From Sporosarcina oncorhynchi (GTDB lineage: Bacteria; Bacillota; Bacilli; Bacillales_A; Planococcaceae): a DNA stretch of 64,000 nucleotides. Positions 1-64,000 of the stretch are shown here, piece after piece (positions within the stretch are counted from its first letter, which is position 1; each line of letters begins with the position of its first letter). Where the stretch lies: positions 306,001 to 370,000 of the forward strand of contig NZ_CP129118.1 of assembly GCF_033304615.1 (NCBI RefSeq), written 5' to 3'. The translations under genes and the position numbers were made by a program. The notes beneath the pieces are model-generated. The model worked only from the letters and a program-made list of their open reading frames with translations, had not been told where the DNA came from and searched no databases.

Positions 1-610
1 TAGACGTATGTATGGGGTGTAATCCATTTTCATCCAGGCGGAATACTTCATCAGCGGCGGTGATGGCGCTTTCCAGATTGCCCGTTACTATCAAAATACT
101 ACGGTTCTGATGTTTGAGTTGATGCAAAATGCCTATAAGAATGCGCTTTGATTCCAAGTCGATGTTTTGATCGGGTTCTTCAAATATGTATATGGCTGGA
201 TTTTGTAGAAGTAGGCATGCGAGTTGAACTCTTTTCTTCTCGGAATAAGATAGGTTCTTTACTTTAACACCGCGCTTATCCTCCAATTGAGTAGCTGCAA
301 TTGCTTCATTTATAGGCATAGCAGAATTATATAAACGCCTCGTGAATTTCAGTATCTCTTCTATTGAAAGGCGCTCGTATAAACCGTCATGTAGAAAAAA
401 GTAGCCGATTTGTTGTTTTGTATTTTTATCGAAACGGATTTCTCCCTGGGAGAGAATTGTTTTTCCAAGCAATAAGTTTATAAGCTGTTCCCTTACATTG
501 ACGCTCGAATAGACGGCAACGATTGTCCCTTCACCGATTGTTAAATCAAAAGCAGGGAAAATGACAGCATCATGAATACGTTTTTCAGCTTTAATAAATT
601 GAAGTGACAT
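1..610 (-). CDS. Degenerate ABC ATPase-like protein, probable ABC/LytTR transcriptional regulator (3' end outside window)
   Basis: The reading frame starts at the ATG at 610 and runs leftward without a stop past the window edge (203 codons visible). It reads like an ABC ATPase: Q-loop-like region, a signature-like LSYSEKKRVQLA and a Walker-B-like IYIFEEPDQNIDLES. However, the Walker A position reads VAVYSSVNVREQL, with no GxxGxGKS/T, so nucleotide binding is probably lost. Known family knowledge: Bacillales have regulators with a degenerate ABC domain followed by a LytTR DNA-binding domain, and a LytTR part would lie beyond position 1. The alternative is an ABC transporter subunit in decay. 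The fold is fairly sure; the LytTR assignment is inference. Confidence 0.6.
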   Translation of the reverse strand, partial: MSLQFIKAEKRIHDAVIFPAFDLTIGEGTIVAVYSSVNVREQLINLLLGKTILSQGEIRFDKNTKQQIGYFFLHDGLYERLSIEEILKFTRRLYNSAMPINEAIAATQLEDKRGVKVKNLSYSEKKRVQLACLLLQNPAIYIFEEPDQNIDLESKRILIGILHQLKHQNRSILIVTGNLESAITAADEVFRLDENGLHPIHTS

Positions 611-752
611 GTAGTGCCCTCTTTTCTGCGAAAATCTTTACTACCATTCTAGTATACAGAAGTGTGAAAGACTATGAAGACTTTGATTATGTTATGAACG
701 GGTTTTATAAGCGTTGGTAAATGGTAAGAAATCTATCTAAGTTGGTGACAAC

Positions 753-768
753 TGTGATATATATCACA
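753..768 (+). promoter_or_regulatory. Fnr box (ric promoter)
   Basis: TGTGATATATATCACA is a perfect 16-bp palindrome matching the Bacillus Fnr consensus TGTGA-N6-TCACA. A TATGAT hexamer at 790-795 could be the -10 element. The start site would then fall near 802, which puts the box centre at about -41.5, the usual position for Fnr activation. It lies 124 bp upstream of ric. Confidence 0.85.
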
Positions 769-818
769 ATCCTTGGTGAAGGAATCATTTATGATGAAAT
801 GGACAGCTCGTGTATAGA

Positions 819-832
819 TAGGTAAAACCCTA
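819..832 (+). promoter_or_regulatory. NreC-like box upstream of ric
   Basis: TAGGTAAAACCCTA differs at one position from the staphylococcal NreC consensus TAGGG-N4-CCCTA. A complete nreABC system lies 7.5 kb downstream, so NreC binding is plausible. The site sits downstream of the start site predicted from the Fnr box, so it may serve a second promoter. Inference from consensus match only. Confidence 0.5.
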
Positions 833-891
833 TATACGTTTGGATCAGCTTCTATTCATAACAATATGAAAAAACGAAGGAGGAATTCAGA

Positions 892-1590
892 ATGACCCAA
901 TTTACTGTTAACACACAAGTCTCTGATATCGTCACGGCATTACCGCAAAGTGCGGATTTGTTTAGGAATTTACGTATAGATTATTGTTGCGGAGGGAAGA
1001 TTTCATTGGAAGAAGCGGCGGGGCAGCGAAATCTGGATGCATTTGAAGTTTTGAAAGATCTTCATTCAATTGAAGAGAAGCAGGAAGCGCGTGGGAGTCT
1101 AGAGCCCTCCAAATTTGGAGAGAAGACGCTGATTGCTTATATTCAGGAGAAGTATCATGCAGGTTTACGTGAGGAACTGCCCTTGTTGGCGCCTTATATT
1201 ACTAAGCTTGCGCGTGTACATGGTGAAAATCATTCACATTTACTCAGGGTCCAAGAGATATTCAAACTGTTGCGTGCTGAATTGCTGGATCATACGGATG
1301 ATGAAGATCTAAATGTATTTCCGCTCATTATCGATTTCCTGGCAAACCCGACGCCTGAAATGAAAGAGAAGTTAAGACCGCATGTAGTTGAACTAGAAGC
1401 TGAACATGATAACGCAGGTCAGCTGTTACATGAACTTAGGGAAATCACTGATAACTTCACTCCTCCTGAAGAGGCTTGCGGAACATACCGTCTCGTCTAC
1501 GCTAGACTTGAGCAGCTGGAAAAAGAGACATTTGAACATGTCCATCTTGAAAATAATATTCTTTTCGATCGTATTCGTCAGGCTGTTTAA
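892..1590 (+). CDS. ric: Iron-sulfur cluster repair di-iron protein (RIC/ScdA/YtfE family)
   Basis: A 232-residue cytoplasmic di-iron protein that restores Fe-S clusters damaged by nitric oxide or oxidants. The N-terminal ScdA-type domain carries the hallmark DYCCGG motif (Cys32-Cys33). The C-terminal hemerythrin-like domain has the expected His/Glu ligands (HAGLREE near 90, HGENHSH near 105, LDHTDDED near 140, EAEHDN near 170, HVHLENN near 215). The start follows AAGGAGGA with normal spacing. It is the first gene of the nitrate-respiration island, under a perfect Fnr box, which fits protection against NO made during nitrate/nitrite metabolism. Confidence 0.93.
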   Translation: MTQFTVNTQVSDIVTALPQSADLFRNLRIDYCCGGKISLEEAAGQRNLDAFEVLKDLHSIEEKQEARGSLEPSKFGEKTLIAYIQEKYHAGLREELPLLAPYITKLARVHGENHSHLLRVQEIFKLLRAELLDHTDDEDLNVFPLIIDFLANPTPEMKEKLRPHVVELEAEHDNAGQLLHELREITDNFTPPEEACGTYRLVYARLEQLEKETFEHVHLENNILFDRIRQAV

Positions 1591-1600
1591 TAAATGCCCG

Positions 1601-1629
1601 AAAAAAGTTGCCGCTAAGGTGACTTTTTT
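1601..1629 (+). terminator. Rho-independent terminator after ric
   Basis: A stem AAAAAAGTTGCC / GGTGACTTTTTT with two G-U pairs and a GCTAA loop is followed by TTTTTTCTTTTT. It separates ric from the nar operon. Confidence 0.7.
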
Positions 1630-1656
1630 CTTTTTAAGGGAGTACCTTCTCAAATA

Positions 1657-1670
1657 TAGGGAATTCCCTT
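1657..1670 (+). promoter_or_regulatory. NreC-like box upstream of narG
   Basis: TAGGGAATTCCCTT matches TAGGG-N4-CCCTA except at the last base. A weaker copy, AAGGGAGTACCTTC at 1636-1649, is centred 21 bp upstream, two helical turns, so it would lie on the same DNA face. No Fnr box was found between ric and narG. This suggests that NreC is the main activator of narG here, as in staphylococci. Confidence 0.6.
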
Positions 1671-1775
1671 ATGGGATTATTCCGATTATTCTTTAGTATA
1701 TAGGGTATAAGGTAAGTATATTTATGACAACCGCCTTTTTTGCACGTAACTCTCATGAAGGAGTGAAAAAATTCA

Positions 1776-4700
1776 ATGTCTATGAACAAATTTAGCATGA
1801 AATATTTCAAGCCTGTGGAACGCTATTCTGGAAATTGGTCTGTGCTTGAAGAGAAGAGTAGAGACTGGGAAAACATGTACCGTCAACGATGGTCGCATGA
1901 CAAGGTTGTGCGTACGACACATGGCGTCAACTGTACGGGATCGTGCAGCTGGAAAGTATTTGTCAAGAACGGCATTATCACGTGGGAAAATCAGCAGATT
2001 GACTATCCGTCCTGTGGTCCGGATATGCCTGAATTTGAACCAAGGGGATGCCCTCGTGGTGCATCGTTTTCATGGTATGAATACAGTCCGTTACGGGTCA
2101 AATACCCATACATACGGGGGAAATTGTGGCGCATGTGGAGTCAAGCGCTTTTAGAGTTTAAGGATCCTATTAAAGCTTGGGCGAGCATCGTTGAAGACCC
2201 CAAAAAAGCGAATGATTATAAGAAAGCGCGCGGTAAAGGCGGTCACGTCCGTATCCATTGGAGAGACGCAAAAATTCTAATTGCCGCACAATTGATTTAT
2301 ACAATACAGAAGTTCGGACCAGATCGCATTGCAGGGTTTACCCCGATTCCGGCCATGTCCATGGTCAGCTACGCGTCTGGGGCTCGTTTCCTTTCTTTGC
2401 TGGGTGGAGAAATGCTTAGTTTCTATGATTGGTATGCAGATCTTCCGCCATCCTCCCCACAAATATGGGGTGAGCAGACAGACGTTCCCGAGTCGAGTGA
2501 TTGGTTCAATGCCGGCTACATTATTATGTGGGGCTCTAACGTTCCGTTGACACGGACACCGGATGCTCATTTCATGACTGAGGTCCGTTACAAAGGTACA
2601 AAGACGGTATCGGTCGCACCCGACTATGCGGAAAGTGTCGTCCATGCAGATGATTGGATTGCCCCAAATCCAGGTTCTGATGCTGCGGTTGCTCAAGCAA
2701 TGACGCATGTTATTTTGGATGAGTTTTATGAACAGCGTAAAGAACCGATGTTCATTAACTACGCGAAACAATATACGGATATGCCATTCCTGATTACATT
2801 AGAACCACATGAAAAATCCTATAAAGCCGGGCGTTTCCTCCGTGCGAGTGATTTAGGGATGGAAAGTGAACATTCTGAGTGGAAGCCTGTCATTATCGAT
2901 GAAACAACGAACGAAATCATCGTGCCTAATGGAACGATGGGACAAAGATGGGAACAAGAAGCCAAATGGAATCTGATTCTTGATAACGAAGATGGCACTC
3001 GGGTTGCACCCGCATTGACTGTCTTGGATCACGGGGCAGAATGGACTGAAATCCAGTTCCCGTACTTCGAAAATACCGGTAATGGAACATTCACGCGTGC
3101 AATCCCTGCCAAGCTTGTCAAGCTGGCGGATGGAACAGAGCGTTTGGTCACAACGGTCTATGATGTCATGATGAGCCAATATGGCATTAATCGTTCGAAC
3201 AGTAAATGGGATGCGAAAGGTTACGACGATGCAGAGTCCTTCTATACTCCTGCTTGGCAGGAGAAGATTACATCTGTTAAACCTGCATTAGTTACGCAGA
3301 TCGCACGTGAGTTTGCACAAAACTCCGTTGACTCAGACGGTCGATCGATGATTATCATGGGCGCAGGTATCAACCACTGGTTCAACAGTGATACAATCTA
3401 CCGCGCAATCCTGAATCTTGTTACGCTAACAGCATCTCAAGGGAAGAACGGTGGCGGTTGGGCGCATTACGTCGGCCAGGAAAAGTGCCGTCCAATTGAA
3501 GGATGGAGCACTATTGCGTTTGCTAGAGACTGGCAAGCCCCTCCACGTCTTCAAAACGGAACGTCCTTCTTCTATTTCGCAACGGATCAGTGGAAATATG
3601 AAGAAGGTAACATCACGTCCTTGTCTTCACCATTAGGCAAAAAAGCTCGTTATGAGCATCCTGCGGACTATAACGTCTTGGCGGCTAGACTTGGTTGGTT
3701 GCCATCGTATCCACAATTTAACATGAACAGTTTGAAGCTGACAGAACAAGCTGCAGAAGCCGGGCATACGACAACGCAGGAAATTGTTGATTATACAGTG
3801 GACCAATTGAAAACAGGCAAGTTGAACTTCGCTATCGAAGATCCAGATGCACCGGAAAACTTCCCGAGATCATTGTTTGTTTGGCGTTCAAATCTTGTCT
3901 CAAGTTCTGCAAAAGGGCAAGAGTATTTCATGAAGCATCTGTTCGGAGCTTCTTCAGGACTCTTGGCACGACCGAACGAAAATATGAAGCCCGAAGAGAT
4001 TGTCTGGCGGGATGAAGTGGAAGGGAAATTGGACTTGCTCGTAGCACTCGATTTCCGGATGACAGCAACACCATTGTATGCGGATATTGTTTTACCAGCA
4101 GCGACTTGGTACGAGAAAGTAGACTTGTCCTCTACGGATATGCATCCATTCGTACATCCGTTCAATCCCGCTGTAGATCCTTTATGGGAATCGAAATCGG
4201 ACTGGGACATCTTCCGTACATTGGCAGAATCGTTCTCTGAAATGTCCGAAACTCATTTGCCGGGCGTCTATAAAGATTTGGTTACAACACCTCTTGGTCA
4301 TGATTCCATCCAAGAAATTGCACAGCCATATGGAGAAATCATCGACTGGAAAAAAGGTGAGATTGAAGCGATTCCAGGAAAGACGATGCCGGGTATGACA
4401 ATTGTCGAACGGGATTATACGAAAGTCTATGATAAATACATTACACTTGGACCGCTGCTCGCCAGTGGAAAAGTAGGTGCCCACGGAGTGTCGTTCTCCG
4501 TTGCGCAAGAGTATGAAATGATGAAAGGCATCAACGGGGTTTATTTCGACGATACGATTAAAGATGGATTACCGAAGCTTTATACGGCGAAAAATGCCGC
4601 AGAGGCAATGCTCACATTATCATCTGCAACGAACGGACGTGTTTCACAACGAGCATTCGAAGCGGCAGAACTAGATACGGGCGTCGAACTGAAAGACATT

Positions 4701-5453
4701 TCAGCGGATCGTGCGGCAGAACGTTTCACTTTTGCAAGCATCACTGCACAGCCGAAAGAAGTCATCCCAACACCTGTATTCAGTGGTTCAAACAAGATGG
4801 GTCGCAGATACTCACCGTTTACGACGAATATCGAACGCCTCGTGCCTTTTAGAACATTGACGGGCAGACAGCATTTCTATATTGACCATGAACTATTTCT
4901 GGATTTCGGCGAATCATTGCCGGTCTATAAACCGACCTTGCCGCCGATGGTTCTTGGTCCAAGTGATAAACCGATTGTCGGAGGACAAGATGCGCTTGTC
5001 CTGCGTTACTTAACACCACACGGCAAGTGGAATATCCACTCCACTTACCAAGACAACCAGCATATGCTGACATTATTCCGCGGTGGCCCAACGGTCTGGC
5101 TTTCAGACCTTGATGCAGCTGAACACGGTATTGATGACAATGCATGGCTCGAAGTGTACAACCGGAATGGTGTCGTGACTGCACGTGCTGTTGTCAGTCA
5201 TAGAATGCCGAAAGGAACAATGTTCATGTATCATGCCCAGGATAAGCATATCCAGGTGCCGGGCTCCGAAATTACGGAAGAACGTGGAGGCAGCCACAAC
5301 GCGCCGACACGGATTCATATGAAACCGACACAGATGGTCGGCGGATATGCACAGCTCAGCTACGGATTCAACTATTACGGACCGATCGGTAACCAGCGTG
5401 ACGAATATGTAGCGGTCCGCAAGATGAAGGAGGTCAACTGGCTTGAAAATTAA
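1776..5453 (+). CDS. narG: Respiratory nitrate reductase alpha subunit
   Basis: A 1225-residue Mo-bisMGD catalytic subunit of membrane-bound nitrate reductase (nitrate to nitrite, cytoplasmic side). The N-terminal FS0 cluster motif THGVNCTGSCSW with a downstream Cys in YPSCGPD is present. So are the strongly conserved EPRGCPRGASFSWY and SFYDWYADLPPSSPQ; the latter contains the Asp expected to ligate Mo. GEQTDVPESSDW follows. Length matches the family. The gene overlaps narH by 11 nt and is first in narGHJI. NreC-like boxes lie upstream. Confidence 0.98.
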   Translation: MSMNKFSMKYFKPVERYSGNWSVLEEKSRDWENMYRQRWSHDKVVRTTHGVNCTGSCSWKVFVKNGIITWENQQIDYPSCGPDMPEFEPRGCPRGASFSWYEYSPLRVKYPYIRGKLWRMWSQALLEFKDPIKAWASIVEDPKKANDYKKARGKGGHVRIHWRDAKILIAAQLIYTIQKFGPDRIAGFTPIPAMSMVSYASGARFLSLLGGEMLSFYDWYADLPPSSPQIWGEQTDVPESSDWFNAGYIIMWGSNVPLTRTPDAHFMTEVRYKGTKTVSVAPDYAESVVHADDWIAPNPGSDAAVAQAMTHVILDEFYEQRKEPMFINYAKQYTDMPFLITLEPHEKSYKAGRFLRASDLGMESEHSEWKPVIIDETTNEIIVPNGTMGQRWEQEAKWNLILDNEDGTRVAPALTVLDHGAEWTEIQFPYFENTGNGTFTRAIPAKLVKLADGTERLVTTVYDVMMSQYGINRSNSKWDAKGYDDAESFYTPAWQEKITSVKPALVTQIAREFAQNSVDSDGRSMIIMGAGINHWFNSDTIYRAILNLVTLTASQGKNGGGWAHYVGQEKCRPIEGWSTIAFARDWQAPPRLQNGTSFFYFATDQWKYEEGNITSLSSPLGKKARYEHPADYNVLAARLGWLPSYPQFNMNSLKLTEQAAEAGHTTTQEIVDYTVDQLKTGKLNFAIEDPDAPENFPRSLFVWRSNLVSSSAKGQEYFMKHLFGASSGLLARPNENMKPEEIVWRDEVEGKLDLLVALDFRMTATPLYADIVLPAATWYEKVDLSSTDMHPFVHPFNPAVDPLWESKSDWDIFRTLAESFSEMSETHLPGVYKDLVTTPLGHDSIQEIAQPYGEIIDWKKGEIEAIPGKTMPGMTIVERDYTKVYDKYITLGPLLASGKVGAHGVSFSVAQEYEMMKGINGVYFDDTIKDGLPKLYTAKNAAEAMLTLSSATNGRVSQRAFEAAELDTGVELKDISADRAAERFTFASITAQPKEVIPTPVFSGSNKMGRRYSPFTTNIERLVPFRTLTGRQHFYIDHELFLDFGESLPVYKPTLPPMVLGPSDKPIVGGQDALVLRYLTPHGKWNIHSTYQDNQHMLTLFRGGPTVWLSDLDAAEHGIDDNAWLEVYNRNGVVTARAVVSHRMPKGTMFMYHAQDKHIQVPGSEITEERGGSHNAPTRIHMKPTQMVGGYAQLSYGFNYYGPIGNQRDEYVAVRKMKEVNWLEN

Positions 5454-7050
5454 AGCGCAAGTAGCGATGGTCATGAATTTGGATAAATGTATTGGTTGTC
5501 ATACATGCAGTGTGACGTGTAAAACAACTTGGACAAACCGCGAAGGTGCAGAGTATATGTGGTTCAACAACGTAGAAACAAAACCGGGTATCGGATATCC
5601 GAAACGTTGGGAAGACCAGGAACTGTATAAAGGCGGATGGCATTTGCGCAATGGAAAACTTGAACTTAAATCAGGTTCCAAGTTATCGAAAATTGCATTA
5701 GGGAAGATCTTCTATAATCCCGATATGCCTGAAATGAAAGACTTTTATGAGCCATGGACATATGATTATGAGAAACTGACGAATGCACCGGAAAGTGAAC
5801 ATACACCCGTTGCGCGTGCCAAATCAGTCATCTCGGGAGATTATATGGACTTGGAATGGGGACCTAACTGGGAGGATCAGTTAGCCGGGGCTCATATTAC
5901 AGGACCAAAAGACCCGAATATCGAAAAAATTGAAGATGAAATCAAATTCAATTTCGAACAGGCTTTCATGATGTACTTGCCGAGGCTGTGTGAACACTGT
6001 CTTAATCCTAGCTGTGTTGCATCATGTCCGGCAGGTGCAATCTACAAGCGTGAAGAAGACGGCATCGTGCTCGTCGACCAGGAAGCATGTCGCGGTTGGC
6101 GCTATTGCATGACAGGCTGCCCGTACAAGAAAGTGTACTTCAACTGGAAAACGAACAAAGCGGAAAAATGCACATTCTGTTTCCCACGTGTTGAAGCTGG
6201 ATTGCCGACAGTCTGTTCAGAAACCTGTACTGGCAGAATCCGTTATCTTGGCGTCTTGCTTTATGATGCAGACCGAGTTCTAGAAGCGGCATCGACGCCG
6301 GATCCAAAAGACCTGTATAAAGCGCAATGTGATTTGTTCCTCGATCCATATGATCCTGCAGTCATTGAACAAGCGTTGAATGATGGCATTTCAGAAGACT
6401 GGCTAGAAGCAGCAAAAAACTCACCTGTCTACAAACTCGCGATTGAGTATAAATTGGCATTCCCGTTGCATCCTGAATACCGTACTTTACCAATGGTCTG
6501 GTATGTACCGCCACTAAGCCCGATTATGAATTACTTTGAAGGAAAGGATTCCATCAAAAACCCGGATATGATTTTCCCGGCAATTGAAGAAATGAGAATC
6601 CCGATTCAATATTTGGCGAATATGCTGACGGCAGGGGATACAGAAACCGTGAAAGGTGGATTGCAACGGATGGCGATGATGCGTTCTTATATGCGAGCAG
6701 TGTCTTCTGGCAAGGAATTCGATGAAACTAAACTCGAGCGAGTCGGCTTGACGGCGCATCAGACGAAACAGATGTATCGACTGCTCGCTATCGCGAAATA
6801 TGAAGACCGTTTTGTCATTCCTACTTCGCACAAGGAGGGGACGATGAACGTTTACCGTTCCCAAGGTTCGGCTGGTTACAATGAACAAATGGGTGGGAGC
6901 TATGGTGAAGGACCTTCGAAAGACCCGTACAATTTTTCCATGTATGACTCAAATGGCGATTGTGATGGTTGCGGAGTGACATCAGCTCCGGAGAAAACAG
7001 GCAAGCAAATCTATGAAGAGAACTTCTATGGGGGGATCTGGCGTGATTAA
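5443..7050 (+). CDS. narH: Respiratory nitrate reductase beta subunit
   Basis: Electron-transfer subunit (535 aa) carrying Fe-S clusters between NarI hemes and NarG. Four cysteine clusters are visible: CIGCHTCSVTC near 16, CEHCLNPSCVASCP near 185, CRGWRYCMTGCP near 215 (Trp in place of one Cys, as expected for the [3Fe-4S] cluster) and CTFC...CSETC near 245. The TTG start at 5443 follows AAGGAGG and lies inside the narG end. The C-terminal tail has an extra CDGCG motif; I do not know whether this is common in the family. Confidence 0.97.
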   Translation: MKIKAQVAMVMNLDKCIGCHTCSVTCKTTWTNREGAEYMWFNNVETKPGIGYPKRWEDQELYKGGWHLRNGKLELKSGSKLSKIALGKIFYNPDMPEMKDFYEPWTYDYEKLTNAPESEHTPVARAKSVISGDYMDLEWGPNWEDQLAGAHITGPKDPNIEKIEDEIKFNFEQAFMMYLPRLCEHCLNPSCVASCPAGAIYKREEDGIVLVDQEACRGWRYCMTGCPYKKVYFNWKTNKAEKCTFCFPRVEAGLPTVCSETCTGRIRYLGVLLYDADRVLEAASTPDPKDLYKAQCDLFLDPYDPAVIEQALNDGISEDWLEAAKNSPVYKLAIEYKLAFPLHPEYRTLPMVWYVPPLSPIMNYFEGKDSIKNPDMIFPAIEEMRIPIQYLANMLTAGDTETVKGGLQRMAMMRSYMRAVSSGKEFDETKLERVGLTAHQTKQMYRLLAIAKYEDRFVIPTSHKEGTMNVYRSQGSAGYNEQMGGSYGEGPSKDPYNFSMYDSNGDCDGCGVTSAPEKTGKQIYEENFYGGIWRD

Positions 7051-7612
7051 CTTGGATCATCTATACGCTGAAAAGAGTGTCTTCGGATTTTTCGCGAGTC
7101 AGCTATCCTATCCTGAGAAGCAAACATTCCATCCTTCGGTATTGGAAGAGTCAATCGACTCTTCCGATCCCGCTTACAAGGATGTCAAGCGCTATTGGGA
7201 TCTAATGCACACATACAGTCTTGAGGAAATACAAGAGCTCTATACGCACACATTCGATTTCCAAAAAGATTCTACGCTGTTTATGACATATGTGAAGTAC
7301 GAAGAGTCGAGAGAGCGAGGACAAATGCTCGCTAGATTGAAAGTACTTTACGAAATGTTTGGACTGATTATGCCTGACAATGAATTATCCGACTATCTCC
7401 CACTTATGTGTGAATTTATCTATGCGGCGGAATGGAGGGGGGATCCGCGTGCGCAGCAAAGCTTCTCGATGTTGCTGGCAGTCCTTGAAGACGGATCCTA
7501 TAATCTGATGAAAGCGCTTGAGAAGTATGACAGTCCTTATTATTATCTCGTCAGAGGGATGAGGGAAGTCTTCAAGTCTTGCATCCAACAGGAGGTTCCT
7601 GCAAATGACTAA
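7043..7612 (+). CDS. narJ: Nitrate reductase assembly chaperone NarJ
   Basis: A 189-residue system-specific chaperone (TorD/NarJ family, all-helical) that keeps NarGH competent for Mo cofactor insertion and membrane docking. It is not part of the final enzyme. I chose the GTG at 7043, which follows GGGGGAT and overlaps the narH stop, over an upstream ATG at 7013 lying well inside narH with no ribosome site. The sequence is rich in helices and acidic residues (EEIQELYTHTFDFQ, MCEFIYAAEW) as expected. It overlaps narI by 8 nt. Confidence 0.93.
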   Translation: MINLDHLYAEKSVFGFFASQLSYPEKQTFHPSVLEESIDSSDPAYKDVKRYWDLMHTYSLEEIQELYTHTFDFQKDSTLFMTYVKYEESRERGQMLARLKVLYEMFGLIMPDNELSDYLPLMCEFIYAAEWRGDPRAQQSFSMLLAVLEDGSYNLMKALEKYDSPYYYLVRGMREVFKSCIQQEVPAND

Positions 7613-8297
7613 CCAATTCCTATGGGTCATTTTTCCATACGTCTGTATGGCAGTTTTCGTAGTCGGCCACATTTTCCGTTACCGGCATGACCAATTCGGA
7701 TGGACGGCTAAATCGAGTGAATTTATTGAGAAGAAACAACTGATGATTGGAAGTCTTCTATTCCATATTGGGATAATCCCCGTTATCCTAGGCCACATTT
7801 CGGGATTGGGTATTCCGAAAGAATGGACGCGAGCACTTGGTGTAAGTGACCATATGTATCATATGGGCGCAGTATGGGGTGGAGGGTTTTTCGGAGTTGT
7901 GACACTTGCTGGGATGGTAATCCTTACAGCACGACGCTTTACGCACCGAAATGTTCGGAAATTGTCATCTGCATCCGATTTAATTGTCAATACACTGTTA
8001 TTGTTTATCGTCTTTATCGGAGTGTACGCTTCCTTAATCACGAATAACATAACGCCGGGATTCGACTACCGCGATTCAATCTCGGTATGGTTCAGATCAC
8101 TTCTCATTTTCAGACCTGAAGCGGGCTATATGGCCGCAGCTCCATGGACATTTAAGCTACATATATTGACCGGGTTTTTAATATTTGCAATGTGGCCTTT
8201 CACGCGCCTCGTCCATGTGTGGAGCGTACCATTGAATTATGCCGGCAGGAGTTATATTCTGTATAGGAGATCACCTGTGAAAAAGCATAGACGATAA
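7605..8297 (+). CDS. narI: Respiratory nitrate reductase gamma subunit (cytochrome b)
   Basis: A 230-residue membrane subunit with five hydrophobic segments that takes electrons from menaquinol through two b-type hemes and passes them to NarH. His residues in the second and last helices (LFHIGIIPVILGH, FKLHILTGF...TRLVH) are candidate heme ligands. The ATG overlaps the narJ end. The C terminus is basic (SPVKKHRR). It closes narGHJI; nreA begins 25 nt later, so the sensor genes are probably co-transcribed. Confidence 0.95.
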   Translation: MTNQFLWVIFPYVCMAVFVVGHIFRYRHDQFGWTAKSSEFIEKKQLMIGSLLFHIGIIPVILGHISGLGIPKEWTRALGVSDHMYHMGAVWGGGFFGVVTLAGMVILTARRFTHRNVRKLSSASDLIVNTLLLFIVFIGVYASLITNNITPGFDYRDSISVWFRSLLIFRPEAGYMAAAPWTFKLHILTGFLIFAMWPFTRLVHVWSVPLNYAGRSYILYRRSPVKKHRR

Positions 8298-8322
8298 CAG
8301 AATGTGTAGGGAGCAAAAAGAT

Positions 8323-8799
8323 ATGTTAGAGCGGATAATGTTTGATTTTCAATATGAAATTGAACAGTTAAAAGAACAATTCGGATTTGATTACGTTGCG
8401 CTTGCGCTTGTGCAGTCATCCGAACGGCGATTTGAATTGAAATGGACATTTGTGGCGGGAAACCGCAGTGAAAGGTATCGGCGGATTAAACTCCAGTCCG
8501 GTAAAGGCGTTGCCGGTCTTGTATTCAAGACGGGAAAACCAATGTATATCGGAGATGCGGAGTCAGAACTGAAAGAGATGGATCTGTTCAACTATCCGAT
8601 TGTCGTAGCGGAAGGATTGAAGAGTTTCGGCGCCATTCCGCTGTATAAATATAACCGTGTACTGGGTGTATTACTAGTGGGTTATCGGACAGAAATGGGC
8701 TTGACCCCCATGCAGTTTGAAGCGTTTAAACAACGGATAGGACCCCGGTTCGGGCCATTTTATAATAAGGAGATGGTGACCGATGAGTCGGACGAATAA
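8323..8799 (+). CDS. nreA: GAF-domain nitrate sensor NreA
   Basis: A 158-residue single GAF domain (GKGVAGLVFKTGKPMYIGD, KSFGAIPLYKYNRVLGVLLVGY). Known family knowledge: NreA binds nitrate and modulates the kinase NreB in staphylococci. The ATG at 8323 lies 9 nt after AGGGAG; an earlier in-frame ATG at 8302 has no ribosome site. It overlaps nreB by 17 nt, fitting a tightly coupled nreABC set. Confidence 0.88.
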   Translation: MLERIMFDFQYEIEQLKEQFGFDYVALALVQSSERRFELKWTFVAGNRSERYRRIKLQSGKGVAGLVFKTGKPMYIGDAESELKEMDLFNYPIVVAEGLKSFGAIPLYKYNRVLGVLLVGYRTEMGLTPMQFEAFKQRIGPRFGPFYNKEMVTDESDE

Positions 8800-9850
8800 T
8801 GTGCAACTGTCCGCGCTGCTTATGAAAATGTACAGCAATTCGGGTGAAGCCATCTTCTTCTTTGATAGTAATGGAAAAGTGCTGTCTATGAACAAGGCGG
8901 CTGAAGACATTGTTAGTGAAGATGTATACACGCGGATGATGCAAGGAAGTACAGATGCGATTTGTCTGACATGTAAAGGGTTTACGAGTTCAGAAGAAAA
9001 ACAGACGTGCGTTTCTTGCTACATGTCAGACCCGGATAAGGATGTCGGTTCATTCCAAGTGTATTTCGAAACAGAGGGACGAGGCATTATTCCGTATTCA
9101 GGAAGTATTCAAACCATCGATACTGAAATGGGTATAAGGGCTTTTATGCTGCGTGATCTGACTGTGCAATACAAGACACAGGAAGAACTGAATCAGAAAC
9201 AGTTAATGAAACAAGTTATCAAGGCGCAGGAGAATGAACGGAAGCGTATTTCGCGTGAACTTCATGACGGCGTGGCACAAGAAATGCTCAGCTCGTTGGT
9301 AGATTTGCGCGTCTTGAAATATATGGATGTCGAAAAAGATGTTCTGAAGAAAGTTGAGCAGACGGAAGGTACATTAATGCGTCTGTTAGATGATATCCGT
9401 CATCTGTCCGTGGAGTTACGCCCTGCAACGTTAGATGATCTTGGTCTTGAAGCGGCGTTCCGTACACATTTTAAATGGTTGGAGAAGAATTACGGTTTTG
9501 TTGTCGTTTTCCACCCTGAACTACAATCAAAGCGATATGAAGGGGAAATTGAAACAGTCGTCTACCGGATTTGTCAAGAAGCGGTATTTAATGCGCTGAA
9601 ATATGCAGATGTTGACGAAGCTGTCGTCCGTTTATATGAGGAAGATAATTTTCTTCGTTTAATCGTGGCAGATGAAGGGAAGGGTTTTCAAATCGACAAC
9701 ACGACTCCCCAAGGCACAGGGCTCGGCGTTCACGGCATGAAAGAGCGTACGGAGCTAGTCGATGGTTCAATAACAATCCGTTCTGAAATAGGAAAAGGAA
9801 CGGTTGTACTATTGGATGTACCGATTCGTGAAGGGGGAGAAGGTTTGTGA
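8783..9850 (+). CDS. nreB: Oxygen-sensing histidine kinase NreB
   Basis: A 355-residue cytoplasmic kinase. The N-terminal PAS-like domain has Cys61-x2-Cys64-x11-Cys76-x2-Cys79, the same spacing as the four cysteines binding the O2-labile [4Fe-4S] cluster in staphylococcal NreB. The HisKA_3 phosphoacceptor region RISRELHDG (His161) and the HATPase region ([32 protein letters not shown]) follow. There are no membrane segments. Anaerobiosis is expected to keep the cluster and drive phosphorylation of NreC. Confidence 0.95.
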
Positions 9851-10494
9851 AAATTATTATCGCAGATGATCATGCCGTCGTGAGAAGTGGGTTCATGCAC
9901 ATCCTTAACTATCAGAATGATATGGATGTTGTAGCGACTGCAGCTGACGGTTTGGAAGCATATGAATTAGTAGCGAAACACCGTCCGGACATATTGCTCA
10001 TGGATTTGAGCATGCCGCCCGGCGAAAGTGGATTGATTGCTACAGGGAAAATCAAAGAAGATTTTCCGGAAACGAAAGTCATCATTCTAACGATGTACGA
10101 TGACGAAGAGTATTTGTTTCATGTATTGAAAAACGGAGCATCGGGGTATGTACTTAAAAACTCTCCCGATGAAGAACTATTGACGGCTATTCGTACGATT
10201 TATGATGGAGGTACTTATATCCACCCGTCCATGGCGACATCTCTAGTTCGACAGTTTGTGAAGAAGGACTTCGATGAAATGGAGACCGATCCTTATAAAA
10301 TTCTTTCTCGGCGCGAGATTGAGATCCTGCCACTTGTCGCAAAGGGATATGGCAATAAAGAAATCGCCGAAATGCTTTATATTTCTGTAAAAACCGTCGA
10401 AGCTCATAAGTCTAAAATCATGGAGAAGCTACATTTGAAAAACAGGCCTGAGCTCGTCGAATATGCACTGCGAAAGAAATTTCTAAACTTCTGA
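9847..10494 (+). CDS. nreC: Response regulator NreC (NarL/LuxR type)
   Basis: A 215-residue two-domain regulator. The receiver has the acidic pair DD near 7-8 and the phospho-Asp in LLMDLSMP (Asp53). The LuxR-type HTH is at the C terminus ([39 protein letters not shown] in part). The GTG start overlaps the nreB stop (GTGA). It likely binds the TAGGG-N4-CCCTA-like boxes at 819 and 1657, closing a loop on the nar operon. Confidence 0.95.
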
Positions 10495-10508
10495 CAGGAG
10501 GTGTGATT

Positions 10509-11036
10509 TTGACGACTGCCAATACATTTAAAAACGATTTGCCAGCGTTACGCATTCTTGAAAATGAACATAACTATCTATCCTATTTGATGGATGGTTG
10601 GCATGCAATTGTATTAGGGTTTGAACGTGATATCTATACGGAGGAAGAAGCGAGAGAAGCGATAAAAACATTACGCAAACTAATCGTGGAGTTCATCGAA
10701 CCTTTTAAGAACCATACGGAAAAAGAAGAGGGAATTCTGTTTCCTATGTTGTCTAAGTATATTGGTGACGAGCAAGGGCCAATCATGGCGCTTGAAGAGG
10801 AACACGAAGAGATCGACGCGTACATCGGCCATTTTCTGCATCATACACTGGGTGATATGGGTGCCTTGTCGTTACAGCAAATGAAAGATGTGGTGAAGGA
10901 TGCAGGGGAAGCCTTCGAAGTAATCATCATTCATTTCGTTAAAGAACAATCAATCGTATTTCCGATGGTGATTAATACATTACGTATTACAGAGCAAGAT
11001 CAATTGGCGGAGGAACTTCATACATCCATCATTTAA
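10509..11036 (+). CDS. Hemerythrin-domain protein
   Basis: A 175-residue single hemerythrin HHE-type helical bundle. Putative iron ligands are in ENEHNYLSY, FKNHTEKEEGILFP, LEEEHEEIDAYIGHFLHH and IIHFVKEQSIVFP. It may bind O2 or NO or store iron; its role here is not known. I chose the TTG at 10509, 5 nt after AGGAGGTG, since the GTG at 10503 overlaps that site. It follows nreC by 14 nt, so it is probably co-expressed with the oxygen sensor. Confidence 0.85.
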   Translation: MTTANTFKNDLPALRILENEHNYLSYLMDGWHAIVLGFERDIYTEEEAREAIKTLRKLIVEFIEPFKNHTEKEEGILFPMLSKYIGDEQGPIMALEEEHEEIDAYIGHFLHHTLGDMGALSLQQMKDVVKDAGEAFEVIIIHFVKEQSIVFPMVINTLRITEQDQLAEELHTSII

Positions 11037-11092
11037 TTAGTAGAAAGCAGATCTAACATGCACTTACTACTTTCAGAAATGGACTGATTGGA

Positions 11093-12604
11093 ATGGTTAA
11101 AAAAGCTCAGTTGCCGTTACAGACCGCAAACCTGGTTGTTGGATTCATGGTGTGGGTCCTAATATCTTCCTTACTCCCATTCATCGCAGAAGACATTGCA
11201 ATCCCCCCTGAGAGGTTAGCGATTGTCACGGCTGTACCTATCGTATTGGGATCGATTTTACGTATCCCCCTAGGTTATTATGCGAATGTTTTTGGAGCGC
11301 GTATCATCTTCATGGTTAGCTTCATCTTGCTGCTTTTTCCGGTGTTCTACATAAGTGAGACATCTACATTCACCGGATTGATTATCGGAGGGACTTTCCT
11401 TGGTATCGGAGGCGCGGTCTTCTCAGTAGGTGTTACATCGTTACCGAAGTATTATCCGAAATCCAAGCATGGATTAGTTAATGGGATTTATGGAATGGGG
11501 AATATCGGAACCGCAGTTTCGACATTTGCTGCTCCTGTCATTGCCACTCAAATTGGCTGGTCGATGACAGTTAAATTGTACTTAGTCCTATTGTTAGTTT
11601 TCGTAGCATTGAACTTTATCTTCGGTGACAAACAGGAAGTGAAAAGTAAGACACCAATTGTTGAACAGATAAAAGGTGTTTATAAAAATGAAAAACTATG
11701 GTTCTTCTCATTGTTCTATTTCATCACTTTTGGTTCGTTCGTGGCGTTTACCGTATTTCTGCCGAATTTCCTCGTAACCTATTTCGAGTTGGAGAAAGTA
11801 GATGCAGGGATGCGAACGGCTGGATTCATCGTTGTTGCGACATTACTGCGCCCGGTCGGTGGTTGGCTCGCCGATAAGTTTCAGCCGTTGTTCCTGCTCA
11901 TGGGTTCTTTTGCGGGATTGACTGTAGCTGCAATTATTCTGGCGTTTTCTCCCGGAATCGAATTGTATACAGTAGGCAGTATTTTAATCGCTTCAATGGC
12001 GGGGATTGGGAACGGCGTTATATTCAAACTCGTTCCATTCTATTTTAATAAGCAAGCGGGTATTGCAAACGGAATCGTCTCCATGATGGGTGGACTTGGT
12101 GGGTTCTTCCCTCCGTTATTATTGGCTACAATCCATTCCATGACGGGATCGTATTCTATTGGTTTCATGGCATTCTCACAAGTCGCGCTCGTCAGTCTTG
12201 TACTAGTTGTATGGCTCTACTATATGGATCGCTTATCCTTGGCAAAAGAAGTGTTCGATTCTACAGGACAAGGGATACTTGTCACGAACCCTGATGGCAC
12301 AATCCTGTCTGTTAACCCTGCATTTACGAACCTGACGGGGTATACTGAAGAAGAAGTGGTAGGGAGTAATCCGAATCTTCTCAGTTCAGGCAGACAATCG
12401 AAACAATTTTATACAACCATGTGGAGCATCATCGGTGATAAAGGTTCCTGGCAAGGCGAAGTTTGGAATAAACGCAAAGACGGCACTGAGTATTTAGAGT
12501 TATTAACCATCAATGCCGTGCAAAATAAGGCTGGAGATATCGAACGGTATGTAGGTACTTTCACGGATATTACTCCGCAATCCAAAGAGGGCAGCCGATC
12601 GTAA
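11093..12604 (+). CDS. NarK/NarT-type nitrate/nitrite transporter with C-terminal PAS domain
   Basis: A 503-residue protein. Residues 1 to about 380 form an MFS nitrate/nitrite porter of the NNP family. It has the Gly-rich signatures NGIYGMGNIGTAVSTF and GIGNGVIFKL...IVSMMGGLGGFFPP and substrate-type Arg residues (SILRIP, Arg57; TLLRPVGG). Residues ~387-498 form a PAS domain (GILVTNPDGTILSVNPAF, GYTEEEVVGSNPNLLSSG, GSWQGEVWNKRKDG). Normal NarK proteins stop after the last helix, so this fusion is unusual. The PAS resembles the flavin-binding PAS1 of NifL, including Trp-x-G-x-x-x-N/W-x-R-K-D. Gating by redox or O2 is inference. The ribosome site is weak. Confidence 0.9.
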   Translation: MVKKAQLPLQTANLVVGFMVWVLISSLLPFIAEDIAIPPERLAIVTAVPIVLGSILRIPLGYYANVFGARIIFMVSFILLLFPVFYISETSTFTGLIIGGTFLGIGGAVFSVGVTSLPKYYPKSKHGLVNGIYGMGNIGTAVSTFAAPVIATQIGWSMTVKLYLVLLLVFVALNFIFGDKQEVKSKTPIVEQIKGVYKNEKLWFFSLFYFITFGSFVAFTVFLPNFLVTYFELEKVDAGMRTAGFIVVATLLRPVGGWLADKFQPLFLLMGSFAGLTVAAIILAFSPGIELYTVGSILIASMAGIGNGVIFKLVPFYFNKQAGIANGIVSMMGGLGGFFPPLLLATIHSMTGSYSIGFMAFSQVALVSLVLVVWLYYMDRLSLAKEVFDSTGQGILVTNPDGTILSVNPAFTNLTGYTEEEVVGSNPNLLSSGRQSKQFYTTMWSIIGDKGSWQGEVWNKRKDGTEYLELLTINAVQNKAGDIERYVGTFTDITPQSKEGSRS

Positions 12605-12619
12605 TGATCGGAAGCCCTC
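12587..12619 (+). other. Strong hairpin spanning the narK-PAS stop codon
   Basis: GAGGGC (12587-12592) and CCGATC (12595-12600) pair with GATCGG (12606-12611) and GCCCTC (12614-12619). The loop holds the TAA stop of the transporter. No U-run follows, so it is not a classic terminator. It may stabilise or process mRNA between the transporter and moeB. Confidence 0.55.
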
Positions 12620-12650
12620 GCTTCATTGAAAGTAAGGAGTGGTGACGGAA

Positions 12651-13670
12651 ATGGACAATAGATATTCTCGTCAGACGCTGTTCAAACCAATTGGTAATGC
12701 AGGTCAGGCCTTATTGAAGGATGCCCATGTCGTTATCATCGGTTGCGGCGCGTTGGGCTCACCTATTTCAGAGACACTCGTCAGGGCTGGCGTCGGCAAA
12801 TTGACGATAGCTGATCGCGATTATGTCGAGTTGTCCAATCTGCAAAGGCAACAGTTATTTACGGAGCAGGACGCGTTGGAAGGTACACCGAAAGTGGTGG
12901 CAGCGGCACGTCGCTTGAAAGAAATTCGTTCGGATTGTGAAATCCATACAGTGCTAGACCATATCGACGGACCGTTATTGGAAGAAGTGGCGGACGGTGC
13001 TGACCTGATTATGGATGCGACCGATAACTTTGAGACAAGGCTACTGATGAATGATGTTGCCTGGAAAAAAGGGATACCGTGGATTTATGGAGCTTGTGTC
13101 GGTAGTTCAGGCACTGTCTTTTCGTTCGTACCGGGTGAAACGGCTTGCTTCCGCTGTTTGTTGCCTGTCATTCCTTCGGTTAATGAAACATGTGATACTG
13201 CAGGCATTATAGCGCCAGCTGTTCAAATCGTAGCGGCGAGACAGGCAGCAGAAGCGTTAAAGTGGTTGACGGGCAACAAAGAGTCAATGATGACGAAGCT
13301 ACTCCATTTTGATGTGTGGAACAATACACAAGTGGAAGCAGGAATTTCACGGTTACGCAACAAAGCATGTGAAACATGCGGGGAAATACCTACATACCCT
13401 TCCATCGATCAAGCGGAAGGGACAAATTACGCCGTGTTATGCGGTAGGGATACCGTCCAGATTATTCCTGATCGCAATCGTTCACTGACACTTGCAGACG
13501 GAAGACGGCTCGCGGAGCGATTAGGAGCAGACTATAAAATGACGCCCTTCTTCGTAGAATTCCACGCAAGTGGTTATCGTTGTGTCCTGTTTCAAAACGG
13601 CCGACTGCTCATTCATGGATTGCGTGATAGGCAAGAAGGACGTAAGCTATATCATCACTTTTTTGGATAA
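12651..13670 (+). CDS. moeB: MoeB/ThiF-family adenylyltransferase
   Basis: A 339-residue E1-like enzyme that adenylates the C-terminal Gly-Gly of MoaD to activate it for sulfur transfer in molybdopterin synthesis. The nucleotide-binding VIIGCGALGSPISE near 30, the RQ-rich NLQRQQLFTEQDA and MDATDNFETR are visible. Zn-type Cys pairs occur in CFRCLLP and CETCGEIP. No rhodanese domain follows; the C-terminal ~75 residues are of the MoeB type found in Bacillus. The ATG at 12651 gives the typical MDNRYSRQTLF start; two in-frame GTGs lie in the ribosome site. Confidence 0.92.
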   Translation: MDNRYSRQTLFKPIGNAGQALLKDAHVVIIGCGALGSPISETLVRAGVGKLTIADRDYVELSNLQRQQLFTEQDALEGTPKVVAAARRLKEIRSDCEIHTVLDHIDGPLLEEVADGADLIMDATDNFETRLLMNDVAWKKGIPWIYGACVGSSGTVFSFVPGETACFRCLLPVIPSVNETCDTAGIIAPAVQIVAARQAAEALKWLTGNKESMMTKLLHFDVWNNTQVEAGISRLRNKACETCGEIPTYPSIDQAEGTNYAVLCGRDTVQIIPDRNRSLTLADGRRLAERLGADYKMTPFFVEFHASGYRCVLFQNGRLLIHGLRDRQEGRKLYHHFFG

Positions 13671-13685
13671 GGGAAGGTGTATGGA

Positions 13686-14189
13686 GTGTCGCATTTGACA
13701 GAAATAGATACAAAACAACCGGTAATTATCGGAGTGTTGACGGTAAGTGATACAAGAAAGAAAGAGACGGATAAAAGCGGTGCAACAATTATCCGGATGG
13801 CAGAGAGTGCCGGTCACCGAATCGGGGATTACCGGATTTGTACGGATGACCCTGCTGAGATTATGACAGTCGTGGCAGATTATATGAGGCATGACGCTAT
13901 TCAAGCAATCATCATTACAGGCGGTTCGGGCATTAGCAAACGTGATCAGACAATCGAGACAGTCGCACCGCTATTCAATAAAAGTCTTGACGGATTCGGT
14001 GAGCTCTTCCGTTTCCTTAGTTATACGGAAGACGTCGGATCTAAAGCGTTGTTGAGCCGTGCGACTGCGGGTGTAATCGGGGAGAAAGTGCTGTTCGCAC
14101 TGCCTGGATCGTCCAAGGCGGTCGAACTGGCGATGGAGAAACTGATTATCCCTGAGCTGCACCATATCATTCATGAAATAACGAAATGA
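13686..14189 (+). CDS. moaB: Molybdenum cofactor protein MoaB (MPT adenylyltransferase-like)
   Basis: A 167-residue MoaB/Mog-type domain. It has IGVLTVSDTR near the N terminus, the IITGGSGISKRDQTIE loop typical of MPT binding, and the C-terminal LFALPGSSKAVELAMEKLIIPEL. It likely adenylates molybdopterin before Mo insertion by MoeA. The GTG at 13686 has GGAAGGTG 6 nt upstream; a GTG at 13677 lies inside that site. It follows moeB closely and converges with moaC. Confidence 0.9.
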   Translation: MSHLTEIDTKQPVIIGVLTVSDTRKKETDKSGATIIRMAESAGHRIGDYRICTDDPAEIMTVVADYMRHDAIQAIIITGGSGISKRDQTIETVAPLFNKSLDGFGELFRFLSYTEDVGSKALLSRATAGVIGEKVLFALPGSSKAVELAMEKLIIPELHHIIHEITK

Positions 14190-14220
14190 AAAAAGCGGTT
14201 CTGTCATTACAGAGCCCGCT
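14189..14220 (-). terminator. Terminator after moaC
   Basis: Read on the minus strand, AGCGGGCTCTGT-AATG-ACAGAACCGCT is followed by TTTTTT. The stem includes the last codons and stop of moaC. There is no U-run in the plus direction, so moaB is not clearly terminated here. Confidence 0.75.
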
Positions 14221-14698
14221 CGAAATCTCCATTCTTGCCGCCGGTCTTTTTCAATAGCATTGTTGGACCAATGATCATCTCTTTGCCGGCGGCTTTGCAC
14301 ATATCATAAATCGTTAACGCAGCGGCAGAGGCAGCAGTCAACGCTTCCATCTCAACACCCGTAACGCCTTTCGTTTTCACTTCTGCTTGGATATGTACTT
14401 CATATCGGTTGTTTGATTCGTCAATCTGCCATTCAAAGTGGACGTCGACACCAGTTAGAGGAATCGGGTGACACATTGGGATGAGGGATGACGTGTTTTT
14501 AGCCGCCATGATGGCAGCAACTTGCGCAACGGCGAAGACATCTCCTTTTTTATTCGTCCCTTCGGTGATTTGCGAATGAATCAGTTCATTCACAACGATG
14601 GATGAAATAGCAACTGCAGTTCTAGTCGTTACAGATTTATCGGAGACATCAACCATCTTGGCGCGTCCTTGGTCATTAAAATGCGTCAGTTCAGACAT
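14207..14698 (-). CDS. moaC: Cyclic pyranopterin monophosphate synthase
   Basis: A 163-residue second enzyme of Mo cofactor synthesis, turning the MoaA product 3',8-cH2GTP into cPMP. The conserved [39 protein letters not shown] and the C-terminal [13 protein letters not shown] are all present. The ATG at 14698 follows AAAGGA; an in-frame ATG 18 nt further upstream sits in the ribosome site. It is the only Mo cofactor gene on the minus strand, convergent to moaB and divergent from moeA. Confidence 0.95.
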
Positions 14699-14787
14699 TG
14701 CACTCAGTCCTTTCAAGGGTGGTTAGAATAATTTTTCAGTCATATATCGTCAACTTTCAGTATAGCAGAAGATAGGAGAAGATTCGC

Positions 14788-16044
14788 ATGGTCGAAATAA
14801 GAAAACCGATTCCAGTTACTGAAGCTATTCGTCAAGTCATGGAGCATGTTACGCACCTGGGGACGGAAATCGTTCCACTTGAAAATGCGTATGGAAGAAT
14901 ACTGGCGGCACCGATTATCGCCAAACACGATGTACCTCCTTTTGACCGATCGCCATATGATGGATTTGCAATCCGTGCAATCGATTCCGCTGGTGCATCA
15001 GGTGAAAACCGTATGCCTTTCCACGTAATCGGCGAAATTGGTGCAGGTCTCCTTGGAGATAAACCGATCGGTGAAAAGGAAGCATATCGGATTATGACAG
15101 GCGCGCAAATCCCTAAAAATGCAGATGCTGTCGTCATGTTTGAACAGACGGTGGAAAATGAAAATGGGTTCACATTGCGCAAACCATTCGATGCAGGGGA
15201 GAATATTTCGGTACAAGGTGAAGATTGTAAAGAAGGCGAATTGCTTATTGAGGCAGGCACACTCATCCACCCGGGAACAATCGCATTACTCGCGACATTC
15301 GGTTATGCGTTTGTAGAAGTCGCCATTACTCCCGTCGTCGGTATTCTTTCGACAGGAACCGAATTGTTGAACGTGGATGATGAGCTAGTTCCAGGTAAAA
15401 TACGCAATTCGAACGGTCCAATGATTCGCGCGCAGCTCGATCGTATGGATATCTCTTATAAATCGTACGGAATGGCTGCGGATGAGCTCGACATGTGTAC
15501 GTTCGTCGTGGAAAAAGCCTTAGCTGAAACAGACATGCTAATTACGACAGGCGGCGTCTCAGTCGGTGATTATGATTACTTGCCTGCCATTTACGAACGC
15601 TTAGGTGCCAAGATATTATTCAACAAAGTAGCGATGCGTCCAGGTAGTGTCACGACAGTTGCAGAGCTTAACGGCAAATTATTATTCGGATTGTCGGGTA
15701 ACCCTTCCGCCTGTTTTACCGGTTTCGAATTGTTTACAAGACCAGCTATTCTTGGGATGATGGGAGGCACAAACCCGTATATGCCAAGAATGAAAGCTAT
15801 ATTAGGTGAAGATTTCAAAAAGCCGAATCCGTTTACACGTTTTGTCCGTGCTTCTTGGGAGTTCACTCCGACAGGCGTCATTGCAGTGCCTGCAGGTTTC
15901 AATAAATCCAGTGCAGTCTCTTCAATCGCTCGCGGCAATTGCATCATCGTATTGCCTAGCGGTACGAGAGGGTTTTCGACAGGTGATGAAGTGGATATCC
16001 TCCTACTAGGAAGTGAGCTTGGCGTCAGTGAGTGGACGTTGTGA
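14788..16044 (+). CDS. moeA: Molybdopterin molybdenumtransferase
   Basis: A 418-residue enzyme inserting molybdate into adenylated molybdopterin. Domain order fits MoeA: N-terminal PFDRSPYDGFA and GEDCKEGE, central GILSTGTEL...GKIRNSNGPM, MLITTGGVSVGDYD, the KPG-like MRPG, and LFGLSGNPSACFTGFELF. C-terminal domain IV ends near SGTRGFSTGDEVDILLL. The ATG follows AGATAGGAGA. It starts the moeA-mobB-moaE-moaD-mobA-moaA run of overlapping genes. Confidence 0.96.
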   Translation: MVEIRKPIPVTEAIRQVMEHVTHLGTEIVPLENAYGRILAAPIIAKHDVPPFDRSPYDGFAIRAIDSAGASGENRMPFHVIGEIGAGLLGDKPIGEKEAYRIMTGAQIPKNADAVVMFEQTVENENGFTLRKPFDAGENISVQGEDCKEGELLIEAGTLIHPGTIALLATFGYAFVEVAITPVVGILSTGTELLNVDDELVPGKIRNSNGPMIRAQLDRMDISYKSYGMAADELDMCTFVVEKALAETDMLITTGGVSVGDYDYLPAIYERLGAKILFNKVAMRPGSVTTVAELNGKLLFGLSGNPSACFTGFELFTRPAILGMMGGTNPYMPRMKAILGEDFKKPNPFTRFVRASWEFTPTGVIAVPAGFNKSSAVSSIARGNCIIVLPSGTRGFSTGDEVDILLLGSELGVSEWTL

Positions 16045-16553
16045 AGACGCTTCACATCGTCGGCTATAAAAATAGCGGGAAGACAACACTGATCGCGAGG
16101 TGGATTCGTGTATTGAAGCAAAGAGGCCTGACAGTTGCGGTATTGAAGCATCATGGACATGGCGGGAAACCGGATCTGGCGGACAATGATACGGATACGA
16201 ACCAATTTTTAAAGAATGGTGCTAATGCGACAGTTGTGGCGGGTGGCGGAGCTATGCAGTTCATCTGGAATGAAGAGCCTGATTTCCTCCGTCTAAAAGA
16301 GATGGCGGCAACCGGAAAGCCCGACATCCTACTTGTTGAAGGGTATAAAGAGGAACGAGGCGATAAAGTGATTCTCGTTCGCGACGAAGAAGATTGGCAG
16401 ACACTCAGTCTTTTGCAAGGCCGGATTCTTATTATTGGTAGTCCGGATTTCGCTGTTGATTGTCCTCAAATAACAAATAGAGAACAGCATACTGAAATCG
16501 ATAAGTGGTTCAATGAATGGGTGGAGGAGGGGACTGGCGATGAAACAATATGA
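16041..16553 (+). CDS. mobB: Molybdopterin-guanine dinucleotide biosynthesis adaptor MobB
   Basis: A 170-residue P-loop GTPase-like protein (HIVGYKNSGKTTLIARW near the start; LKHHGHGGK; ILLVEGYKEE). It assists MobA in making the bis-MGD used by NarG. I chose the GTG at 16041, overlapping the moeA stop, because it gives the typical MKTLHIVG start; a GTG at 16032 is also possible. It overlaps moaE. Confidence 0.9.
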   Translation: MKTLHIVGYKNSGKTTLIARWIRVLKQRGLTVAVLKHHGHGGKPDLADNDTDTNQFLKNGANATVVAGGGAMQFIWNEEPDFLRLKEMAATGKPDILLVEGYKEERGDKVILVRDEEDWQTLSLLQGRILIIGSPDFAVDCPQITNREQHTEIDKWFNEWVEEGTGDETI

Positions 16554-16986
16554 AATTGTAGAAACACCTATAGATATCAAGCGGTATTCTGATTATGTTC
16601 TTCATCCTGCAGCGGGCGCGGTTACGATTTTCACTGGCAACGTACGAGAGTGGACACATGGTGTGAAGACGTTATATTTAGCGTATGAAGCGTATATCCC
16701 GATGGCGGAAAAAAAACTTGCGGAAATCGGTGCGGAAATGGAAGTGAAGTGGCCGGGAATCCGTGTGGCGATTGCGCATCGAATTGGTGAATTGCAAGTG
16801 TCGGATATCGCTGTTGTCATCGCTGTTTCTTCTCCGCATCGCAAGGCGGCGTATGAAGCGAATGAATATGCGATTGACCGCATTAAGGAAGTCGTTCCGA
16901 TCTGGAAAAAAGAGATTTGGGAAGACGGAGAAGAGTGGATTGGCGCACAGAAGAAATATCCTGAAAAGGGGGTTGAACAACAATGA
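16540..16986 (+). CDS. moaE: Molybdopterin synthase catalytic subunit
   Basis: A 148-residue large subunit that converts cPMP to molybdopterin using thiocarboxylated MoaD. Features: VTIFTGNVREWTHG near 30, LAYEAYIPMAEKKL, HRIGELQVSDIAVVIAVSSPHRKAAYEA, and the C-terminal PIWKKEIWEDGEEWIGA with the lysine-rich active-site segment. The ATG at 16540 follows GGAGGAGGGG. It overlaps moaD by ATGA coupling. Confidence 0.95.
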   Translation: MKQYEIVETPIDIKRYSDYVLHPAAGAVTIFTGNVREWTHGVKTLYLAYEAYIPMAEKKLAEIGAEMEVKWPGIRVAIAHRIGELQVSDIAVVIAVSSPHRKAAYEANEYAIDRIKEVVPIWKKEIWEDGEEWIGAQKKYPEKGVEQQ

Positions 16987-17216
16987 TACAAGTAAATTAT
17001 TTCGCGCGGTTGCGGGAGTTGACGGGTAAAGGCCAGGAGACGCTCAATCGCGACTCAATGACAGTTAAGGAACTGTTGGAGTGGGCAGAAAATACGTATC
17101 CCGGTTTTGGAGCTGACACAATTCAAGTTGCGGTGAATGAGGAGTATGCCCTGAAAGATGATCCGATCCGTTCAGGTGATATATGCGCCTTCATCCCGCC
17201 CGTGAGTGGGGGCTAA
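16983..17216 (+). CDS. moaD: Molybdopterin synthase sulfur carrier subunit
   Basis: A 77-residue ubiquitin-fold protein ending in SGG, the Gly-Gly tail adenylated by MoeB and then thiocarboxylated. It contains NYFARLRELTGK and the family-typical AFIPPVSGG. Its ATG overlaps the moaE stop, so the two synthase subunits are translationally coupled. Confidence 0.95.
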   Translation: MIQVNYFARLRELTGKGQETLNRDSMTVKELLEWAENTYPGFGADTIQVAVNEEYALKDDPIRSGDICAFIPPVSGG

Positions 17217-17809
17217 TGAAGACGGTTGGCGTCGTTCTTGCAGGTGGATTATCGAGCAGGTATGGTTCACCGAAGGCGTTTGCGAAGTGGAATGGGTTTT
17301 ATTTCTATGAACTGGCAATGAATGTGCTGGCACCGTATTGTGATGAAGTTGTCATCGTGACAAGACCGGAATTGGCTGGAAAGTTTGACCACACATTACG
17401 AGTAGTGACGGATCTTGCGGAAGTTGCGGGAGAGGGACCGCTTGCGGGGATCTTATCCGGCATGGATGCGGTTGATGCTGATCGATATATCGTATTGCCG
17501 TGTGATATGCCGTTCATGACGAGTGAAGTGATTGCCAGGCTAGTCGAAAGGCATGAGTCAGCTGTAACGGCTGTCGTACAGGAAGGGAAACTGCATCCGC
17601 TTGTGTCTGTTTGGTCGGGTAAGGCGAAAGTGGAATTGCTGTCTGCACTTGAAAGCGGACAGCGCAAAGTGATGAAAGTGCAGGAAAAGCTTGGCGTGAA
17701 ATGGATTGAAGGCATTACGTTAAGTGACAATCCCCAACACGTCCTAAAGAATGTGAATACTCCGGACATCTTGAGAGGAGTTGACCTAGATGAATCCGAT
17801 TGTAGATAA
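17216..17809 (+). CDS. mobA: Molybdenum cofactor guanylyltransferase
   Basis: A 197-residue nucleotidyltransferase that attaches GMP to molybdopterin. The N-terminal [20 protein letters not shown] holds the Gly-rich GTP site and catalytic Lys; [11 protein letters not shown] holds the metal-binding Asp. The ATG overlaps the moaD stop (TAATG). It overlaps moaA by 20 nt. Confidence 0.94.
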
Positions 17810-18800
17810 ATTAGGCCGCCCGATCCGTGATTTACGGATTTCCGTTACGGACCGCTGTAATTTCAGGTGCACCTATTGCATGCCAAAAGAGATTTTCGGA
17901 GACGATTATGTGTTCCTGCCGAAAAGTGAGCTGCTTTCGTTTGAAGAGATGGAACGGTTTGCGCGCCTCTTTGCAGCACTCGGTGTGAAAAAGTTGCGCT
18001 TGACTGGCGGAGAACCGCTCATGCGTAGGGGTCTCCCGGATTTGATTGATAAGCTGACGAAAATCGATGGAATAGAAGATATCGGACTGACGACGAATGG
18101 CGTACTGCTTGGCCAATATGCACAACCGTTATACGATGCAGGTTTACGACGCTTGAATATGAGTTTGGATGCACTTGATCCGGATATTTTCGGTAAGATG
18201 AATGGCCGTGGCATTAAGCCTGACCTGATCCTGAAGAATATTGACCGCGCGAAAGAAATCGGCTTTACAATCAAGGTGAATATGGTCGTGAAAAAAGGTG
18301 TCAATGAAAGCGAAATCCTTCCGATGGCGGCGTATTTCAAAGAAAGGGATATTACATTGCGCTATATTGAATTCATGGATGTCGGCAATGACAATGGCTG
18401 GAGTTTTGAAAGTGTCGTGACGAAGAAGGAAATTTATGAACGGCTTGCGGCTGAATACGAGATGGAACCTTCTGAAGAAGAGTATTTCGGTGAAGTGGCG
18501 AAGCGTTACCGATATGTCGGGACGGATGCTGAAGTCGGGTTCATCACATCGGTCTCGGAATCGTTCTGCTCATCGTGCACAAGAGCGCGGTTGTCTTCAG
18601 ATGGCAAGTTGTATACATGCCTGTTCGCGTCAGAAGGATTCGACTTGCGTGAGCTAATCCGCAGTGGGATGACGGATGAAGAGTTGCTTGCAGCGATAAC
18701 GGGTGTGTGGGAACGCCGTGCGGATCGCTATTCAGATGAACGGACGGAACAGACAGTGAAAAACCGGAAGAAGATCAATATGAGTTATATAGGTGGATGA
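17790..18800 (+). CDS. moaA: GTP 3',8-cyclase (radical SAM)
   Basis: A 336-residue radical-SAM enzyme for the first Mo cofactor step. The N-terminal SAM cluster motif is CNFRCTYC, followed by LRLTGGEPL. The C-terminal second [4Fe-4S] cluster motif is [21 protein letters not shown], and the end is YIGG (Gly-Gly tail needed for activity in the family). The ATG follows GAGGAG inside mobA. It is the last gene of the Mo cofactor run, followed by a terminator. Confidence 0.97.
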
Positions 18801-18804
18801 ATAA

Positions 18805-18834
18805 AGTGCTTCGCTGCTGCGGAGCATTTTTTTT
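18805..18834 (+). terminator. Terminator after moaA
   Basis: A ten-pair stem (AGTGCTTCGC / GCGGAGCATT, two wobble pairs) with loop TGCT is followed by eight T residues. Confidence 0.85.
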
Positions 18835-18899
18835 GTGCCGAAAACTGCCTTGGTGAGTGGTTAGAAGAGCTTGAAATGGTAGTTTCCTTTGCTAGTTGT

Positions 18900-18928
18900 T
18901 CGATCGATACAAATACAGGATCGATCGA
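18900..18928. repeat. Inverted repeat in the moaA-cstA gap
   Basis: TCGATCGAT and ATCGATCGA form a perfect 9-bp inverted repeat with an 11-nt loop. It is the only notable structure in the ~320-bp gap from 18801 to 19120, where I saw no gene. It could be an operator for cstA; nothing more can be said. Confidence 0.45.
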
Positions 18929-19120
18929 TTTGCTCCTCTTACTATTGCTGCAAGTTGTTTCGCGTTAAATTCCCAGCACAATATTTTGAAGGAAGGCATA
19001 TGTAGTTGTCCCTCTTAATAGATTGTAATAGCACGAAAAGCGGGAACACCTTTGCTTGGAAACGGTCTGTACGAGTAGCTGGAACGAAGTGCAAATAGAA
19101 GCGGAATGGAGGAAAGGGAA

Positions 19121-20863
19121 TTGAGTGCAATTATTATTGCATTGGCAGGGATGGTTGTTTTTGCGCTGGGCTATCGGTATTATTCAAAATTTGTTGCTGT
19201 AAAGATTTTTAAGCTCGACCCGAATTACGTGACGCCTGCGCATCGATACAAAGATGGCGTCGATTTTGTTCCGACGAACAAGTTTGTACTATGGGGCCAC
19301 CATTTCACATCAGTTGCTGGTGCAGCACCGATACTAGGTCCTGCAATAGCGGTCTATTGGGGCTGGTTGCCTGCCCTGCTATGGGTTGTGTTAGGAACGG
19401 TTTTCGCTGCAGGTGTCCATGATTTCGGGACATTGGTGCTATCCGTACGTAATAAAGGACAGTCGGTCGGTACATTAGCGAATAAGTTAATTGGACAGCG
19501 AGCAAAGATTCTGTTTTTATTCATTATCCTCATCCTTGTTTTAATGGTGAATGCCGTATTTGCTTGGGTCATTTCCAACTTGTTCATCAAATTCCCGGCG
19601 AGCGTTATCCCAGTCTTCATCCAGATTCCGCTCGCAATTTGGATCGGTACTGCCGTTTATAAGCGCCAAAAGAAGATGCTTGTCCCTTCGCTCATTGCAT
19701 TGGGGGTCATGTACTTTACAGCAGTCGTCTCCAGTAAAGTGGGTTTTCTGCAGATCGATCTTGTTCAATACATGGGCGGTGCGGAAGGGGCAGGACTATT
19801 TGGTCTCGGTTCTGTGTCGACAGCATTTTTCATCTGGATCATGATTTTAATGGTGTATGTCTATTTCGCTTCCACGCTGCCGGTTTGGCGTTTGCTGCAG
19901 CCGCGTGATTTCATTAACTCCCATCAGCTGGTTGTCGGTCTTGGTATTCTCTATTTGGGCTTGCTATTTACGAACCCTACAATCACGGCACCTATGACAA
20001 ATGCCACTTCAGATGTATCGTGGTTTCCGCTTTTATTCATAACGATTGCCTGCGGGGCCATTTCAGGATTCCACGGACTCGTTTCGTCCGGGACTTCATC
20101 GAAGCAGTTGAATAAAGAAACGGACGCACGGTTCGTCGGCTATCTTGGCGCAGTAGGTGAAGGAATTCTAGCACTTATTTCAATCATTGCAGTCATCACC
20201 TTTTTCCCGAATAAAGATGCATTCCTCGCTACCTATAGCAGTTTTGGTGCAGCGAATGGGTCGGGACTTACTGTGTTTGTGCAAGGAGCGAGCCAATTGG
20301 CGACGGGCTTAGCCATCCCTGCCGATGTTGCAACGACAATCGTTTCGATCATTGTTATTAGCTTTGCGGCGACAACATTGGATACATCTGTACGGCTCAT
20401 GCGCTATATCATTGCTGAACTCGGAATGGAATACAATATGCCGAAACTTGCGAAGAAGCATGTCGCGACATCTGTTGCGGTTCTATCCAGTGCCGCACTT
20501 GTTCTCCTTCCACAAGGGCCGAATGGATTCGGATCAGGCGGCTATTTACTATGGCCATTATTCGGAACGGCGAATCAGTTATTGGCAGGAATCAGTTTAT
20601 TGCTCATTGCGGTATGGCTGAAGCGACTAGGCAGGAATTACTTAATAGCTGTTATTCCAATGATTTTCCTGCTGTTCATGACATTACTTGCCATGTTCAA
20701 GCAAGTTGTATTTGAGTGGTCCTGGTTTGGTTCCAATTCGAATTGGCTGCTCTTCATTTTTGGGGCGATCATCTTCGTGTTTGCAATCTGGATTATTTTG
20801 ACGGCATTTTCCGCCTTGTCGGGCAAAAATGATCCGAAGCTATCAACGGACATCGACGACTAA
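19121..20863 (+). CDS. cstA: Carbon starvation protein CstA-family transporter
   Basis: A 580-residue polytopic membrane protein. The N-terminal LGYRYYSKFVAVKIFKLDP, HRYKDGVDFVPTNKFVLWGHHFTSVAGAAPILGPA and the later ISGFHGLVSSGTSSKQL are diagnostic of CstA. Known roles of the family are peptide and pyruvate uptake. I chose the TTG at 19121, 8 nt after GGAGGA; the ATG at 19106 has no ribosome site. It leads a three-gene set with a CC-ending small protein and an ArsA-type ATPase. Confidence 0.93.
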   Translation: MSAIIIALAGMVVFALGYRYYSKFVAVKIFKLDPNYVTPAHRYKDGVDFVPTNKFVLWGHHFTSVAGAAPILGPAIAVYWGWLPALLWVVLGTVFAAGVHDFGTLVLSVRNKGQSVGTLANKLIGQRAKILFLFIILILVLMVNAVFAWVISNLFIKFPASVIPVFIQIPLAIWIGTAVYKRQKKMLVPSLIALGVMYFTAVVSSKVGFLQIDLVQYMGGAEGAGLFGLGSVSTAFFIWIMILMVYVYFASTLPVWRLLQPRDFINSHQLVVGLGILYLGLLFTNPTITAPMTNATSDVSWFPLLFITIACGAISGFHGLVSSGTSSKQLNKETDARFVGYLGAVGEGILALISIIAVITFFPNKDAFLATYSSFGAANGSGLTVFVQGASQLATGLAIPADVATTIVSIIVISFAATTLDTSVRLMRYIIAELGMEYNMPKLAKKHVATSVAVLSSAALVLLPQGPNGFGSGGYLLWPLFGTANQLLAGISLLLIAVWLKRLGRNYLIAVIPMIFLLFMTLLAMFKQVVFEWSWFGSNSNWLLFIFGAIIFVFAIWIILTAFSALSGKNDPKLSTDIDD

Positions 20864-20880
20864 TCGTTGGAGGAATTTAC

Positions 20881-21138
20881 ATGATCGATTCCCTGAAAAA
20901 ACTGATCTCCTATTATGAAGAAGTTATTAGCTTGCCTCATCGCCGAGAAATTGCTGCGGAGTTACGAGACGAGGAGGACCTGTTTTTCCTTCTTCTTTAT
21001 TCCGAAATGATCGGTATTCCGAACCCGGCGTACTATTACACATTGGAACTTTATCCGTATATGATCGAAAAATTCCACGACTGGCATTTACGGATGGGCA
21101 TGGAGAAATCTCCGATGCATGGCATCCGTTGTTGTTGA
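20881..21138 (+). CDS. Cory-CC-star family small protein
   Basis: An 85-residue soluble protein with many aromatics in the middle (FFLLLYSEMIGIPNPAYYY). It ends in two cysteines directly before the stop (GIRCC), and these are its only cysteines. From memory this matches the small 'cory-CC-star' family seen next to cstA and ArsA-type genes in Bacillales. Function is not known. The start is set by GGAGGA. It sits 17 nt after cstA and 14 nt before the ATPase, so co-expression is very likely. Confidence 0.8.
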   Translation: MIDSLKKLISYYEEVISLPHRREIAAELRDEEDLFFLLLYSEMIGIPNPAYYYTLELYPYMIEKFHDWHLRMGMEKSPMHGIRCC

Positions 21139-21152
21139 AATGAGGGGAAACG

Positions 21153-22079
21153 ATGGACGTATTAACGAAACAGATCATATTTGTTGGGGGGAAGGGTGGA
21201 GTGGGCAAGTCGACAACGGCGGCAGCCATTGCTCACCGCCTATCCACATCCGGGTACCGAACACTTTTAGTCTCAACGGATCCAGCCCATAACGTCGGCG
21301 ATATATTCGGTCGACCAATCGGCGGCAAGCCAGTCGAAGTAGCAGAACGGCTAGTCGCGCTTGAAATTGATCCGCGGCTTGAGACGGAACGGTATATCAC
21401 AGGCGTAAAAAACAACATTAAAGGAGTCGTCCATTCCAGTATGATGGAGGAAGTGCACCGCCAATTGGATACTGCACAAGCTTCTCCCGGGGCGGATGAA
21501 GCAGCTCTATTTGATAAACTGATCACCATTATTCTCGAAGAACGCGCTTCCTACGACAAGATCGTCTTTGATACAGCACCTACCGGCCATACGATCCGCT
21601 TGTTGTCACTGCCTGAACTGATGGGGGTGTGGATACATGGCTTATTGGAAAAACGGAAAAAGGCAAACACCAATTCTTCGCGCCTGCTCAATGACGGGGA
21701 GCCGATTGACGATCCAATATACGAAGTGTTAGCCGAAAGACAACGCCGCTTCGCACAGGTTCGTGAACTATTAATGGATGAACAAACGACAGGTTTTATT
21801 TTCGTCTTGAACCCTGAGCGGCTACCCATCTTGGAAACCGAAAAAGCCATTCAATTATTGAACCGCCATTCGCTTGCAGTGAAGTCCATCGTCGTTAATA
21901 AAGTACTCCCTGAACACGTGGAGGGCGAGTTTTGGACTGAACGAAAAGCGCATGAGCGAAAGTATGTAGAGATGATCGAGCAGTCATTCAAACGGCAGGA
22001 AATTCACTATGTGCCACTATTTCAGAGAGATATTATAAGCTATAAGGATTTGGCTCAGTTTAGTGAGCAATTAACGTGA
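21153..22079 (+). CDS. ArsA/GET3-type P-loop ATPase without cysteines
   Basis: A 308-residue single-domain SIMIBI-class ATPase: deviant P-loop GGKGGVGKSTTAAA near 12-25, LLVSTDPAHNVGDIFG (switch I), IVFDTAPTGHTIRLL (switch II). Family members pump arsenite with ArsB or target tail-anchored proteins. This protein has no cysteine at all, so the As(III)-binding or Zn-binding thiols of those relatives are absent, and no arsB is nearby. The neighbours cstA and the CC-ending protein suggest a helper ATPase for that transporter; this is inference. Confidence 0.9.
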   Translation: MDVLTKQIIFVGGKGGVGKSTTAAAIAHRLSTSGYRTLLVSTDPAHNVGDIFGRPIGGKPVEVAERLVALEIDPRLETERYITGVKNNIKGVVHSSMMEEVHRQLDTAQASPGADEAALFDKLITIILEERASYDKIVFDTAPTGHTIRLLSLPELMGVWIHGLLEKRKKANTNSSRLLNDGEPIDDPIYEVLAERQRRFAQVRELLMDEQTTGFIFVLNPERLPILETEKAIQLLNRHSLAVKSIVVNKVLPEHVEGEFWTERKAHERKYVEMIEQSFKRQEIHYVPLFQRDIISYKDLAQFSEQLT

Positions 22080-22090
22080 AAAAAGAAGAA

Positions 22091-22117
22091 AGCCCGCCTA
22101 TCTAACTGGCGGGTTTT
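22091..22117. terminator. Bidirectional terminator between the ATPase gene and hutG
   Basis: CCCGCC (22093-22098) pairs with GGCGGG (22108-22113). It is followed by TTTT on the plus strand and by CTTTCTTCTTTTTT on the minus strand, so it can serve both convergent genes. Confidence 0.8.
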
Positions 22118-22126
22118 ATCATTTCA

Positions 22127-23062
22127 TTATGAATTCTTCATAAACCCCGCAATTGCTTCATTCACAAAATGAGCGCCGAGCTTCACCGTTCGTCCGTTTT
22201 CATCCAATGAAGGATTCACTTCGCAAATATCAAATGAACGCGTCTTCTCGTGTCCGGCGACTTTCCTTATAATTTCTCGCACAGTCGTCGGCTCCAATCC
22301 AAATGGAGAGGGGGCACTTACACCCGGCGCAAACGCCGCATTCACGACATCTGTGCATAATGTAAGTAGTACCGCATCATGCTTGTCCATGAACGCATCC
22401 AGCGAATCCATCAATTTCTCGAGCTGTCCGGCAATCATTTCATCTTCATGTACGTACTCAACACCAAGTGCATCCGCCCGGTCAAACAGTTCCTGCGTAT
22501 TGCCATACCGTTGGATGCCGGCGACGAAATACCCCACATTCGCATCTTGTTCTAAAATCTGCCTGAACATCGTACCCGAGGAAATTTGCTCGTCATATGG
22601 ACGTAAATCGAAATGTGCATCGATATTAACGATTCCGAGAGAAGCGTCAGGACCGAGAAATTCACGCACACCTAAATAATGGCCGTACAAAGTTTCGTGT
22701 CCGCCACCTAAAATGATTGGCGTAGACCTGTTTGAAAGCAGCGTACTTACGGCAACACCCAGTTGTTGCTGTGCAACTTCCAATGCCTCGCCTACACACG
22801 CAATATTGCCGACATCGACAAGCCGTCCGTTTTCAGGAAAACGCCAAGGCAACTTCGCAATTTCGCCCCGTAATGCATCGGGAGCTTGTGCAGCACCTAA
22901 CCGTCCTTTGTTCCGTCGGACCCCTTCCTCACATTCAAATCCAACAATCGCACATGCATCCTTCGCTTCACGTACATCCTTCAATTCCACGACTTGATGG
23001 TAGCGGAAAGCTGAACGATCCGCCGTATCATCTATCCTGCCTGACCAAATGGATTCACTCAT
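22127..23062 (-). CDS. hutG: Formimidoylglutamase
   Basis: A 311-residue arginase-family Mn enzyme for the last step of histidine breakdown (formiminoglutamate to glutamate and formamide). Metal-binding motifs are present: ILGGGHETLYGH, GIVNIDAHFDLRPYD and LTLCTDVVNAAFAPGVSAPSPFG. The ATG at 23062 lies 8 nt after AGAAAGGA; the ATG at 23071 would have no spacer. It is divergent from the AraC-type regulator and near hutU/hutI. Confidence 0.93.
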   Translation of the reverse strand: MSESIWSGRIDDTADRSAFRYHQVVELKDVREAKDACAIVGFECEEGVRRNKGRLGAAQAPDALRGEIAKLPWRFPENGRLVDVGNIACVGEALEVAQQQLGVAVSTLLSNRSTPIILGGGHETLYGHYLGVREFLGPDASLGIVNIDAHFDLRPYDEQISSGTMFRQILEQDANVGYFVAGIQRYGNTQELFDRADALGVEYVHEDEMIAGQLEKLMDSLDAFMDKHDAVLLTLCTDVVNAAFAPGVSAPSPFGLEPTTVREIIRKVAGHEKTRSFDICEVNPSLDENGRTVKLGAHFVNEAIAGFMKNS

Positions 23063-23153
23063 ACAGCTCATCCTTTCTAAAGTAGACTCCTTGCCAACAG
23101 TATATCGCTAGATTATGATTATTCCAACAAACGATTCAGAGGAAGGTGCTCAT

Positions 23154-24575
23154 ATGAAAATCGTGCTAATCATAAAAGACCCCCTTGAAGCACAAGGAGT
23201 TAAATGGCTCCTCACCTCACAATGGACGGACGTGCAGGTGGACATTGCCGACCCAGCGGCTCCATCTATAGACGCATATCTCTACATCATCGACATGCAG
23301 TTGCTAACCGCGGAATTCGAACTGCCGCCACACGCCATCTGGCTCGGCATCTCATCTGAACGAACATTCCAAACCGTCTACAAAGCGCTAACCTTAAAAG
23401 CGGAAGACATCTTATTCCGACCCTTCCAACCGGATAGGCTCATCAGACAAATCCAGCAAATCCGTTTCCGTTGGCGGAACGAATTCGCACAGCTCAACAG
23501 ACCCGTCCAACAACGTACCGACATCGTGACATACGAAAACCTGCTCATCGGCGAAACGGAAGTTCAAACGCCAGTGCTGTTAAGTTTAATCGCGCCATCA
23601 CGAGTAGACGAACTCGACCATCTCGTCCGCGAACTGGACATGCATGATTTCCCAACGGCTTACGACATCTTCCCGTTTTCCGACTTTGTGCTCGTCGTCC
23701 ATAGATTGAAAGAGCTGAAAACCCTTCAAGAAGCGTATACAATCTTTTATTCACAATGGAAATTGCAATCGGATGCGCTATTGACAATCTATTTACATGC
23801 GGATGAAAGCCGTACGAATTACCGCGCTCTCTACAAAAAAATGCGCCGTCTTCATGAACGAATCTTTTATGACGGGTATGATATTTTGTCGGTTGAACAG
23901 GAAGAACTTCATTGGCGGGACATGGAGCCGTTTTTGTCACCGATCGAGCAACGGAAATGGGTGGAAATGCTTGAGAAACAGCAAATGGAAGACATCCGCA
24001 AGTGGGTGGAACAAGACTTTCTAACCGTTGAATCTCCTTATCCTGATCCCGAAATGGTACGCGTTCGTTTGACGAGTATACTTGCACAAGTTCGGAGATA
24101 TATGACAACAAAAGCGCTGAAATCGTACTCCATCGAGAAAGCCTATCATGCACTCTTTCAATCGGTCATCCGCGAGCCTGTCATGTACGATATTATCCAG
24201 TCTTTCATTGCGTTCATGGCTGATTTGCTTCAAGCGTCTTCTGGAGAAATGCAACAGAAGGGGAGTCTGGTCGATAAAGTGCGGGAACGAATGAACGCGA
24301 ATTACTGGGATGCCTCCTGGAATTTGGCGGCATGTGCAGAAGAATTGCACATCCATAAAAGTACATTGAGCCGGAAGTATACAAACGAAGTGGGAAAATC
24401 TTTCAGCGATGAGCTGTTGGAAATTCGTATTGCAGAAGCGAAGCGGTTATTGAAAGAGACAGATTTGGCAATTGGCGAAGTATCCGAATCTACTGGATTC
24501 ACCCACGCGACTTATTTTAGCAAACGATTTAAAGAAGTAATGCACATGACACCCTATCAATTCAGGATGAGCTAA
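23154..24575 (+). CDS. AraC-family regulator with receiver-like N-terminal domain
   Basis: A 473-residue protein. Residues 1-110 look like a response-regulator receiver (IKDPLEAQG, YIIDMQLL with Asp47, DILFRPF). The paired acidic residues are reduced to Lys8-Asp9 and the usual Lys-Pro is Arg-Pro, so it may not be phosphorylated. A long middle domain (~110-370) is unrecognised. The C terminus (~375-473) is an AraC double HTH (WNLAACAEELHIHKSTLSRKY; EVSESTGFTHATYFSKRFKE). It lies between hutG and hutU, so a role in hut control is inferred. The start follows GAGGAAGG. Confidence 0.85.
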   Translation: MKIVLIIKDPLEAQGVKWLLTSQWTDVQVDIADPAAPSIDAYLYIIDMQLLTAEFELPPHAIWLGISSERTFQTVYKALTLKAEDILFRPFQPDRLIRQIQQIRFRWRNEFAQLNRPVQQRTDIVTYENLLIGETEVQTPVLLSLIAPSRVDELDHLVRELDMHDFPTAYDIFPFSDFVLVVHRLKELKTLQEAYTIFYSQWKLQSDALLTIYLHADESRTNYRALYKKMRRLHERIFYDGYDILSVEQEELHWRDMEPFLSPIEQRKWVEMLEKQQMEDIRKWVEQDFLTVESPYPDPEMVRVRLTSILAQVRRYMTTKALKSYSIEKAYHALFQSVIREPVMYDIIQSFIAFMADLLQASSGEMQQKGSLVDKVRERMNANYWDASWNLAACAEELHIHKSTLSRKYTNEVGKSFSDELLEIRIAEAKRLLKETDLAIGEVSESTGFTHATYFSKRFKEVMHMTPYQFRMS

Positions 24576-24588
24576 TACAATCTCTGAG

Positions 24589-24622
24589 AAATAGGTGATA
24601 GGGAAAAACTTATCACCTATTT
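24589..24622 (+). terminator. Perfect hairpin after the AraC-type gene
   Basis: AAATAGGTGATA and TATCACCTATTT form a perfect 12-bp stem with a 10-nt loop. The following TATAGAATAA is not a clean U-run, so it is either a weak terminator or a regulatory hairpin upstream of hutU. A second palindrome, AAGTG-N6-CACTT, lies at 24653-24668 and could be an operator. Confidence 0.55.
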
Positions 24623-24766
24623 ATAGAATAAAATACATACGAATGGTATCGGAAGTGTAAAATCACTTTAAAGTATGAGATATAACTTAAAAAAGCAATC
24701 AATCTATAAATTATTAACTGAACTTTCCCTATAGAATAATAGTAACGAAAGGGAGGTTGATTGGAA

Positions 24767-26437
24767 ATGAAAGCGGATACAGCAGATAAGGTTATTCACT
24801 ATACAGGTACGGAATTGCACACGAAGGGTTGGCAGCAGGAGGCGGCACTTCGGATGTTGATGAACAATTTACATCCGGATGTTGCGGAGCATCCAGATAA
24901 GCTCGTCGTTTACGGCGGAATCGGTAAGGCGGCTCGTAACTGGGAGAGTTTTGATGCCATCGTTCGTTCTTTGAAAGAGCTTGAGAATGATGAAACGTTA
25001 TTAGTTCAATCGGGGAAGCCGGTTGCGATCTTCAAATCTCATACGGATGCACCACGCGTTTTGATTGCGAATTCGAATATTGTACCTGCCTATGCAAACT
25101 GGGATACATTCCACGAGCTGGATAAGAAGGGCTTGATGATGTACGGACAGATGACAGCAGGCAGCTGGATTTATATCGGTTCTCAAGGGATTGTTCAAGG
25201 GACGTACGAGACATTTGCGGAACTTGGAAAACAGCATTTCGGCGGTTCCCTAAAAGGAACGATTACATTAACGGCTGGTCTAGGCGGCATGGGTGGTGCG
25301 CAGCCATTATCCGTAACGATGGCGGGCGGTGTTTGTATCGGTATCGAAGTCGATGAAACACGTATCGATCGCCGTATCGAGACACGCTATACGGATGTTA
25401 AAACGGATTCGTTGGATGAAGCAATCCGACTGGCTGAAGAAGCGAAAGCGGAAGGTAAAGCTTTATCGATCGGGTTACTTGGGAATGCGGCGGATATTCT
25501 GCCTGAAATGATTGCACGCGGCTTCAATCCGGACGTCTTGACAGATCAGACATCCGCACATGATCCATTAAACGGCTATATACCTTCAGGGATGTCACTA
25601 GAAGAAGCAGCTGAATTACGCGATTCTAATCCGGAAGAATATGTAAAACGTTCAAAAGCGTCCATGGCGACACATGTTGCAGCGATGATTGATATGATGG
25701 ACAAAGGCGCAGTTACATTCGATTATGGGAACAATATTCGCCAAGTCGCAAAAGACGAAGGTGTTGAGCGGGCATTCGATTTCCCTGGATTCGTTCCGGC
25801 GTATATCCGTCCGCAGTTCTGCGAAGGGAAAGGGCCGTTCCGCTGGGTAGCGCTATCAGGCAATCCAGAAGATATTCGTAAAACGGATGAAGTGATTTTA
25901 CGTGAATTTAGCTACAATACGCATTTATGTAATTGGATTAAAATGGCGCAGGAGAAGATTCAGTTCCAAGGATTGCCGGCGCGGATTTGCTGGCTCGGGT
26001 ACGGTGAACGCGCACGTTTCGGTAAGATCATTAACGATATGGTCGCAAGCGGTGAATTAAGTGCACCGATCGTCATCGGGCGAGATCATCTCGATTCAGG
26101 TTCTGTTGCATCGCCAAACCGTGAAACAGAAGCAATGAAAGACGGCTCGGATGTCGTATCGGATTGGCCAATCCTGAATGCGATGATTAATGCGGTCGGT
26201 GGAGCAACATGGGTGTCTGTCCATCATGGCGGCGGAGTTGGTATGGGGTATTCACAACATGCTGGTATGGTCATCGTTGCGGACGGCACGAAGGAAGCAG
26301 AAGCCCGCCTTGAACGCGTGTTAACGACTGATCCGGGTATGGGTATTGCCCGACACGTCGATGCAGGCTATGATTTGGCCATTCAAACAGCAAAAGAAAA
26401 AGGGGTTAACATCCCGATGATGGAAGGTGACAAGTAA
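24767..26437 (+). CDS. hutU: Urocanate hydratase
   Basis: A 556-residue NAD-dependent enzyme turning urocanate into imidazolonepropionate. Family motifs: [64 protein letters not shown], and the Cys-containing [10 protein letters not shown] region near the NAD site. I chose the ATG at 24767 (GGGAGG upstream); a TTG at 24761 is also possible. hutI starts immediately after its stop. The previous pathway enzyme, hutH, is not in this window. Confidence 0.96.
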
Positions 26438-27691
26438 TTGAAACCACTTTGGATACAACATGCGGCTCAATTAGCGACAATCTCGGGCAATAATGCGCCG
26501 CGTAAACGTGAAGAAATGTCTGAGCTCGGCATCATTGAAGATGGCAGCGTGTGGATTGAAGACGGTGTCATCCAAGCAATCGGTACAACTGAAGAATTGA
26601 TAAAGCAATTTGGCGACCGTGCGGAGGAAGCGGATATTGTCGATGCGACAGGCCGTTTAGTCACGCCAGGTCTCGTCGATCCGCATACCCATGTCGTGTA
26701 CGGAGGCAGCCGTGAACGTGAATTTGAAATGCGTTTGGAAGGCGCCACGTATATGGACATTATGAATGCAGGCGGCGGTATTCACGCGACGAGCCGGATG
26801 ACGCGTGAAGCAACGGAAGATGAACTTGTAGAACAAACATCCCGCAGGCTCGATTCCTTCTTGAAACACGGTGTTACGACTGTTGAAGCAAAAAGCGGCT
26901 ACGGCTTAAATTGGGAAACAGAATTAAAACAATTGCGTGCAGCGAAGCGGTTGAATGAAACGCATCCAATTGACCTCGTTTCGACGTTCATGGGAGCGCA
27001 TGCTGTCCCGTTGGACTATAAGGGCAAGGAAGATGAATACATTGATAGCATCATCAATGACATGCTCCCCGTCGTAGCGGAAGAAAAGCTTGCCGTTTTC
27101 AATGATGTGTTTTGTGAAGTTGGTGTGTTCACACCTGAACAGTCTGAACGCATTTTGGAAGCAGGGAAGAAGCTAGGCTTGACGCCGAAAATCCATGCGG
27201 ATGAAATCGAATCATATGGCGGTGCGGAACTTGCCGCTAAAGTCGGTGCCATTTCAGCGGAGCATCTATTGAAAGCATCTGATGAAGGCATCAAGGCAAT
27301 GGCAGAAGCGGGTGTCATTGCTTGTTTATTGCCAGCAACTGCTTTGTACCTTCGCGAAGACGCGGCACAAGGGCGAAAAATGGTTGATGAAGGAGTCGCA
27401 GTTGCGATTTCGACAGATTGTAATCCTGGATCATCACCGACGACTTCCATGCCGCTCGTCATGAACTTAGCATGTATTTCCATGCGATTGACACCTGCAG
27501 AAGCGCTCGTTGCAGCGACGATGAATGCAGCATGTGCAATCGGGATGGAGCGTAAAGCCGGTTCACTGGAAGTAGGTAAACAAGGGGATGTCGTCATGTG
27601 GGACGTCAAGAATTATCAAGAACTGCAATATTTGTTTGGCGTCAACCATGTCGATAAGGTATGGAAAAAGGGCGAAATAGTTGTAGGGTAA
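26438..27691 (+). CDS. hutI: Imidazolonepropionase
   Basis: A 417-residue amidohydrolase-family metal enzyme that hydrolyses imidazolonepropionate to formiminoglutamate. The metal motif VDPHTHVVYGGSREREFEMR, AKSGYGLNWETELKQLRA, HADEIESYGGAELA and STDCNPGSSPT are present. The TTG start directly follows the hutU stop, with GGAAGGTGA inside hutU, so translation is coupled. Confidence 0.96.
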   Translation: MKPLWIQHAAQLATISGNNAPRKREEMSELGIIEDGSVWIEDGVIQAIGTTEELIKQFGDRAEEADIVDATGRLVTPGLVDPHTHVVYGGSREREFEMRLEGATYMDIMNAGGGIHATSRMTREATEDELVEQTSRRLDSFLKHGVTTVEAKSGYGLNWETELKQLRAAKRLNETHPIDLVSTFMGAHAVPLDYKGKEDEYIDSIINDMLPVVAEEKLAVFNDVFCEVGVFTPEQSERILEAGKKLGLTPKIHADEIESYGGAELAAKVGAISAEHLLKASDEGIKAMAEAGVIACLLPATALYLREDAAQGRKMVDEGVAVAISTDCNPGSSPTTSMPLVMNLACISMRLTPAEALVAATMNAACAIGMERKAGSLEVGKQGDVVMWDVKNYQELQYLFGVNHVDKVWKKGEIVVG

Positions 27692-27698
27692 CACAAGT

Positions 27699-27735
27699 CC
27701 GTGAATGGAGTAATGGGTTCATTCACGGTATTTTT
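27699..27735 (+). terminator. Terminator after hutI
   Basis: CCGTGAATG and CATTCACGG form a perfect 9-bp stem with a 12-nt loop, followed by TATTTTTAT. Confidence 0.85.
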
Positions 27736-27953
27736 ATAAGGTTAATTAACGGAAGATTCAGAAGGGGGAAGCGGAATGGAGCAAGTGGGTATACATCAAC
27801 CATTCGATAGGCAAAACACTATAATAGTAGGAAATTCGATAATGGGAAAAACGTTGGTTTATATTCTAGGTAATTCGTAAATGGAGAGAGGATAACCTAC
27901 ATTCTTCACGCATGTTTGTTATGATAAAGCCAAAGACAGTGGGGGGTATCCAT

Positions 27954-29777
27954 ATGATCGGTAGAAATGATCCTTGCTCATGCGGTAGTGGAAAGAAGTA
28001 TAAAAAGTGCTGTGGAAAGCAAGGTCCTGATCTTATTGAATTGATTGTTAATGAAGAATTGGATCTTGTACTTAGCACGTTCTTTGATGCATATCCAAAA
28101 GGGGAAGACCGGAAAGAGATGATCCGCATAATGCGGGAATGGATTATTCGTCTATCCGATAGCTGGAGTAAAGAAGATATTGAGGAAGCGGCAAGTGAAT
28201 TTTATTTATTCATCCAAAATCCTCAAGGTTGGCATGCATACATACAGGAACAGCTATCGAAAACAAAACGTGAAGCTGTACTGACAATCCTGAAAGCGTG
28301 GGACAAGCCATTCCTGCTATTAGCTGAAATTGTTGGATCTGATGACGGGATGTTGCGAGTCAGGCAATTATTCACCGATGAGGAATTCCATGTAACACGC
28401 AATGAAGGAATGCCGGCGGATGAAGGGACGTTATTGTTCGGGACGGTTTTGCGGGACCAGCGCAAACGAGAAGATGCGATTGCTCCAGTTTCGTCAATGA
28501 TGTTTTTAGCCAAATGGAGCAAACAGACGAAACAATCGTTGATGGAACTGCGTGAAAGTCAGGCATCCAAGCCTGTCGATGAGTTCCTGAAAGACCATAC
28601 GCTCGATATTTATGAGCTATTTATCAAACGCAGCATGGCCTCTCTTAATGAGTTGGTCGAAGAAGTACTGGATCCAGCCAAACTCGATGCATTAAAAGCA
28701 CTCGAAGTCGGATTGCGTGAAATGAAGCAGGACAGCGGAGCCCGGGAAATCATGCACAAGCTTGCCGTCGCCTATTTCCTGAATGATCATGCAGATATGG
28801 ACGCAGGAGATGATTTTGTTGCTGCAGCCGTCTGGACAGGCATGAAGATCGGTATAGTAAGAGACGTTGAAGCATCTGAAGCGGAGATTGCAGACCAGTT
28901 CCGCTCTTCAGCTGAAGGGATGGGCAAGTACGTTAACAATTTGACTTCCTTATACGAAGAGATGATGGACAGCTTCGACGAGCCCATGGCCGTGCAGGTA
29001 TATGATATCGGAACAGCTCCTCGGCAGTCTGAAAAAGGATTGTGGGAAACAGCAATGACAACAGCAGGCGTTGTCCAACCGGAACGTAAGCCGGGCGTTG
29101 ATGAAGGACGCGCGCAATTACTGGCGTATGAAGCTTTTGCTGCAGATGACGATGAAAAACGCCGGGATCTTGCTGCGAAAGCATTGAAAATTTCTCCTGA
29201 GCATCCCGATGCACTGTTACTGGAAGCTATGGATGAAAAGGATCAGAGCCGTGCATCTGAATTATATGAGCACGCAATCCGCAATGCGAGCAAGACATTC
29301 GAACCGGGTGAAAATCCATGGATGAACTTGCCGAACCATCCATTCATGCGGGCTGCATTCGCATATGGCGTGCACCTGTTCATGCACCGGGACTACGGGG
29401 AAGCAGGAGATGTGTTCAAAGATCTTGTCCGTATGAATTCCACGGACAATCAAGGTGCCCGTTATGAAGCGGTTGCTTCCTTAATCCATGCAGAACGTTT
29501 TAATGAGGCGGCTGAAATCTTGGTGCGTTACGAAAAAGGATCGCAAATGGATGCAACCTACTTATATTTAGATTGGAAATTGGAATTTGAAGCATCTGGT
29601 GGTAAGTCAGAAGAAGCCGAGGCCATGCTTGATAAAGCGATAAAGGCTAATTCCCATGTTATGCATTTGAAAACATTCAAAGTGAAAACAATCAATTATC
29701 CGATGCAGATGACGATCCAACCTGGAAGTGAAGAAGAAGCAAGGTATATATGGCTGTTAGTGAATGGACCGAATTGA
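27954..29777 (+). CDS. SEC-C motif protein with helical repeat body
   Basis: A 607-residue soluble protein. It opens with a SEC-C zinc motif (NDPCSCGSGKKYKKCCG; Cys8, Cys10, Cys19, Cys20), as at the end of SecA. The rest is helical and acidic. The last ~200 residues have TPR-like pairs (AAKALKISPEHPDALLLEA, RYEAVASLIHAERFNEAAEIL), typical of protein-protein scaffolds. The ATG at 27954 follows GGGGGTA and begins MIGRNDPC as in the family; upstream ATGs at 27912 and 27921 lack ribosome sites. Its specific role is unknown. It is a single gene with its own terminator. Confidence 0.85.
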   Translation: MIGRNDPCSCGSGKKYKKCCGKQGPDLIELIVNEELDLVLSTFFDAYPKGEDRKEMIRIMREWIIRLSDSWSKEDIEEAASEFYLFIQNPQGWHAYIQEQLSKTKREAVLTILKAWDKPFLLLAEIVGSDDGMLRVRQLFTDEEFHVTRNEGMPADEGTLLFGTVLRDQRKREDAIAPVSSMMFLAKWSKQTKQSLMELRESQASKPVDEFLKDHTLDIYELFIKRSMASLNELVEEVLDPAKLDALKALEVGLREMKQDSGAREIMHKLAVAYFLNDHADMDAGDDFVAAAVWTGMKIGIVRDVEASEAEIADQFRSSAEGMGKYVNNLTSLYEEMMDSFDEPMAVQVYDIGTAPRQSEKGLWETAMTTAGVVQPERKPGVDEGRAQLLAYEAFAADDDEKRRDLAAKALKISPEHPDALLLEAMDEKDQSRASELYEHAIRNASKTFEPGENPWMNLPNHPFMRAAFAYGVHLFMHRDYGEAGDVFKDLVRMNSTDNQGARYEAVASLIHAERFNEAAEILVRYEKGSQMDATYLYLDWKLEFEASGGKSEEAEAMLDKAIKANSHVMHLKTFKVKTINYPMQMTIQPGSEEEARYIWLLVNGPN

Positions 29778-29786
29778 AGCTTAGTG

Positions 29787-29819
29787 TAAACCGGCAGAAA
29801 CGTTTCCTGCCGGTTTAAT
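29787..29819 (+). terminator. Terminator after the SEC-C gene
   Basis: AAACCGGCAG and CTGCCGGTTT form a 10-bp stem, followed by a short TTAATCATGTTT tract. Confidence 0.75.
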
Positions 29820-30283
29820 CATGTTTACTATATTTCTCGCTTGGCGGGAGATGTTTTCAACAATCGAATCCGTAACAATAAAACTCCGCATTTTCTTTCG
29901 GAATAGTCTTTTTTCTGGATTGAATCTAAATGAGAAGAGTACGTTTTAATAACAACAAGAAAGAGAGTCTCTGAAAGGTAAATAAGCATTGCTTCAGATT
30001 TAGGGTTATTCCACAATCCGGCGCATTTGTTGAATATTTGAATACCGAAATAATAAGGAAGTGCTTAGTTTTCCAATGAACTAAGCACTTCTTTAGGTGA
30101 AAAATATTGTTACTTATATCAACCGTCGTGCTAATAATCCTCTTACTTGAGTACGAATTCGAATACTTGTCGTTCCGTCACTGCATTAAACGGAGTACAT
30201 ATTGATTATTATTTGTTTTTTCTAAAATAAAAAGTCACCATTTGGTATCTTCAAGTGTGTTAAGTAGTGAAAGGAGTTGAGGA
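29820..30283. other. Gene-free gap with one hairpin
   Basis: No convincing gene was seen in this 464-bp AT-rich stretch. At 30058-30091 GAAGTGCTTAGTT and AACTAAGCACTTC form a perfect 13-bp stem, with only CTTTAGG after it. It could be an orphan terminator from a lost gene. A near-palindrome around GAATTCG lies near 30155. Confidence 0.5.
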
Positions 30284-30781
30284 ATGTTGCAACAAGTTTG
30301 GTCGGATGAACTAGATGTAGAGCGAATTGTCGATACATACGGCAATATGTTGTTTAGGATATGTCTCGTTCTATTGTCCAATGAGAGAGATGCAGAGGAT
30401 GTCGTTCAGGACTCTTTTATTACTTATCTAACGAAATCTCCAACTTTTAACGATTTAGAACATGAGAAAGCATGGTTAATAACGATTGCCACGAATCGCT
30501 GCAAGAATATGAGAAGGTACAATATTATTCGTAAACATATGGATATCAATGATTTACAGCTATATTCTAAGAATGATAAAAACCATGGTTTACTCGACCA
30601 TCTAATGAGATTACCAACTAAACAAAAAATCGTCTTGTTACTTCATTATGTGGAGGGCTATAAAGTGGATGAAATAGCAAAAATCCTTACCATTACTTCG
30701 TCGGCAGTGAAAAAGCGGTTGCAACGGGGAAGAGAGCTACTTCGGGAAAGATATCGAAAGGAGAATGAATATGGACTTTGA
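30284..30781 (+). CDS. ECF-type RNA polymerase sigma factor
   Basis: A 165-residue sigma-70 family protein of ECF layout. Region 2 near 15-75 includes MLFRICLVLLSNERDAEDVVQDSFITYL and the WLITIATNRCKNMRR segment. Region 4 near 100-155 includes LPTKQKIVLLLHYVEGYKVDEIAKIL and SAVKKRLQRGRELL. The start follows AAAGGAG. It overlaps the next gene by 11 nt, a normal sigma/anti-sigma layout. Its target promoters are not known. Confidence 0.93.
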   Translation: MLQQVWSDELDVERIVDTYGNMLFRICLVLLSNERDAEDVVQDSFITYLTKSPTFNDLEHEKAWLITIATNRCKNMRRYNIIRKHMDINDLQLYSKNDKNHGLLDHLMRLPTKQKIVLLLHYVEGYKVDEIAKILTITSSAVKKRLQRGRELLRERYRKENEYGL

Positions 30782-31511
30782 GAAGATCAAAGATGCAGTT
30801 ACTTCTATTGAAATGTCAAATGCTATGGAGGATCGTTTGAAAGAGAATATTGGAAAGAGAAAATCGGGCCAAGTATATTTTAAAAGATGGATCCCGGTAG
30901 CGAGTGCATTTGCAATCCTAATGGCGATTATGATGGGAGTTCCATATTTTAATAAGGACGGGGAGTTCCAAGTAGCCAATTTTACAATCACCGCTTATGC
31001 GTTAAGTGATGATGAAAATCAGTTGAATACACCGATTACCTCAGAACAAGCTGTTATTGAATTAGCAACAGGAGATAGAATGGGTATTGCCAGTATTGGC
31101 GGCGATGGATATAGATTGATTTTTACAGATGTAATGCTCAAAATAGCTGGGGAACAGATTGATTCAATTACGTATAAGATGAGCAAAGGCGAATTTGTAG
31201 AGGATTTTAAGTTTACATCTAAAAAGCATCCAAGCACTGAGTGGTTGAGAGAGGAAAAGATAAAATTCATTATTAGTGAGCCTAACTCAGGTGTATACGA
31301 AGGTATAAAGGAAATCGGGAATACGTACACAGTTAACTATAATGAACAGGAAAACTATAAATATACACTTGCAATTCCTCACGATGGCAATAATGTAATA
31401 GCTGACGACGTAATTATCAACGTACATGTAAAATATACAGATGGCACCTCTGAACAACAAGACATTCTTGTAACGCAAGAAGGAAATTCTATTTCGTTGA
31501 AGCTTAATTAA
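30771..31511 (+). CDS. Probable membrane anti-sigma factor
   Basis: A 246-residue protein with one membrane segment (~residues 40-60; VASAFAILMAIMMGVPYF) after a ~38-residue cytoplasmic N-terminal part. A ~180-residue extracellular domain of beta character follows. It resembles the single-pass partners encoded after Bacillales ECF sigma genes. The N-terminal part carries no obvious zinc anti-sigma motif (no HxxxCxxC). The ATG at 30771 is 7 nt after GGAG; the ATG at 30765 is too close. Anti-sigma function is inferred from position and topology. Confidence 0.75.
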   Translation: MDFEKIKDAVTSIEMSNAMEDRLKENIGKRKSGQVYFKRWIPVASAFAILMAIMMGVPYFNKDGEFQVANFTITAYALSDDENQLNTPITSEQAVIELATGDRMGIASIGGDGYRLIFTDVMLKIAGEQIDSITYKMSKGEFVEDFKFTSKKHPSTEWLREEKIKFIISEPNSGVYEGIKEIGNTYTVNYNEQENYKYTLAIPHDGNNVIADDVIINVHVKYTDGTSEQQDILVTQEGNSISLKLN

Positions 31512-31633
31512 CATAATCAAGATGATGGTACCACAAGTTTTTGGTGGAAAAAGCTACATGATGGATCAAGGGTGCGTTAATGGAACATTGACTTGAAACA
31601 AACGATCCAGAAAATGTTGCATGTATACTGTTG

Positions 31634-31811
31634 CTTTTCGTTCCGACGTATGCTGTCCAAGCGAGTTACGAAGAACTCGCTTTGCCTTAATTTCTGTGTT
31701 CTTTACAGAAAGCTCGAAAAGCTACCGCTTTATCTTGCAAAAGCCGTTCATCGTTACGGCTTTTGATAATCCCGCTGGAGTCGCCCGTCTTCCGCTCCAA
31801 GCAACGAAAAG
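31634..31811. repeat. Multi-hairpin intergenic element
   Basis: Outer inverted repeats CTTTTCGTT (31634-31642) and AACGAAAAG (31803-31811) enclose three perfect hairpins. They are AAGCGAGTT/AACTCGCTT (31659-31682), TTTCTGT/ACAGAAA (31691-31711) and AAAAGCCGT/ACGGCTTTT (31739-31764). The layout is cloverleaf-like. No believable gene is present in the 31512-32005 gap. It may be a dispersed structured repeat or an RNA; the family is not recognised. Confidence 0.6.
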
Positions 31812-32005
31812 TAGTTTCTAGTAAGTGTATATTCAAGAATTGGGTCATTATGTAAAAAAACCTGATATCCGTTCGATCTATGCTACAATGAAAGTGAATC
31901 GTCTAAAAACTTTAACTTTGAAATATGTGGAGGTCGTATTTTTGCTGCTTTATTTTTGATATATCTTCGCTCTAATTCACAACTATTAAAATTAGGAGCT
32001 GATAT

Positions 32006-32413
32006 ATGATGTTATATAGGAACTCACTTGATAGTATTTCACCGGATATGTTAAATGGTTTTTTTGAAGGATGGCCAAATCCACCTAATCCAGAAACTCA
32101 CTTAAAACTGTTGAAAAACAGCAGTAGAGTAGTTATTGCATTAGATGATAAAACAAATCAAGTCATTGGATTTATTACCGCAATTAGTGATAGCGTTCTA
32201 TCTGCTTACATTCCACTTCTTGAAGTGTTACCAGAATACAAAAATAAAGGTATAGGTATAGAATTGGTAAACAGAATGTTAAAGGAACTTGATCATATAT
32301 ATATGGTTGATTTATGTTGTGACGATGACCTAGTCCCTTATTATGAAAAGTTTAATATGATGAGGTCAAATGGTATGGTGTTGAGAAACTATAAAATGCA
32401 AGCTGGAATATGA
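32006..32413 (+). CDS. GNAT-family N-acetyltransferase
   Basis: A 135-residue acetyl-CoA-dependent transferase fold. It has the beta4 segment AYIPLLEVLPEYKNKGIGIELVNRML, whose Q/RxxGxG/A-like KNKGIG binds acetyl-CoA, and the C-terminal LVPYYEKFNMMRSNGMVLR with the usual Tyr. Substrate is unknown. The start follows TTAGGAG. It is a single-gene unit with its own terminator. Confidence 0.85.
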   Translation: MMLYRNSLDSISPDMLNGFFEGWPNPPNPETHLKLLKNSSRVVIALDDKTNQVIGFITAISDSVLSAYIPLLEVLPEYKNKGIGIELVNRMLKELDHIYMVDLCCDDDLVPYYEKFNMMRSNGMVLRNYKMQAGI

Positions 32414-32427
32414 AAAATAATTATAAT

Positions 32428-32459
32428 AAAAACGCTTGGGCAGATCTCCAAGCGTTTTT
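32428..32459 (+). terminator. Terminator after the GNAT gene
   Basis: AAAAACGCTTGG and CCAAGCGTTTTT form a perfect 12-bp stem with an 8-nt loop. Confidence 0.9.
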
Positions 32460-32627
32460 GTCTATTGAATTCGCATAAAAATCTCCATTAATGATATTCG
32501 GTATTATACTATCTAGTAAAACTCTGGAATAAGGATTTGAACCCATTTAACAATACGATTGGGCCATTTAGTTAACTAAGGCTTATGGGTTTATGTAGAA
32601 TTTACCGAAACATGGGAAGGAATTTAA

Positions 32628-33104
32628 ATGAAAAAATGTATTTTACTAATGCTATTTTGTTTTATCTTAATTCTATCTGCTTGTTCTCAAAGTGAAGAAG
32701 ATACACGGGATTATTCGGGAATTATTGGAGAAGGGAAAACTTTAGGTTATGAGTACATCGTAACAAAAGAACAAAATAATTTTTCTTGGAACGTCGGCTA
32801 CAAAGGGGATATATCTATAATTGAAGAGGATACTGTCAATAAAGATGATTTAGTAAAATATATGAATGCTGTTAATGATAGTAAAATGTTATTAGTAAAA
32901 CTAATTGTATCGGTATCATACTTTTTAATTGTTATTATAACAACGCTTATCCTTTATAAGAAAAATAGAAAAATGCTTAAAGACGGCGGTATAATTATAA
33001 CTATGTTAGCAGGTATTGCAATATATATTGCCTTCAAAGCATCATTTGATTTAAGTAGTTCATTACAAGGTGCAAAATACTACTATTTGATATTAACTAA
33101 TTAA
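32628..33104 (+). CDS. Small predicted lipoprotein with two membrane segments
   Basis: A 158-residue protein of unknown function. It has a lipoprotein signal peptide with lipobox LSAC (Cys19), then an ~70-residue extracellular part. Two hydrophobic segments follow (~90-108 VKLIVSVSYFLIVIITTLIL and ~122-138 IIITMLAGIAIYIAF) with a basic turn between them (YKKNRKMLKDGG). The start follows GGAAGGA. Base composition is clearly more AT-rich than the flanking metabolic genes. No family recognised. Confidence 0.75.
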   Translation: MKKCILLMLFCFILILSACSQSEEDTRDYSGIIGEGKTLGYEYIVTKEQNNFSWNVGYKGDISIIEEDTVNKDDLVKYMNAVNDSKMLLVKLIVSVSYFLIVIITTLILYKKNRKMLKDGGIIITMLAGIAIYIAFKASFDLSSSLQGAKYYYLILTN

Positions 33105-33339
33105 GGTAATGGGGGGATTTTTAGAATGTACTATGTCTTGTAATTCTAAAGACTTTGTACAACATTCGGGGTTGTTTGTAGCATTTATAATTTCCATCCC
33201 ACATCATATAAGGGCCGTTTTGTTGAATAAACGCGTTAAATCAAGGAGTTGCAACCAATAGTTGCTGTATGGTTGGTGGTGTGCAACCTGAAAAACCAAT
33301 ACGATGACAGTAATCGAATTGGAAAAGGAGTGTTGCATT

Positions 33340-33972
33340 ATGTCGTTAGGTTCTACTATTAGTAGTAAGAGAAAATCTCTAAAACTATCGCAAGAATATG
33401 TAGCTGAACAGTTAGGAGTGAGTAGGCAGGCGGTATCAAAATGGGAAACGAATCAATCAGAACCGTCAACAAATAATCTACTAAAACTGGCTGATTTATT
33501 TGATAGTGACATTATCGAATTAGTTTCTCCTGAGAAATATGTAGAGGAGCAAAAAGACGTAGAAACTCAAGTTAAGCGAAGTAGAAAAGATATAAAAATG
33601 CAAATTTCCGCTGCTTCTGGACGGGTTTTGACTTTGATTGGTTTTTTAGGCTTCATTGGTGCTTATTCTGATCGAGCTTCATACGGACTTCCTGATTGGT
33701 ATCTAAACATTTATTGGGGTGTTTTATTTTCAATGGGATTGGTCTTATCATTTATAGCTGCAAGGGATTACTTTAATAGAAAATCCGGATCGAAAAAAAT
33801 TATATGGTTCGACTTAATATTTGTTTTTTCTTTCTTTTTTAATGAAATGTTACCTTTTGAAAAAAATATAAATACATTGATTACCTTACTTTTTGCTATT
33901 GTGATTTTAAGTGTCATAAATATTAAGTTTTTTATCCCAGTGTGGAGGACACGAAAGTTATCAGGAGAATAA
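33340..33972 (+). CDS. XRE-type HTH regulator with C-terminal membrane domain
   Basis: A 210-residue protein. Residues 1-65 are a Cro/C1-type HTH (STISSKRKSLKLSQEYVAEQLGVSRQAVSKWE in part). The remaining part has about four hydrophobic segments (from ~100 on), so the regulator is probably membrane-tethered. I chose the ATG at 33340 after AAAAGGAG; an ATG at 33304 lacks a site. An imperfect hairpin of GTTGCA/TGCAAC type lies upstream at about 33249-33289. The signal it senses is unknown. Confidence 0.85.
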   Translation: MSLGSTISSKRKSLKLSQEYVAEQLGVSRQAVSKWETNQSEPSTNNLLKLADLFDSDIIELVSPEKYVEEQKDVETQVKRSRKDIKMQISAASGRVLTLIGFLGFIGAYSDRASYGLPDWYLNIYWGVLFSMGLVLSFIAARDYFNRKSGSKKIIWFDLIFVFSFFFNEMLPFEKNINTLITLLFAIVILSVINIKFFIPVWRTRKLSGE

Positions 33973-34089
33973 AGTTTTGAATTATTCCTCTAAGTTATAT
34001 ACCGCAATTGTGGACAGATGGCTATGACCTTATTGAGCTGTGAATTAGATAAAGAATAATGATTTAATCATCGGGTCTTTTTTGAAAAA

Positions 34090-34374
34090 TTATCTAACTA
34101 GGCGCTCCATCCTCTCTATCTTATTTGCTAAGCGGTCAATTTGTTTTTGCATTTTCTCTAATTCGCTTGTTTGATCTAATTCGCTGGAGGGGTTTTGAGG
34201 GGTTTCGCTTGCTTGTTTCGACTTTTCTAATTCTTGTAATGCAATTCCCGCTGCTATTGCTTGAAGACCGTCTCCTAATGTTGAAAGTGCACTTCCGATT
34301 AATGCTAGTCTGGCCGCATAAATTTCAGGTGACTCGGTATTTTGGCTCGTTTGGTTGTTGTATGGGTTATTCAT
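34090..34374 (-). CDS. Small hypothetical protein with C-terminal coiled coil
   Basis: A 94-residue protein. The N-terminal part is polar (Asn/Gln rich), the middle is a hydrophobic-helical segment (ARLALIGSALSTLGDGLQAIAAGIALQELEK), and the end is a charged coiled coil (LEKMQKQIDRLANKIERMERLV) stopping at Arg94. No family was recognised. It starts at 34374 behind GCGAGGTG on the minus strand. It is the only plausible gene between the HTH gene and the AIM24 gene. Confidence 0.65.
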   Translation of the reverse strand: MNNPYNNQTSQNTESPEIYAARLALIGSALSTLGDGLQAIAAGIALQELEKSKQASETPQNPSSELDQTSELEKMQKQIDRLANKIERMERLVR

Positions 34375-34502
34375 TATTTCGCACCTCGCTTAAATGACTT
34401 TTTATTATATATGAAACATTTACTGAAATAATGAGCTGAATTAAGGCTAGGTATTTGATATGCGAAAGACAAAGTTTAAAGTTAATTCAATCCTGAAAAT
34501 AA

Positions 34503-34536
34503 AAGGTACCAAAACCGTCATGGTTTCTGGTACCTT
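34503..34536 (-). terminator. Terminator after the AIM24-family gene
   Basis: On the minus strand a ~14-bp stem (AAGGTACCAGAAACC / GGTTTTGGTACCTT) is followed by TTATTTTC. The 3' flank on the plus strand (CTTTAAT) is weaker. Confidence 0.75.
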
Positions 34537-34612
34537 CTTTAATGCGTGATTATGATTGTACACTTTTGAATACATTTCTTTTTAGATGACACGTAATTCA
34601 AAAATCTGTTAC

Positions 34613-35410
34613 TTACTTGCCACCCAACATATTGAACAACCCGCCTGCTAGGCTGCCTTCATCCCGTGATCCGCCACCTGGAGTTTGAGGGGCTGCTGCG
34701 AATACTCTGCTCGCAAGCCTTGAGAATGGCAACGATTGAATCCATACTTTACCGGGGCCGCGAAGAGTTGCGAAAAAGAGGCCTTCTCCGCCAAACAATG
34801 CCGTTTTTACGCCTTTGACCATTTCGATATTATACTCAACATCCTGTGTCATCGCGACAAGGCATCCTGTATCAACGCGCAATGTCTCGCCGGGGGAGAG
34901 CGTCTTTTCGATAATTGTTCCGCCTGCGTGCACGAAAGCCATACCGTCTCCTTCGAGTTTCTGCATGATAAACCCTTCACCACCGAAAAAGCCGACGCCC
35001 AATTTACGCTGGAATTCCACGCCAATGGATACGCCTTTTGCTGCCGCCAAGAACGCATCTTTTTGGCAAATAATTTTACCGTTATATTCGCTTAAATCCA
35101 TCGGAATGATTTTGCCCGGGTAGGGAGCTGCGAAAGAGGCATGCTTCTTGCCTGATCCTGTATTCGTAAACGTCGTCATGAACAGACTTTCCCCCGTAAT
35201 TAACCGTTTCCCTGCGCCCATCAATTTCCCCATCAGTCCACTGCCTGAATTGCCGGTCCCATCTCCGAAAATCGTTTCCATGTCAATTCCGTCTTCCATC
35301 ATCATGAGCGCTCCGGCTTCCGCGACAACAGTTTCACCTGGATCTAGTTCAACTTCAACAAATTGCATATCATCACCGTGTAACTTGAAATCGATTTCGT
35401 GGTTATTCAT
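34613..35410 (-). CDS. AIM24/TIGR00266-family protein
   Basis: A 265-residue beta-rich protein of the AIM24 family. Motifs: [22 protein letters not shown] near 20, [17 protein letters not shown] near 70, [18 protein letters not shown], and [24 protein letters not shown] near 225. The C-terminal tail is Gly/Pro rich. Bacterial members have no firmly known role; mitochondrial AIM24 affects membrane organisation. The start is set by AAGGAGG. It stands alone, with a terminator downstream. Confidence 0.88.
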
Positions 35411-35467
35411 CTATTGAACCTCCTTGGGTTTTGTATATATTTCTACGTTTAAAAGCCGTTAGAAGTT

Positions 35468-36364
35468 TCACTTATCTTGTAGACTCTTTTCTTTGTTAAT
35501 ATACTTCACAAGAAACGTTGAAATCTCAGTAGATCGGTAATAGAGCCGTGTTCCTTTGAATAGTTGTTGGAAAGGGGCGATTAGTGCATCCATTACGACT
35601 AGATTAGGTGTCTCTGAGAGCATTTCATCCAAGAAGAATTCTGTGAAACGGATTCCTTCGGTAAGCTTCTCCTTCTTAACCATCAATAGGAAACGTTCAA
35701 GCTTTTCGACAACATGCGTTGCGCAAGTAGGTGTGGTTTCGTTCGCCGAAGTCAACGTTTTCAAGTAATCCTTTCCGAGTAATGTGTCTTCGTTTCGGAT
35801 CATGTCATCCATGATGGAGTCAACCCGGCGAATCGTAAAGTGAACGAGATCGTCGATGTCAATCTTTTTTGCGGAAGACGAAAGGAAGTGAATGAGGTGC
35901 TGGATGACACCCAAAATCATGACTGCACAATCAAGTACATACGGTTCCGCCTCTTCTCCGTAAACATCCGCAAGCCTTGAAGTGAGCCAGTTCAATTCCA
36001 TCAAATGATGTCTTCTGACAAAATTCCTTAATTCAGCGTCGCCTGAATAAAAGACTGCTTCGTAGATTGACAATAGATTGTGTTCACGGTTTACATGCAT
36101 GCGCACAAGTATCTGTTCAGCTAATATATTTTTATCCGAGATGTCTTTGCCTTGTTGCAGTTCATGTCTACGGACAATCGACTCTTCGTGTGCAAACTCG
36201 AAGATGGCAATAAGACATTCGTTTTTGGATGTGAAATAATTATAAAATGTCCCTTTTGATATTTGCGCAGATTCAATAATATCTTGGATGGATGTTGTGA
36301 TGAATCCTTTTTCGATAAATAATCTTTGCGCTGTCAATAGGACGTGTAGTTTACGGTCGTTCAT
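35468..36364 (-). CDS. TetR/AcrR-family regulator
   Basis: A 298-residue regulator, longer than the usual ~200 residues. The N-terminal HTH reads LLTAQRLFIEKGFITTSIQDIIESAQISKGTFYNYF in part. The long C-terminal ligand-binding region is helical. It is divergent from a DHA2 efflux pump 198 bp away, the classic layout for a local repressor. A palindrome ACGATTATCGT at 36525-36535 is a candidate operator. Confidence 0.9.
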   Translation of the reverse strand: MNDRKLHVLLTAQRLFIEKGFITTSIQDIIESAQISKGTFYNYFTSKNECLIAIFEFAHEESIVRRHELQQGKDISDKNILAEQILVRMHVNREHNLLSIYEAVFYSGDAELRNFVRRHHLMELNWLTSRLADVYGEEAEPYVLDCAVMILGVIQHLIHFLSSSAKKIDIDDLVHFTIRRVDSIMDDMIRNEDTLLGKDYLKTLTSANETTPTCATHVVEKLERFLLMVKKEKLTEGIRFTEFFLDEMLSETPNLVVMDALIAPFQQLFKGTRLYYRSTEISTFLVKYINKEKSLQDK

Positions 36365-36461
36365 CTAAATCATCCTTCAGGAATAAGATTTGTACTACTA
36401 GTTCAATTTCTATTCTACTTAATTAATATTGCTACATCAATGATTTAAAGTTTTTTTAAAA

Positions 36462-36475
36462 TGTAAACGTTTACG
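36462..36475. promoter_or_regulatory. cre-like palindrome between tetR and the efflux gene
   Basis: TGTAAACGTTTACG contains the perfect 12-bp palindrome GTAAACGTTTAC and fits the CcpA cre consensus except at the final base. It could equally be an operator of the adjacent TetR protein. Confidence 0.55.
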
Positions 36476-36562
36476 TATTTGATTAATTTGGACTGCCGGT
36501 ATAAAATAGATTTTATGCTGTACGACGATTATCGTTAGTTAGAAAAAATGGAGGTCAAGTAA

Positions 36563-38086
36563 ATGGAAATAGATATTAAAAAGATGCACGAAAAACCTCC
36601 TTATGGAATGATTGCAATTTTGTTTTTCGGTGCATTCGTGGCAATCTTGAACAATACATTATTAAATATAGCCTTACCTTCAATCATGACGGAGTTCTCC
36701 GTGAAACCTTCACAGGTCCAATGGTTGACGACGGGGTATATGCTTGTAAACGGAATTATGATTCCAGCAAGTGCGTTCTTCATACAGAAATTCACAAACC
36801 GTAAACTGTTTTTGACAGCAATGACGTTATTCACAATCGGAACCGCGTTGGCTATCTATGCACCGAGTTTTAATATGCTCGTCACTGCCCGAATGATTCA
36901 AGCTTCGGGATCTGCGCTCATGATGCCGTTGCTTATGAATGTCATGTTGGTTGCTTTCCCGATTGAGAAACGGGGAGCAGCGATGGGGATGTTTGGTCTT
37001 GTCATGTTCACTGCGCCTGCAATTGGGCCGACACTTTCAGGGTGGGTTGTTGAACATTATTCGTGGAGGACACTTTTCGTCATCGTTTTGCCGTTCGGTA
37101 TTTTGACGATTTTGTGGGCATTGTTTAAATTGCGTAATATTACACCAAATCGTAACGTGAAATTGGATGTCTTATCACTTATCCTTTCCAGTGTTGGGTT
37201 TGGGGGACTGCTCTACGGATTCAGTTCAGCAGGGGACAAAGGATGGGGCTCACCACTTGTTTACGGGACAATTGGGGTTGGAGCGTTTTCACTGGCACTA
37301 TTCATTGTCCGACAGTTGCTTATGAAGGATCCGTTATTGGACTTCCGCATTTATAAGCACCCGATGTTTGCGCTTGCTTCAGTCATTTCGATTGTCATGT
37401 CTGTTGCCATGTTCTCGGGTATGATTCTGACACCGTTATACGTCCAGAATGTCAGAGGCATTCTTCCGTTTGAAGCAGGACTACTTATGTTGCCTGGTGC
37501 AATTATAATGGGATTGATGTCGCCGATTACCGGTCGTGTTTTCGATAAATATGGACCGAAAGCCATTTCGATAACCGGTCTTGTCATCACGACAATTTCA
37601 ACCTATTACTTAAGTAAACTCGAATTAACGACGGGCTATTATTACTTGATGGCACTGTACACAGTGAGAATGTTCGGTATGTCGATGGTTATGATGCCGA
37701 TCATGACGAATGGGTTGAACCAATTACCGATGCGTTCTAATCCGCATGGTACAGCGATGAACAACACACTTCAGCAAGTATCAGGGGCAATTGGTTCTGC
37801 TTTGTTGTTGACGATTATGACGAAACGGATGGAAAGCACGGGTGCAACACTTGCGCAGGACGCAGCCGCTTCAGGTGCTTTATCTTCTACTACTGAGCAG
37901 GAAATCTACTTGAAGTCCATGTTGGATGGCATCAACTATTCGTTTTTGATTTCCGCGTTCATTTCAGTAGCGGCATTAATTCTTGCGTTGTTCGTCAAGC
38001 GTGTCCGACAACCGAAATATGACGATGTGAAAAAGCAAGAGCAAGAGGAAACACCGATGGATTCATTAAAACCAGTGGAAGAATAA
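36563..38086 (+). CDS. DHA2-family MFS multidrug efflux transporter
   Basis: A 507-residue 14-helix drug:proton antiporter of the EmrB/QacA type. It has NNTLLNIALPSIMTEF near 30 (motif D1), the loop 2-3 basic segment QKFTNRKLF, and motif C-like TAPAIGPTLSGWVVEHYSWRTLF near 150. The acidic/basic tail ends near EEQEETPMDSL. The start follows GGAGGTCAAG. It is divergent from the TetR gene, which probably represses it. Substrate is unknown. Confidence 0.93.
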   Translation: MEIDIKKMHEKPPYGMIAILFFGAFVAILNNTLLNIALPSIMTEFSVKPSQVQWLTTGYMLVNGIMIPASAFFIQKFTNRKLFLTAMTLFTIGTALAIYAPSFNMLVTARMIQASGSALMMPLLMNVMLVAFPIEKRGAAMGMFGLVMFTAPAIGPTLSGWVVEHYSWRTLFVIVLPFGILTILWALFKLRNITPNRNVKLDVLSLILSSVGFGGLLYGFSSAGDKGWGSPLVYGTIGVGAFSLALFIVRQLLMKDPLLDFRIYKHPMFALASVISIVMSVAMFSGMILTPLYVQNVRGILPFEAGLLMLPGAIIMGLMSPITGRVFDKYGPKAISITGLVITTISTYYLSKLELTTGYYYLMALYTVRMFGMSMVMMPIMTNGLNQLPMRSNPHGTAMNNTLQQVSGAIGSALLLTIMTKRMESTGATLAQDAAASGALSSTTEQEIYLKSMLDGINYSFLISAFISVAALILALFVKRVRQPKYDDVKKQEQEETPMDSLKPVEE

Positions 38087-38100
38087 AGTCATAATAAATC

Positions 38101-38136
38101 CCCACAAAGCAGTAAACTGCTTTGTGGGATTTTTTA
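38101..38136 (+). terminator. Terminator after the efflux gene
   Basis: CCCACAAAGCAG and CTGCTTTGTGGG form a perfect 12-bp stem with loop TAAA, followed by ATTTTTTATTTT. Confidence 0.92.
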
Positions 38137-38190
38137 TTTTATTCAGAGAAAAGGAAGGATTCTCCTGTGAAGTTGTCGAAATAAGTAAAG

Positions 38191-38204
38191 TGGAAGCGTT
38201 TTCA
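38191..38204 (+). promoter_or_regulatory. cre box upstream of the ALDH gene
   Basis: TGGAAGCGTTTTCA matches the CcpA site TGNAANCGNWNNCW. It lies 35 bp before the ALDH start, where bound CcpA would block transcription. This predicts carbon catabolite repression of the amino-acid degradation operon. Confidence 0.65.
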
Positions 38205-38238
38205 AAATAGTGTTTGAAGCGGAAAGGGGATTTTTAAA

Positions 38239-39717
38239 ATGCAATTGAACAACTTTATTGGGGGACTTTGGCAAGATGCAGGAGGAGCGGATTATAAGGC
38301 TGTTACAAATCCTGCTACTGGTGAAGAATTAGCACAAGTACGACTATCAACTAAATCTGACGTGGATCTGGCTGTTGAAGCTGCTAAGAAGGCGCAAAAA
38401 GAATGGGCGCTAGTTCCAGCACCTAAACGGGCAGATTACTTATATGAGATTGGCAATCTGATGAAAGAAAAGAAGGAGCATCTTTCCCAAGTTTTGACGA
38501 AAGAAATGGGGAAAGTCATCGAAGAAGGACGCGGTGAAGTTCAAGAAGGTATTGACATGGCTTTCTATATGGCTGGAGAAGGAAGAAGAATGTTTGGGGA
38601 AACAGTCCCTTCCGAACTGCAGGATAAATTCGCAATGAGCGTGCGCGCGCCGATTGGTGTGGTCGGACTAATTACACCGTGGAACTTCCCGGTGGCGATT
38701 GCGACGTGGAAGTCTTTCCCGGCAATCGTTGCAGGAAATACATTCATTTGGAAGCCGGCAACGGAAACGCCGATGATGGCATATGAAATGGCGAAAATTT
38801 TTGAAGAAGTGGGGTTGCCAGCAGGTGTTGCGAACATCGTTTTCGGTTCAGGTTCAGAAGTCGGAACAGCGATGATTGAACATCCTGATGTGCGCGTCAT
38901 TTCATTCACTGGGTCCACTGAAACAGGGCGTCATGTTGCGGAAACAGGTGGACGCCATCTGAAGAAAGTATCCCTTGAGATGGGTGGCAAGAATGCGGTC
39001 ATCGTTATGGATGATGCGGATATCGATTTGGCGGTGGAAGGGATTCTCTGGAGCGCATTCGGAACAGCTGGACAGCGCTGTACTGCATGTAGCCGGGTCA
39101 TCGTGCATAAAGATGTTAAAGAGGAATTGGAAGAGAAGTTGTTGGCTTCCATGAAGCATTTGACGATTGGAAATGGTTTGGACGAGTCTGTCAAAATTGG
39201 GCCGGTCATCAATGAGAAAGCGATTGAAAAAATCAAAAAGTATGTTGGTATCGGAAATGACGAAGGGGCGAAGTTGCTGGCGGGGGGCAATGTGCTCACT
39301 GACGGTGATCTTGCAAATGGTCATTATTTCGAACCGACACTGTTCACCGATGTGAAGTGGGATAGCCGCCTGGCACAGGAAGAGATTTTTGGCCCGGTTG
39401 TATCCTTAATCGAAGTTGGAAGTCTAGAAGAAGCTATAGAAGTGAATAACAGTGTTATTTATGGACTGTCGAGCTCGATCTTCTCCAAAGACGTCAATAC
39501 AATCTTCCGTGCTCAACGTGATTTGGATACAGGAATCGTCTATGTGAACGCTGGTACGACGGGTGCTGAAATCCACCTTCCGTTCGGAGGAACGAAGGGT
39601 ACAGGGAATGGACATAGAGATTCCGGAGTTGCGGCACTAGATGTATTCACCGAGTGGAAGAGTATTTATGTGGACTATAGTGGGAAGTTGCAAAGAGCAC
39701 AAATTGATAACTCATAA
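38239..39717 (+). CDS. Aldehyde dehydrogenase, probable alpha-aminoadipic semialdehyde dehydrogenase (ALDH7-like)
   Basis: A 492-residue NAD(P)-dependent dehydrogenase. It has [29 protein letters not shown], the general base LEMGGKNA and the catalytic Cys in [11 protein letters not shown]. The C-terminal part ([50 protein letters not shown]) resembles antiquitin-type ALDH7. The next gene is lysine-6-dehydrogenase-like and would make its substrate, aminoadipate semialdehyde. The reaction assignment is inference from that context. The start follows GGAAAGGGGA. Confidence 0.85.
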
Positions 39718-39781
39718 ACTATGTATTTGATTCGAGGAATCCGTTTTTGCGTTGACTAGCAGCATAATTATGAATCTATTT

Positions 39782-39821
39782 ACTGGCTGTCGATTTTCTA
39801 TCAGAAGATTTAACAGCCAGT
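39782..39821 (+). other. Hairpin between the ALDH and lysine dehydrogenase genes
   Basis: ACTGGCTGT and ACAGCCAGT form a perfect 9-bp stem around a 22-nt loop, with no U-run after it. It may set relative mRNA levels of the two genes or be a partial terminator. Confidence 0.45.
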
Positions 39822-39864
39822 TGAAGTGAGGACTAGTGAATCTTTTTGGAATGGAGATGTTCAT

Positions 39865-41031
39865 ATGAAAGTGGTAGTTCTTGGGGCAGGTTTGATGGGG
39901 AAAGAAGCAGTACGTGACCTTGTGAAAAGTGATGATGTAACAAAAGTATATTTGGCGGACTTGAATACAAGACCTGCCGAGGATTTTGCGGAGCAACTGA
40001 TGTCCGACAAGCTCGATATCCTATGGCTGGATGCGTCCAATGATTTACAATTACAGGAAGTGATGGCGCTTGGGGATGTTGTCATTAATGCCCTGTTCTA
40101 CACATTCAATGAAAAAGTGGCGAAGATCGCTGTTGATATAGGTGTCCATTCAATTGACCTTGGCGGACATATCGGTGGGGCGACGGACGCTGTGCTTGAA
40201 TTGGCTGAAAAGGCGGAAGCAAAAGGTGTGACAATCATTCCTGATCTAGGCGTTGCACCCGGTATGATCAATATCCTGGCGGGGTATGGCGCTGGTAAGT
40301 TGGATAAAATCGATACAATCAAACTGTATGTCGGTGGTATCCCAGTTGAGCCTGAATTGCCACTAAATTATAATGTCGTCTTCTCCCTTGAAGGGGTATT
40401 TGATCATTATACAGATCCTTCACATGTCATCCGTGATGGCGAGTTGAGAGAGATTCCTTCATTATCAGAAGTGGAATCGATTTATTTCGATAAATACGGT
40501 GAGTTGGAAGCGTTCCATACGTCTGGCGGTACATCGACGTTAACGAAAACGTTCAAAGATATCCAAACGTTGGAATATAAGACAATCCGCTATCCGGGGC
40601 ATGCAGAGAAATTCCAATTGCTCGTTGATCTGGGTCTATTATCAAGGGATAACGAAGTGAACGTCGATGGGAAGACTGTTAAAGTCCGTGATGTCATGCG
40701 TGAACAATTGTCTCCGCAGCTGCGTCTTGGGGATAAATCAGATGCGGTCTTGCTGCGTGTTAGTGTAAGCGGAGAAGCGCACGGTATGCCTGCGACGTAT
40801 GAATATAATCTCGTGACGGAAAAGGACTTATCTGTGAATGAAACGGCGATGGCACGTGCAACAGCGAATACAATCTCGGTCGTGGCGCAGATGATTGGTA
40901 ACGGAACGATTACAAAACGTGGTGTCCACCCTCCTGAAACGATTGTTCCGGGAGACCAGTATATTGAAGAGATGAAAAAACGTGGTGTCATGATCGAAGA
41001 AACAGTGAAAACGCAACAGGCGCATGTTTGA
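39865..41031 (+). CDS. Saccharopine dehydrogenase-family protein, probable L-lysine 6-dehydrogenase
   Basis: A 388-residue Rossmann-fold protein ([18 protein letters not shown] at the start). [54 protein letters not shown] and [15 protein letters not shown] match, from memory, the Geobacillus L-lysine 6-dehydrogenase. That enzyme oxidises lysine straight to allysine with NAD, without saccharopine. The ATG at 39865 follows GGAGATG; an earlier start at 39826 lacks support. Between ALDH7-like and acyl-CoA dehydrogenase genes, a lysine-breakdown role fits well. Confidence 0.82.
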
Positions 41032-41058
41032 TTAACGATGCGAAAGGGGTCGGAGAAG

Positions 41059-42249
41059 GTGAATTTTGATTTTACAGATGAACAAAAAATGTTGCGCAAA
41101 ACAGCGAGGCAATTTGTAGATGATGAAATCATGCCGCATATCCAGCAATGGGATGCGGAAGGCGGTTTTGATCAGGGAATCTGGAAAAAGCTTGCGGACC
41201 TAGGCTTCATGGGTGTTTGTATTCCTGAACAATATGGCGGTAGTGGTATGGATTATAATTCCTTGGCGATTCTATGTGAAGAACTGGAACGTGGCGATAC
41301 AGCGTTCCGGACTGCCGTGTCGGTTCATATCGGGTTGAACTCCATGTCTTTATTGCAATGGGGTACGGAAGAACAGAAGCAAAAATTCCTAGTGCCTCAA
41401 GCAAAAGGTGAAAAAGTGGGTGCTTTCGGACTTACAGAGCCTGGTGCTGGCTCCGACGTTGCTGCTATGTCGACAACCGCTGTACGTGACGGTGATGAAT
41501 ACGTCATTAACGGACAAAAAACCTGGATTTCACTCTGTGATATTGCTGACCATTTCCTCGTCTTTGCGTACACGGACAAATCGAAAAAACATCATGGCAT
41601 TAGTGCGTTCATTGTGGATCGCACTACCCCTGGTTTTTCGTCGAAAGCGATTAAAGGGAAGTACGGAATCCGTGCGGGAAATACGGGTGAACTGTTTTTC
41701 GAAGATATGCGTATACCAGCAGAAAATATGCTGGGCGCGGAAGGCGAAGGATTCAAAATTGCGATGGCTTCCCTCGACAACGGACGTTTTACCGTTGCGG
41801 CGGGTGCGGTCGGTCTAATTATGGCGAGTCTGGAAGAAAGTGTGAAGTATTGCCATGCCCGAGAAACATTTGGCAAGTCGATTGGCAAGCATCAGCTCGT
41901 CCAACAGATGATTGCCAATATGGAAGCCGGCTATCAGATGAGTCGACTGCTCGTCTATCGTGCAGGTGAATTGAAGAACAAAGGTGTACGGAATACACGC
42001 GAGACGTCGCTTGCTAAGTGGCAGGCCTGTGATTTTGCGAATAAAGCAGCAGACGATGCATTTCAAATCCATGGCGCGTATGGCTACTCCGACGAATATC
42101 CAGTTGCCCGTTTCCTGCGTAATTCGAAAGCGCCTGTTATTTACGAAGGAACACGTGAAATCCATACAATTATGCAAGCGGAATATGTATTGGGGTATCG
42201 GGAAGATAAAAAACTAACGCATATGTTGCCGGAATGGCCGTTTGACTGA
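41059..42249 (+). CDS. Acyl-CoA dehydrogenase
   Basis: A 396-residue FAD enzyme. The N-terminal FDFTDEQKMLRKTARQFVDDEI, the FAD-binding GAFGLTEPGAGSDVAAM and TWISLCDIADHF, and the C-terminal VIYEGTREIHTIMQAEYVLG with the likely catalytic Glu are present. In this operon it could act on glutaryl-CoA or a later intermediate of lysine breakdown, but its sequence looks like a general short-chain enzyme. I chose the GTG at 41059; an ATG at 41038 lies 6 nt after the previous stop without a ribosome site. Confidence 0.9.
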   Translation: MNFDFTDEQKMLRKTARQFVDDEIMPHIQQWDAEGGFDQGIWKKLADLGFMGVCIPEQYGGSGMDYNSLAILCEELERGDTAFRTAVSVHIGLNSMSLLQWGTEEQKQKFLVPQAKGEKVGAFGLTEPGAGSDVAAMSTTAVRDGDEYVINGQKTWISLCDIADHFLVFAYTDKSKKHHGISAFIVDRTTPGFSSKAIKGKYGIRAGNTGELFFEDMRIPAENMLGAEGEGFKIAMASLDNGRFTVAAGAVGLIMASLEESVKYCHARETFGKSIGKHQLVQQMIANMEAGYQMSRLLVYRAGELKNKGVRNTRETSLAKWQACDFANKAADDAFQIHGAYGYSDEYPVARFLRNSKAPVIYEGTREIHTIMQAEYVLGYREDKKLTHMLPEWPFD

Positions 42250-42255
42250 ATACTT

Positions 42256-42289
42256 AATGCCAAGAGGGTAAATCCTTCTTGGCATTTTT
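42256..42289 (+). terminator. Terminator after the acyl-CoA dehydrogenase gene
   Basis: AATGCCAAGAGG pairs with CCTTCTTGGCATT (one bulge), followed by TTTT. A near copy lies after the next gene at 43528-43559. Confidence 0.85.
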
Positions 42290-42449
42290 GCGTCATAACT
42301 GATGATTGGGGGAGCGATGTTTTTATGGGGAACTATAGTTTACAAGGACAAAGTGTTGATTGTGGAACGGATTGCCTTATGGTAGACTTCTACCATTCTT
42401 GTTGGTCGCATGTCCAGTAATGTAGAAGAGGTATAAGGGGTAAATACAC

Positions 42450-43496
42450 ATGAGAAAATTAATTCCACTCGCAGCAATGCTAATAATAGGTGTTTGTTTA
42501 AGTGGTTGTGAAGAGAATCAGAAGATAGATTTATCGGCAGAAGAGATTGTTGATAAGGCATTGGTTGCAATTGAATCGCCTATTACATATTACGGAGAAT
42601 TCGAAGAAAGTGATGGCGAAAAATATAAAGAATGGGCCGATTCAGATGGTAAAAGCAAATTGAAGCGGAGAGATCGATTGCAGCAGACGGTAGAGATGTT
42701 CGACGGAAAGCAACTGTTCTTGTATGACGAAGAAAATGGTATGGTAGCGGCTATTAAGCGTTCCTACAAAGACATAGGCTTCAGCACCCGTTCCCTTCGA
42801 TTGCGGTCAGGATTTTTATTGGAACTTGTCAAAGAGCAGTGTGAGTTATCCGTTGTAGGGGAGGAAAAAGTGGCAGGGCGCAACACTTATCATATCGTAG
42901 GGAGTCAGAATGGGGGTAAAGCTTGTATTGGGAAACCGGAATATTGGATTGACCAAGAGAACTCAATGGTTCTTAAGATTTTCGAGAATTATGATGAACG
43001 CCAGAAAGTTACAATCGAATATACAAAAGTGGATTTTGACGCGAAAATTTCGGATGATGCATTTGTTTTTGATTTCCCAGAAGGTGCAGGCGTCAATACA
43101 ATAGTGGATCCGGAAGAATCTTCAGTGCAAGAAGCAAAAGAAAAACTTGGGAAGTTCTTTCAAGTACCCGAAACTGCAGAAATTAAGCTCTCAGAGATTA
43201 TCATCTTTGAAGAAAATAAAGAGCGGCCTGAGTTTACATTCGATTATACGAAAAATGGTCAGCCTGAGTTTTCGGTGACTGTCTTCCCGTCTTCAGGCGA
43301 GATTGACTTCGGTAATTTCCTTGATGAAGAAATCATAGCGGCTCATGGGCAAAAAGGAATCAACAATAGTAATCTTCATAGCTTTTCATATACATGGATG
43401 GAAAATGGTTTGCTTTATACTGCAACATCAAAAAATACCGAGTTAAATGAAGAAGACTTTATTGGATATCTTGATGGAATGATTGAGGTCCAATGA
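42450..43496 (+). CDS. LolA-like lipoprotein of unknown function
   Basis: A 348-residue lipoprotein (signal peptide with lipobox LSGC, Cys19). The ~40-220 segment reads like a LolA/LppX-type half-barrel: SAEEIVDKALVAIESPITYYGEF, then GKQLFLYDEENGMVAAI, VVGEEKVAGRNTYHIVG, and KPEYWIDQENSMVLKIFE. Bacillus proteins of this group are envelope- or sporulation-linked, but the role here is unknown. A second domain of ~120 residues follows. It is flanked on both sides by nearly identical terminators. Confidence 0.8.
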   Translation: MRKLIPLAAMLIIGVCLSGCEENQKIDLSAEEIVDKALVAIESPITYYGEFEESDGEKYKEWADSDGKSKLKRRDRLQQTVEMFDGKQLFLYDEENGMVAAIKRSYKDIGFSTRSLRLRSGFLLELVKEQCELSVVGEEKVAGRNTYHIVGSQNGGKACIGKPEYWIDQENSMVLKIFENYDERQKVTIEYTKVDFDAKISDDAFVFDFPEGAGVNTIVDPEESSVQEAKEKLGKFFQVPETAEIKLSEIIIFEENKERPEFTFDYTKNGQPEFSVTVFPSSGEIDFGNFLDEEIIAAHGQKGINNSNLHSFSYTWMENGLLYTATSKNTELNEEDFIGYLDGMIEVQ

Positions 43497-43527
43497 AGCT
43501 CAAGCATAATGATTGCTGATGAATCGA

Positions 43528-43559
43528 TGCCCAGAGGGTGAATCCTTCTTGGCGTTTTT
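43528..43559 (+). terminator. Terminator after the LolA-like lipoprotein gene
   Basis: GATGCCCAGAGG pairs imperfectly with CCTTCTTGGCG and is followed by TTTTTA. Its sequence, including the loop, nearly repeats the terminator at 42256. Confidence 0.75.
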
Positions 43560-43671
43560 ACATAATTGACGCAGGAAGCGTCTTGAAATCCTTCGATAGT
43601 AGTTGTAAATATAGTGGGTTTGTATATAATCGGAGATAAATACACTACACGCATACTAATCGGGGGATATT

Positions 43672-44235
43672 ATGTACAGACTAACAGCTAGTTTCGCGAG
43701 ATTTATTTTTTTCTTTGTTGCCAAAATCGAATTAAAGGATTTGCATAAACTGCCTAAGGAAGGCGGGTATATTATTACGTGTTCACATCGCGGGTGGCTT
43801 GAGATTATAGCACTTGGGATTTCGTTGCCGAAACCAATCCATTTCATGGCGAAGAAAGAACTATTCTCTAAAAAACTTCTTGCCTCATTCCTGACGAGCA
43901 TCAAAGCATTCCCTGTAGATCGGGAAAACCCATCACCCAGCAGTATTAAGACACCTGTTAAGCTGTTGCGATCGGGTGAAGTGATCGGGATTTTTCCGGG
44001 CGGGACGAGATCATCAGAAGATGCGCCTGTCAAAAGGGGTGCCGTGACGATTGCGAATTTGTCCAAAGCACCGATTGTTCCTGTTACATACATCGGACCT
44101 GCAAGTTTCAAAGAAGCTCGGAAATGTAGAAAAGTAACGATTACAATCGGTGACCCGTTCATCGTCGATACAAAGGATAAGGATGCACTGCAAGCCTATT
44201 CGGATAAACTTGGCCGTGCAATCAATCCTGTTTAA
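43672..44235 (+). CDS. plsC: 1-acyl-sn-glycerol-3-phosphate acyltransferase family protein
   Basis: A 187-residue short PlsC. Expected motifs: ITCSHRGWLEII (block I), FPVDREN (block II), IGIFPGGTRSSED (block III) and APIVPVTYIG (block IV). It probably makes phosphatidic acid from lysophosphatidic acid at the membrane. The catalytic HxxxxD motif reads His-Arg-Gly-Trp-Leu-Glu here (codons CAT to GAG), so the usual Asp is Glu. This may reduce or change activity. The start follows GGGGGAT. Confidence 0.88.
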   Translation: MYRLTASFARFIFFFVAKIELKDLHKLPKEGGYIITCSHRGWLEIIALGISLPKPIHFMAKKELFSKKLLASFLTSIKAFPVDRENPSPSSIKTPVKLLRSGEVIGIFPGGTRSSEDAPVKRGAVTIANLSKAPIVPVTYIGPASFKEARKCRKVTITIGDPFIVDTKDKDALQAYSDKLGRAINPV

Positions 44236-44283
44236 GATGCAACTTTTCGCTGAAAAGACAGTCTACTCATGAAAGGGACGGTG

Positions 44284-45534
44284 ATGCTTGTGAAGAAGAA
44301 GATAACCGCTACTCTCGCAGGAGCGGGCTTGTTAATGGCGGTGTCTGGTTGCGGATCTGGACAAGATAACGGAAATCTTGCGATTGCAGAAGCGGTGGAT
44401 TTTGGAACGAAAGACTATGAACGCATAATTATGCCGACCAATGACCTTGCTTATGAACTGCTTGATAAAATTGAAGCGAACGACGATGGGAACGTGTTCT
44501 TCTCACCGGCTAGTTTATGGATGGCGCTTGCAATCGTCTATAACGGAGCAGATGGAGAGACGAAAACGGAAATGGCTGAAGCGATGCAAGCGCAGGGCAT
44601 TGACGTAGCTGACCTGAATAAAGCGAATGCTTCACTAATGACGGCGTTGAACAAAGACAGCGACAATATCCAACTTACAATTGCGAACTCCATCTGGTTA
44701 AATGAAGAATTCAACTTGCAGAAAGACTTCGCCAAGCGGACGGAGGATTATTTTAATGCGCAGACGCACCAAATTACGATCTCGAGCAATGAAGCATCTA
44801 AGAAAATTAATGAGTGGGTGAAGAAGGCAACGAACGCTAAAATCGATAAAATGGTTGATGATCCGCTCGATTCGAATCTTGTTGCGCTTGTATTGAATGC
44901 GATTTACTTCAAAGGAGACTGGACATATCCCTTTGACAAGAAACAGACGGAAAAACGTACTTTCCATTTGGAAGACGGCACCGAAAAAATCGCGCCGTTC
45001 ATGAAACTGCAACGGAAGTTCTCCTATATGGCTGGAGATGGCTTTCAAGCAGTCAAATTGCCATACGCGGATGGCGAAATGAGCATGACTGTTGTGTTGC
45101 CGGATGAAAACCTCGGCTTGGAAGACTTCAAGCGCACACTCTCTACTGAAAACTGGGGACTATTCCTGACGGCATTCAACGAACGAGAAGGTACCATTTT
45201 ATTGCCGAAATTTAAAATGGAGTACGAAACGGAACTCAATGGCGCACTAGAAGCGCTTGGCATGCCTAGCGTATTCACGGAAAGTGCTGATTTCAGCCAT
45301 ATGGTTGAAGGTGACGCCAATCTCTTTATCTCCACTGTGAAACAGAAAACGTATATTGACGTGAATGAAGAAGGCACTGAAGCGGCAGCAGTCACCGGTG
45401 TACAAGTAGGAGTGACATCCGCGCCGGCTGACGGTCCTTTCCATATGGAAATGAACCGCCCATTTTTCCTGATGATTACCGATGAAGAAACGGGTGTTGT
45501 GTTGTTTGTGGGATATGTCGCGAATCCTCAGTGA
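44284..45534 (+). CDS. Lipoprotein serpin (serine protease inhibitor family)
   Basis: A 416-residue protein with a signal peptide and lipobox VSGC, so probably tethered to the outer face of the membrane. The serpin fold is clear: NVFFSPASLWMALAIVYNGA, ANSIWLNE, NAIYFKGDWTYPFDK, and near the end the hinge DVNEEGTEAAAVTG and the NRPFFLMI/FVGYVANP strands. The small-residue hinge (TEAAAVTG) suggests a working inhibitor. Counting from the hinge puts the scissile bond near VGVT-SAP, so P1 is not basic. The ATG at 44284 follows AAAGGGA. The target protease is unknown. Confidence 0.92.
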   Translation: MLVKKKITATLAGAGLLMAVSGCGSGQDNGNLAIAEAVDFGTKDYERIIMPTNDLAYELLDKIEANDDGNVFFSPASLWMALAIVYNGADGETKTEMAEAMQAQGIDVADLNKANASLMTALNKDSDNIQLTIANSIWLNEEFNLQKDFAKRTEDYFNAQTHQITISSNEASKKINEWVKKATNAKIDKMVDDPLDSNLVALVLNAIYFKGDWTYPFDKKQTEKRTFHLEDGTEKIAPFMKLQRKFSYMAGDGFQAVKLPYADGEMSMTVVLPDENLGLEDFKRTLSTENWGLFLTAFNEREGTILLPKFKMEYETELNGALEALGMPSVFTESADFSHMVEGDANLFISTVKQKTYIDVNEEGTEAAAVTGVQVGVTSAPADGPFHMEMNRPFFLMITDEETGVVLFVGYVANPQ

Positions 45535-45591
45535 AACTGAAAATTGCAGTTATGTAACAGTTGTGATAAAATATTCTTACTATTATTGATC

Positions 45592-45757
45592 GGAGGTGAG
45601 GAATGGATGTTGGACACTGTGTATGCACGCGAAAGACTATTGGAATATTTAGCCACTTCGTGTGCGATTACGCATGAAATTGCGCTTAACGGGATACGTA
45701 TGCCCTTTTTTAGACAATTTCAGTAATCACACAGCTGTTTAGCAAAACATTCCTCAC
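45592..45757 (+). promoter_or_regulatory. Leader region pairing: leader ribosome site with downstream complement
   Basis: GTGAGGAATG (45596-45605), covering part of the leader ribosome site and its ATG, is perfectly complementary to CATTCCTCAC (45748-45757). If translation of the leader stalls or starts, this pairing must open. A second pair, CACAGCTG (45730-45737) and CAGCTGTG (45805-45812), brackets the terminator hairpin. Confidence 0.6.
45603..45677 (+). CDS. Candidate 24-residue leader peptide of the ABC-F gene
   Basis: The ATG at 45603 follows CGGAGGTGAGG and encodes MDVGHCVCTRKTIGIFSHF plus five residues. An overlapping frame from the ATG at 45607 encodes 39 residues (MLDTVYARERLLEYL...) ending at 45726. 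Both can use the same ribosome site, and I cannot tell which is used. The position before an intrinsic terminator and an ABC-F gene is typical of ribosome-stalling attenuators. Its sequence was not matched to a known leader. Confidence 0.5.
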   Translation: MDVGHCVCTRKTIGIFSHFVCDYA

Positions 45758-45770
45758 GACTTTTTAGGGG

Positions 45771-45797
45771 AAGGCTGCTTAAACGCAGTCTTTTTTT
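45771..45797 (+). terminator. Attenuator terminator upstream of the ABC-F gene
   Basis: AAGGCTGC and GCAGTCTT form an 8-bp stem (one wobble) with loop TTAAAC, followed by TTTTTTT overall. It ends 43 nt before the ABC-F start codon, so readthrough must be permitted for expression. Confidence 0.75.
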
Positions 45798-45839
45798 GTG
45801 CTTCCAGCTGTGAAAACAGAACGAGAGGAAGCGGAATTC

Positions 45840-47705
45840 ATGATTTGTACAATCCAACAAGTAAGTAAAATGTTAGGCGGCAACACGATCTTTGAAAATC
45901 TTTCATTAGATATTAAAACAGGTGATAAATTAGGCATTGTAGGGCGGAATGGTAGTGGGAAAACGACATTATTTAAACTCATTGCTGGTGTTGAACCACC
46001 GGATACTGGTCAAATTCATTATAAAAAGGGGACTACTATCGGTTATTTAGCCCAAATCCCTTTATTCGAGAAATCGATGTCAGGTTATGATGTTCTGAAA
46101 AGCGCATTCGCTGAACTTGTAACGATTCAACAGCAACTGGCTGAACTTGAATTGAAATTATCGAATGCTGAAGATGGAAGTATGGAACGGCTGCTCCTAC
46201 AATATGGACAATTGCAGGATGAATTTGTTCGACGAGACGGTTATACGATGGACTCGGAAATTGAAAAAATCATTAATGGTCTTCAATTACGCTCCTTTGT
46301 AGGTAGAGACTTCAGAGAAATGAGTGGCGGCGAGCAGACGAAAGTGATGCTTGGTAAACTATTATTGACACAACCAGATTTGCTTTTATTGGATGAACCA
46401 ACAAACCATTTGGATCTATTTGCGGTGGAATGGCTTGAGGAATACTTAGCAGAATACACGGGTACCCTCGTTATCATTTCTCACGATCGTTATTTTCTAG
46501 ATCACGTTGTTAAAAAGGTCGCTGATCTTGAAGAAGGGGAACTTCATCTTTATAGCGGAAATTATAGTTCTTTCATTCAAGAAAAAGAAGAACGTCTTCT
46601 TCGTGAGTTTCAAGACTATGAGGAACAACAGAAGAAGATGAAAAAGATGAAAGAAGCGATCAAAAGACTTAGAATCTGGGCAAACGAAGCGAATCCGCCG
46701 AATGCAGGCTTGCATAGACAAGCAAGAAATATGGAACGGGCATTAGAACGGATGGAAAAGGTGCGTAAACCGTTAGTCGATCCTAAGAAAATGGGGTTAA
46801 CGTTTGAATCGGCACAAAGGAGCGGCAAGGAAGTCGTCATTATGCAAGACGTAAAAAAGAACTTTGGAGAAAAAGTGTTACTTAGTGAAGCGGATTTACA
46901 CGTCTATTGGAAGGATCGGACCGCGATTGTCGGCAAGAATGGAAGTGGGAAGTCGACAATCCTTAAGATGCTGATTGGCCAATTACATCCTGATGAGGGA
47001 GTTTGTAAGCTAGGCAGTAATGTAAAAGTAGGCTTCCTATCACAGCATTTTGAGATGAGTAATCCAAAGGCTCGACTAATCGATGCCTTTCGTGAAGAGG
47101 TAAGTGTGTCGGAAGGTGAATCAAGACATATCCTGGCAAAATTCATGTTTTATGGACCTGACGTTTTCAAACGAGTCGGGGATTTGAGCGGCGGTGAGCG
47201 GATGCGATTGAGACTCGCTCAACTTATGCATCAGGACGTGAACTTGTTGGTGTTGGATGAACCGACAAATCACTTGGATATAGAATCTCGTGAAGTGTTG
47301 GAAGATGCATTGGAGGAATTTCCAGGAACGATTCTCGCTGTCTCGCACGACAGGTACTTTTTGAATAAGTTGTTCTCCCGCACTGCTTGGTTGGAAGAAG
47401 GGGAAATCACGATGTTCGAAGGCTCATTTGATTGGGCTAGAACGAAATGGCATGAACTGCAGCAAGCGCGAGTCGTGGAGCACCCTCTGAAACCGATTCC
47501 TGTGAAAAAACAGCTAGCTAAAGAAGAAGTTTTGGTGGATAGAGAGGCTGAAATTGAAAGACTTGAACTACGGATTCGTCAATTGGAGCAGGATCTTTTG
47601 ACAGAAAGTGAATGGGAAAGTTATGAGTTAGGCATGAAAAACTTATGTGAGATGAAAACGAGTTTGGATGCTTACTATGAAAAGTGGATGAGTGAATGTG
47701 AATAA
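45840..47705 (+). CDS. ABC-F family ribosome-associated ATPase (candidate antibiotic ribosome protection protein)
   Basis: A 621-residue soluble protein with two ABC domains and no membrane segment. Domain 1: GIVGRNGSGKTTLFKL, MSGGEQTKVMLG, LLLDEPTNHLD. Domain 2: AIVGKNGSGKSTILKM, LSGGERMRLRLA, VLDEPTNHLD. The linker between them (~residues 240-330) is a charged helical hairpin with ANEANPPNAGLHRQARNMERALERM, which in ABC-F proteins reaches the peptidyl-transferase centre. A C-terminal coiled coil follows. The leader and attenuator upstream suggest antibiotic-inducible expression. The subfamily was not resolved. The ATG follows AGAGGAAG. Confidence 0.9.
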   Translation: MICTIQQVSKMLGGNTIFENLSLDIKTGDKLGIVGRNGSGKTTLFKLIAGVEPPDTGQIHYKKGTTIGYLAQIPLFEKSMSGYDVLKSAFAELVTIQQQLAELELKLSNAEDGSMERLLLQYGQLQDEFVRRDGYTMDSEIEKIINGLQLRSFVGRDFREMSGGEQTKVMLGKLLLTQPDLLLLDEPTNHLDLFAVEWLEEYLAEYTGTLVIISHDRYFLDHVVKKVADLEEGELHLYSGNYSSFIQEKEERLLREFQDYEEQQKKMKKMKEAIKRLRIWANEANPPNAGLHRQARNMERALERMEKVRKPLVDPKKMGLTFESAQRSGKEVVIMQDVKKNFGEKVLLSEADLHVYWKDRTAIVGKNGSGKSTILKMLIGQLHPDEGVCKLGSNVKVGFLSQHFEMSNPKARLIDAFREEVSVSEGESRHILAKFMFYGPDVFKRVGDLSGGERMRLRLAQLMHQDVNLLVLDEPTNHLDIESREVLEDALEEFPGTILAVSHDRYFLNKLFSRTAWLEEGEITMFEGSFDWARTKWHELQQARVVEHPLKPIPVKKQLAKEEVLVDREAEIERLELRIRQLEQDLLTESEWESYELGMKNLCEMKTSLDAYYEKWMSECE

Positions 47706-47720
47706 GTAAGTTCGTTTTTG

Positions 47721-47768
47721 AAAATGTCAGTGTGTTCGCAGTTAATGCGTACATATTGACATTTTTAT
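47721..47768 (+). terminator. Terminator after the ABC-F gene
   Basis: AAAATGTCA (47721-47729) and TGACATTTT (47757-47765) form a perfect 9-bp stem around a long loop, followed by TATTT. Confidence 0.65.
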
Positions 47769-47865
47769 TTAAGAATTAATATTATTTAGCGCTTTATTGA
47801 TTTTCATTAATAATAAAATAAAGAGAGATATGATGTAAATAAGAGAAAGGAGGACGATACGAATT

Positions 47866-48231
47866 ATGGCATATCCCGTTATTAGTCATTGTCCTGTTTG
47901 CAGCGAAACGTTAAAAATTACAAAGCTTCACTGCTCGAAATGCCATACCACGATCGAAAATGAATTTGAACTATCTAAACTTGCCGCATTGACAGGTGAT
48001 CAATTGCAATTTGCCGAGGTTTTCCTCGCATGTAGGGGGAATATTAAAGAAGTTGAAAAGGAATTGGGGATTTCCTATCCGACTGTTCGTGGGAAGTTGA
48101 ATGAGGTTGTAAATTCACTTGGGTATGAAATGAAAAAGAAAAGTGATGTGGATGAAAAGAAAGTGATCGCCATGCTGGCGAGTGGGGAAATTACTACAGA
48201 AGAGGCAATCTCGCTTTTGAAAAATGAATAG
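47866..48231 (+). CDS. DUF2089-family protein (zinc ribbon plus HTH)
   Basis: A 121-residue protein. The N-terminal zinc ribbon has CPVC (Cys9, Cys12) and CSKC. The middle part reads like an HTH (FLACRGNIKEVEKELGISYPTVRGKLNEVV), and the C-terminal helix pair (DEKKVIAMLASGEITTEEAISLLKN) is SHOCT-like. It probably acts as a small DNA-binding regulator of the two genes behind it; this is inference. The start follows AAAGGAGG. Confidence 0.85.
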   Translation: MAYPVISHCPVCSETLKITKLHCSKCHTTIENEFELSKLAALTGDQLQFAEVFLACRGNIKEVEKELGISYPTVRGKLNEVVNSLGYEMKKKSDVDEKKVIAMLASGEITTEEAISLLKNE

Positions 48232-48243
48232 GGGGAATTCATA

Positions 48244-48630
48244 ATGAAGACTGAAATTGAAAAGGTATTGACGATGGTACAAGAAGGTAAAGTTGATGCT
48301 GCAAAGGGATCAGAGCTTATTGAAGTTTTACAAGGGCGAGAGTCTAGCGGTGGAAATTTCGCTAAACCAGTTGCTTACACAGATAAAGTATTGAAAATCC
48401 GTGTTGTATCGGCTGAAAATGATAATGTTTCCGTCAATTTACCAATAAAACTAATTAAAGTGCTTTTGAAGGCAGGTTATAATATTGCGGGGAACATTCC
48501 TCAATCTGAGAAATATGTGAAGGATCTTGATATTGATATAATTATCGAGGCGATTGAAAATGAATTGGATGGGCAGATTGTGGATGTGAAATCCGCGGAT
48601 GGCGATAATGTTTCCATTGTAATTGAATAA
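48244..48630 (+). CDS. SHOCT-like domain protein of unknown function
   Basis: A 128-residue protein. The N-terminal ~30 residues form a SHOCT-like helix pair (EIEKVLTMVQEGKVDAAKGSELIEVL). The rest has an alternating beta/alpha pattern (KVLKIRVVSAENDNVSVNLPIKLIKVLL) ending in a DGDNVSIVIE strand. This resembles the repeat units of YvlB-type proteins. It is 12 nt after the DUF2089 gene, so they are co-transcribed. No signal peptide. Confidence 0.8.
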   Translation: MKTEIEKVLTMVQEGKVDAAKGSELIEVLQGRESSGGNFAKPVAYTDKVLKIRVVSAENDNVSVNLPIKLIKVLLKAGYNIAGNIPQSEKYVKDLDIDIIIEAIENELDGQIVDVKSADGDNVSIVIE

Positions 48631-48631
48631 T

Positions 48632-48916
48632 ATGATGAAAGTTAAATTGAAAACGGGGAAAGTCCGTTTGTTTATTCCGATTCCTTACGTTTTTCTAACG
48701 GTTGGTGTTACAATTCTTTCATCCAAATGGATTCATAAGAATATTAATAAGTGGATAGCAGACGGGCACAAAAAAGAAGACTCACAAGCATTCATGTTGC
48801 CACCGTTAGATAAAAAAGAACTTAGAGAGATTGTCTCGGAACTGAAAAAGCATAGAGGGCTTGGCCTAGTAAACGTTAAGGCAAAGGATGGCACTGAAGT
48901 TATCGTGAAACTATGA
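48632..48916 (+). CDS. Small membrane protein coupled to the SHOCT-like gene
   Basis: A 94-residue protein. The N-terminal part is basic (MMKVKLKTGKVRLF), then comes one membrane segment (IPIPYVFLTVGVTILSSKWI). A cytoplasmic-type tail ends with LGLVNVKAKDGTEVIVKL, which echoes the VDVKSADGDNVSIVIE end of the preceding protein. There is no ribosome site of its own; the ATG lies 1 nt after the previous stop, so expression probably depends on coupling. An in-frame TTG at 48623 is less likely. Function unknown. Confidence 0.7.
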   Translation: MMKVKLKTGKVRLFIPIPYVFLTVGVTILSSKWIHKNINKWIADGHKKEDSQAFMLPPLDKKELREIVSELKKHRGLGLVNVKAKDGTEVIVKL

Positions 48917-49010
48917 TAGCTTCTTTTTTTCGGGCTGTAGAAGAAAAATCTTATTTGCGGATAGAAAAGACTTGCCAAATAGAAACAGTAAGTGTAATAT
49001 AATGACTAGA

Positions 49011-49033
49011 TGACCGTAATAGTATTTCGGTCA
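49011..49033. promoter_or_regulatory. Candidate TetR operator 1 (TGAC-N15-GTCA)
   Basis: TGACCG and CGGTCA form a 6-bp inverted repeat with outer tetramers 15 nt apart. The same TGAC-N15-GTCA arrangement recurs upstream of the yhgE gene at 49649. It lies just before the TetR start, fitting autoregulation. It also argues against the in-frame ATG at 49010 being the real start. Confidence 0.6.
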
Positions 49034-49057
49034 ATAAAGCGTTTGAGAGGTGAGGAA

Positions 49058-49627
49058 GTGGATCGTAGACTGGAAATAATGGAAGCTGCGGCTAAATCTT
49101 TTTCGCTATTCGGATACAAGGCGACAACGATGGATCAGGTGGCGAAAATTGCGAATGTCGGTAAAGGTACCATCTATACGTTTTTTTCGAATAAAGAAGA
49201 ATTGTTTAATGCAATTGTTCTAATGATGATCGAAGAAATGCGTTCGGTATCAGAATCGGTAATGGTGGAAGGTGCATCATTTGAACAGAATGCCCATGCA
49301 CTGCTCTTTCAGATGTTGAAATTCCGAAAGACGCATTTATTGTATGCCAAGTTAATCGATGAAGAAAAAGAGTTACGGACTCCTGCAGTCATCGAAGTAT
49401 TAGCTGAAATTGAGGGAGAAATCGTTTCTTATATAAAAACAAAAATCGAACGGGCAATGGCGAAAGGTGAATTAAAACAATGTGACAGTGAACTCGTCGC
49501 ATTTCTATTATTCAAATCGTATATGTCGCTAGTCGTCGATTGGGGTAAAACGCATGACGAAGAATTGTCTGAAGAGCGGATTGCTGGATTATTAGGTGGA
49601 ACGATTTTCACAAGTCTCTTAGCTTGA
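49058..49627 (+). CDS. TetR-family regulator next to yhgE
   Basis: A 189-residue regulator. The N-terminal HTH includes AAKSFSLFGYKATTMDQVAKIANVGKGTIYTFF in part, and a helical ligand-binding domain follows. The GTG at 49058 is preceded by AGAGGTGA. The longer form from 49010 would translate through the likely operator. It corresponds to the YhgD/YhgE gene pair of Bacillus. Shared TGAC-N15-GTCA sites suggest it controls both itself and yhgE. Confidence 0.9.
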   Translation: MDRRLEIMEAAAKSFSLFGYKATTMDQVAKIANVGKGTIYTFFSNKEELFNAIVLMMIEEMRSVSESVMVEGASFEQNAHALLFQMLKFRKTHLLYAKLIDEEKELRTPAVIEVLAEIEGEIVSYIKTKIERAMAKGELKQCDSELVAFLLFKSYMSLVVDWGKTHDEELSEERIAGLLGGTIFTSLLA

Positions 49628-49648
49628 GACTCTTTTTTTATTCAAGAT

Positions 49649-49671
49649 TGACTGTTTGATGAATTTAGTCA
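49649..49671. promoter_or_regulatory. Candidate TetR operator 2 upstream of yhgE
   Basis: TGACT and AGTCA (with ATTGACT/AGTCAAT extension, 49647-49673) form an inverted repeat, again TGAC-N15-GTCA as at 49011. It lies in the 69-bp gap between the regulator and yhgE. Confidence 0.6.
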
Positions 49672-49696
49672 ATCAGTACTAATGGAGGAATGTCGG

Positions 49697-51910
49697 ATGA
49701 AAAAATCAATGATAGGTGCTGAATGGAAACAGCTATTGCGTACTCGGAAAATGCTTGTACCGATGATTGCGATTCTGTTTATCCCAGTTTTATATGCAGG
49801 TATGTTCTTGTGGGCGTTTTGGGATCCATACGAAAATATGGATGCGCTACCTGTGGCAATCGTTAATGCGGACAAAGGTGCCGAGTTGGAAGGAAAAAAA
49901 CTTTCGATTGGTGAAGAATTAGTCGACAAGCTGGTGGAAAGTAAGAATTTTGACTTTCAGGTAGTGTCCAAAACGGACGCGGAGAAAGGCTTGAAAAACC
50001 AAGAATACTATATCGCGATTGAAATACCGGAGAACTTTTCGGAGCATGCTACGACGTTGCTGGATGATGATCCTCAAAAATTGACGATTACGTATAAGCC
50101 GAATGAAGGGTATAACTTCTTGTCTGGCCAAATTGGTGAGACGGCGATGGACCGGATACGTGCAGAAGTGAATGAAAAGGTTGCTTCCACGTATGCAGAG
50201 CAGTTGTTTGATTCGATTGCTGCCATGGGCGATGGTTTTGGTGAAGCGGCGGATGGTGCAGGAGAGTTACATGACGGTTCCAGTAAGCTTGCGGATGGTG
50301 CGAGCGATTTAAAAGGGTATTTAGAAACGTTGGCGTCTAGCACGATTACGTTAAAAGACGGTTCCGACAAGTTGGCCAAGGGTACGAGTGATGCGGCAAA
50401 AGGTGCAGCGGATCTTAATGTAGGCATTGGTACATTGGCTACTGGCGCGAAAGATCTTAGAAGTGGTGCTGATCAGGCATCTGCAGGCGCATCGGACTTG
50501 ATGGCGGGCATTACAAATTATACGGCTGCAGTTGAGAAGTTGAAAAACAGCTATGCACAAATTGGTCAGAAAGAGACCGAGTTTGGGCAAGCAGTCGGCA
50601 CAATTAATGAGAAAACAGGAGCATTGAATGGAGCTGCTCAAAAGCTTACAGAAGGCTCTAAAAATGTAAATGCAGGTATTAATGGATTGTCTGAACAATT
50701 GGCACCAATTTTGGCTTCATTGCCAGAAGAACAGCAAGCTGCATTACAAGGTGCACTTGGTCAATTGAAACAAGGAAGTGCTGAACTTTCAGGCGGTATG
50801 CAGGAACTTTCATCAGGAACTGCAGCGCTTTGGGAAGGGACGGCGCAATTGAAAGGTGCCGCGGGACAATTGAGTGAAGGTCATGCGCAAGCTTTGGCAG
50901 GTCTCGATCAGTTGAATGCGACATCGGGTCAGTTGATGGGTGGTGCAGAGGCGCTTGCACAAGGTAACGGCGCATTAGCTCAAGGGCTTGCACAACTTTC
51001 CGACGGTGCAAGTAAAGCACAAACCGGTTCTTCAAGTCTTGCCGCAGGTTTGCAGGAGTTGAATGCAGGAACAGGTACGTTGAAAGATGGCACAGGTACG
51101 TTGGCGTCGAAATCCAAGGAACTTGCGGATGGTTCGACGACATTATCAGATGGTATGAATGAACTGAACGAAGGGACACTTACTTTGCAGGAAAAACTTG
51201 CTGAAGCAAAGGAAACTGCGGGTGAAGTGAATCCGACAGATAAAACGTATGAAATGGCAGCAGCTCCGGTAGCTGTGAATAAAGAAGAGATTAATCATGT
51301 TCCGAACTACGGAACTGGCTTCGCTCCTTACTTCTTATCACTCGGATTGTTCGTCGGTGCGTTATTGTTATCGATTGTCTTCCCACTAGTGGAACCTGCA
51401 ATCAGACCGACTGGCGCATTTAGTTGGATGGCGAGTAAAGTATCAGTATTGACGATTGTTGGAATCATCCAGGCTTTGGTTGCTGTCGGTGTTATTAAAT
51501 ATGGTCTTGGCATGGAGACGGCGAGTATGCCGCGATTCATATTGACGGCAATTATTACAAGTTTCACGTTCATTGCACTTGTGCAGATGCTCGTGTCAAT
51601 TTTCGGGGATCCTGGCCGCTTCATGGCAATCCTTATTCTGATTTTACAATTGACGACGAGTGCAGGGACATTCCCATTGGAATTAATCCCAGAACCGCTT
51701 CAAATATTCAACGTATTGTTGCCAATGACGTATTCCGTCCAGGCATTCAAAGCGGCGATTTCAACTGGTGACTTCGCGCAACTATGGGCGAATAATGGTG
51801 TGTTGATTGGATTTATCGTTGCGTGTCTAGCGATCACATTTGGCTATTTCGCATTAGTGTTCAAAAAACGCTATTCAGGTTTACCGGCAGAAACAACTGT
51901 AGAAGCATAA
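49697..51910 (+). CDS. yhgE: YhgE/Pip-family membrane protein
   Basis: A 737-residue protein. There is one N-terminal membrane helix (~16-40, VPMIAILFIPVLYAGMFLW) with the family-typical WDPYENMDALPVAIVNADKG after it. A long extracellular part follows (~45-545) with many short helical repeats of the type GxxxLxxGxxxLxxG. Five membrane segments are near the C terminus (from ~550). Family members include phage-infection proteins and Esx/type VII-associated proteins (EsaA relatives). The ATG at 49697 is 8 nt after GGAGGA. It probably works with the upstream TetR gene. Substrate unknown. Confidence 0.9.
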   Translation: MKKSMIGAEWKQLLRTRKMLVPMIAILFIPVLYAGMFLWAFWDPYENMDALPVAIVNADKGAELEGKKLSIGEELVDKLVESKNFDFQVVSKTDAEKGLKNQEYYIAIEIPENFSEHATTLLDDDPQKLTITYKPNEGYNFLSGQIGETAMDRIRAEVNEKVASTYAEQLFDSIAAMGDGFGEAADGAGELHDGSSKLADGASDLKGYLETLASSTITLKDGSDKLAKGTSDAAKGAADLNVGIGTLATGAKDLRSGADQASAGASDLMAGITNYTAAVEKLKNSYAQIGQKETEFGQAVGTINEKTGALNGAAQKLTEGSKNVNAGINGLSEQLAPILASLPEEQQAALQGALGQLKQGSAELSGGMQELSSGTAALWEGTAQLKGAAGQLSEGHAQALAGLDQLNATSGQLMGGAEALAQGNGALAQGLAQLSDGASKAQTGSSSLAAGLQELNAGTGTLKDGTGTLASKSKELADGSTTLSDGMNELNEGTLTLQEKLAEAKETAGEVNPTDKTYEMAAAPVAVNKEEINHVPNYGTGFAPYFLSLGLFVGALLLSIVFPLVEPAIRPTGAFSWMASKVSVLTIVGIIQALVAVGVIKYGLGMETASMPRFILTAIITSFTFIALVQMLVSIFGDPGRFMAILILILQLTTSAGTFPLELIPEPLQIFNVLLPMTYSVQAFKAAISTGDFAQLWANNGVLIGFIVACLAITFGYFALVFKKRYSGLPAETTVEA

Positions 51911-51912
51911 GG

Positions 51913-51953
51913 AAAAGCGATCCACGGGAGAAATTCCGTCGGATCGCTTTTTT
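51913..51953 (+). terminator. Terminator after yhgE
   Basis: AAAAGCGATCC and GGATCGCTTTT pair, with an inner ACGG/CCGT extension, followed by TTTGG. Confidence 0.9.
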
Positions 51954-52006
51954 GGTTTGATATGGGTCTGTGGTCTGTTGATTGGATTGGATGTAAATGT
52001 TGCTTT

Positions 52007-52398
52007 CGCGCCCGTAAAAGTGTGATGTGCGCTCGTAAGTGTTGCTTCCGCGCCCGTGAAGGTAGGATGCGCGCTCGTAAGTGATGCTTCCGCGCCCGTA
52101 AAAGTGTGATGCGCGCTCGTAAGTGTTGTTTCCGCGCCCGTAAAAGTGTGATGCGCGCTCGTAAGTGTTACTCTCGCGCCCGTAAAAGTAGGATGTGCGC
52201 TCGTAAGTGTTGCATCCGCGCCCGTAAAAGAAGGATGCGCGCTCGTAAGTGTTGTTTCCGCGCCCGTAAAAGTGTGATGCGCGCTCGTAAGTGTTGCTCC
52301 CGCGCCCGTAAAAGTGTGATGCGCGCTCGTAAGTGTTGCTCCCGCGCCCGTAAAAGTGTGATGTGCGCTCGTAAGTGTTGCATCCGCGCCCATAAGTA
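52007..52398. repeat. 42-bp tandem repeat array (about nine units)
   Basis: CGCGCCC begins at 52007, 52049, 52091, 52133, 52175, 52217, 52259, 52301, 52343 and 52385, an exact 42-bp period. Each unit has two related halves, one CGCGCCCGTAAAAGTGTGAT-like and one CGCGCTCGTAAGTGTTGCTT-like (~21 bp each). The last copy is degenerate. Because 42 is a multiple of three, several frames stay open across it. None has a good start or ribosome site, so these open frames are judged non-coding. Function unknown. Confidence 0.92.
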
Positions 52399-52539
52399 GT
52401 AATGGTGCACCTGAGCAAACAGGCAAGTCACCATCTACCATGTTAAAACCAAGATTAATTTGTCAAAAGCATGCTGCGCGAGAGGGTGAGAACAGGAAAT
52501 CGGTGTGTTACCGCGATAGGTCAATTGGCTTGTATTCAG

Positions 52540-52800
52540 AACCGCTCAAGTTCTTGTAAATCCGCTCAACCCGGTGCGAAAACCGCTCAAGTTCTTGTAA
52601 ATCCGCTCAACCCGGTGCGAAAACCGCTCAAGTTCTTGTAAATCCGCTCAACCCGGTGCGAAAACCGCTCAAGTTCCTGTAAATCCGCTCAACCTCGTGC
52701 GAAAACCGCTCAAGTTCTTGTAAATCCGCTCAACCTCGTGTGAAAACCGCTCAACCTCGTGTGAAAACCGCTCAACCTCGTACGAAATCCGCTCAACCCA
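52540..52800. repeat. 41-bp tandem repeat array (CCGCTCAA core)
   Basis: ACCGCTCAAG-type units begin at 52541, 52582, 52623, 52664, 52705 and 52746 (41-bp period). The array then breaks into single ~20-21-bp half-units at 52767 and 52787. Each unit holds two CCGCTCAA cores, one followed by GTTCTTGTAAAT and one by CCCGGTGCGAAA or CCTCGTGCGAAA. A 41-bp period cannot keep a reading frame, so it is non-coding. It shares the doubled-21-bp design of the neighbouring array but not its sequence. Confidence 0.9.
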
Positions 52801-52815
52801 ATCTGCATTCTTACA

Positions 52816-53709
52816 TTAAGATCCAACATAATCTCCCCCGTCTACATGAATTGTTTGGCCGGTCATGTAGCTGGAATCGTTTGAAGCAAGGAAGACATAG
52901 GCTGGTGCATTTTCGGATGGTTGGCCGCGACGTTTTACGGGTGTGTCATCGCCATGTGCTGCTACTTGTTTGGCGTTGAATGTAGCCGGGATAAGTGGTG
53001 TCCAGATTGGACCGGGGGCAACCGCGTTGACACGAATGCCTTTTTCAGCCAGGTTCAATGCGAGTGAGCGCGTAAATGTTGTGATGGCTCCTTTCGTTGC
53101 GGAGTAGTCGAGTAGACCCGGAGAGCCGTTATACGCTGTGACGGATGAAGTGTTGATGATGCAGTCGCCTTCTGTCATATGCGCGAGAGCCGCTTTTGAC
53201 AGATAAAACAAACCAAAGAAGTTCGTGTCGAACGTTTCGCGCAATTGATCACCGGATATATTGGCGATGTCGTCTTGAGGAAACTGTTTGCCGGCATTGT
53301 TGACGAGTATATTCAGGCTGCCGAATTCGCCAATCACTTCATCGACCAGTTTCTCACAGTTTTCTTCATCACTTATATCGATGCGAATTTGCTTCGCTTG
53401 ACCACCGTACTTTTTAATAAGTTCTACAGTTTTCTTTGCATCGACGTCCTCTTCTTCATCCAAATAAGCAATGGCCACATTTGCTCCTTCTTTTGCGAAA
53501 GCGACGGCAACCGCGCGACCGATTCCGCTATCTCCTCCGGTAATCAGTGCGTTCTTGCCTTGAAGTTTACCGGAGCCTTTATACTTTTCATCATCATAAA
53601 TAGGTGGCGGATCCATCTCCGCTTCTACTCCTGGCTGGTGGGACTGTGTCTGGGGTTTTACATCTTTGTCAATTTTTTCGTATTTATCTTCATGTTGGTT
53701 GTTGTTCAT
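52816..53709 (-). CDS. SDR-family oxidoreductase (general-stress type)
   Basis: A 297-residue NAD(P)-dependent short-chain dehydrogenase. It has a ~45-residue polar N-terminal extension, as in the Bacillus general-stress SDRs (YhdF/YdaD type). Cofactor motif ALITGGDSGIGRA, NILVNNAGKQ, catalytic INTSSVTAYNG...YSATKGA (Ser, Tyr, Lys), and the C-terminal MTGQTIHVDGGDYVGS are present. The start follows AAGGAGGAG. A SigB-type promoter lies directly upstream. Substrate unknown. Confidence 0.92.
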   Translation of the reverse strand: MNNNQHEDKYEKIDKDVKPQTQSHQPGVEAEMDPPPIYDDEKYKGSGKLQGKNALITGGDSGIGRAVAVAFAKEGANVAIAYLDEEEDVDAKKTVELIKKYGGQAKQIRIDISDEENCEKLVDEVIGEFGSLNILVNNAGKQFPQDDIANISGDQLRETFDTNFFGLFYLSKAALAHMTEGDCIINTSSVTAYNGSPGLLDYSATKGAITTFTRSLALNLAEKGIRVNAVAPGPIWTPLIPATFNAKQVAAHGDDTPVKRRGQPSENAPAYVFLASNDSSYMTGQTIHVDGGDYVGS

Positions 53710-53746
53710 GTAGCTCTCCTCCTTATATACTCTTCTGAAGAACAGT

Positions 53747-53772
53747 ATTCCCTTGTCATTTTTTCAGTAAAC
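53747..53772 (-). promoter_or_regulatory. SigB-type promoter of the SDR gene
   Basis: Read on the minus strand, GTTTAC (53772-53767) is followed after 14 nt by GGGAAT (53752-53747). This fits the SigB consensus GTTTAA-N12-15-GGGWAW. It lies 38 nt before the SDR start codon. Confidence 0.75.
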
Positions 53773-53844
53773 ATCCATTAATCTTTCAAACTAGTTTACG
53801 GAGTTTGTGAATAGGGGATAGGAATGGAGAAGGGGTGTAAAAAT

Positions 53845-54627
53845 ATGGCGAATTTGTTCGTGTGGAGACAACTTAAAATGCCGATTGCAGCCATTATATG
53901 GTTAGTGTCCATGTTGGTCATCATTATTAGTACATATGCGTATTTTCCAATTGCAGCATATGGGGTATTTGGAGTGCTCGCGATTCTGTTTTTCAGTGGT
54001 TCCGACAGATTAGCTTTTTTTAACTACGTCCTACTCACGGTCGGAACGGTATTCATCTTTCTCGTCCTTGCATTCAAAGAGGTATGGACGTCTACGGAAC
54101 AGGCGCAAGCGATTGGATTACATTTTCTAATCCTCATTCATTTGTTTGCTCTTTATAGCTTGTCGAAGTATGTCTATCAATTCCGGACAGAAAACAGTTT
54201 CTTGCGGGAACGAGTCTTAAGGCTGGAAGACTTCATCTCTGAAGAAGGCGTGCTGACAAAACAGGAATTCGAAAAACAATCGACGATGATTTTAGCGACG
54301 ATGGCAAGGCGGAATGAAACGGGCTATTACATCCGTATTGATGTATCTACATTGCCTCGTCGGACTCGGCGAACTGCAATGACAACAATCGGGAGTATCG
54401 TAAAGACGACTGTACGCGACCATTACGATATTGTCGGTAAAATCGATGAACATACGATAGGGTTTTTATTGCAGAATACATCTGAAGAGGGCATGAACAT
54501 CGTCAAATCACGTCTGGATAATAACTTGCATGATCGTTTTGAGGAGCAGGCGCTTGAAGATTTGAAGTGGACGGTCAAGATGCTGGAAGGAAAAACATCC
54601 GTGCAACAGACTGAGGTCCTATCATGA
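53845..54627 (+). CDS. Membrane protein with degenerate GGDEF domain (YdaK-like)
   Basis: A 260-residue protein. About four hydrophobic segments fill residues ~12-115, then comes a coiled linker (YQFRTENSFLRERVLRLEDFIS) and a C-terminal domain with GGDEF-fold order. Where the GG(D/E)EF loop should be, it reads IVGKIDEHTIGFLL, so diguanylate cyclase activity is not expected. In B. subtilis the similar YdaK is a c-di-GMP receptor next to exopolysaccharide genes. The ATG at 53845 follows GAAGGGGTG. It overlaps the glycosyltransferase gene by 4 nt. Confidence 0.75.
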   Translation: MANLFVWRQLKMPIAAIIWLVSMLVIIISTYAYFPIAAYGVFGVLAILFFSGSDRLAFFNYVLLTVGTVFIFLVLAFKEVWTSTEQAQAIGLHFLILIHLFALYSLSKYVYQFRTENSFLRERVLRLEDFISEEGVLTKQEFEKQSTMILATMARRNETGYYIRIDVSTLPRRTRRTAMTTIGSIVKTTVRDHYDIVGKIDEHTIGFLLQNTSEEGMNIVKSRLDNNLHDRFEEQALEDLKWTVKMLEGKTSVQQTEVLS

Positions 54628-55928
54628 AAAAGCGTACTGTCTACCTACTGCTCATGTTTGTTGTGTTTATAGCGCTTATTGTTATTGGAGCAATATTTAA
54701 TATTAGTATGCTATTACTGTTCACAACAATTCTGTTTTTGTCACTATTATTCTATTATTCATTGCTCTTAATTGCGGGGCTTTATAACCGATTGAAAACG
54801 GAACGGACGACACCTGATCTCGATGAATATCCAGGTGTTGATATTCTCATCCCCGCGCATAATGAAGGGGTTGTCATCCGGGAGACAATCGAAGCGATGC
54901 TTGGTATCAAATATCCTGGTAATCTACAGATTTATGTGCTGAACGATAATTCATCCGACGATACGGCGGAGATTGCACAAAGCTTTGATGATACATTCAA
55001 AAATGTCCATCATATACAAGTTCCTGCTGGCGAACCCCGGGGTAAGTCTCGGGTATTGAATTATGGCCTAAGTATTTCGGATAACAAATATTATTGTGTC
55101 TATGACGCGGACAATCAACCAGAAGCGGATGCGCTCATTAAATTGGTCGCGATTTCCGAAAGGCATGAACGGTCTGCGGGTGCAGTCGGGTATGTGAGGA
55201 CGATGAATGAATCGACGAACTGGCTGACACGCATGATTTCAATTGAGTTCCAGGTGTTCCAGTTGCTTATGCAGTCGGGCAGATGGCAGTTATTCAAGAC
55301 GGGATCACTGACAGGTACGAATATGCTTGTTAAACGGTCTGTCATCGAAGAACTGGGCGGTTATGATCCATATGCGATTGCGGAAGATGCGGAGTTGACG
55401 CTTCGTATTACACAAAAAGGTTATTATTTGCCGATTGTGCCGGATTCTATCACGTGGGAGCAGGAGCCAGAAACGCTTTCCGTCTATATTAAACAACGGA
55501 CGCGCTGGCTGCAGGGGAATTTGTATATTGTCGATAAGACATTGACGGAACCAGGATACTTCCGCGGGAAGCTACTCGTTCATTCCATCCATCAGTTGAT
55601 GGTATATGTGATTTTTTGGTTGTTCCTCATTGTTTCTTATGTATGGTTTGCGCTCGGTCTGTTTGATTTGTTCGAAGTCCGTTATACGTATCCATTACTG
55701 TTCATTTGGTATTTGTCCTATATTATCTATACAGCGCAACTGTTTGCGGCCCAAGCGACCCAACGGACGTTTTCGCCGATGAACATTTTCATAAGTGTCA
55801 TTATGTACTTCACGTATGCCCAGCTGTTTTCGTATCTGTTCGTCCGTAGCCTTATTCGTTATTTGAAAGCGAAAAAAGCGAACCAAGTCATCGGTTGGGA
55901 AAAAACGACTCGATTCAAATCGAAATGA
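54624..55928 (+). CDS. Processive family 2 glycosyltransferase (YdaM-like)
   Basis: A 434-residue membrane enzyme. Two N-terminal membrane segments come first, then a GT2 domain (VDILIPAHNEGVVIRETIEAM; VYDADNQPEADALI with the DxD; AIAEDAELTLRI; KQRTRWLQGN for the Q/RxxRW motif). Three to four C-terminal membrane segments follow. It likely polymerises and exports an exopolysaccharide. The coupled degenerate-GGDEF protein could be its c-di-GMP switch, as in the B. subtilis yda cluster. Confidence 0.88.
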   Translation: MKKRTVYLLLMFVVFIALIVIGAIFNISMLLLFTTILFLSLLFYYSLLLIAGLYNRLKTERTTPDLDEYPGVDILIPAHNEGVVIRETIEAMLGIKYPGNLQIYVLNDNSSDDTAEIAQSFDDTFKNVHHIQVPAGEPRGKSRVLNYGLSISDNKYYCVYDADNQPEADALIKLVAISERHERSAGAVGYVRTMNESTNWLTRMISIEFQVFQLLMQSGRWQLFKTGSLTGTNMLVKRSVIEELGGYDPYAIAEDAELTLRITQKGYYLPIVPDSITWEQEPETLSVYIKQRTRWLQGNLYIVDKTLTEPGYFRGKLLVHSIHQLMVYVIFWLFLIVSYVWFALGLFDLFEVRYTYPLLFIWYLSYIIYTAQLFAAQATQRTFSPMNIFISVIMYFTYAQLFSYLFVRSLIRYLKAKKANQVIGWEKTTRFKSK

Positions 55929-55974
55929 AATCCTTCGTTTTCCGTTATAATGGAATAGAAGGAGGTTGTGTATA

Positions 55975-56577
55975 TTGAAAACATTATTATTGACGGGTTT
56001 TGAACCGTTTTTGAAATATCCGGTTAATCCGACGATGAAAATTGCCGAGGAACTGCATGGCATGAAAATCGGAGGTTACCAGATTCATAGTGAAATCTTA
56101 CCGGTAGAATTCAGTGTATCTGGAGATCGGTTGGTGGAGCATATTATGGCAATCAAACCCGATGCTGTGTTATCCCTAGGTTTATCGGGTGGGAGATTTA
56201 AAATAACACCTGAACGTATCGCCATTAACGTGAGTGATGGTCCAGTAGATAATAGTGGTCATGCACCTGTTGACGAACCGATTATGGAAGATGGGGCGGA
56301 TGGGTATTTCACGAATATGCCGATTCGTAAAATGGTTGACGCTGTGAAAAAAGTGGGGTTGCCTGCGGATATTTCCAATACTGCCGGGGCTTATTTATGT
56401 AATAATGTCATGTACCGCGCGCTTCATCATGCGCAACAGCATCCTGGCTTACTGGCAGGGTTCATCCACATCCCAGCGTCACACGAACTAGCGGTTGAGC
56501 ATGGCAGAGTCCCGAGTTGGTCGCATGAAGATTTAAAACGAGGTATCGTTGCCTGTATTAAAGTTTTAAGTGAATGA
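55975..56577 (+). CDS. pcp: Pyroglutamyl-peptidase I
   Basis: A 200-residue cysteine peptidase (C15) removing N-terminal pyroglutamate. The N-terminal LLLTGFEPF is diagnostic. The catalytic triad lies in GGRFKITPERIAINV (Glu), NTAGAYLCNNVMY (Cys) and GFIHIPASHE (His). The TTG at 55975 is 9 nt after AAGGAGG; a TTG at 55966 lies against that site. Confidence 0.94.
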   Translation: MKTLLLTGFEPFLKYPVNPTMKIAEELHGMKIGGYQIHSEILPVEFSVSGDRLVEHIMAIKPDAVLSLGLSGGRFKITPERIAINVSDGPVDNSGHAPVDEPIMEDGADGYFTNMPIRKMVDAVKKVGLPADISNTAGAYLCNNVMYRALHHAQQHPGLLAGFIHIPASHELAVEHGRVPSWSHEDLKRGIVACIKVLSE

Positions 56578-56581
56578 ATTG

Positions 56582-56626
56582 AAAAACGCCAAGAGAGTGT
56601 TTTCTACACCTCTCTTGGCGTTTTTT
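56582..56626. terminator. Bidirectional terminator between pcp and the SLC13 gene
   Basis: AAAAACGCCAAGAGAG and CTCTCTTGGCGTTTTT form a 16-bp stem with U-runs on both strands, serving two convergent genes. Confidence 0.92.
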
Positions 56627-56635
56627 ATGAATTCA

Positions 56636-58111
56636 TTACAACAATCCGATCCATTTCCAGTAAGTCGCACTAAACAGCAGGATGAGCAGATAGCCGATGA
56701 CGGTTAACGGAACACCTGACTTCAGGAAGTCTTTTACCGTAAAGGCGCCTGTTCCGTAAGCAAGCATATTCTGGGGTGCGCTCACTGGAAGCAGGAATCC
56801 AAAGCTAATGACGAATTGCTGAATGAGGACAAATCCAACACTGTTCGCATCGATGGCAATTGTCGTCGTCAACGCGATGAAAATCGGGATGAGCGCAGAG
56901 GAAAGACTCGTTGCACTCGCAAATCCTAAATGAATCAGAATATTAAACAGTGACAGCAATGCAATCGTCGCAAGTAATGGCATGGAATCGAGTCCCATCG
57001 CACCGAATACTTTATCGGATAGCCACTGAGCACCGTCAGTATCGAGCAAAAGTGTACCGAGTGCTATCCCGACTGCGAAGACAATGATTGTGCCCCAAGG
57101 TATGAGTTTCTCTACGGTCTTCCAGTCAAACACACCGATTTTAGGTGCCAATAAAATAGCGATGGCGATAATCGTTACAGTCGTCGTGTCGAGCGGATGC
57201 AGTTTCTCTTCCGTCGACCAGAACAATAGAAGTAGAAGGGAGACAACGATGAGACGGATTTCCCGCGCTTTCATCGGGCCAAGTTCCTTCAGTTGTCCCT
57301 GTATCAATTCTTTACCACCTTCAACGACTTTCGTTTCAGGTTTAATTAACTTAATCATGACGAAATAGAGCACAATCGACATGATGATTGACCATGGGGC
57401 TGCATAGAGGAACCAGGTGCTCCAAGCGACGGAAACGCCGAATTCTTTTTCGATGAATCCGAGTGCAACCATGTTTTGTGCAGCGCCGGTCTTAATACCG
57501 ACGTTCCAGATGGAAACGGATTGCACGGCAGTAATGACAAGCAATGCGCCGAGCCGGCTATTATGAGGAAGCCCAAAAGCAGCCACCATTCCAAGAAGGA
57601 TGGGAACGACAGCACCTGCACGCGCAGTGGCACTAGGTACGAAAAAGGCAAGAATGACCGATACTAAGATCGCTCCGAATACAATTGCGCCAGTTTTTAC
57701 GCCGACTTTCGATAAGATGTATAATGCCAATCGCTTATGCAAATTCGTTGCCTGCATTGCGGCGGCGAGGAAAAGAGCGGCAGCAACAAGCGCGACAGCA
57801 GAATTCGAGAATCCGGCAAGCGCCATTTTTAATGCGCCTTTCGTTCCGACCATATTTTCAGGGTTTGCCATGTCTGGTGAAAACCCGATTAGCAATGCGA
57901 TTAAACTAATAATCATTGCCGCACTGACAGGATAGGAAACCGCTTCTGACACCCACAAGATTACGGCAAAGGCCAAAATGGCAAGTGCTCGCTGCCCCAT
58001 TATAGGTAGATCATCGGGCGTCGGTAATAAGACAATTGTAATCATGGCAATGAATGCAAGTGCAATCCAAATCGGCTTCAAATTACGCTTCGGCTTTGTC
58101 TCGGAAGACAT
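56636..58111 (-). CDS. SLC13/DASS-family carboxylate transporter
   Basis: A 491-residue polytopic protein of the divalent anion:sodium symporter family. It has VSEAVSYPVSAAMIISL near 55, FSNSAVALVAAALFLAAAMQ near 100, and the C-terminal IHLGFASATSLSSALIPIF and LPVSAPQNMLAYGTGAF with the SNT/SAP-type signature. Likely substrates are dicarboxylates such as malate, succinate or 2-oxoglutarate (YflS-like). No strong ribosome site precedes the ATG; GGAGAGGA lies ~35 nt further up, so the true start may be non-canonical upstream. Confidence 0.88.
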   Translation of the reverse strand: MSSETKPKRNLKPIWIALAFIAMITIVLLPTPDDLPIMGQRALAILAFAVILWVSEAVSYPVSAAMIISLIALLIGFSPDMANPENMVGTKGALKMALAGFSNSAVALVAAALFLAAAMQATNLHKRLALYILSKVGVKTGAIVFGAILVSVILAFFVPSATARAGAVVPILLGMVAAFGLPHNSRLGALLVITAVQSVSIWNVGIKTGAAQNMVALGFIEKEFGVSVAWSTWFLYAAPWSIIMSIVLYFVMIKLIKPETKVVEGGKELIQGQLKELGPMKAREIRLIVVSLLLLLFWSTEEKLHPLDTTTVTIIAIAILLAPKIGVFDWKTVEKLIPWGTIIVFAVGIALGTLLLDTDGAQWLSDKVFGAMGLDSMPLLATIALLSLFNILIHLGFASATSLSSALIPIFIALTTTIAIDANSVGFVLIQQFVISFGFLLPVSAPQNMLAYGTGAFTVKDFLKSGVPLTVIGYLLILLFSATYWKWIGLL

Positions 58112-58254
58112 TGTATTCGCAGTGGTCTGTTCCAGTTGTAATCAGTCCTCTCCAACTATAGATTCATGCATTATCTTACCCTGAAAAGGACTTTTTGAAA
58201 CGGAGGGAAATGGGTAGTCAGCAAGAAGCGCTCTTCTGGATATATTAGTAAATG

Positions 58255-58286
58255 AAAAACCGGAGTCGTCAAAAGACGCTCCGGTT
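58255..58286 (-). terminator. Terminator after the AtoE-family gene
   Basis: Minus-strand AACCGGAG/CTCCGGTT with an inner GTC/GAC extension is followed by TTTTCATTT. Confidence 0.85.
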
Positions 58287-58297
58287 CAATCTTACAC

Positions 58298-59611
58298 TTA
58301 AAAGAAATAAAGACCGATACTAACAACAATTCCGCTTAAAATGAGGACGAATACGCAATACCCCATAATGTCTTTTGCTCGTAAACCTGCAATCGCAAGC
58401 GCTGGCAATGCCCAGAATGGCTGGATCATATTCGTCCAAGCATCGCCCCAAGCAATAGCCATCGCCGTCTTCGAATAACTGACACCAAGTGTTTGTGCAG
58501 CTTCAAGCATGATTGGTGCCTGAACCGCCCATTGTCCGCCTCCTGAAGGGACGAAGAAATTAACAAGACCGGCTGCGAAGAATGTGAAAACCGGGAATGT
58601 TGCTTCTGTCGAAATGCTCACAAACCATTCTGACATAACGCCTGCAAGTCCTGACGCGACCATCATACCCATAATCCCTGCATAGAAAGGGAACTGGATG
58701 ATGATGCCGCCCGCAGTCTTAACTGCATTTGCCACTGCTGCAAGGAAGCGTTTAGGTGTACCGTGGAAAATGATTCCCATGATGAAGAAAATCAAGTTGA
58801 CGATATTTAGGTTCAAATCGAATCCTTTTGCAGCGAAGTGCTGGACAAGATATACAAGACCTAAAGCACCAATTAGCATGGAAAGAATATAACTGTTCTC
58901 TAGGCGTGATGCGGGTGTCTTAAGTTCTTCTTGTTCCACTACAATCTTTTCTTCCAATAATTTCGGATCGATAGAAACCGTATCTTTCGGTTTAGGCATC
59001 ATGAAACGGTTTAACAACGGTACGGTAATAAATAAGATAGCAATAATAACAAGATTGTATGTTGAAAAAATGGTTTCAGACGTTGGTACGACACCCATGA
59101 TTCCTGAGAATGGATGGTCAGCAGTTGCGATAGATAGTGGAATCGATCCACCAAGTCCACCATGCCAAATGATAAAGCCGGAATAGGCACTTGCGATCAA
59201 AAGCCGGTAATCGACTGTCGTCACTTTTTTGGCGATTTCTTTAGCGAATAGCGCACCGATGACTAGACCGAATCCCCAGTTAATCCAACATGCAATTAAT
59301 GATACGACTGTGACGAGAAGAATCGCGGAACCCGGAGATTTCGCTAAACCTGCCATTGAACTTAATAACTTTTTAAATACAGGACTGCTTGCGAGCACAT
59401 GTCCTGCGACCAAAACAATGACCATCTGCATTGTGAAGGCTAGTAGACTCCAAAAACCATCTCCCCAATGAACGACCATATCGAGCGGACTGGAATCTGT
59501 GAAACCAAGCCCTAGCAAGAATACGACCAATGTCAAAATAGCGACAAATATGTATGGATCCGGCAAGTAGCGCTCCATAACCGTATTCGACCATCGTGTG
59601 AGTGTTTTCAT
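58298..59611 (-). CDS. Short-chain fatty acid transporter (AtoE family)
   Basis: A 437-residue polytopic permease. Diagnostic segments include RYLPDPYIFVAILTLVVF at the start, WGDGFWSLLAFTMQMVIVLVAGHVLA, CWINWGFGLVIGALFAKEIAKK, and near the end NFFVPSGGGQWAVQAPI and WTNMIQPFWALP. It probably takes up butyrate-type acids. The start at 59611 follows AAAGGGGGAAT. Next to the SLC13 transporter on the same strand, it suggests uptake of small carboxylates. Confidence 0.92.
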   Translation of the reverse strand: MKTLTRWSNTVMERYLPDPYIFVAILTLVVFLLGLGFTDSSPLDMVVHWGDGFWSLLAFTMQMVIVLVAGHVLASSPVFKKLLSSMAGLAKSPGSAILLVTVVSLIACWINWGFGLVIGALFAKEIAKKVTTVDYRLLIASAYSGFIIWHGGLGGSIPLSIATADHPFSGIMGVVPTSETIFSTYNLVIIAILFITVPLLNRFMMPKPKDTVSIDPKLLEEKIVVEQEELKTPASRLENSYILSMLIGALGLVYLVQHFAAKGFDLNLNIVNLIFFIMGIIFHGTPKRFLAAVANAVKTAGGIIIQFPFYAGIMGMMVASGLAGVMSEWFVSISTEATFPVFTFFAAGLVNFFVPSGGGQWAVQAPIMLEAAQTLGVSYSKTAMAIAWGDAWTNMIQPFWALPALAIAGLRAKDIMGYCVFVLILSGIVVSIGLYFF

Positions 59612-59775
59612 ATTTTATTCCCCCTTTTTAATTGGTTATTGTCAAAACTTCTATAGTAAAAAGCTAATAAATCCTTATAGATTATGGGTTTCAATAAAAA
59701 AAACTTGCCACCCCCTAAATTCTACGGATAATTGAGGTTACCAGACACCCAACATCCAGAATAGGAAGTGACAAG

Positions 59776-61212
59776 TTGTACCCTCAATTATTAGCTTATT
59801 TACTTCAATATATCAAGTACCAGCACACAATTATTATTACGTTACTTACGGTAGTGCTTGGAAAGGCCGTCGGGAGTGTGCGGCCCGATGAGCCTGTAGA
59901 CAAGCCTTATCGAAAACTTCAGATTGATGAGCTTCCCGTTCTGGAGAAACTCGAGAAGCTGTCCTTTCAGGACTTATTGGATGATTATTTTAAAGCCCAT
60001 GGGAAGTCTCTAAAACCCGTCCAGCGACGAAAGAATGCCAAATCGAGCGTTCCTGAAAAGCTGTGCTGTCCGCGGTGTAGTGCTCCATCCAGCTACCTGT
60101 ATGCGAACAACGGAGACAAAGGGCAATTCCAATGTAAAGTCTGCGGATGCCTCTTTAATAAACAAAGCCGGTATCTGAAGGAAGCCATCCTCAAATGTCC
60201 CCACTGCTTAAAAACACTTGAAAAAGTAAAAGAACGAAAGGACTTCGACGTTTTCAAATGTAAGAACAATGACTGTTCCTATTACCAAAAGAAGTTGCGC
60301 CAAATGACACAAGCAGAAAAGAAACGATTCAAGGAAGATCCCCAGGCCTTCAAAGTTCGGTATATTTACCGTCAGTTTCAATTCGATTTCAAACCGATGG
60401 CAGATGCGTCCCCGGTTCAACCTAAGGTGGATCTCTCCAGGATCTATGTGTCTTCACACACACTCGGGCTCATTCTTACGTACCACGTAAACTATGGCAT
60501 CTCCGCACGGAAGACCGCAGCGCTGATGAGAGACGTTCATAACGTGCATATTTCTCATCAAAGTGTGCTGAACTACATGAACAGTGTTGCGTTGACGGTG
60601 AAGCCTTTTGTGGATAATTTCCCGTACGAGTTGTCTGATCAGTTCTGTGGGGATGAAACCTACATCCGTGTAAACGGGCGCTGGCATTACATCTTCTTCT
60701 TTTTCGATGCCGCTAAGAAGGTCATCCTGTCCTATCGGACTTCACCGAATCGGGACACCTTTTCAGCGATTCGCGCCCTGGATGATATGTTCAGGAAGAT
60801 GAAGACCATTCCAGAGAACTTGAACATCGTGGTGGACGGAAACCCTATCTACCTGTTGGCCCAACAATTCTTTGCGCAACACGATATCCATTTTGATGTG
60901 ACACGTGTAATCGGGCTGACAAACGAAGACCCTGTGTCAACTGAATATCGTCCATTGAAGCAAATCATCGAGCGTTTGAACCGGACATTTAAAGGGAACT
61001 ACCGCGCCACCCATGGCTTTGGTTCCGAAGATGGATCGGTTTCTCACGTGACGCTGTTTGTCGCGTACTTCAACTTTCTCCGTCCTCATTCATCCTTGGA
61101 AGGCCGGGTACCTGTGATTGTCCCAGAATTGAAGGAAATGCCTCACATGCCCGCTCGATGGACGAAACTGATTGAACTATCGCAACAGTGGCTGACCGAG
61201 AATGCCAGCTGA
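59776..61212 (+). mobile_element. Insertion sequence transposase (DDE type), intact
   Basis: A 478-residue DDE transposase. The N-terminal region (~90-175) has zinc-ribbon pairs (CPRC/CKVC, CPHC/CKNNDC). Then comes an HTH-like part (YGISARKTAALMRDVHNVHISHQSV), then an integrase core with Asp293 (CGDETYIRVNGRWHY), Asp354 (VVDGNPIY) and Glu399 (IIERLNRTFKGNYRATHGF). The core resembles IS6/IS240-type enzymes, but the protein is much longer. The TTG start follows AGGAAGTGA. I found no clear terminal inverted repeats; a weak similarity exists between about 59705-59727 and the complement of 61455-61475. Confidence 0.88.
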
Positions 61213-61269
61213 CTTTTTGTTTAGCTGAGCTTTTGGGAACATCGTGAATCGAGCAATCGGCGAAGCGAA

Positions 61270-61397
61270 CTCTTGACAAACCGAACGGAGAAAAAGGTTA
61301 AAATTGGTTAAAGTCAAGGGCTATTTGTCATGTCTTCTTTTTGTCCCCTTCGCCCTTGGTGCACACTACGCAACCTTTTTCGACTGTTTGTCAAGAG
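61270..61397. repeat. Long nested inverted repeat downstream of the transposase
   Basis: CTCTTGACAAAC (61270-61281) and AAAAAGGTT (61291-61299) are mirrored by AACCTTTTT (61372-61380) and GTTTGTCAAGAG (61386-61397). Inside, CAAGGGC (61315-61321) pairs with GCCCTTG (61352-61358). The whole ~128 nt can fold into one long imperfect hairpin. The 61213-61600 gap holds no convincing gene. It may be an IS end, a small non-autonomous element or an RNA. Confidence 0.6.
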
Positions 61398-61600
61398 CGA
61401 TTGCGGTACATGGCCGACGACTTACTGTAGTGCGAGTCGCGAATTTGAGTTTTCATAGAAATTTTGACACTACCTTTAATTGTCCCACTACTTAAGATTA
61501 TCATATTCAAAACTTATCGGAAAAATGTTTTTAGAAAAGTGAAACGAAAATGAATTAAAGGAGTCTATTTAGTAAGAGAAACAATAAAAGGGGTGTAGTG

Positions 61601-63748
61601 ATGCGAAAACCGATTATTTGGCTCAGTGTTTCCGTCGTCTTGGCCATACTTGTACTCACATTTGCATTTTTTGTCGATAAAGTATCCGTCTCTGCTTCTG
61701 GTTCTGCCTTAGGTGACAGGGGATGGAGTGCTAATTTTTCAGCACCATTGGCGATCGATTCTATCCAAGCTGGTCATATTTATGTGACAGACCAAGATGG
61801 AAATAAAGTGAATCCTGAATTTGTCTTGCTGTCTGGCAACAAAACATTGAAGGTAGATGGATTGGAGTCTGGCACGTATACATTGCATATTGACAAGAAA
61901 GCTGTTGGCGGAAAGTCTTATAAAATATTGGACAGAGATAAAATTGAATTTAAGATGTATGAAGTCATCGAATCAGTCAGCTCCGAAGAAGAGTTGACCG
62001 CTTACTTTAAAAACGCCAAACAGATGAGAGGTATCGAGTTTTCCGGTGGTATAGAAGTTGAGGAAGAAGCTTCAATGGATGCTGCGAAATCCTCCTCATC
62101 TTCCGGAGGTGTTGACTATTCAACGACGAATGTCCAAGTCGAAGGCGTAGATGAATCCGATATCGTCAAAACAGACGGCGATTATATTTACGCTATTTCT
62201 GACAATCAACAAGTGCAAATCATCGATGTACAAGATCCGCAGAAGATGAAAATTGCATCTGTTATTAAGACGGAAGATAATTCCTATCCCTCTCAATTAT
62301 TCCTTGACGAGGAACTGTTAATTGTCATCGCCGATAAGATGTTTCCTTTTGAAGAAAGAGAGAAACTGGCGGACAATATGTTACCGATCAATAATATGAC
62401 GACGGTACAGATTTACTCCATCGAAGATCGAGAGAATCCTCAACTGATTAGAGAAGTCGGTGCAGAAGGCTACTTGAACAATGCGAGAAAAAAAGACAGT
62501 ATCATCTACCTCATAACAAATGTACATCCCGATATTTGGATGATGGGCGCAATTGAAGGGGATGCCCTTCGCCCGGTCGTATTCGATTCGTCTGATGACA
62601 AGCAGGGCAAGTACATGGAATTAAAAGACATCGCTATCTTACCAGGGGCGACAGAGCCAACATACACAGTCATTACGGCCATCGATTTATCTAAACCAGT
62701 TGAAAGTCGTATTGAAACGAAAGGTTTTCTCGGAAGCAGTGCCCAACTATATATGAATAAGAATCATCTCTATTTGACAGCTCAGAGGTATGATATGGAT
62801 TTCGCTGACCGTGGTTCCCGGGCTGTTATCTGGAACCCTACGAATGTATTCACAGAGTTCTATAAGTTCAAATTGGACGGTACAAAAGTTGATTATCTCA
62901 AGACTGCTGAGTTGAAAGGCTCAATTTTGAATCAGTTCTCCATGGATGAATCCAACGGCCACTTCCGAGTCGTTATGACGGAAGGGAATATGTGGGATGG
63001 AGCGAATCCTTCCCAAAACCACTTATTTATCTTAGATGAAAACATGGAATTGACGGGCTCTATCGAAGGTCTTGCAAAAGGGGAACGCATCTATTCCGCA
63101 CGATTCATGGGGGATAAAGCTTATATGGTGACGTTCAGGGAAACAGATCCATTATTCGTTATCGATGTGGCGGACCCGTCTAAACCGGAAGTACTTGGAG
63201 AACTTAAAATTCCAGGATTCTCAAACTATTTACATCCACTCGATGAAAACCATCTGATTGGCTTCGGCTATGACACCGTCGCTAAAAAGAACCCGTCAGG
63301 CGGAGAACCCTTCATTACCACTAAGGGTATGAAACTGTCTTTGTTCGATGTTACTGATTTCCATAATCCAAAAGAACAAGACACCGAAATTATCGGCGGA
63401 CAGGGCACGTACTCACCCATACAATACGACCATAAAGCTTTACTGCAACATAAAGCGCGAAACCTTTTCGGCTTTCCTGTCACCATGTACGAGGGAGGTA
63501 GCAAAGAATTTGACATCGAGTATAAAGGATCTGGCGCGCTCGTTTATGAGATTACTCCTGAAAAAGGGATTCTATTAAAAGGGAACCTCGTAAAGGATAA
63601 AGCCTCAGGGCAGCTATACGAAGATTGGGGAAAAGAAGTCCAGCGGCTAGTGTATAGTGGAGAAACGATCTACACAATTGCTAGAGGTGGGATTAGTAGC
63701 TATCAAATTGATGGCTTCAAGGAGTTAAGTACGCTAGAATTTAAATGA
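61601..63748 (+). CDS. Secreted/membrane-anchored beta-propeller protein (COG4880 type)
   Basis: A 715-residue protein. An N-terminal membrane anchor or signal comes first (WLSVSVVLAILVLTFAFFVDK), then an Ig-like ~90-residue domain (FSAPLAIDSIQAGHIYVTDQDG). From ~170 there is a C-terminal beta-propeller of the Bacillus/archaeal secreted type (NVQVEGVDESDIVKTDGDYIY, YMNKNHLYLTAQRYD, MVTFRETDPLFVIDVADPSKPEVLG). A Ser-rich linker (KSSSSSGG) joins them. Function unknown; surface binding is likely. The ATG at 61601 follows AAAGGGG. Confidence 0.88.
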   Translation: MRKPIIWLSVSVVLAILVLTFAFFVDKVSVSASGSALGDRGWSANFSAPLAIDSIQAGHIYVTDQDGNKVNPEFVLLSGNKTLKVDGLESGTYTLHIDKKAVGGKSYKILDRDKIEFKMYEVIESVSSEEELTAYFKNAKQMRGIEFSGGIEVEEEASMDAAKSSSSSGGVDYSTTNVQVEGVDESDIVKTDGDYIYAISDNQQVQIIDVQDPQKMKIASVIKTEDNSYPSQLFLDEELLIVIADKMFPFEEREKLADNMLPINNMTTVQIYSIEDRENPQLIREVGAEGYLNNARKKDSIIYLITNVHPDIWMMGAIEGDALRPVVFDSSDDKQGKYMELKDIAILPGATEPTYTVITAIDLSKPVESRIETKGFLGSSAQLYMNKNHLYLTAQRYDMDFADRGSRAVIWNPTNVFTEFYKFKLDGTKVDYLKTAELKGSILNQFSMDESNGHFRVVMTEGNMWDGANPSQNHLFILDENMELTGSIEGLAKGERIYSARFMGDKAYMVTFRETDPLFVIDVADPSKPEVLGELKIPGFSNYLHPLDENHLIGFGYDTVAKKNPSGGEPFITTKGMKLSLFDVTDFHNPKEQDTEIIGGQGTYSPIQYDHKALLQHKARNLFGFPVTMYEGGSKEFDIEYKGSGALVYEITPEKGILLKGNLVKDKASGQLYEDWGKEVQRLVYSGETIYTIARGGISSYQIDGFKELSTLEFK

Positions 63749-63751
63749 ATG

Positions 63752-63783
63752 AAAAACGGAGCCTCTGTATGGCTCCGTTTTTC
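63752..63783 (+). terminator. Terminator after the beta-propeller gene
   Basis: AAAAACGGAGCC and GGCTCCGTTTTT form a perfect 12-bp stem with a 7-nt loop. Confidence 0.92.
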
Positions 63784-63830
63784 ATGTGTAATCTTAAAAC
63801 GACAAACGTCATCGTTAGCTTAACTGGGAA

Positions 63831-64000
63831 TCAATCTAGATCAATGATGTTTCTTAACTTAGTAGTTTCCTGTTTAGAAAGTGCGAAATAAGTTTCTGCG
63901 CCATCTTTATATAAAATCGAACTACCATCATCTTGATAATAAACATATAACCATAGTTCAGCTATACCTTCTTTAGGTCTATCTAGTGAAAAAAAGGTCT
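63831..64000 (-). CDS. 3' end of an unidentified gene
   Basis: On the minus strand an open frame enters from beyond the right edge and stops at TGA (63833-63831). About 55 residues are visible, including ELWLYVYYQDDGSSILYKD and ending TTKLRNIIDLD. No upstream part or start is in the window, and no family was recognised. The residue pattern and convergence on the terminator at 63752 make a real gene plausible. Confidence 0.6.
   Translation of the reverse strand, partial: TFFSLDRPKEGIAELWLYVYYQDDGSSILYKDGAETYFALSKQETTKLRNIIDLD

Follow-up and report, generated by a model that had tools for sequence, protein, structure and literature searches.

The window, meaning the whole 64,000-nucleotide stretch of DNA analysed here, comes from Sporosarcina oncorhynchi, whose genome is a single contig of 3.48 Mb. 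It carries, in this order on the + strand, the narGHJI respiratory nitrate reductase genes (1776..8297; Pfam NarG, NarH, NarJ and NarI), a gene for an NreA-like GAF protein (8302..8799), genes for an NreB-like sensor kinase with a Cys-rich N-terminal region (8783..9850) and an NreC-like response regulator (9847..10494), a gene for a hemerythrin-domain protein (10503..11036; PF01814), the narK-PAS fusion gene just downstream of it (11093..12604), and the molybdenum cofactor genes moeB/thiF, moaB-like, moeA, mobB, moaE, mobA-like and moaA (12639..18800; Pfam), within which moaC lies on the - strand (14207-14716; Pfam). The kinase is named from its HisKA_3 and HATPase_c domains, its CLTC and CVSC cysteine pairs and its position, and the regulator, with Response_reg and GerE matches, from position and homology; the first-pass annotation had set the fusion beside an NreB kinase, and these nreABC-like genes indeed adjoin it. 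The NreA-like protein scores 128.6 bits against NF038250, under the cut-off of 175, and may sense something other than nitrate. A further hemerythrin-domain protein, which also matches DUF542/ScdA_N, is encoded at 892-1590, so the nar-nre genes have one such protein on either side.

The fusion gene is a single open frame that starts with ATG, contains no internal stop and encodes 503 amino acids, the stop codon being included in its coordinates. Matches to Pfam MFS_1 (residues 15-311, 145.6 bits) and to NCBIfam NarK TIGR00886 (residues 13-337, 202.6 bits, under the cut-off of 311.7 and the best-matching porter family) are followed by matches to Pfam PAS (387-493) and PAS_9 (393-494, 65.8 bits against a cut-off of 27), in agreement with the limits of about 387-498 proposed earlier for the PAS domain. 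The features of the protein are a 12-TM NarK-type MFS porter (residues 1-376; 11093..12220, + strand), placed by alignment to 4jr9/4u4t and by its best fold match 4u4w NarK, TM12 with the linker (residues 354-390; 12152..12262, + strand), modelled as one helix by AlphaFold2, and the PAS domain (residues 387-498; 12251..12586, + strand), delimited by the Pfam matches, by conservation, by mapping to NifL and MmoS, and by the flavin-type W444 and N459 together with P427, Y467 and F490. The continuation of a nitrate/nitrite porter into a full PAS domain, first read from this frame, was borne out by the Pfam and NCBIfam matches and by 132 distinct fused ORFs, the set recovered from fetched homologous loci.

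On sequence grounds, residues 1-376 are a nitrate/nitrite porter of NarK type, with the substrate predicted from homology and from the narGHJI/nreABC-like context. Foldseek ranked 4u4w NarK first (E 6.7e-12), with other MFS transporters nearly equal in score. E. coli NarK (4jr9, 4u4t, 4u4v, 4u4w), which we take to be without a PAS domain, has the MFS fold, two substrate arginines and the expected nitrate/nitrite substrate in common with the window protein, but is only 20% identical to it over the best fold match. In the alignment to 4jr9/4u4t, R57 corresponds to the Arg of ALLRVP and R253 to the Arg of GALARSAGG in E. coli NarK; R57 occurs in 130 fused ORFs (one Ile and one gap make up the 132) and R253 in all of them. 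Since both arginines, described as important for substrate binding in NarK in the available part of PMC5217062, are kept, NarK-PAS seems not to have decayed into a pure receptor. Paracoccus NarK1-NarK2 is likewise a NarK fusion protein, but it consists of two fused transporters with no sensor domain reported in the accessible text of the same paper (PMC5217062), whereas the window protein joins a porter to a PAS domain.

Distribution and history of the fused form

Of 61 genomes sampled from the genus, 48 have a full-length fused copy, one more (G023) retains residues 365-502 only, and 12 gave no match at E <= 1e-20. A full-length fused copy was present in 81 of 261 order genomes. Of 398 genomes in the class, 66 have fused copies: 64 genomes account for 65 full-length matches, and the copies in the other two are 5'-truncated. 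The phylum search (398 genomes, E <= 1e-40) gave matches in 11, of which seven have a fused copy and belong to the class, and the plasmid collection contained one Niallia record with a full-length match at 61%. Among the best 80 of 161 matches, obtained with the fused protein as query, 80/80 loci were fused; the records include ones named Sporosarcina, Planococcus, Paenibacillus, Shouchella, Peribacillus and Brevibacillus, and the closest named relatives of the window protein among them are from Sporosarcina. The search for MFS-PAS architectures proposed in the first-pass annotation therefore succeeded at the levels of genus, order and class, and the fusion, correctly observed, is more widespread than one sequence alone could reveal.

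With five candidate places scored per genome in the order and three in the class and phylum, and weak matches left out, the counts of unfused copies are minima. Among the matches listed, the order contained, besides the G023 remnant and an incomplete additional copy in G064, two unfused NarK-like proteins at 35% identity, while unfused copies at least 50% identical in the class comprised five scattered ones (61-75%) and 32 in family f9 (52-57%). The f9 members, which we take to be Staphylococcaceae, are NarT-like porters that resemble the window porter in the MFS part (52-57% identity), and four of them (L154-L157) lie in the same nar-nre-moco neighbourhood; the 32 listed copies stop shortly past TM12 without a PAS domain, unlike the window porter. 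The earlier statement that NarK proteins normally lack sensory domains thus holds for E. coli NarK and for these 32 copies but fails for close homologues in the order, where the fused form is the rule. It had also been envisaged that the fusion might turn out to be clade-wide and already studied: clade-wide it is, by the order and class counts, and no study of it was found. Specifically, among the papers listed by searches of open-licence full texts on nitrate transporters with PAS domains and on transporters with a C-terminal PAS domain, none names a NarK-PAS fusion in its title or the opening of its abstract, nor does the available text of PMC8139620, PMC8199190 or PMC5217062 describe one, a scope in which absence of reports is no proof that the fusion is unpublished.

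Several irregular loci were noted. In G023 (L187, 5988-6413) only the TM12-PAS end is present, adjoining a 215-aa ORF of nreC size, and most of the porter is absent through either an internal deletion or an assembly error, this genome being 83% complete with 9% contamination. In L168 (G064) the cluster looks partly duplicated, with a second, truncated NarK-PAS (residues 265-503) and repeated moco genes. L043, from a record named Arthrobacter beigongshangensis, carries a Sporosarcina-like cluster with a NarK-PAS 84% identical to that of the window, and its name is probably wrong.

A sequencing frameshift or misassembly that joined two genes, which had been named as a possible refutation of the fusion, can be dismissed almost entirely: no point in its support was found, and it is contradicted by the identical architecture in assemblies across genus, order and class, by the uniform TM12-PAS spacing in 132/132 fused ORFs and by purifying selection on the PAS domain. 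Of 15 pairs, the estimate was finite in 12 for the PAS, where dN/dS was 0.00-0.10, and in 11 for the MFS part, where it was 0.011-0.050; several synonymous distances are saturated. Conservation is lower in the PAS domain than in the MFS part (mean majority frequency 0.70 vs 0.81 over 68 representatives), and the PAS changes faster, with a median PAS/MFS distance ratio of 1.86. The distances of the two parts are correlated (r 0.75, 0 of 2000 permutations equally high), as expected if both were co-inherited.

The neighbourhood is largely retained. Among 100 fused copies, which correspond to 99 loci of at least 6.9 kb with near copies kept and the window not counted, nar genes are in view in 76, nreB- and nreC-similar genes in 77, both in 68 and neither in 15; similarity to nreB and nreC was taken at E <= 1e-8, which also counts kinases alike only in their core. 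A stricter NreB search (E <= 1e-30) of 17 fused-copy genomes, mostly chosen because their nre genes were out of view or diverged and giving no frequency estimate, matched the N-terminal sensor part in six (one at 28% identity) and the kinase core only, or nothing, in 11. At L110, L117, L150 and L184, NarK copies, fused or not, adjoin a molybdopterin oxidoreductase that measures about 730 aa and has an Fe4S4 domain, accompanied by a 4Fe-4S protein, a Rieske protein and a weak gamma-subunit match at L110 and by a Rieske protein at L150; this enzyme is perhaps a second nitrate-reductase type in Bacilli. The occurrence of fused copies without a full NreB match and beside this other oxidoreductase makes it unlikely that the PAS domain is there for NreB alone, and the 11 of 17 genomes without a sensor-part match weaken the idea of the PAS as a partner of NreB only.

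A single origin of the fusion without loss was rejected, as the MFS tree demands five changes of state, at least four of them forced by well-supported branches. This tree contains 80 of 151 distinct ORFs (same-state rows more than 93% identical and rows shorter than 250 residues were dropped), and its outgroup row L166 sits on a very long branch for which the program issued a long-branch warning. The unfused L149, L150, L151 and L152 are nested among fused copies, so that losses of the PAS are likely. In L149, whose copy is 75% identical over the MFS part, the nar-nre-moco neighbourhood is kept without the PAS, and a search of eight loci with unfused copies (L149-L155, L158) revealed no PAS remnant. 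At 138 conserved MFS sites, recomputed for each copy compared, L149-L153 show 0, 0, 7, 2 and 2 changes against 0-5 in 14 fused controls, and three much more distant f9 copies show 20-22. So few changes suggest that the porter does not need the PAS; no interface constraint is visible, and no MFS site conserved when fused yet altered upon PAS loss stood out in the search for a PAS-MFS interface footprint. Judging from these comparisons, repeated loss of the PAS is probable, and the porters left without it show few differences.

The PAS pocket and its nearest relatives

The first-pass annotation had described the domain as a NifL-like flavin PAS from the motifs N-P-A-F, G-Y and others. These motifs are present in the window PAS, but they are common to many PAS domains, and W444 and N459 are more informative. 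Among solved structures the best sequence matches are the FAD domains of MmoS and NifL, and alignment to NifL equates W444 with Trp87 (a number derived from the alignment offset), N459 with Asn102, Y467 with Tyr110, P427 with Glu70, L396 with Ser39 and F490 with His133. W444 and N459 are found in 132/132 fused ORFs, as are W453, Y440, N408 and F411, and position 467 is Tyr in 125 and Phe in 7. The remaining contact places differ from NifL throughout: Pro takes the place of Glu70 in 131/132 (Thr in one), Phe that of His133 in 129 (Leu in 3), and Leu, Met, Ile or Val that of Ser39 in all 132. MmoS PAS-B, which presumably holds no cofactor, likewise aligns a Pro at the Glu70 place.

According to the available part of PMC10468136, FAD binding depends first of all on the F-alpha Trp and additionally on Asn and His; FAD is lost from AxDGC2 and RmcA when the Asn is mutated, in the account of PMC12540587, where the flavin contacts of NifL are also listed, and those of Aer and MmoS are given in PMC9668731 (both as accessible in part). 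NifL PAS1 (2gj3) and MmoS PAS-A (3ewk), both FAD redox sensors, have the Trp and Asn in common with the window PAS but differ at the other places, with Glu70 or His, Ser39, and His133 or Arg where the window PAS has Pro, Leu and Phe, and they sense for kinases whereas the window PAS sits on a transporter. In other words, neither the Glu70 of NifL (His in Aer and MmoS) at the ring nor its His133 (Arg in Aer and MmoS) near N5 has a counterpart. The proposed comparison of FAD contacts with NifL PAS1 thus retains Trp and Asn and finds three of the five listed hydrogen-bonding residues replaced, and with Glu70, Ser39 and His133 gone the window PAS cannot copy the chemistry of NifL. Trp and Asn are also not sufficient for FAD binding, as PA0285 PAS2, predicted from this pair to bind FAD, bound none in thermophoresis (PMC10874727, as far as its text was available).

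Other cofactor chemistries were compared as well. The window PAS contains neither Cys nor His, and no PAS column is dominated by His among 68 representatives; it has no photoactive LOV Cys, whose place is occupied by Pro427, no heme-ligating His of the FixL or DOS kind and no Cys ligands for an NreB-type Fe-S cluster. Without Cys and His, the heme-His, Fe-S and LOV chemistries known from other PAS domains are improbable here, and flavin binding by the window PAS is plausible from its residues.

Judged from sequence, the nearest relatives found for the window PAS belong to Bacilli GGDEF-EAL proteins rather than to NifL. The NCBIfam NifL model covers the PAS part only and scores 79.8 bits, below the 130.2 bits of the DibA phosphodiesterase model on the same part. 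Twelve PAS-only relatives with 40-50% identity were fetched; of ten scanned, nine consist of PAS, GGDEF and EAL domains (one behind a 7TM region) and one of two PAS domains and GGDEF. The residues P, W, W, N, Y and F at 427, 444, 453, 459, 467 and 490 recur in 11 of the 12. In a PAS tree of 111 columns with weak support, used for grouping only and giving no direction of transfer, the NarK-PAS sequences intermingle with those from Bacilli GGDEF proteins, while NifL and MmoS PAS-A stand separately. Membership of the NifL PAS1 group was rejected on this tree and on the replaced Glu70, His133 and Ser39, and NifL is kept as an analogy; the NifL reading was half right, its invariant Trp and Asn standing and its identity with NifL PAS1 falling.

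The Bacilli PAS-GGDEF-EAL proteins differ from NarK-PAS in output, which is c-di-GMP turnover in the former and transport in the latter. Bacillus cereus CdgF, of PAS-GGDEF-EAL type, resembles these relatives in domain architecture; it is described as having a flavin-like spectrum and an activity that switches with redox state in the accessible part of a review (PMC8846402).

The source genome has 16 other PAS_9 matches; the Trp and Asn occur in two, each of which also has the His and Arg typical of MmoS. The complete MmoS/Aer FAD signature of His, Trp, Asn and Arg was noted at L202 (3.376 Mb) and L207 (3.159 Mb), the PAS at L202 belonging to a GGDEF-EAL protein.

Proposed coupling to the porter and alternative readings

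The junction between the two parts is of fixed length, as the residue-370 column in TM12 and the residue-395 column in the first PAS strand span 26 residues in 132/132 fused ORFs. The linker and PAS show no insertion or deletion columns among the 68 representatives, against five insertion columns and one deletion column in the MFS part of the same set, deletion columns being counted only in proteins longer than 490 aa. In sequence, however, the linker is not fixed: none of its 16 positions is invariant, and the mean majority frequency is 0.64. AlphaFold2, run with an alignment of 51 sequences, gave a mean pLDDT of 84.8, a continuous helix over residues 354-390 and pLDDT of 90-94 in the PAS blocks (residues 391-490); a prediction for the isolated PAS that used no alignment was of low quality, with a mean pLDDT of 49.7, and was set aside. 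Such an indel-free and, in the model, helical junction would suit direct PAS-porter coupling, yet vertical inheritance with few indels could also hold the spacing, so the fixed junction suits mechanical coupling and does not prove it.

The reading tentatively favoured, at somewhat under an even chance, is that a cytosolic redox or small-molecule PAS sensor, with flavin as its likeliest cofactor, tunes the NarK porter through TM12; the cytosolic side, the cofactor, the signal, its direction and its effect on transport are what we infer, the first from the usual MFS topology. The C-terminal PAS would act as a cytosolic regulatory module of the porter, with W444 and N459 most likely holding a flavin as its ligand. 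A redox change of the cofactor, or ligand binding, would rearrange the PAS N-cap, and since TM12 runs on into the N-cap helix, the change could reach the transporter, where it would bias the C-terminal half and alter activity. Nitrate import and nitrite export might in this way be matched to the respiratory state, fast and post-translationally, on top of the transcriptional control by NreABC. In favour of this reading stand the spread of the fused form, the uniform spacing, the modelled helix, the retained transport arginines, purifying selection on the PAS, the invariant Trp and Asn, and the grouping with PAS domains of proteins built like CdgF; against it stand PA0285 PAS2, the replaced NifL contacts, the Pro shared with MmoS PAS-B, the few porter changes in unfused copies, the variable linker sequence and the lower conservation of the PAS. 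The bolder version, a redox-gated nitrate porter in a widespread Bacilli lineage, in which a flavin-type PAS with a modified pocket mechanically drives the MFS part via TM12 as a post-translational O2/redox gate, is doubtful.

An unlikely alternative in which the PAS holds no cofactor, and dimerises, stabilises or positions the transporter in the membrane, gains from the case of PA0285, where Trp and Asn go without FAD binding (PMC10874727, in part), from the probable repeated losses of the PAS with the porter little changed, and from NifL PAS1, which dimerises via its N-terminal helix, flanking helices setting the oligomeric state (accessible part of PMC3466315). Set against it are W444, W453, N459, Y440, N408 and F411, which are the same in 132/132 while much else varies; an invariant Trp and Asn are not obviously needed by a mere dimeriser. 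The same pocket could instead serve a non-flavin ligand, for example a metabolite or a heterocyclic compound, with the PAS still regulating the porter, as Pro427 and Phe490 in place of polar flavin contacts and the extra Trp458 beside N459 in 127/132 fused ORFs would allow; this appears quite improbable, given that PAS domains which bind FAD are described as being recognisable by this Trp/Asn pair (PMC10468136, in its available part) and that a domain without Cys and His argues against heme-His, Fe-S and LOV chemistries.

The direction of signalling could also be reversed, with the porter reporting flux or nitrate occupancy via TM12 to a PAS that serves as output by docking NreB, NreA or NarGHI. 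The C-terminal position of the PAS, without an output domain behind it, and the nreB- and nreC-similar genes in view for 77/100 fused copies (E <= 1e-8) would fit such a transceptor. It is nevertheless rather unlikely in view of the 11 of 17 selected genomes with a kinase-core NreB match only or none, the fused genes beside another kind of molybdopterin oxidoreductase, and the f9 copies L154-L157, which keep the same operon without a PAS.

In several bacteria, oxygen quickly shuts off nitrate uptake at the level of transport, and how this happens is unsettled. A sensor-bearing porter conserved across Bacilli, with natural PAS-less relatives and a separable soluble domain, offers a direct test of this oxygen shut-off. 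If the sensor reading is true, NarK-PAS would be a bacterial PAS that regulates a secondary transporter without an intervening kinase or cyclase. The KCNH potassium channels similarly carry a PAS, presumably at the N terminus, on a membrane transport protein. As reported in the accessible text of PMC10468136, the EAG1 channel is modulated by a flavin analogue that binds to its PAS; these are eukaryotic channels, however, and their PAS domains fall in the FMN/LOV cluster (PMC10468136).
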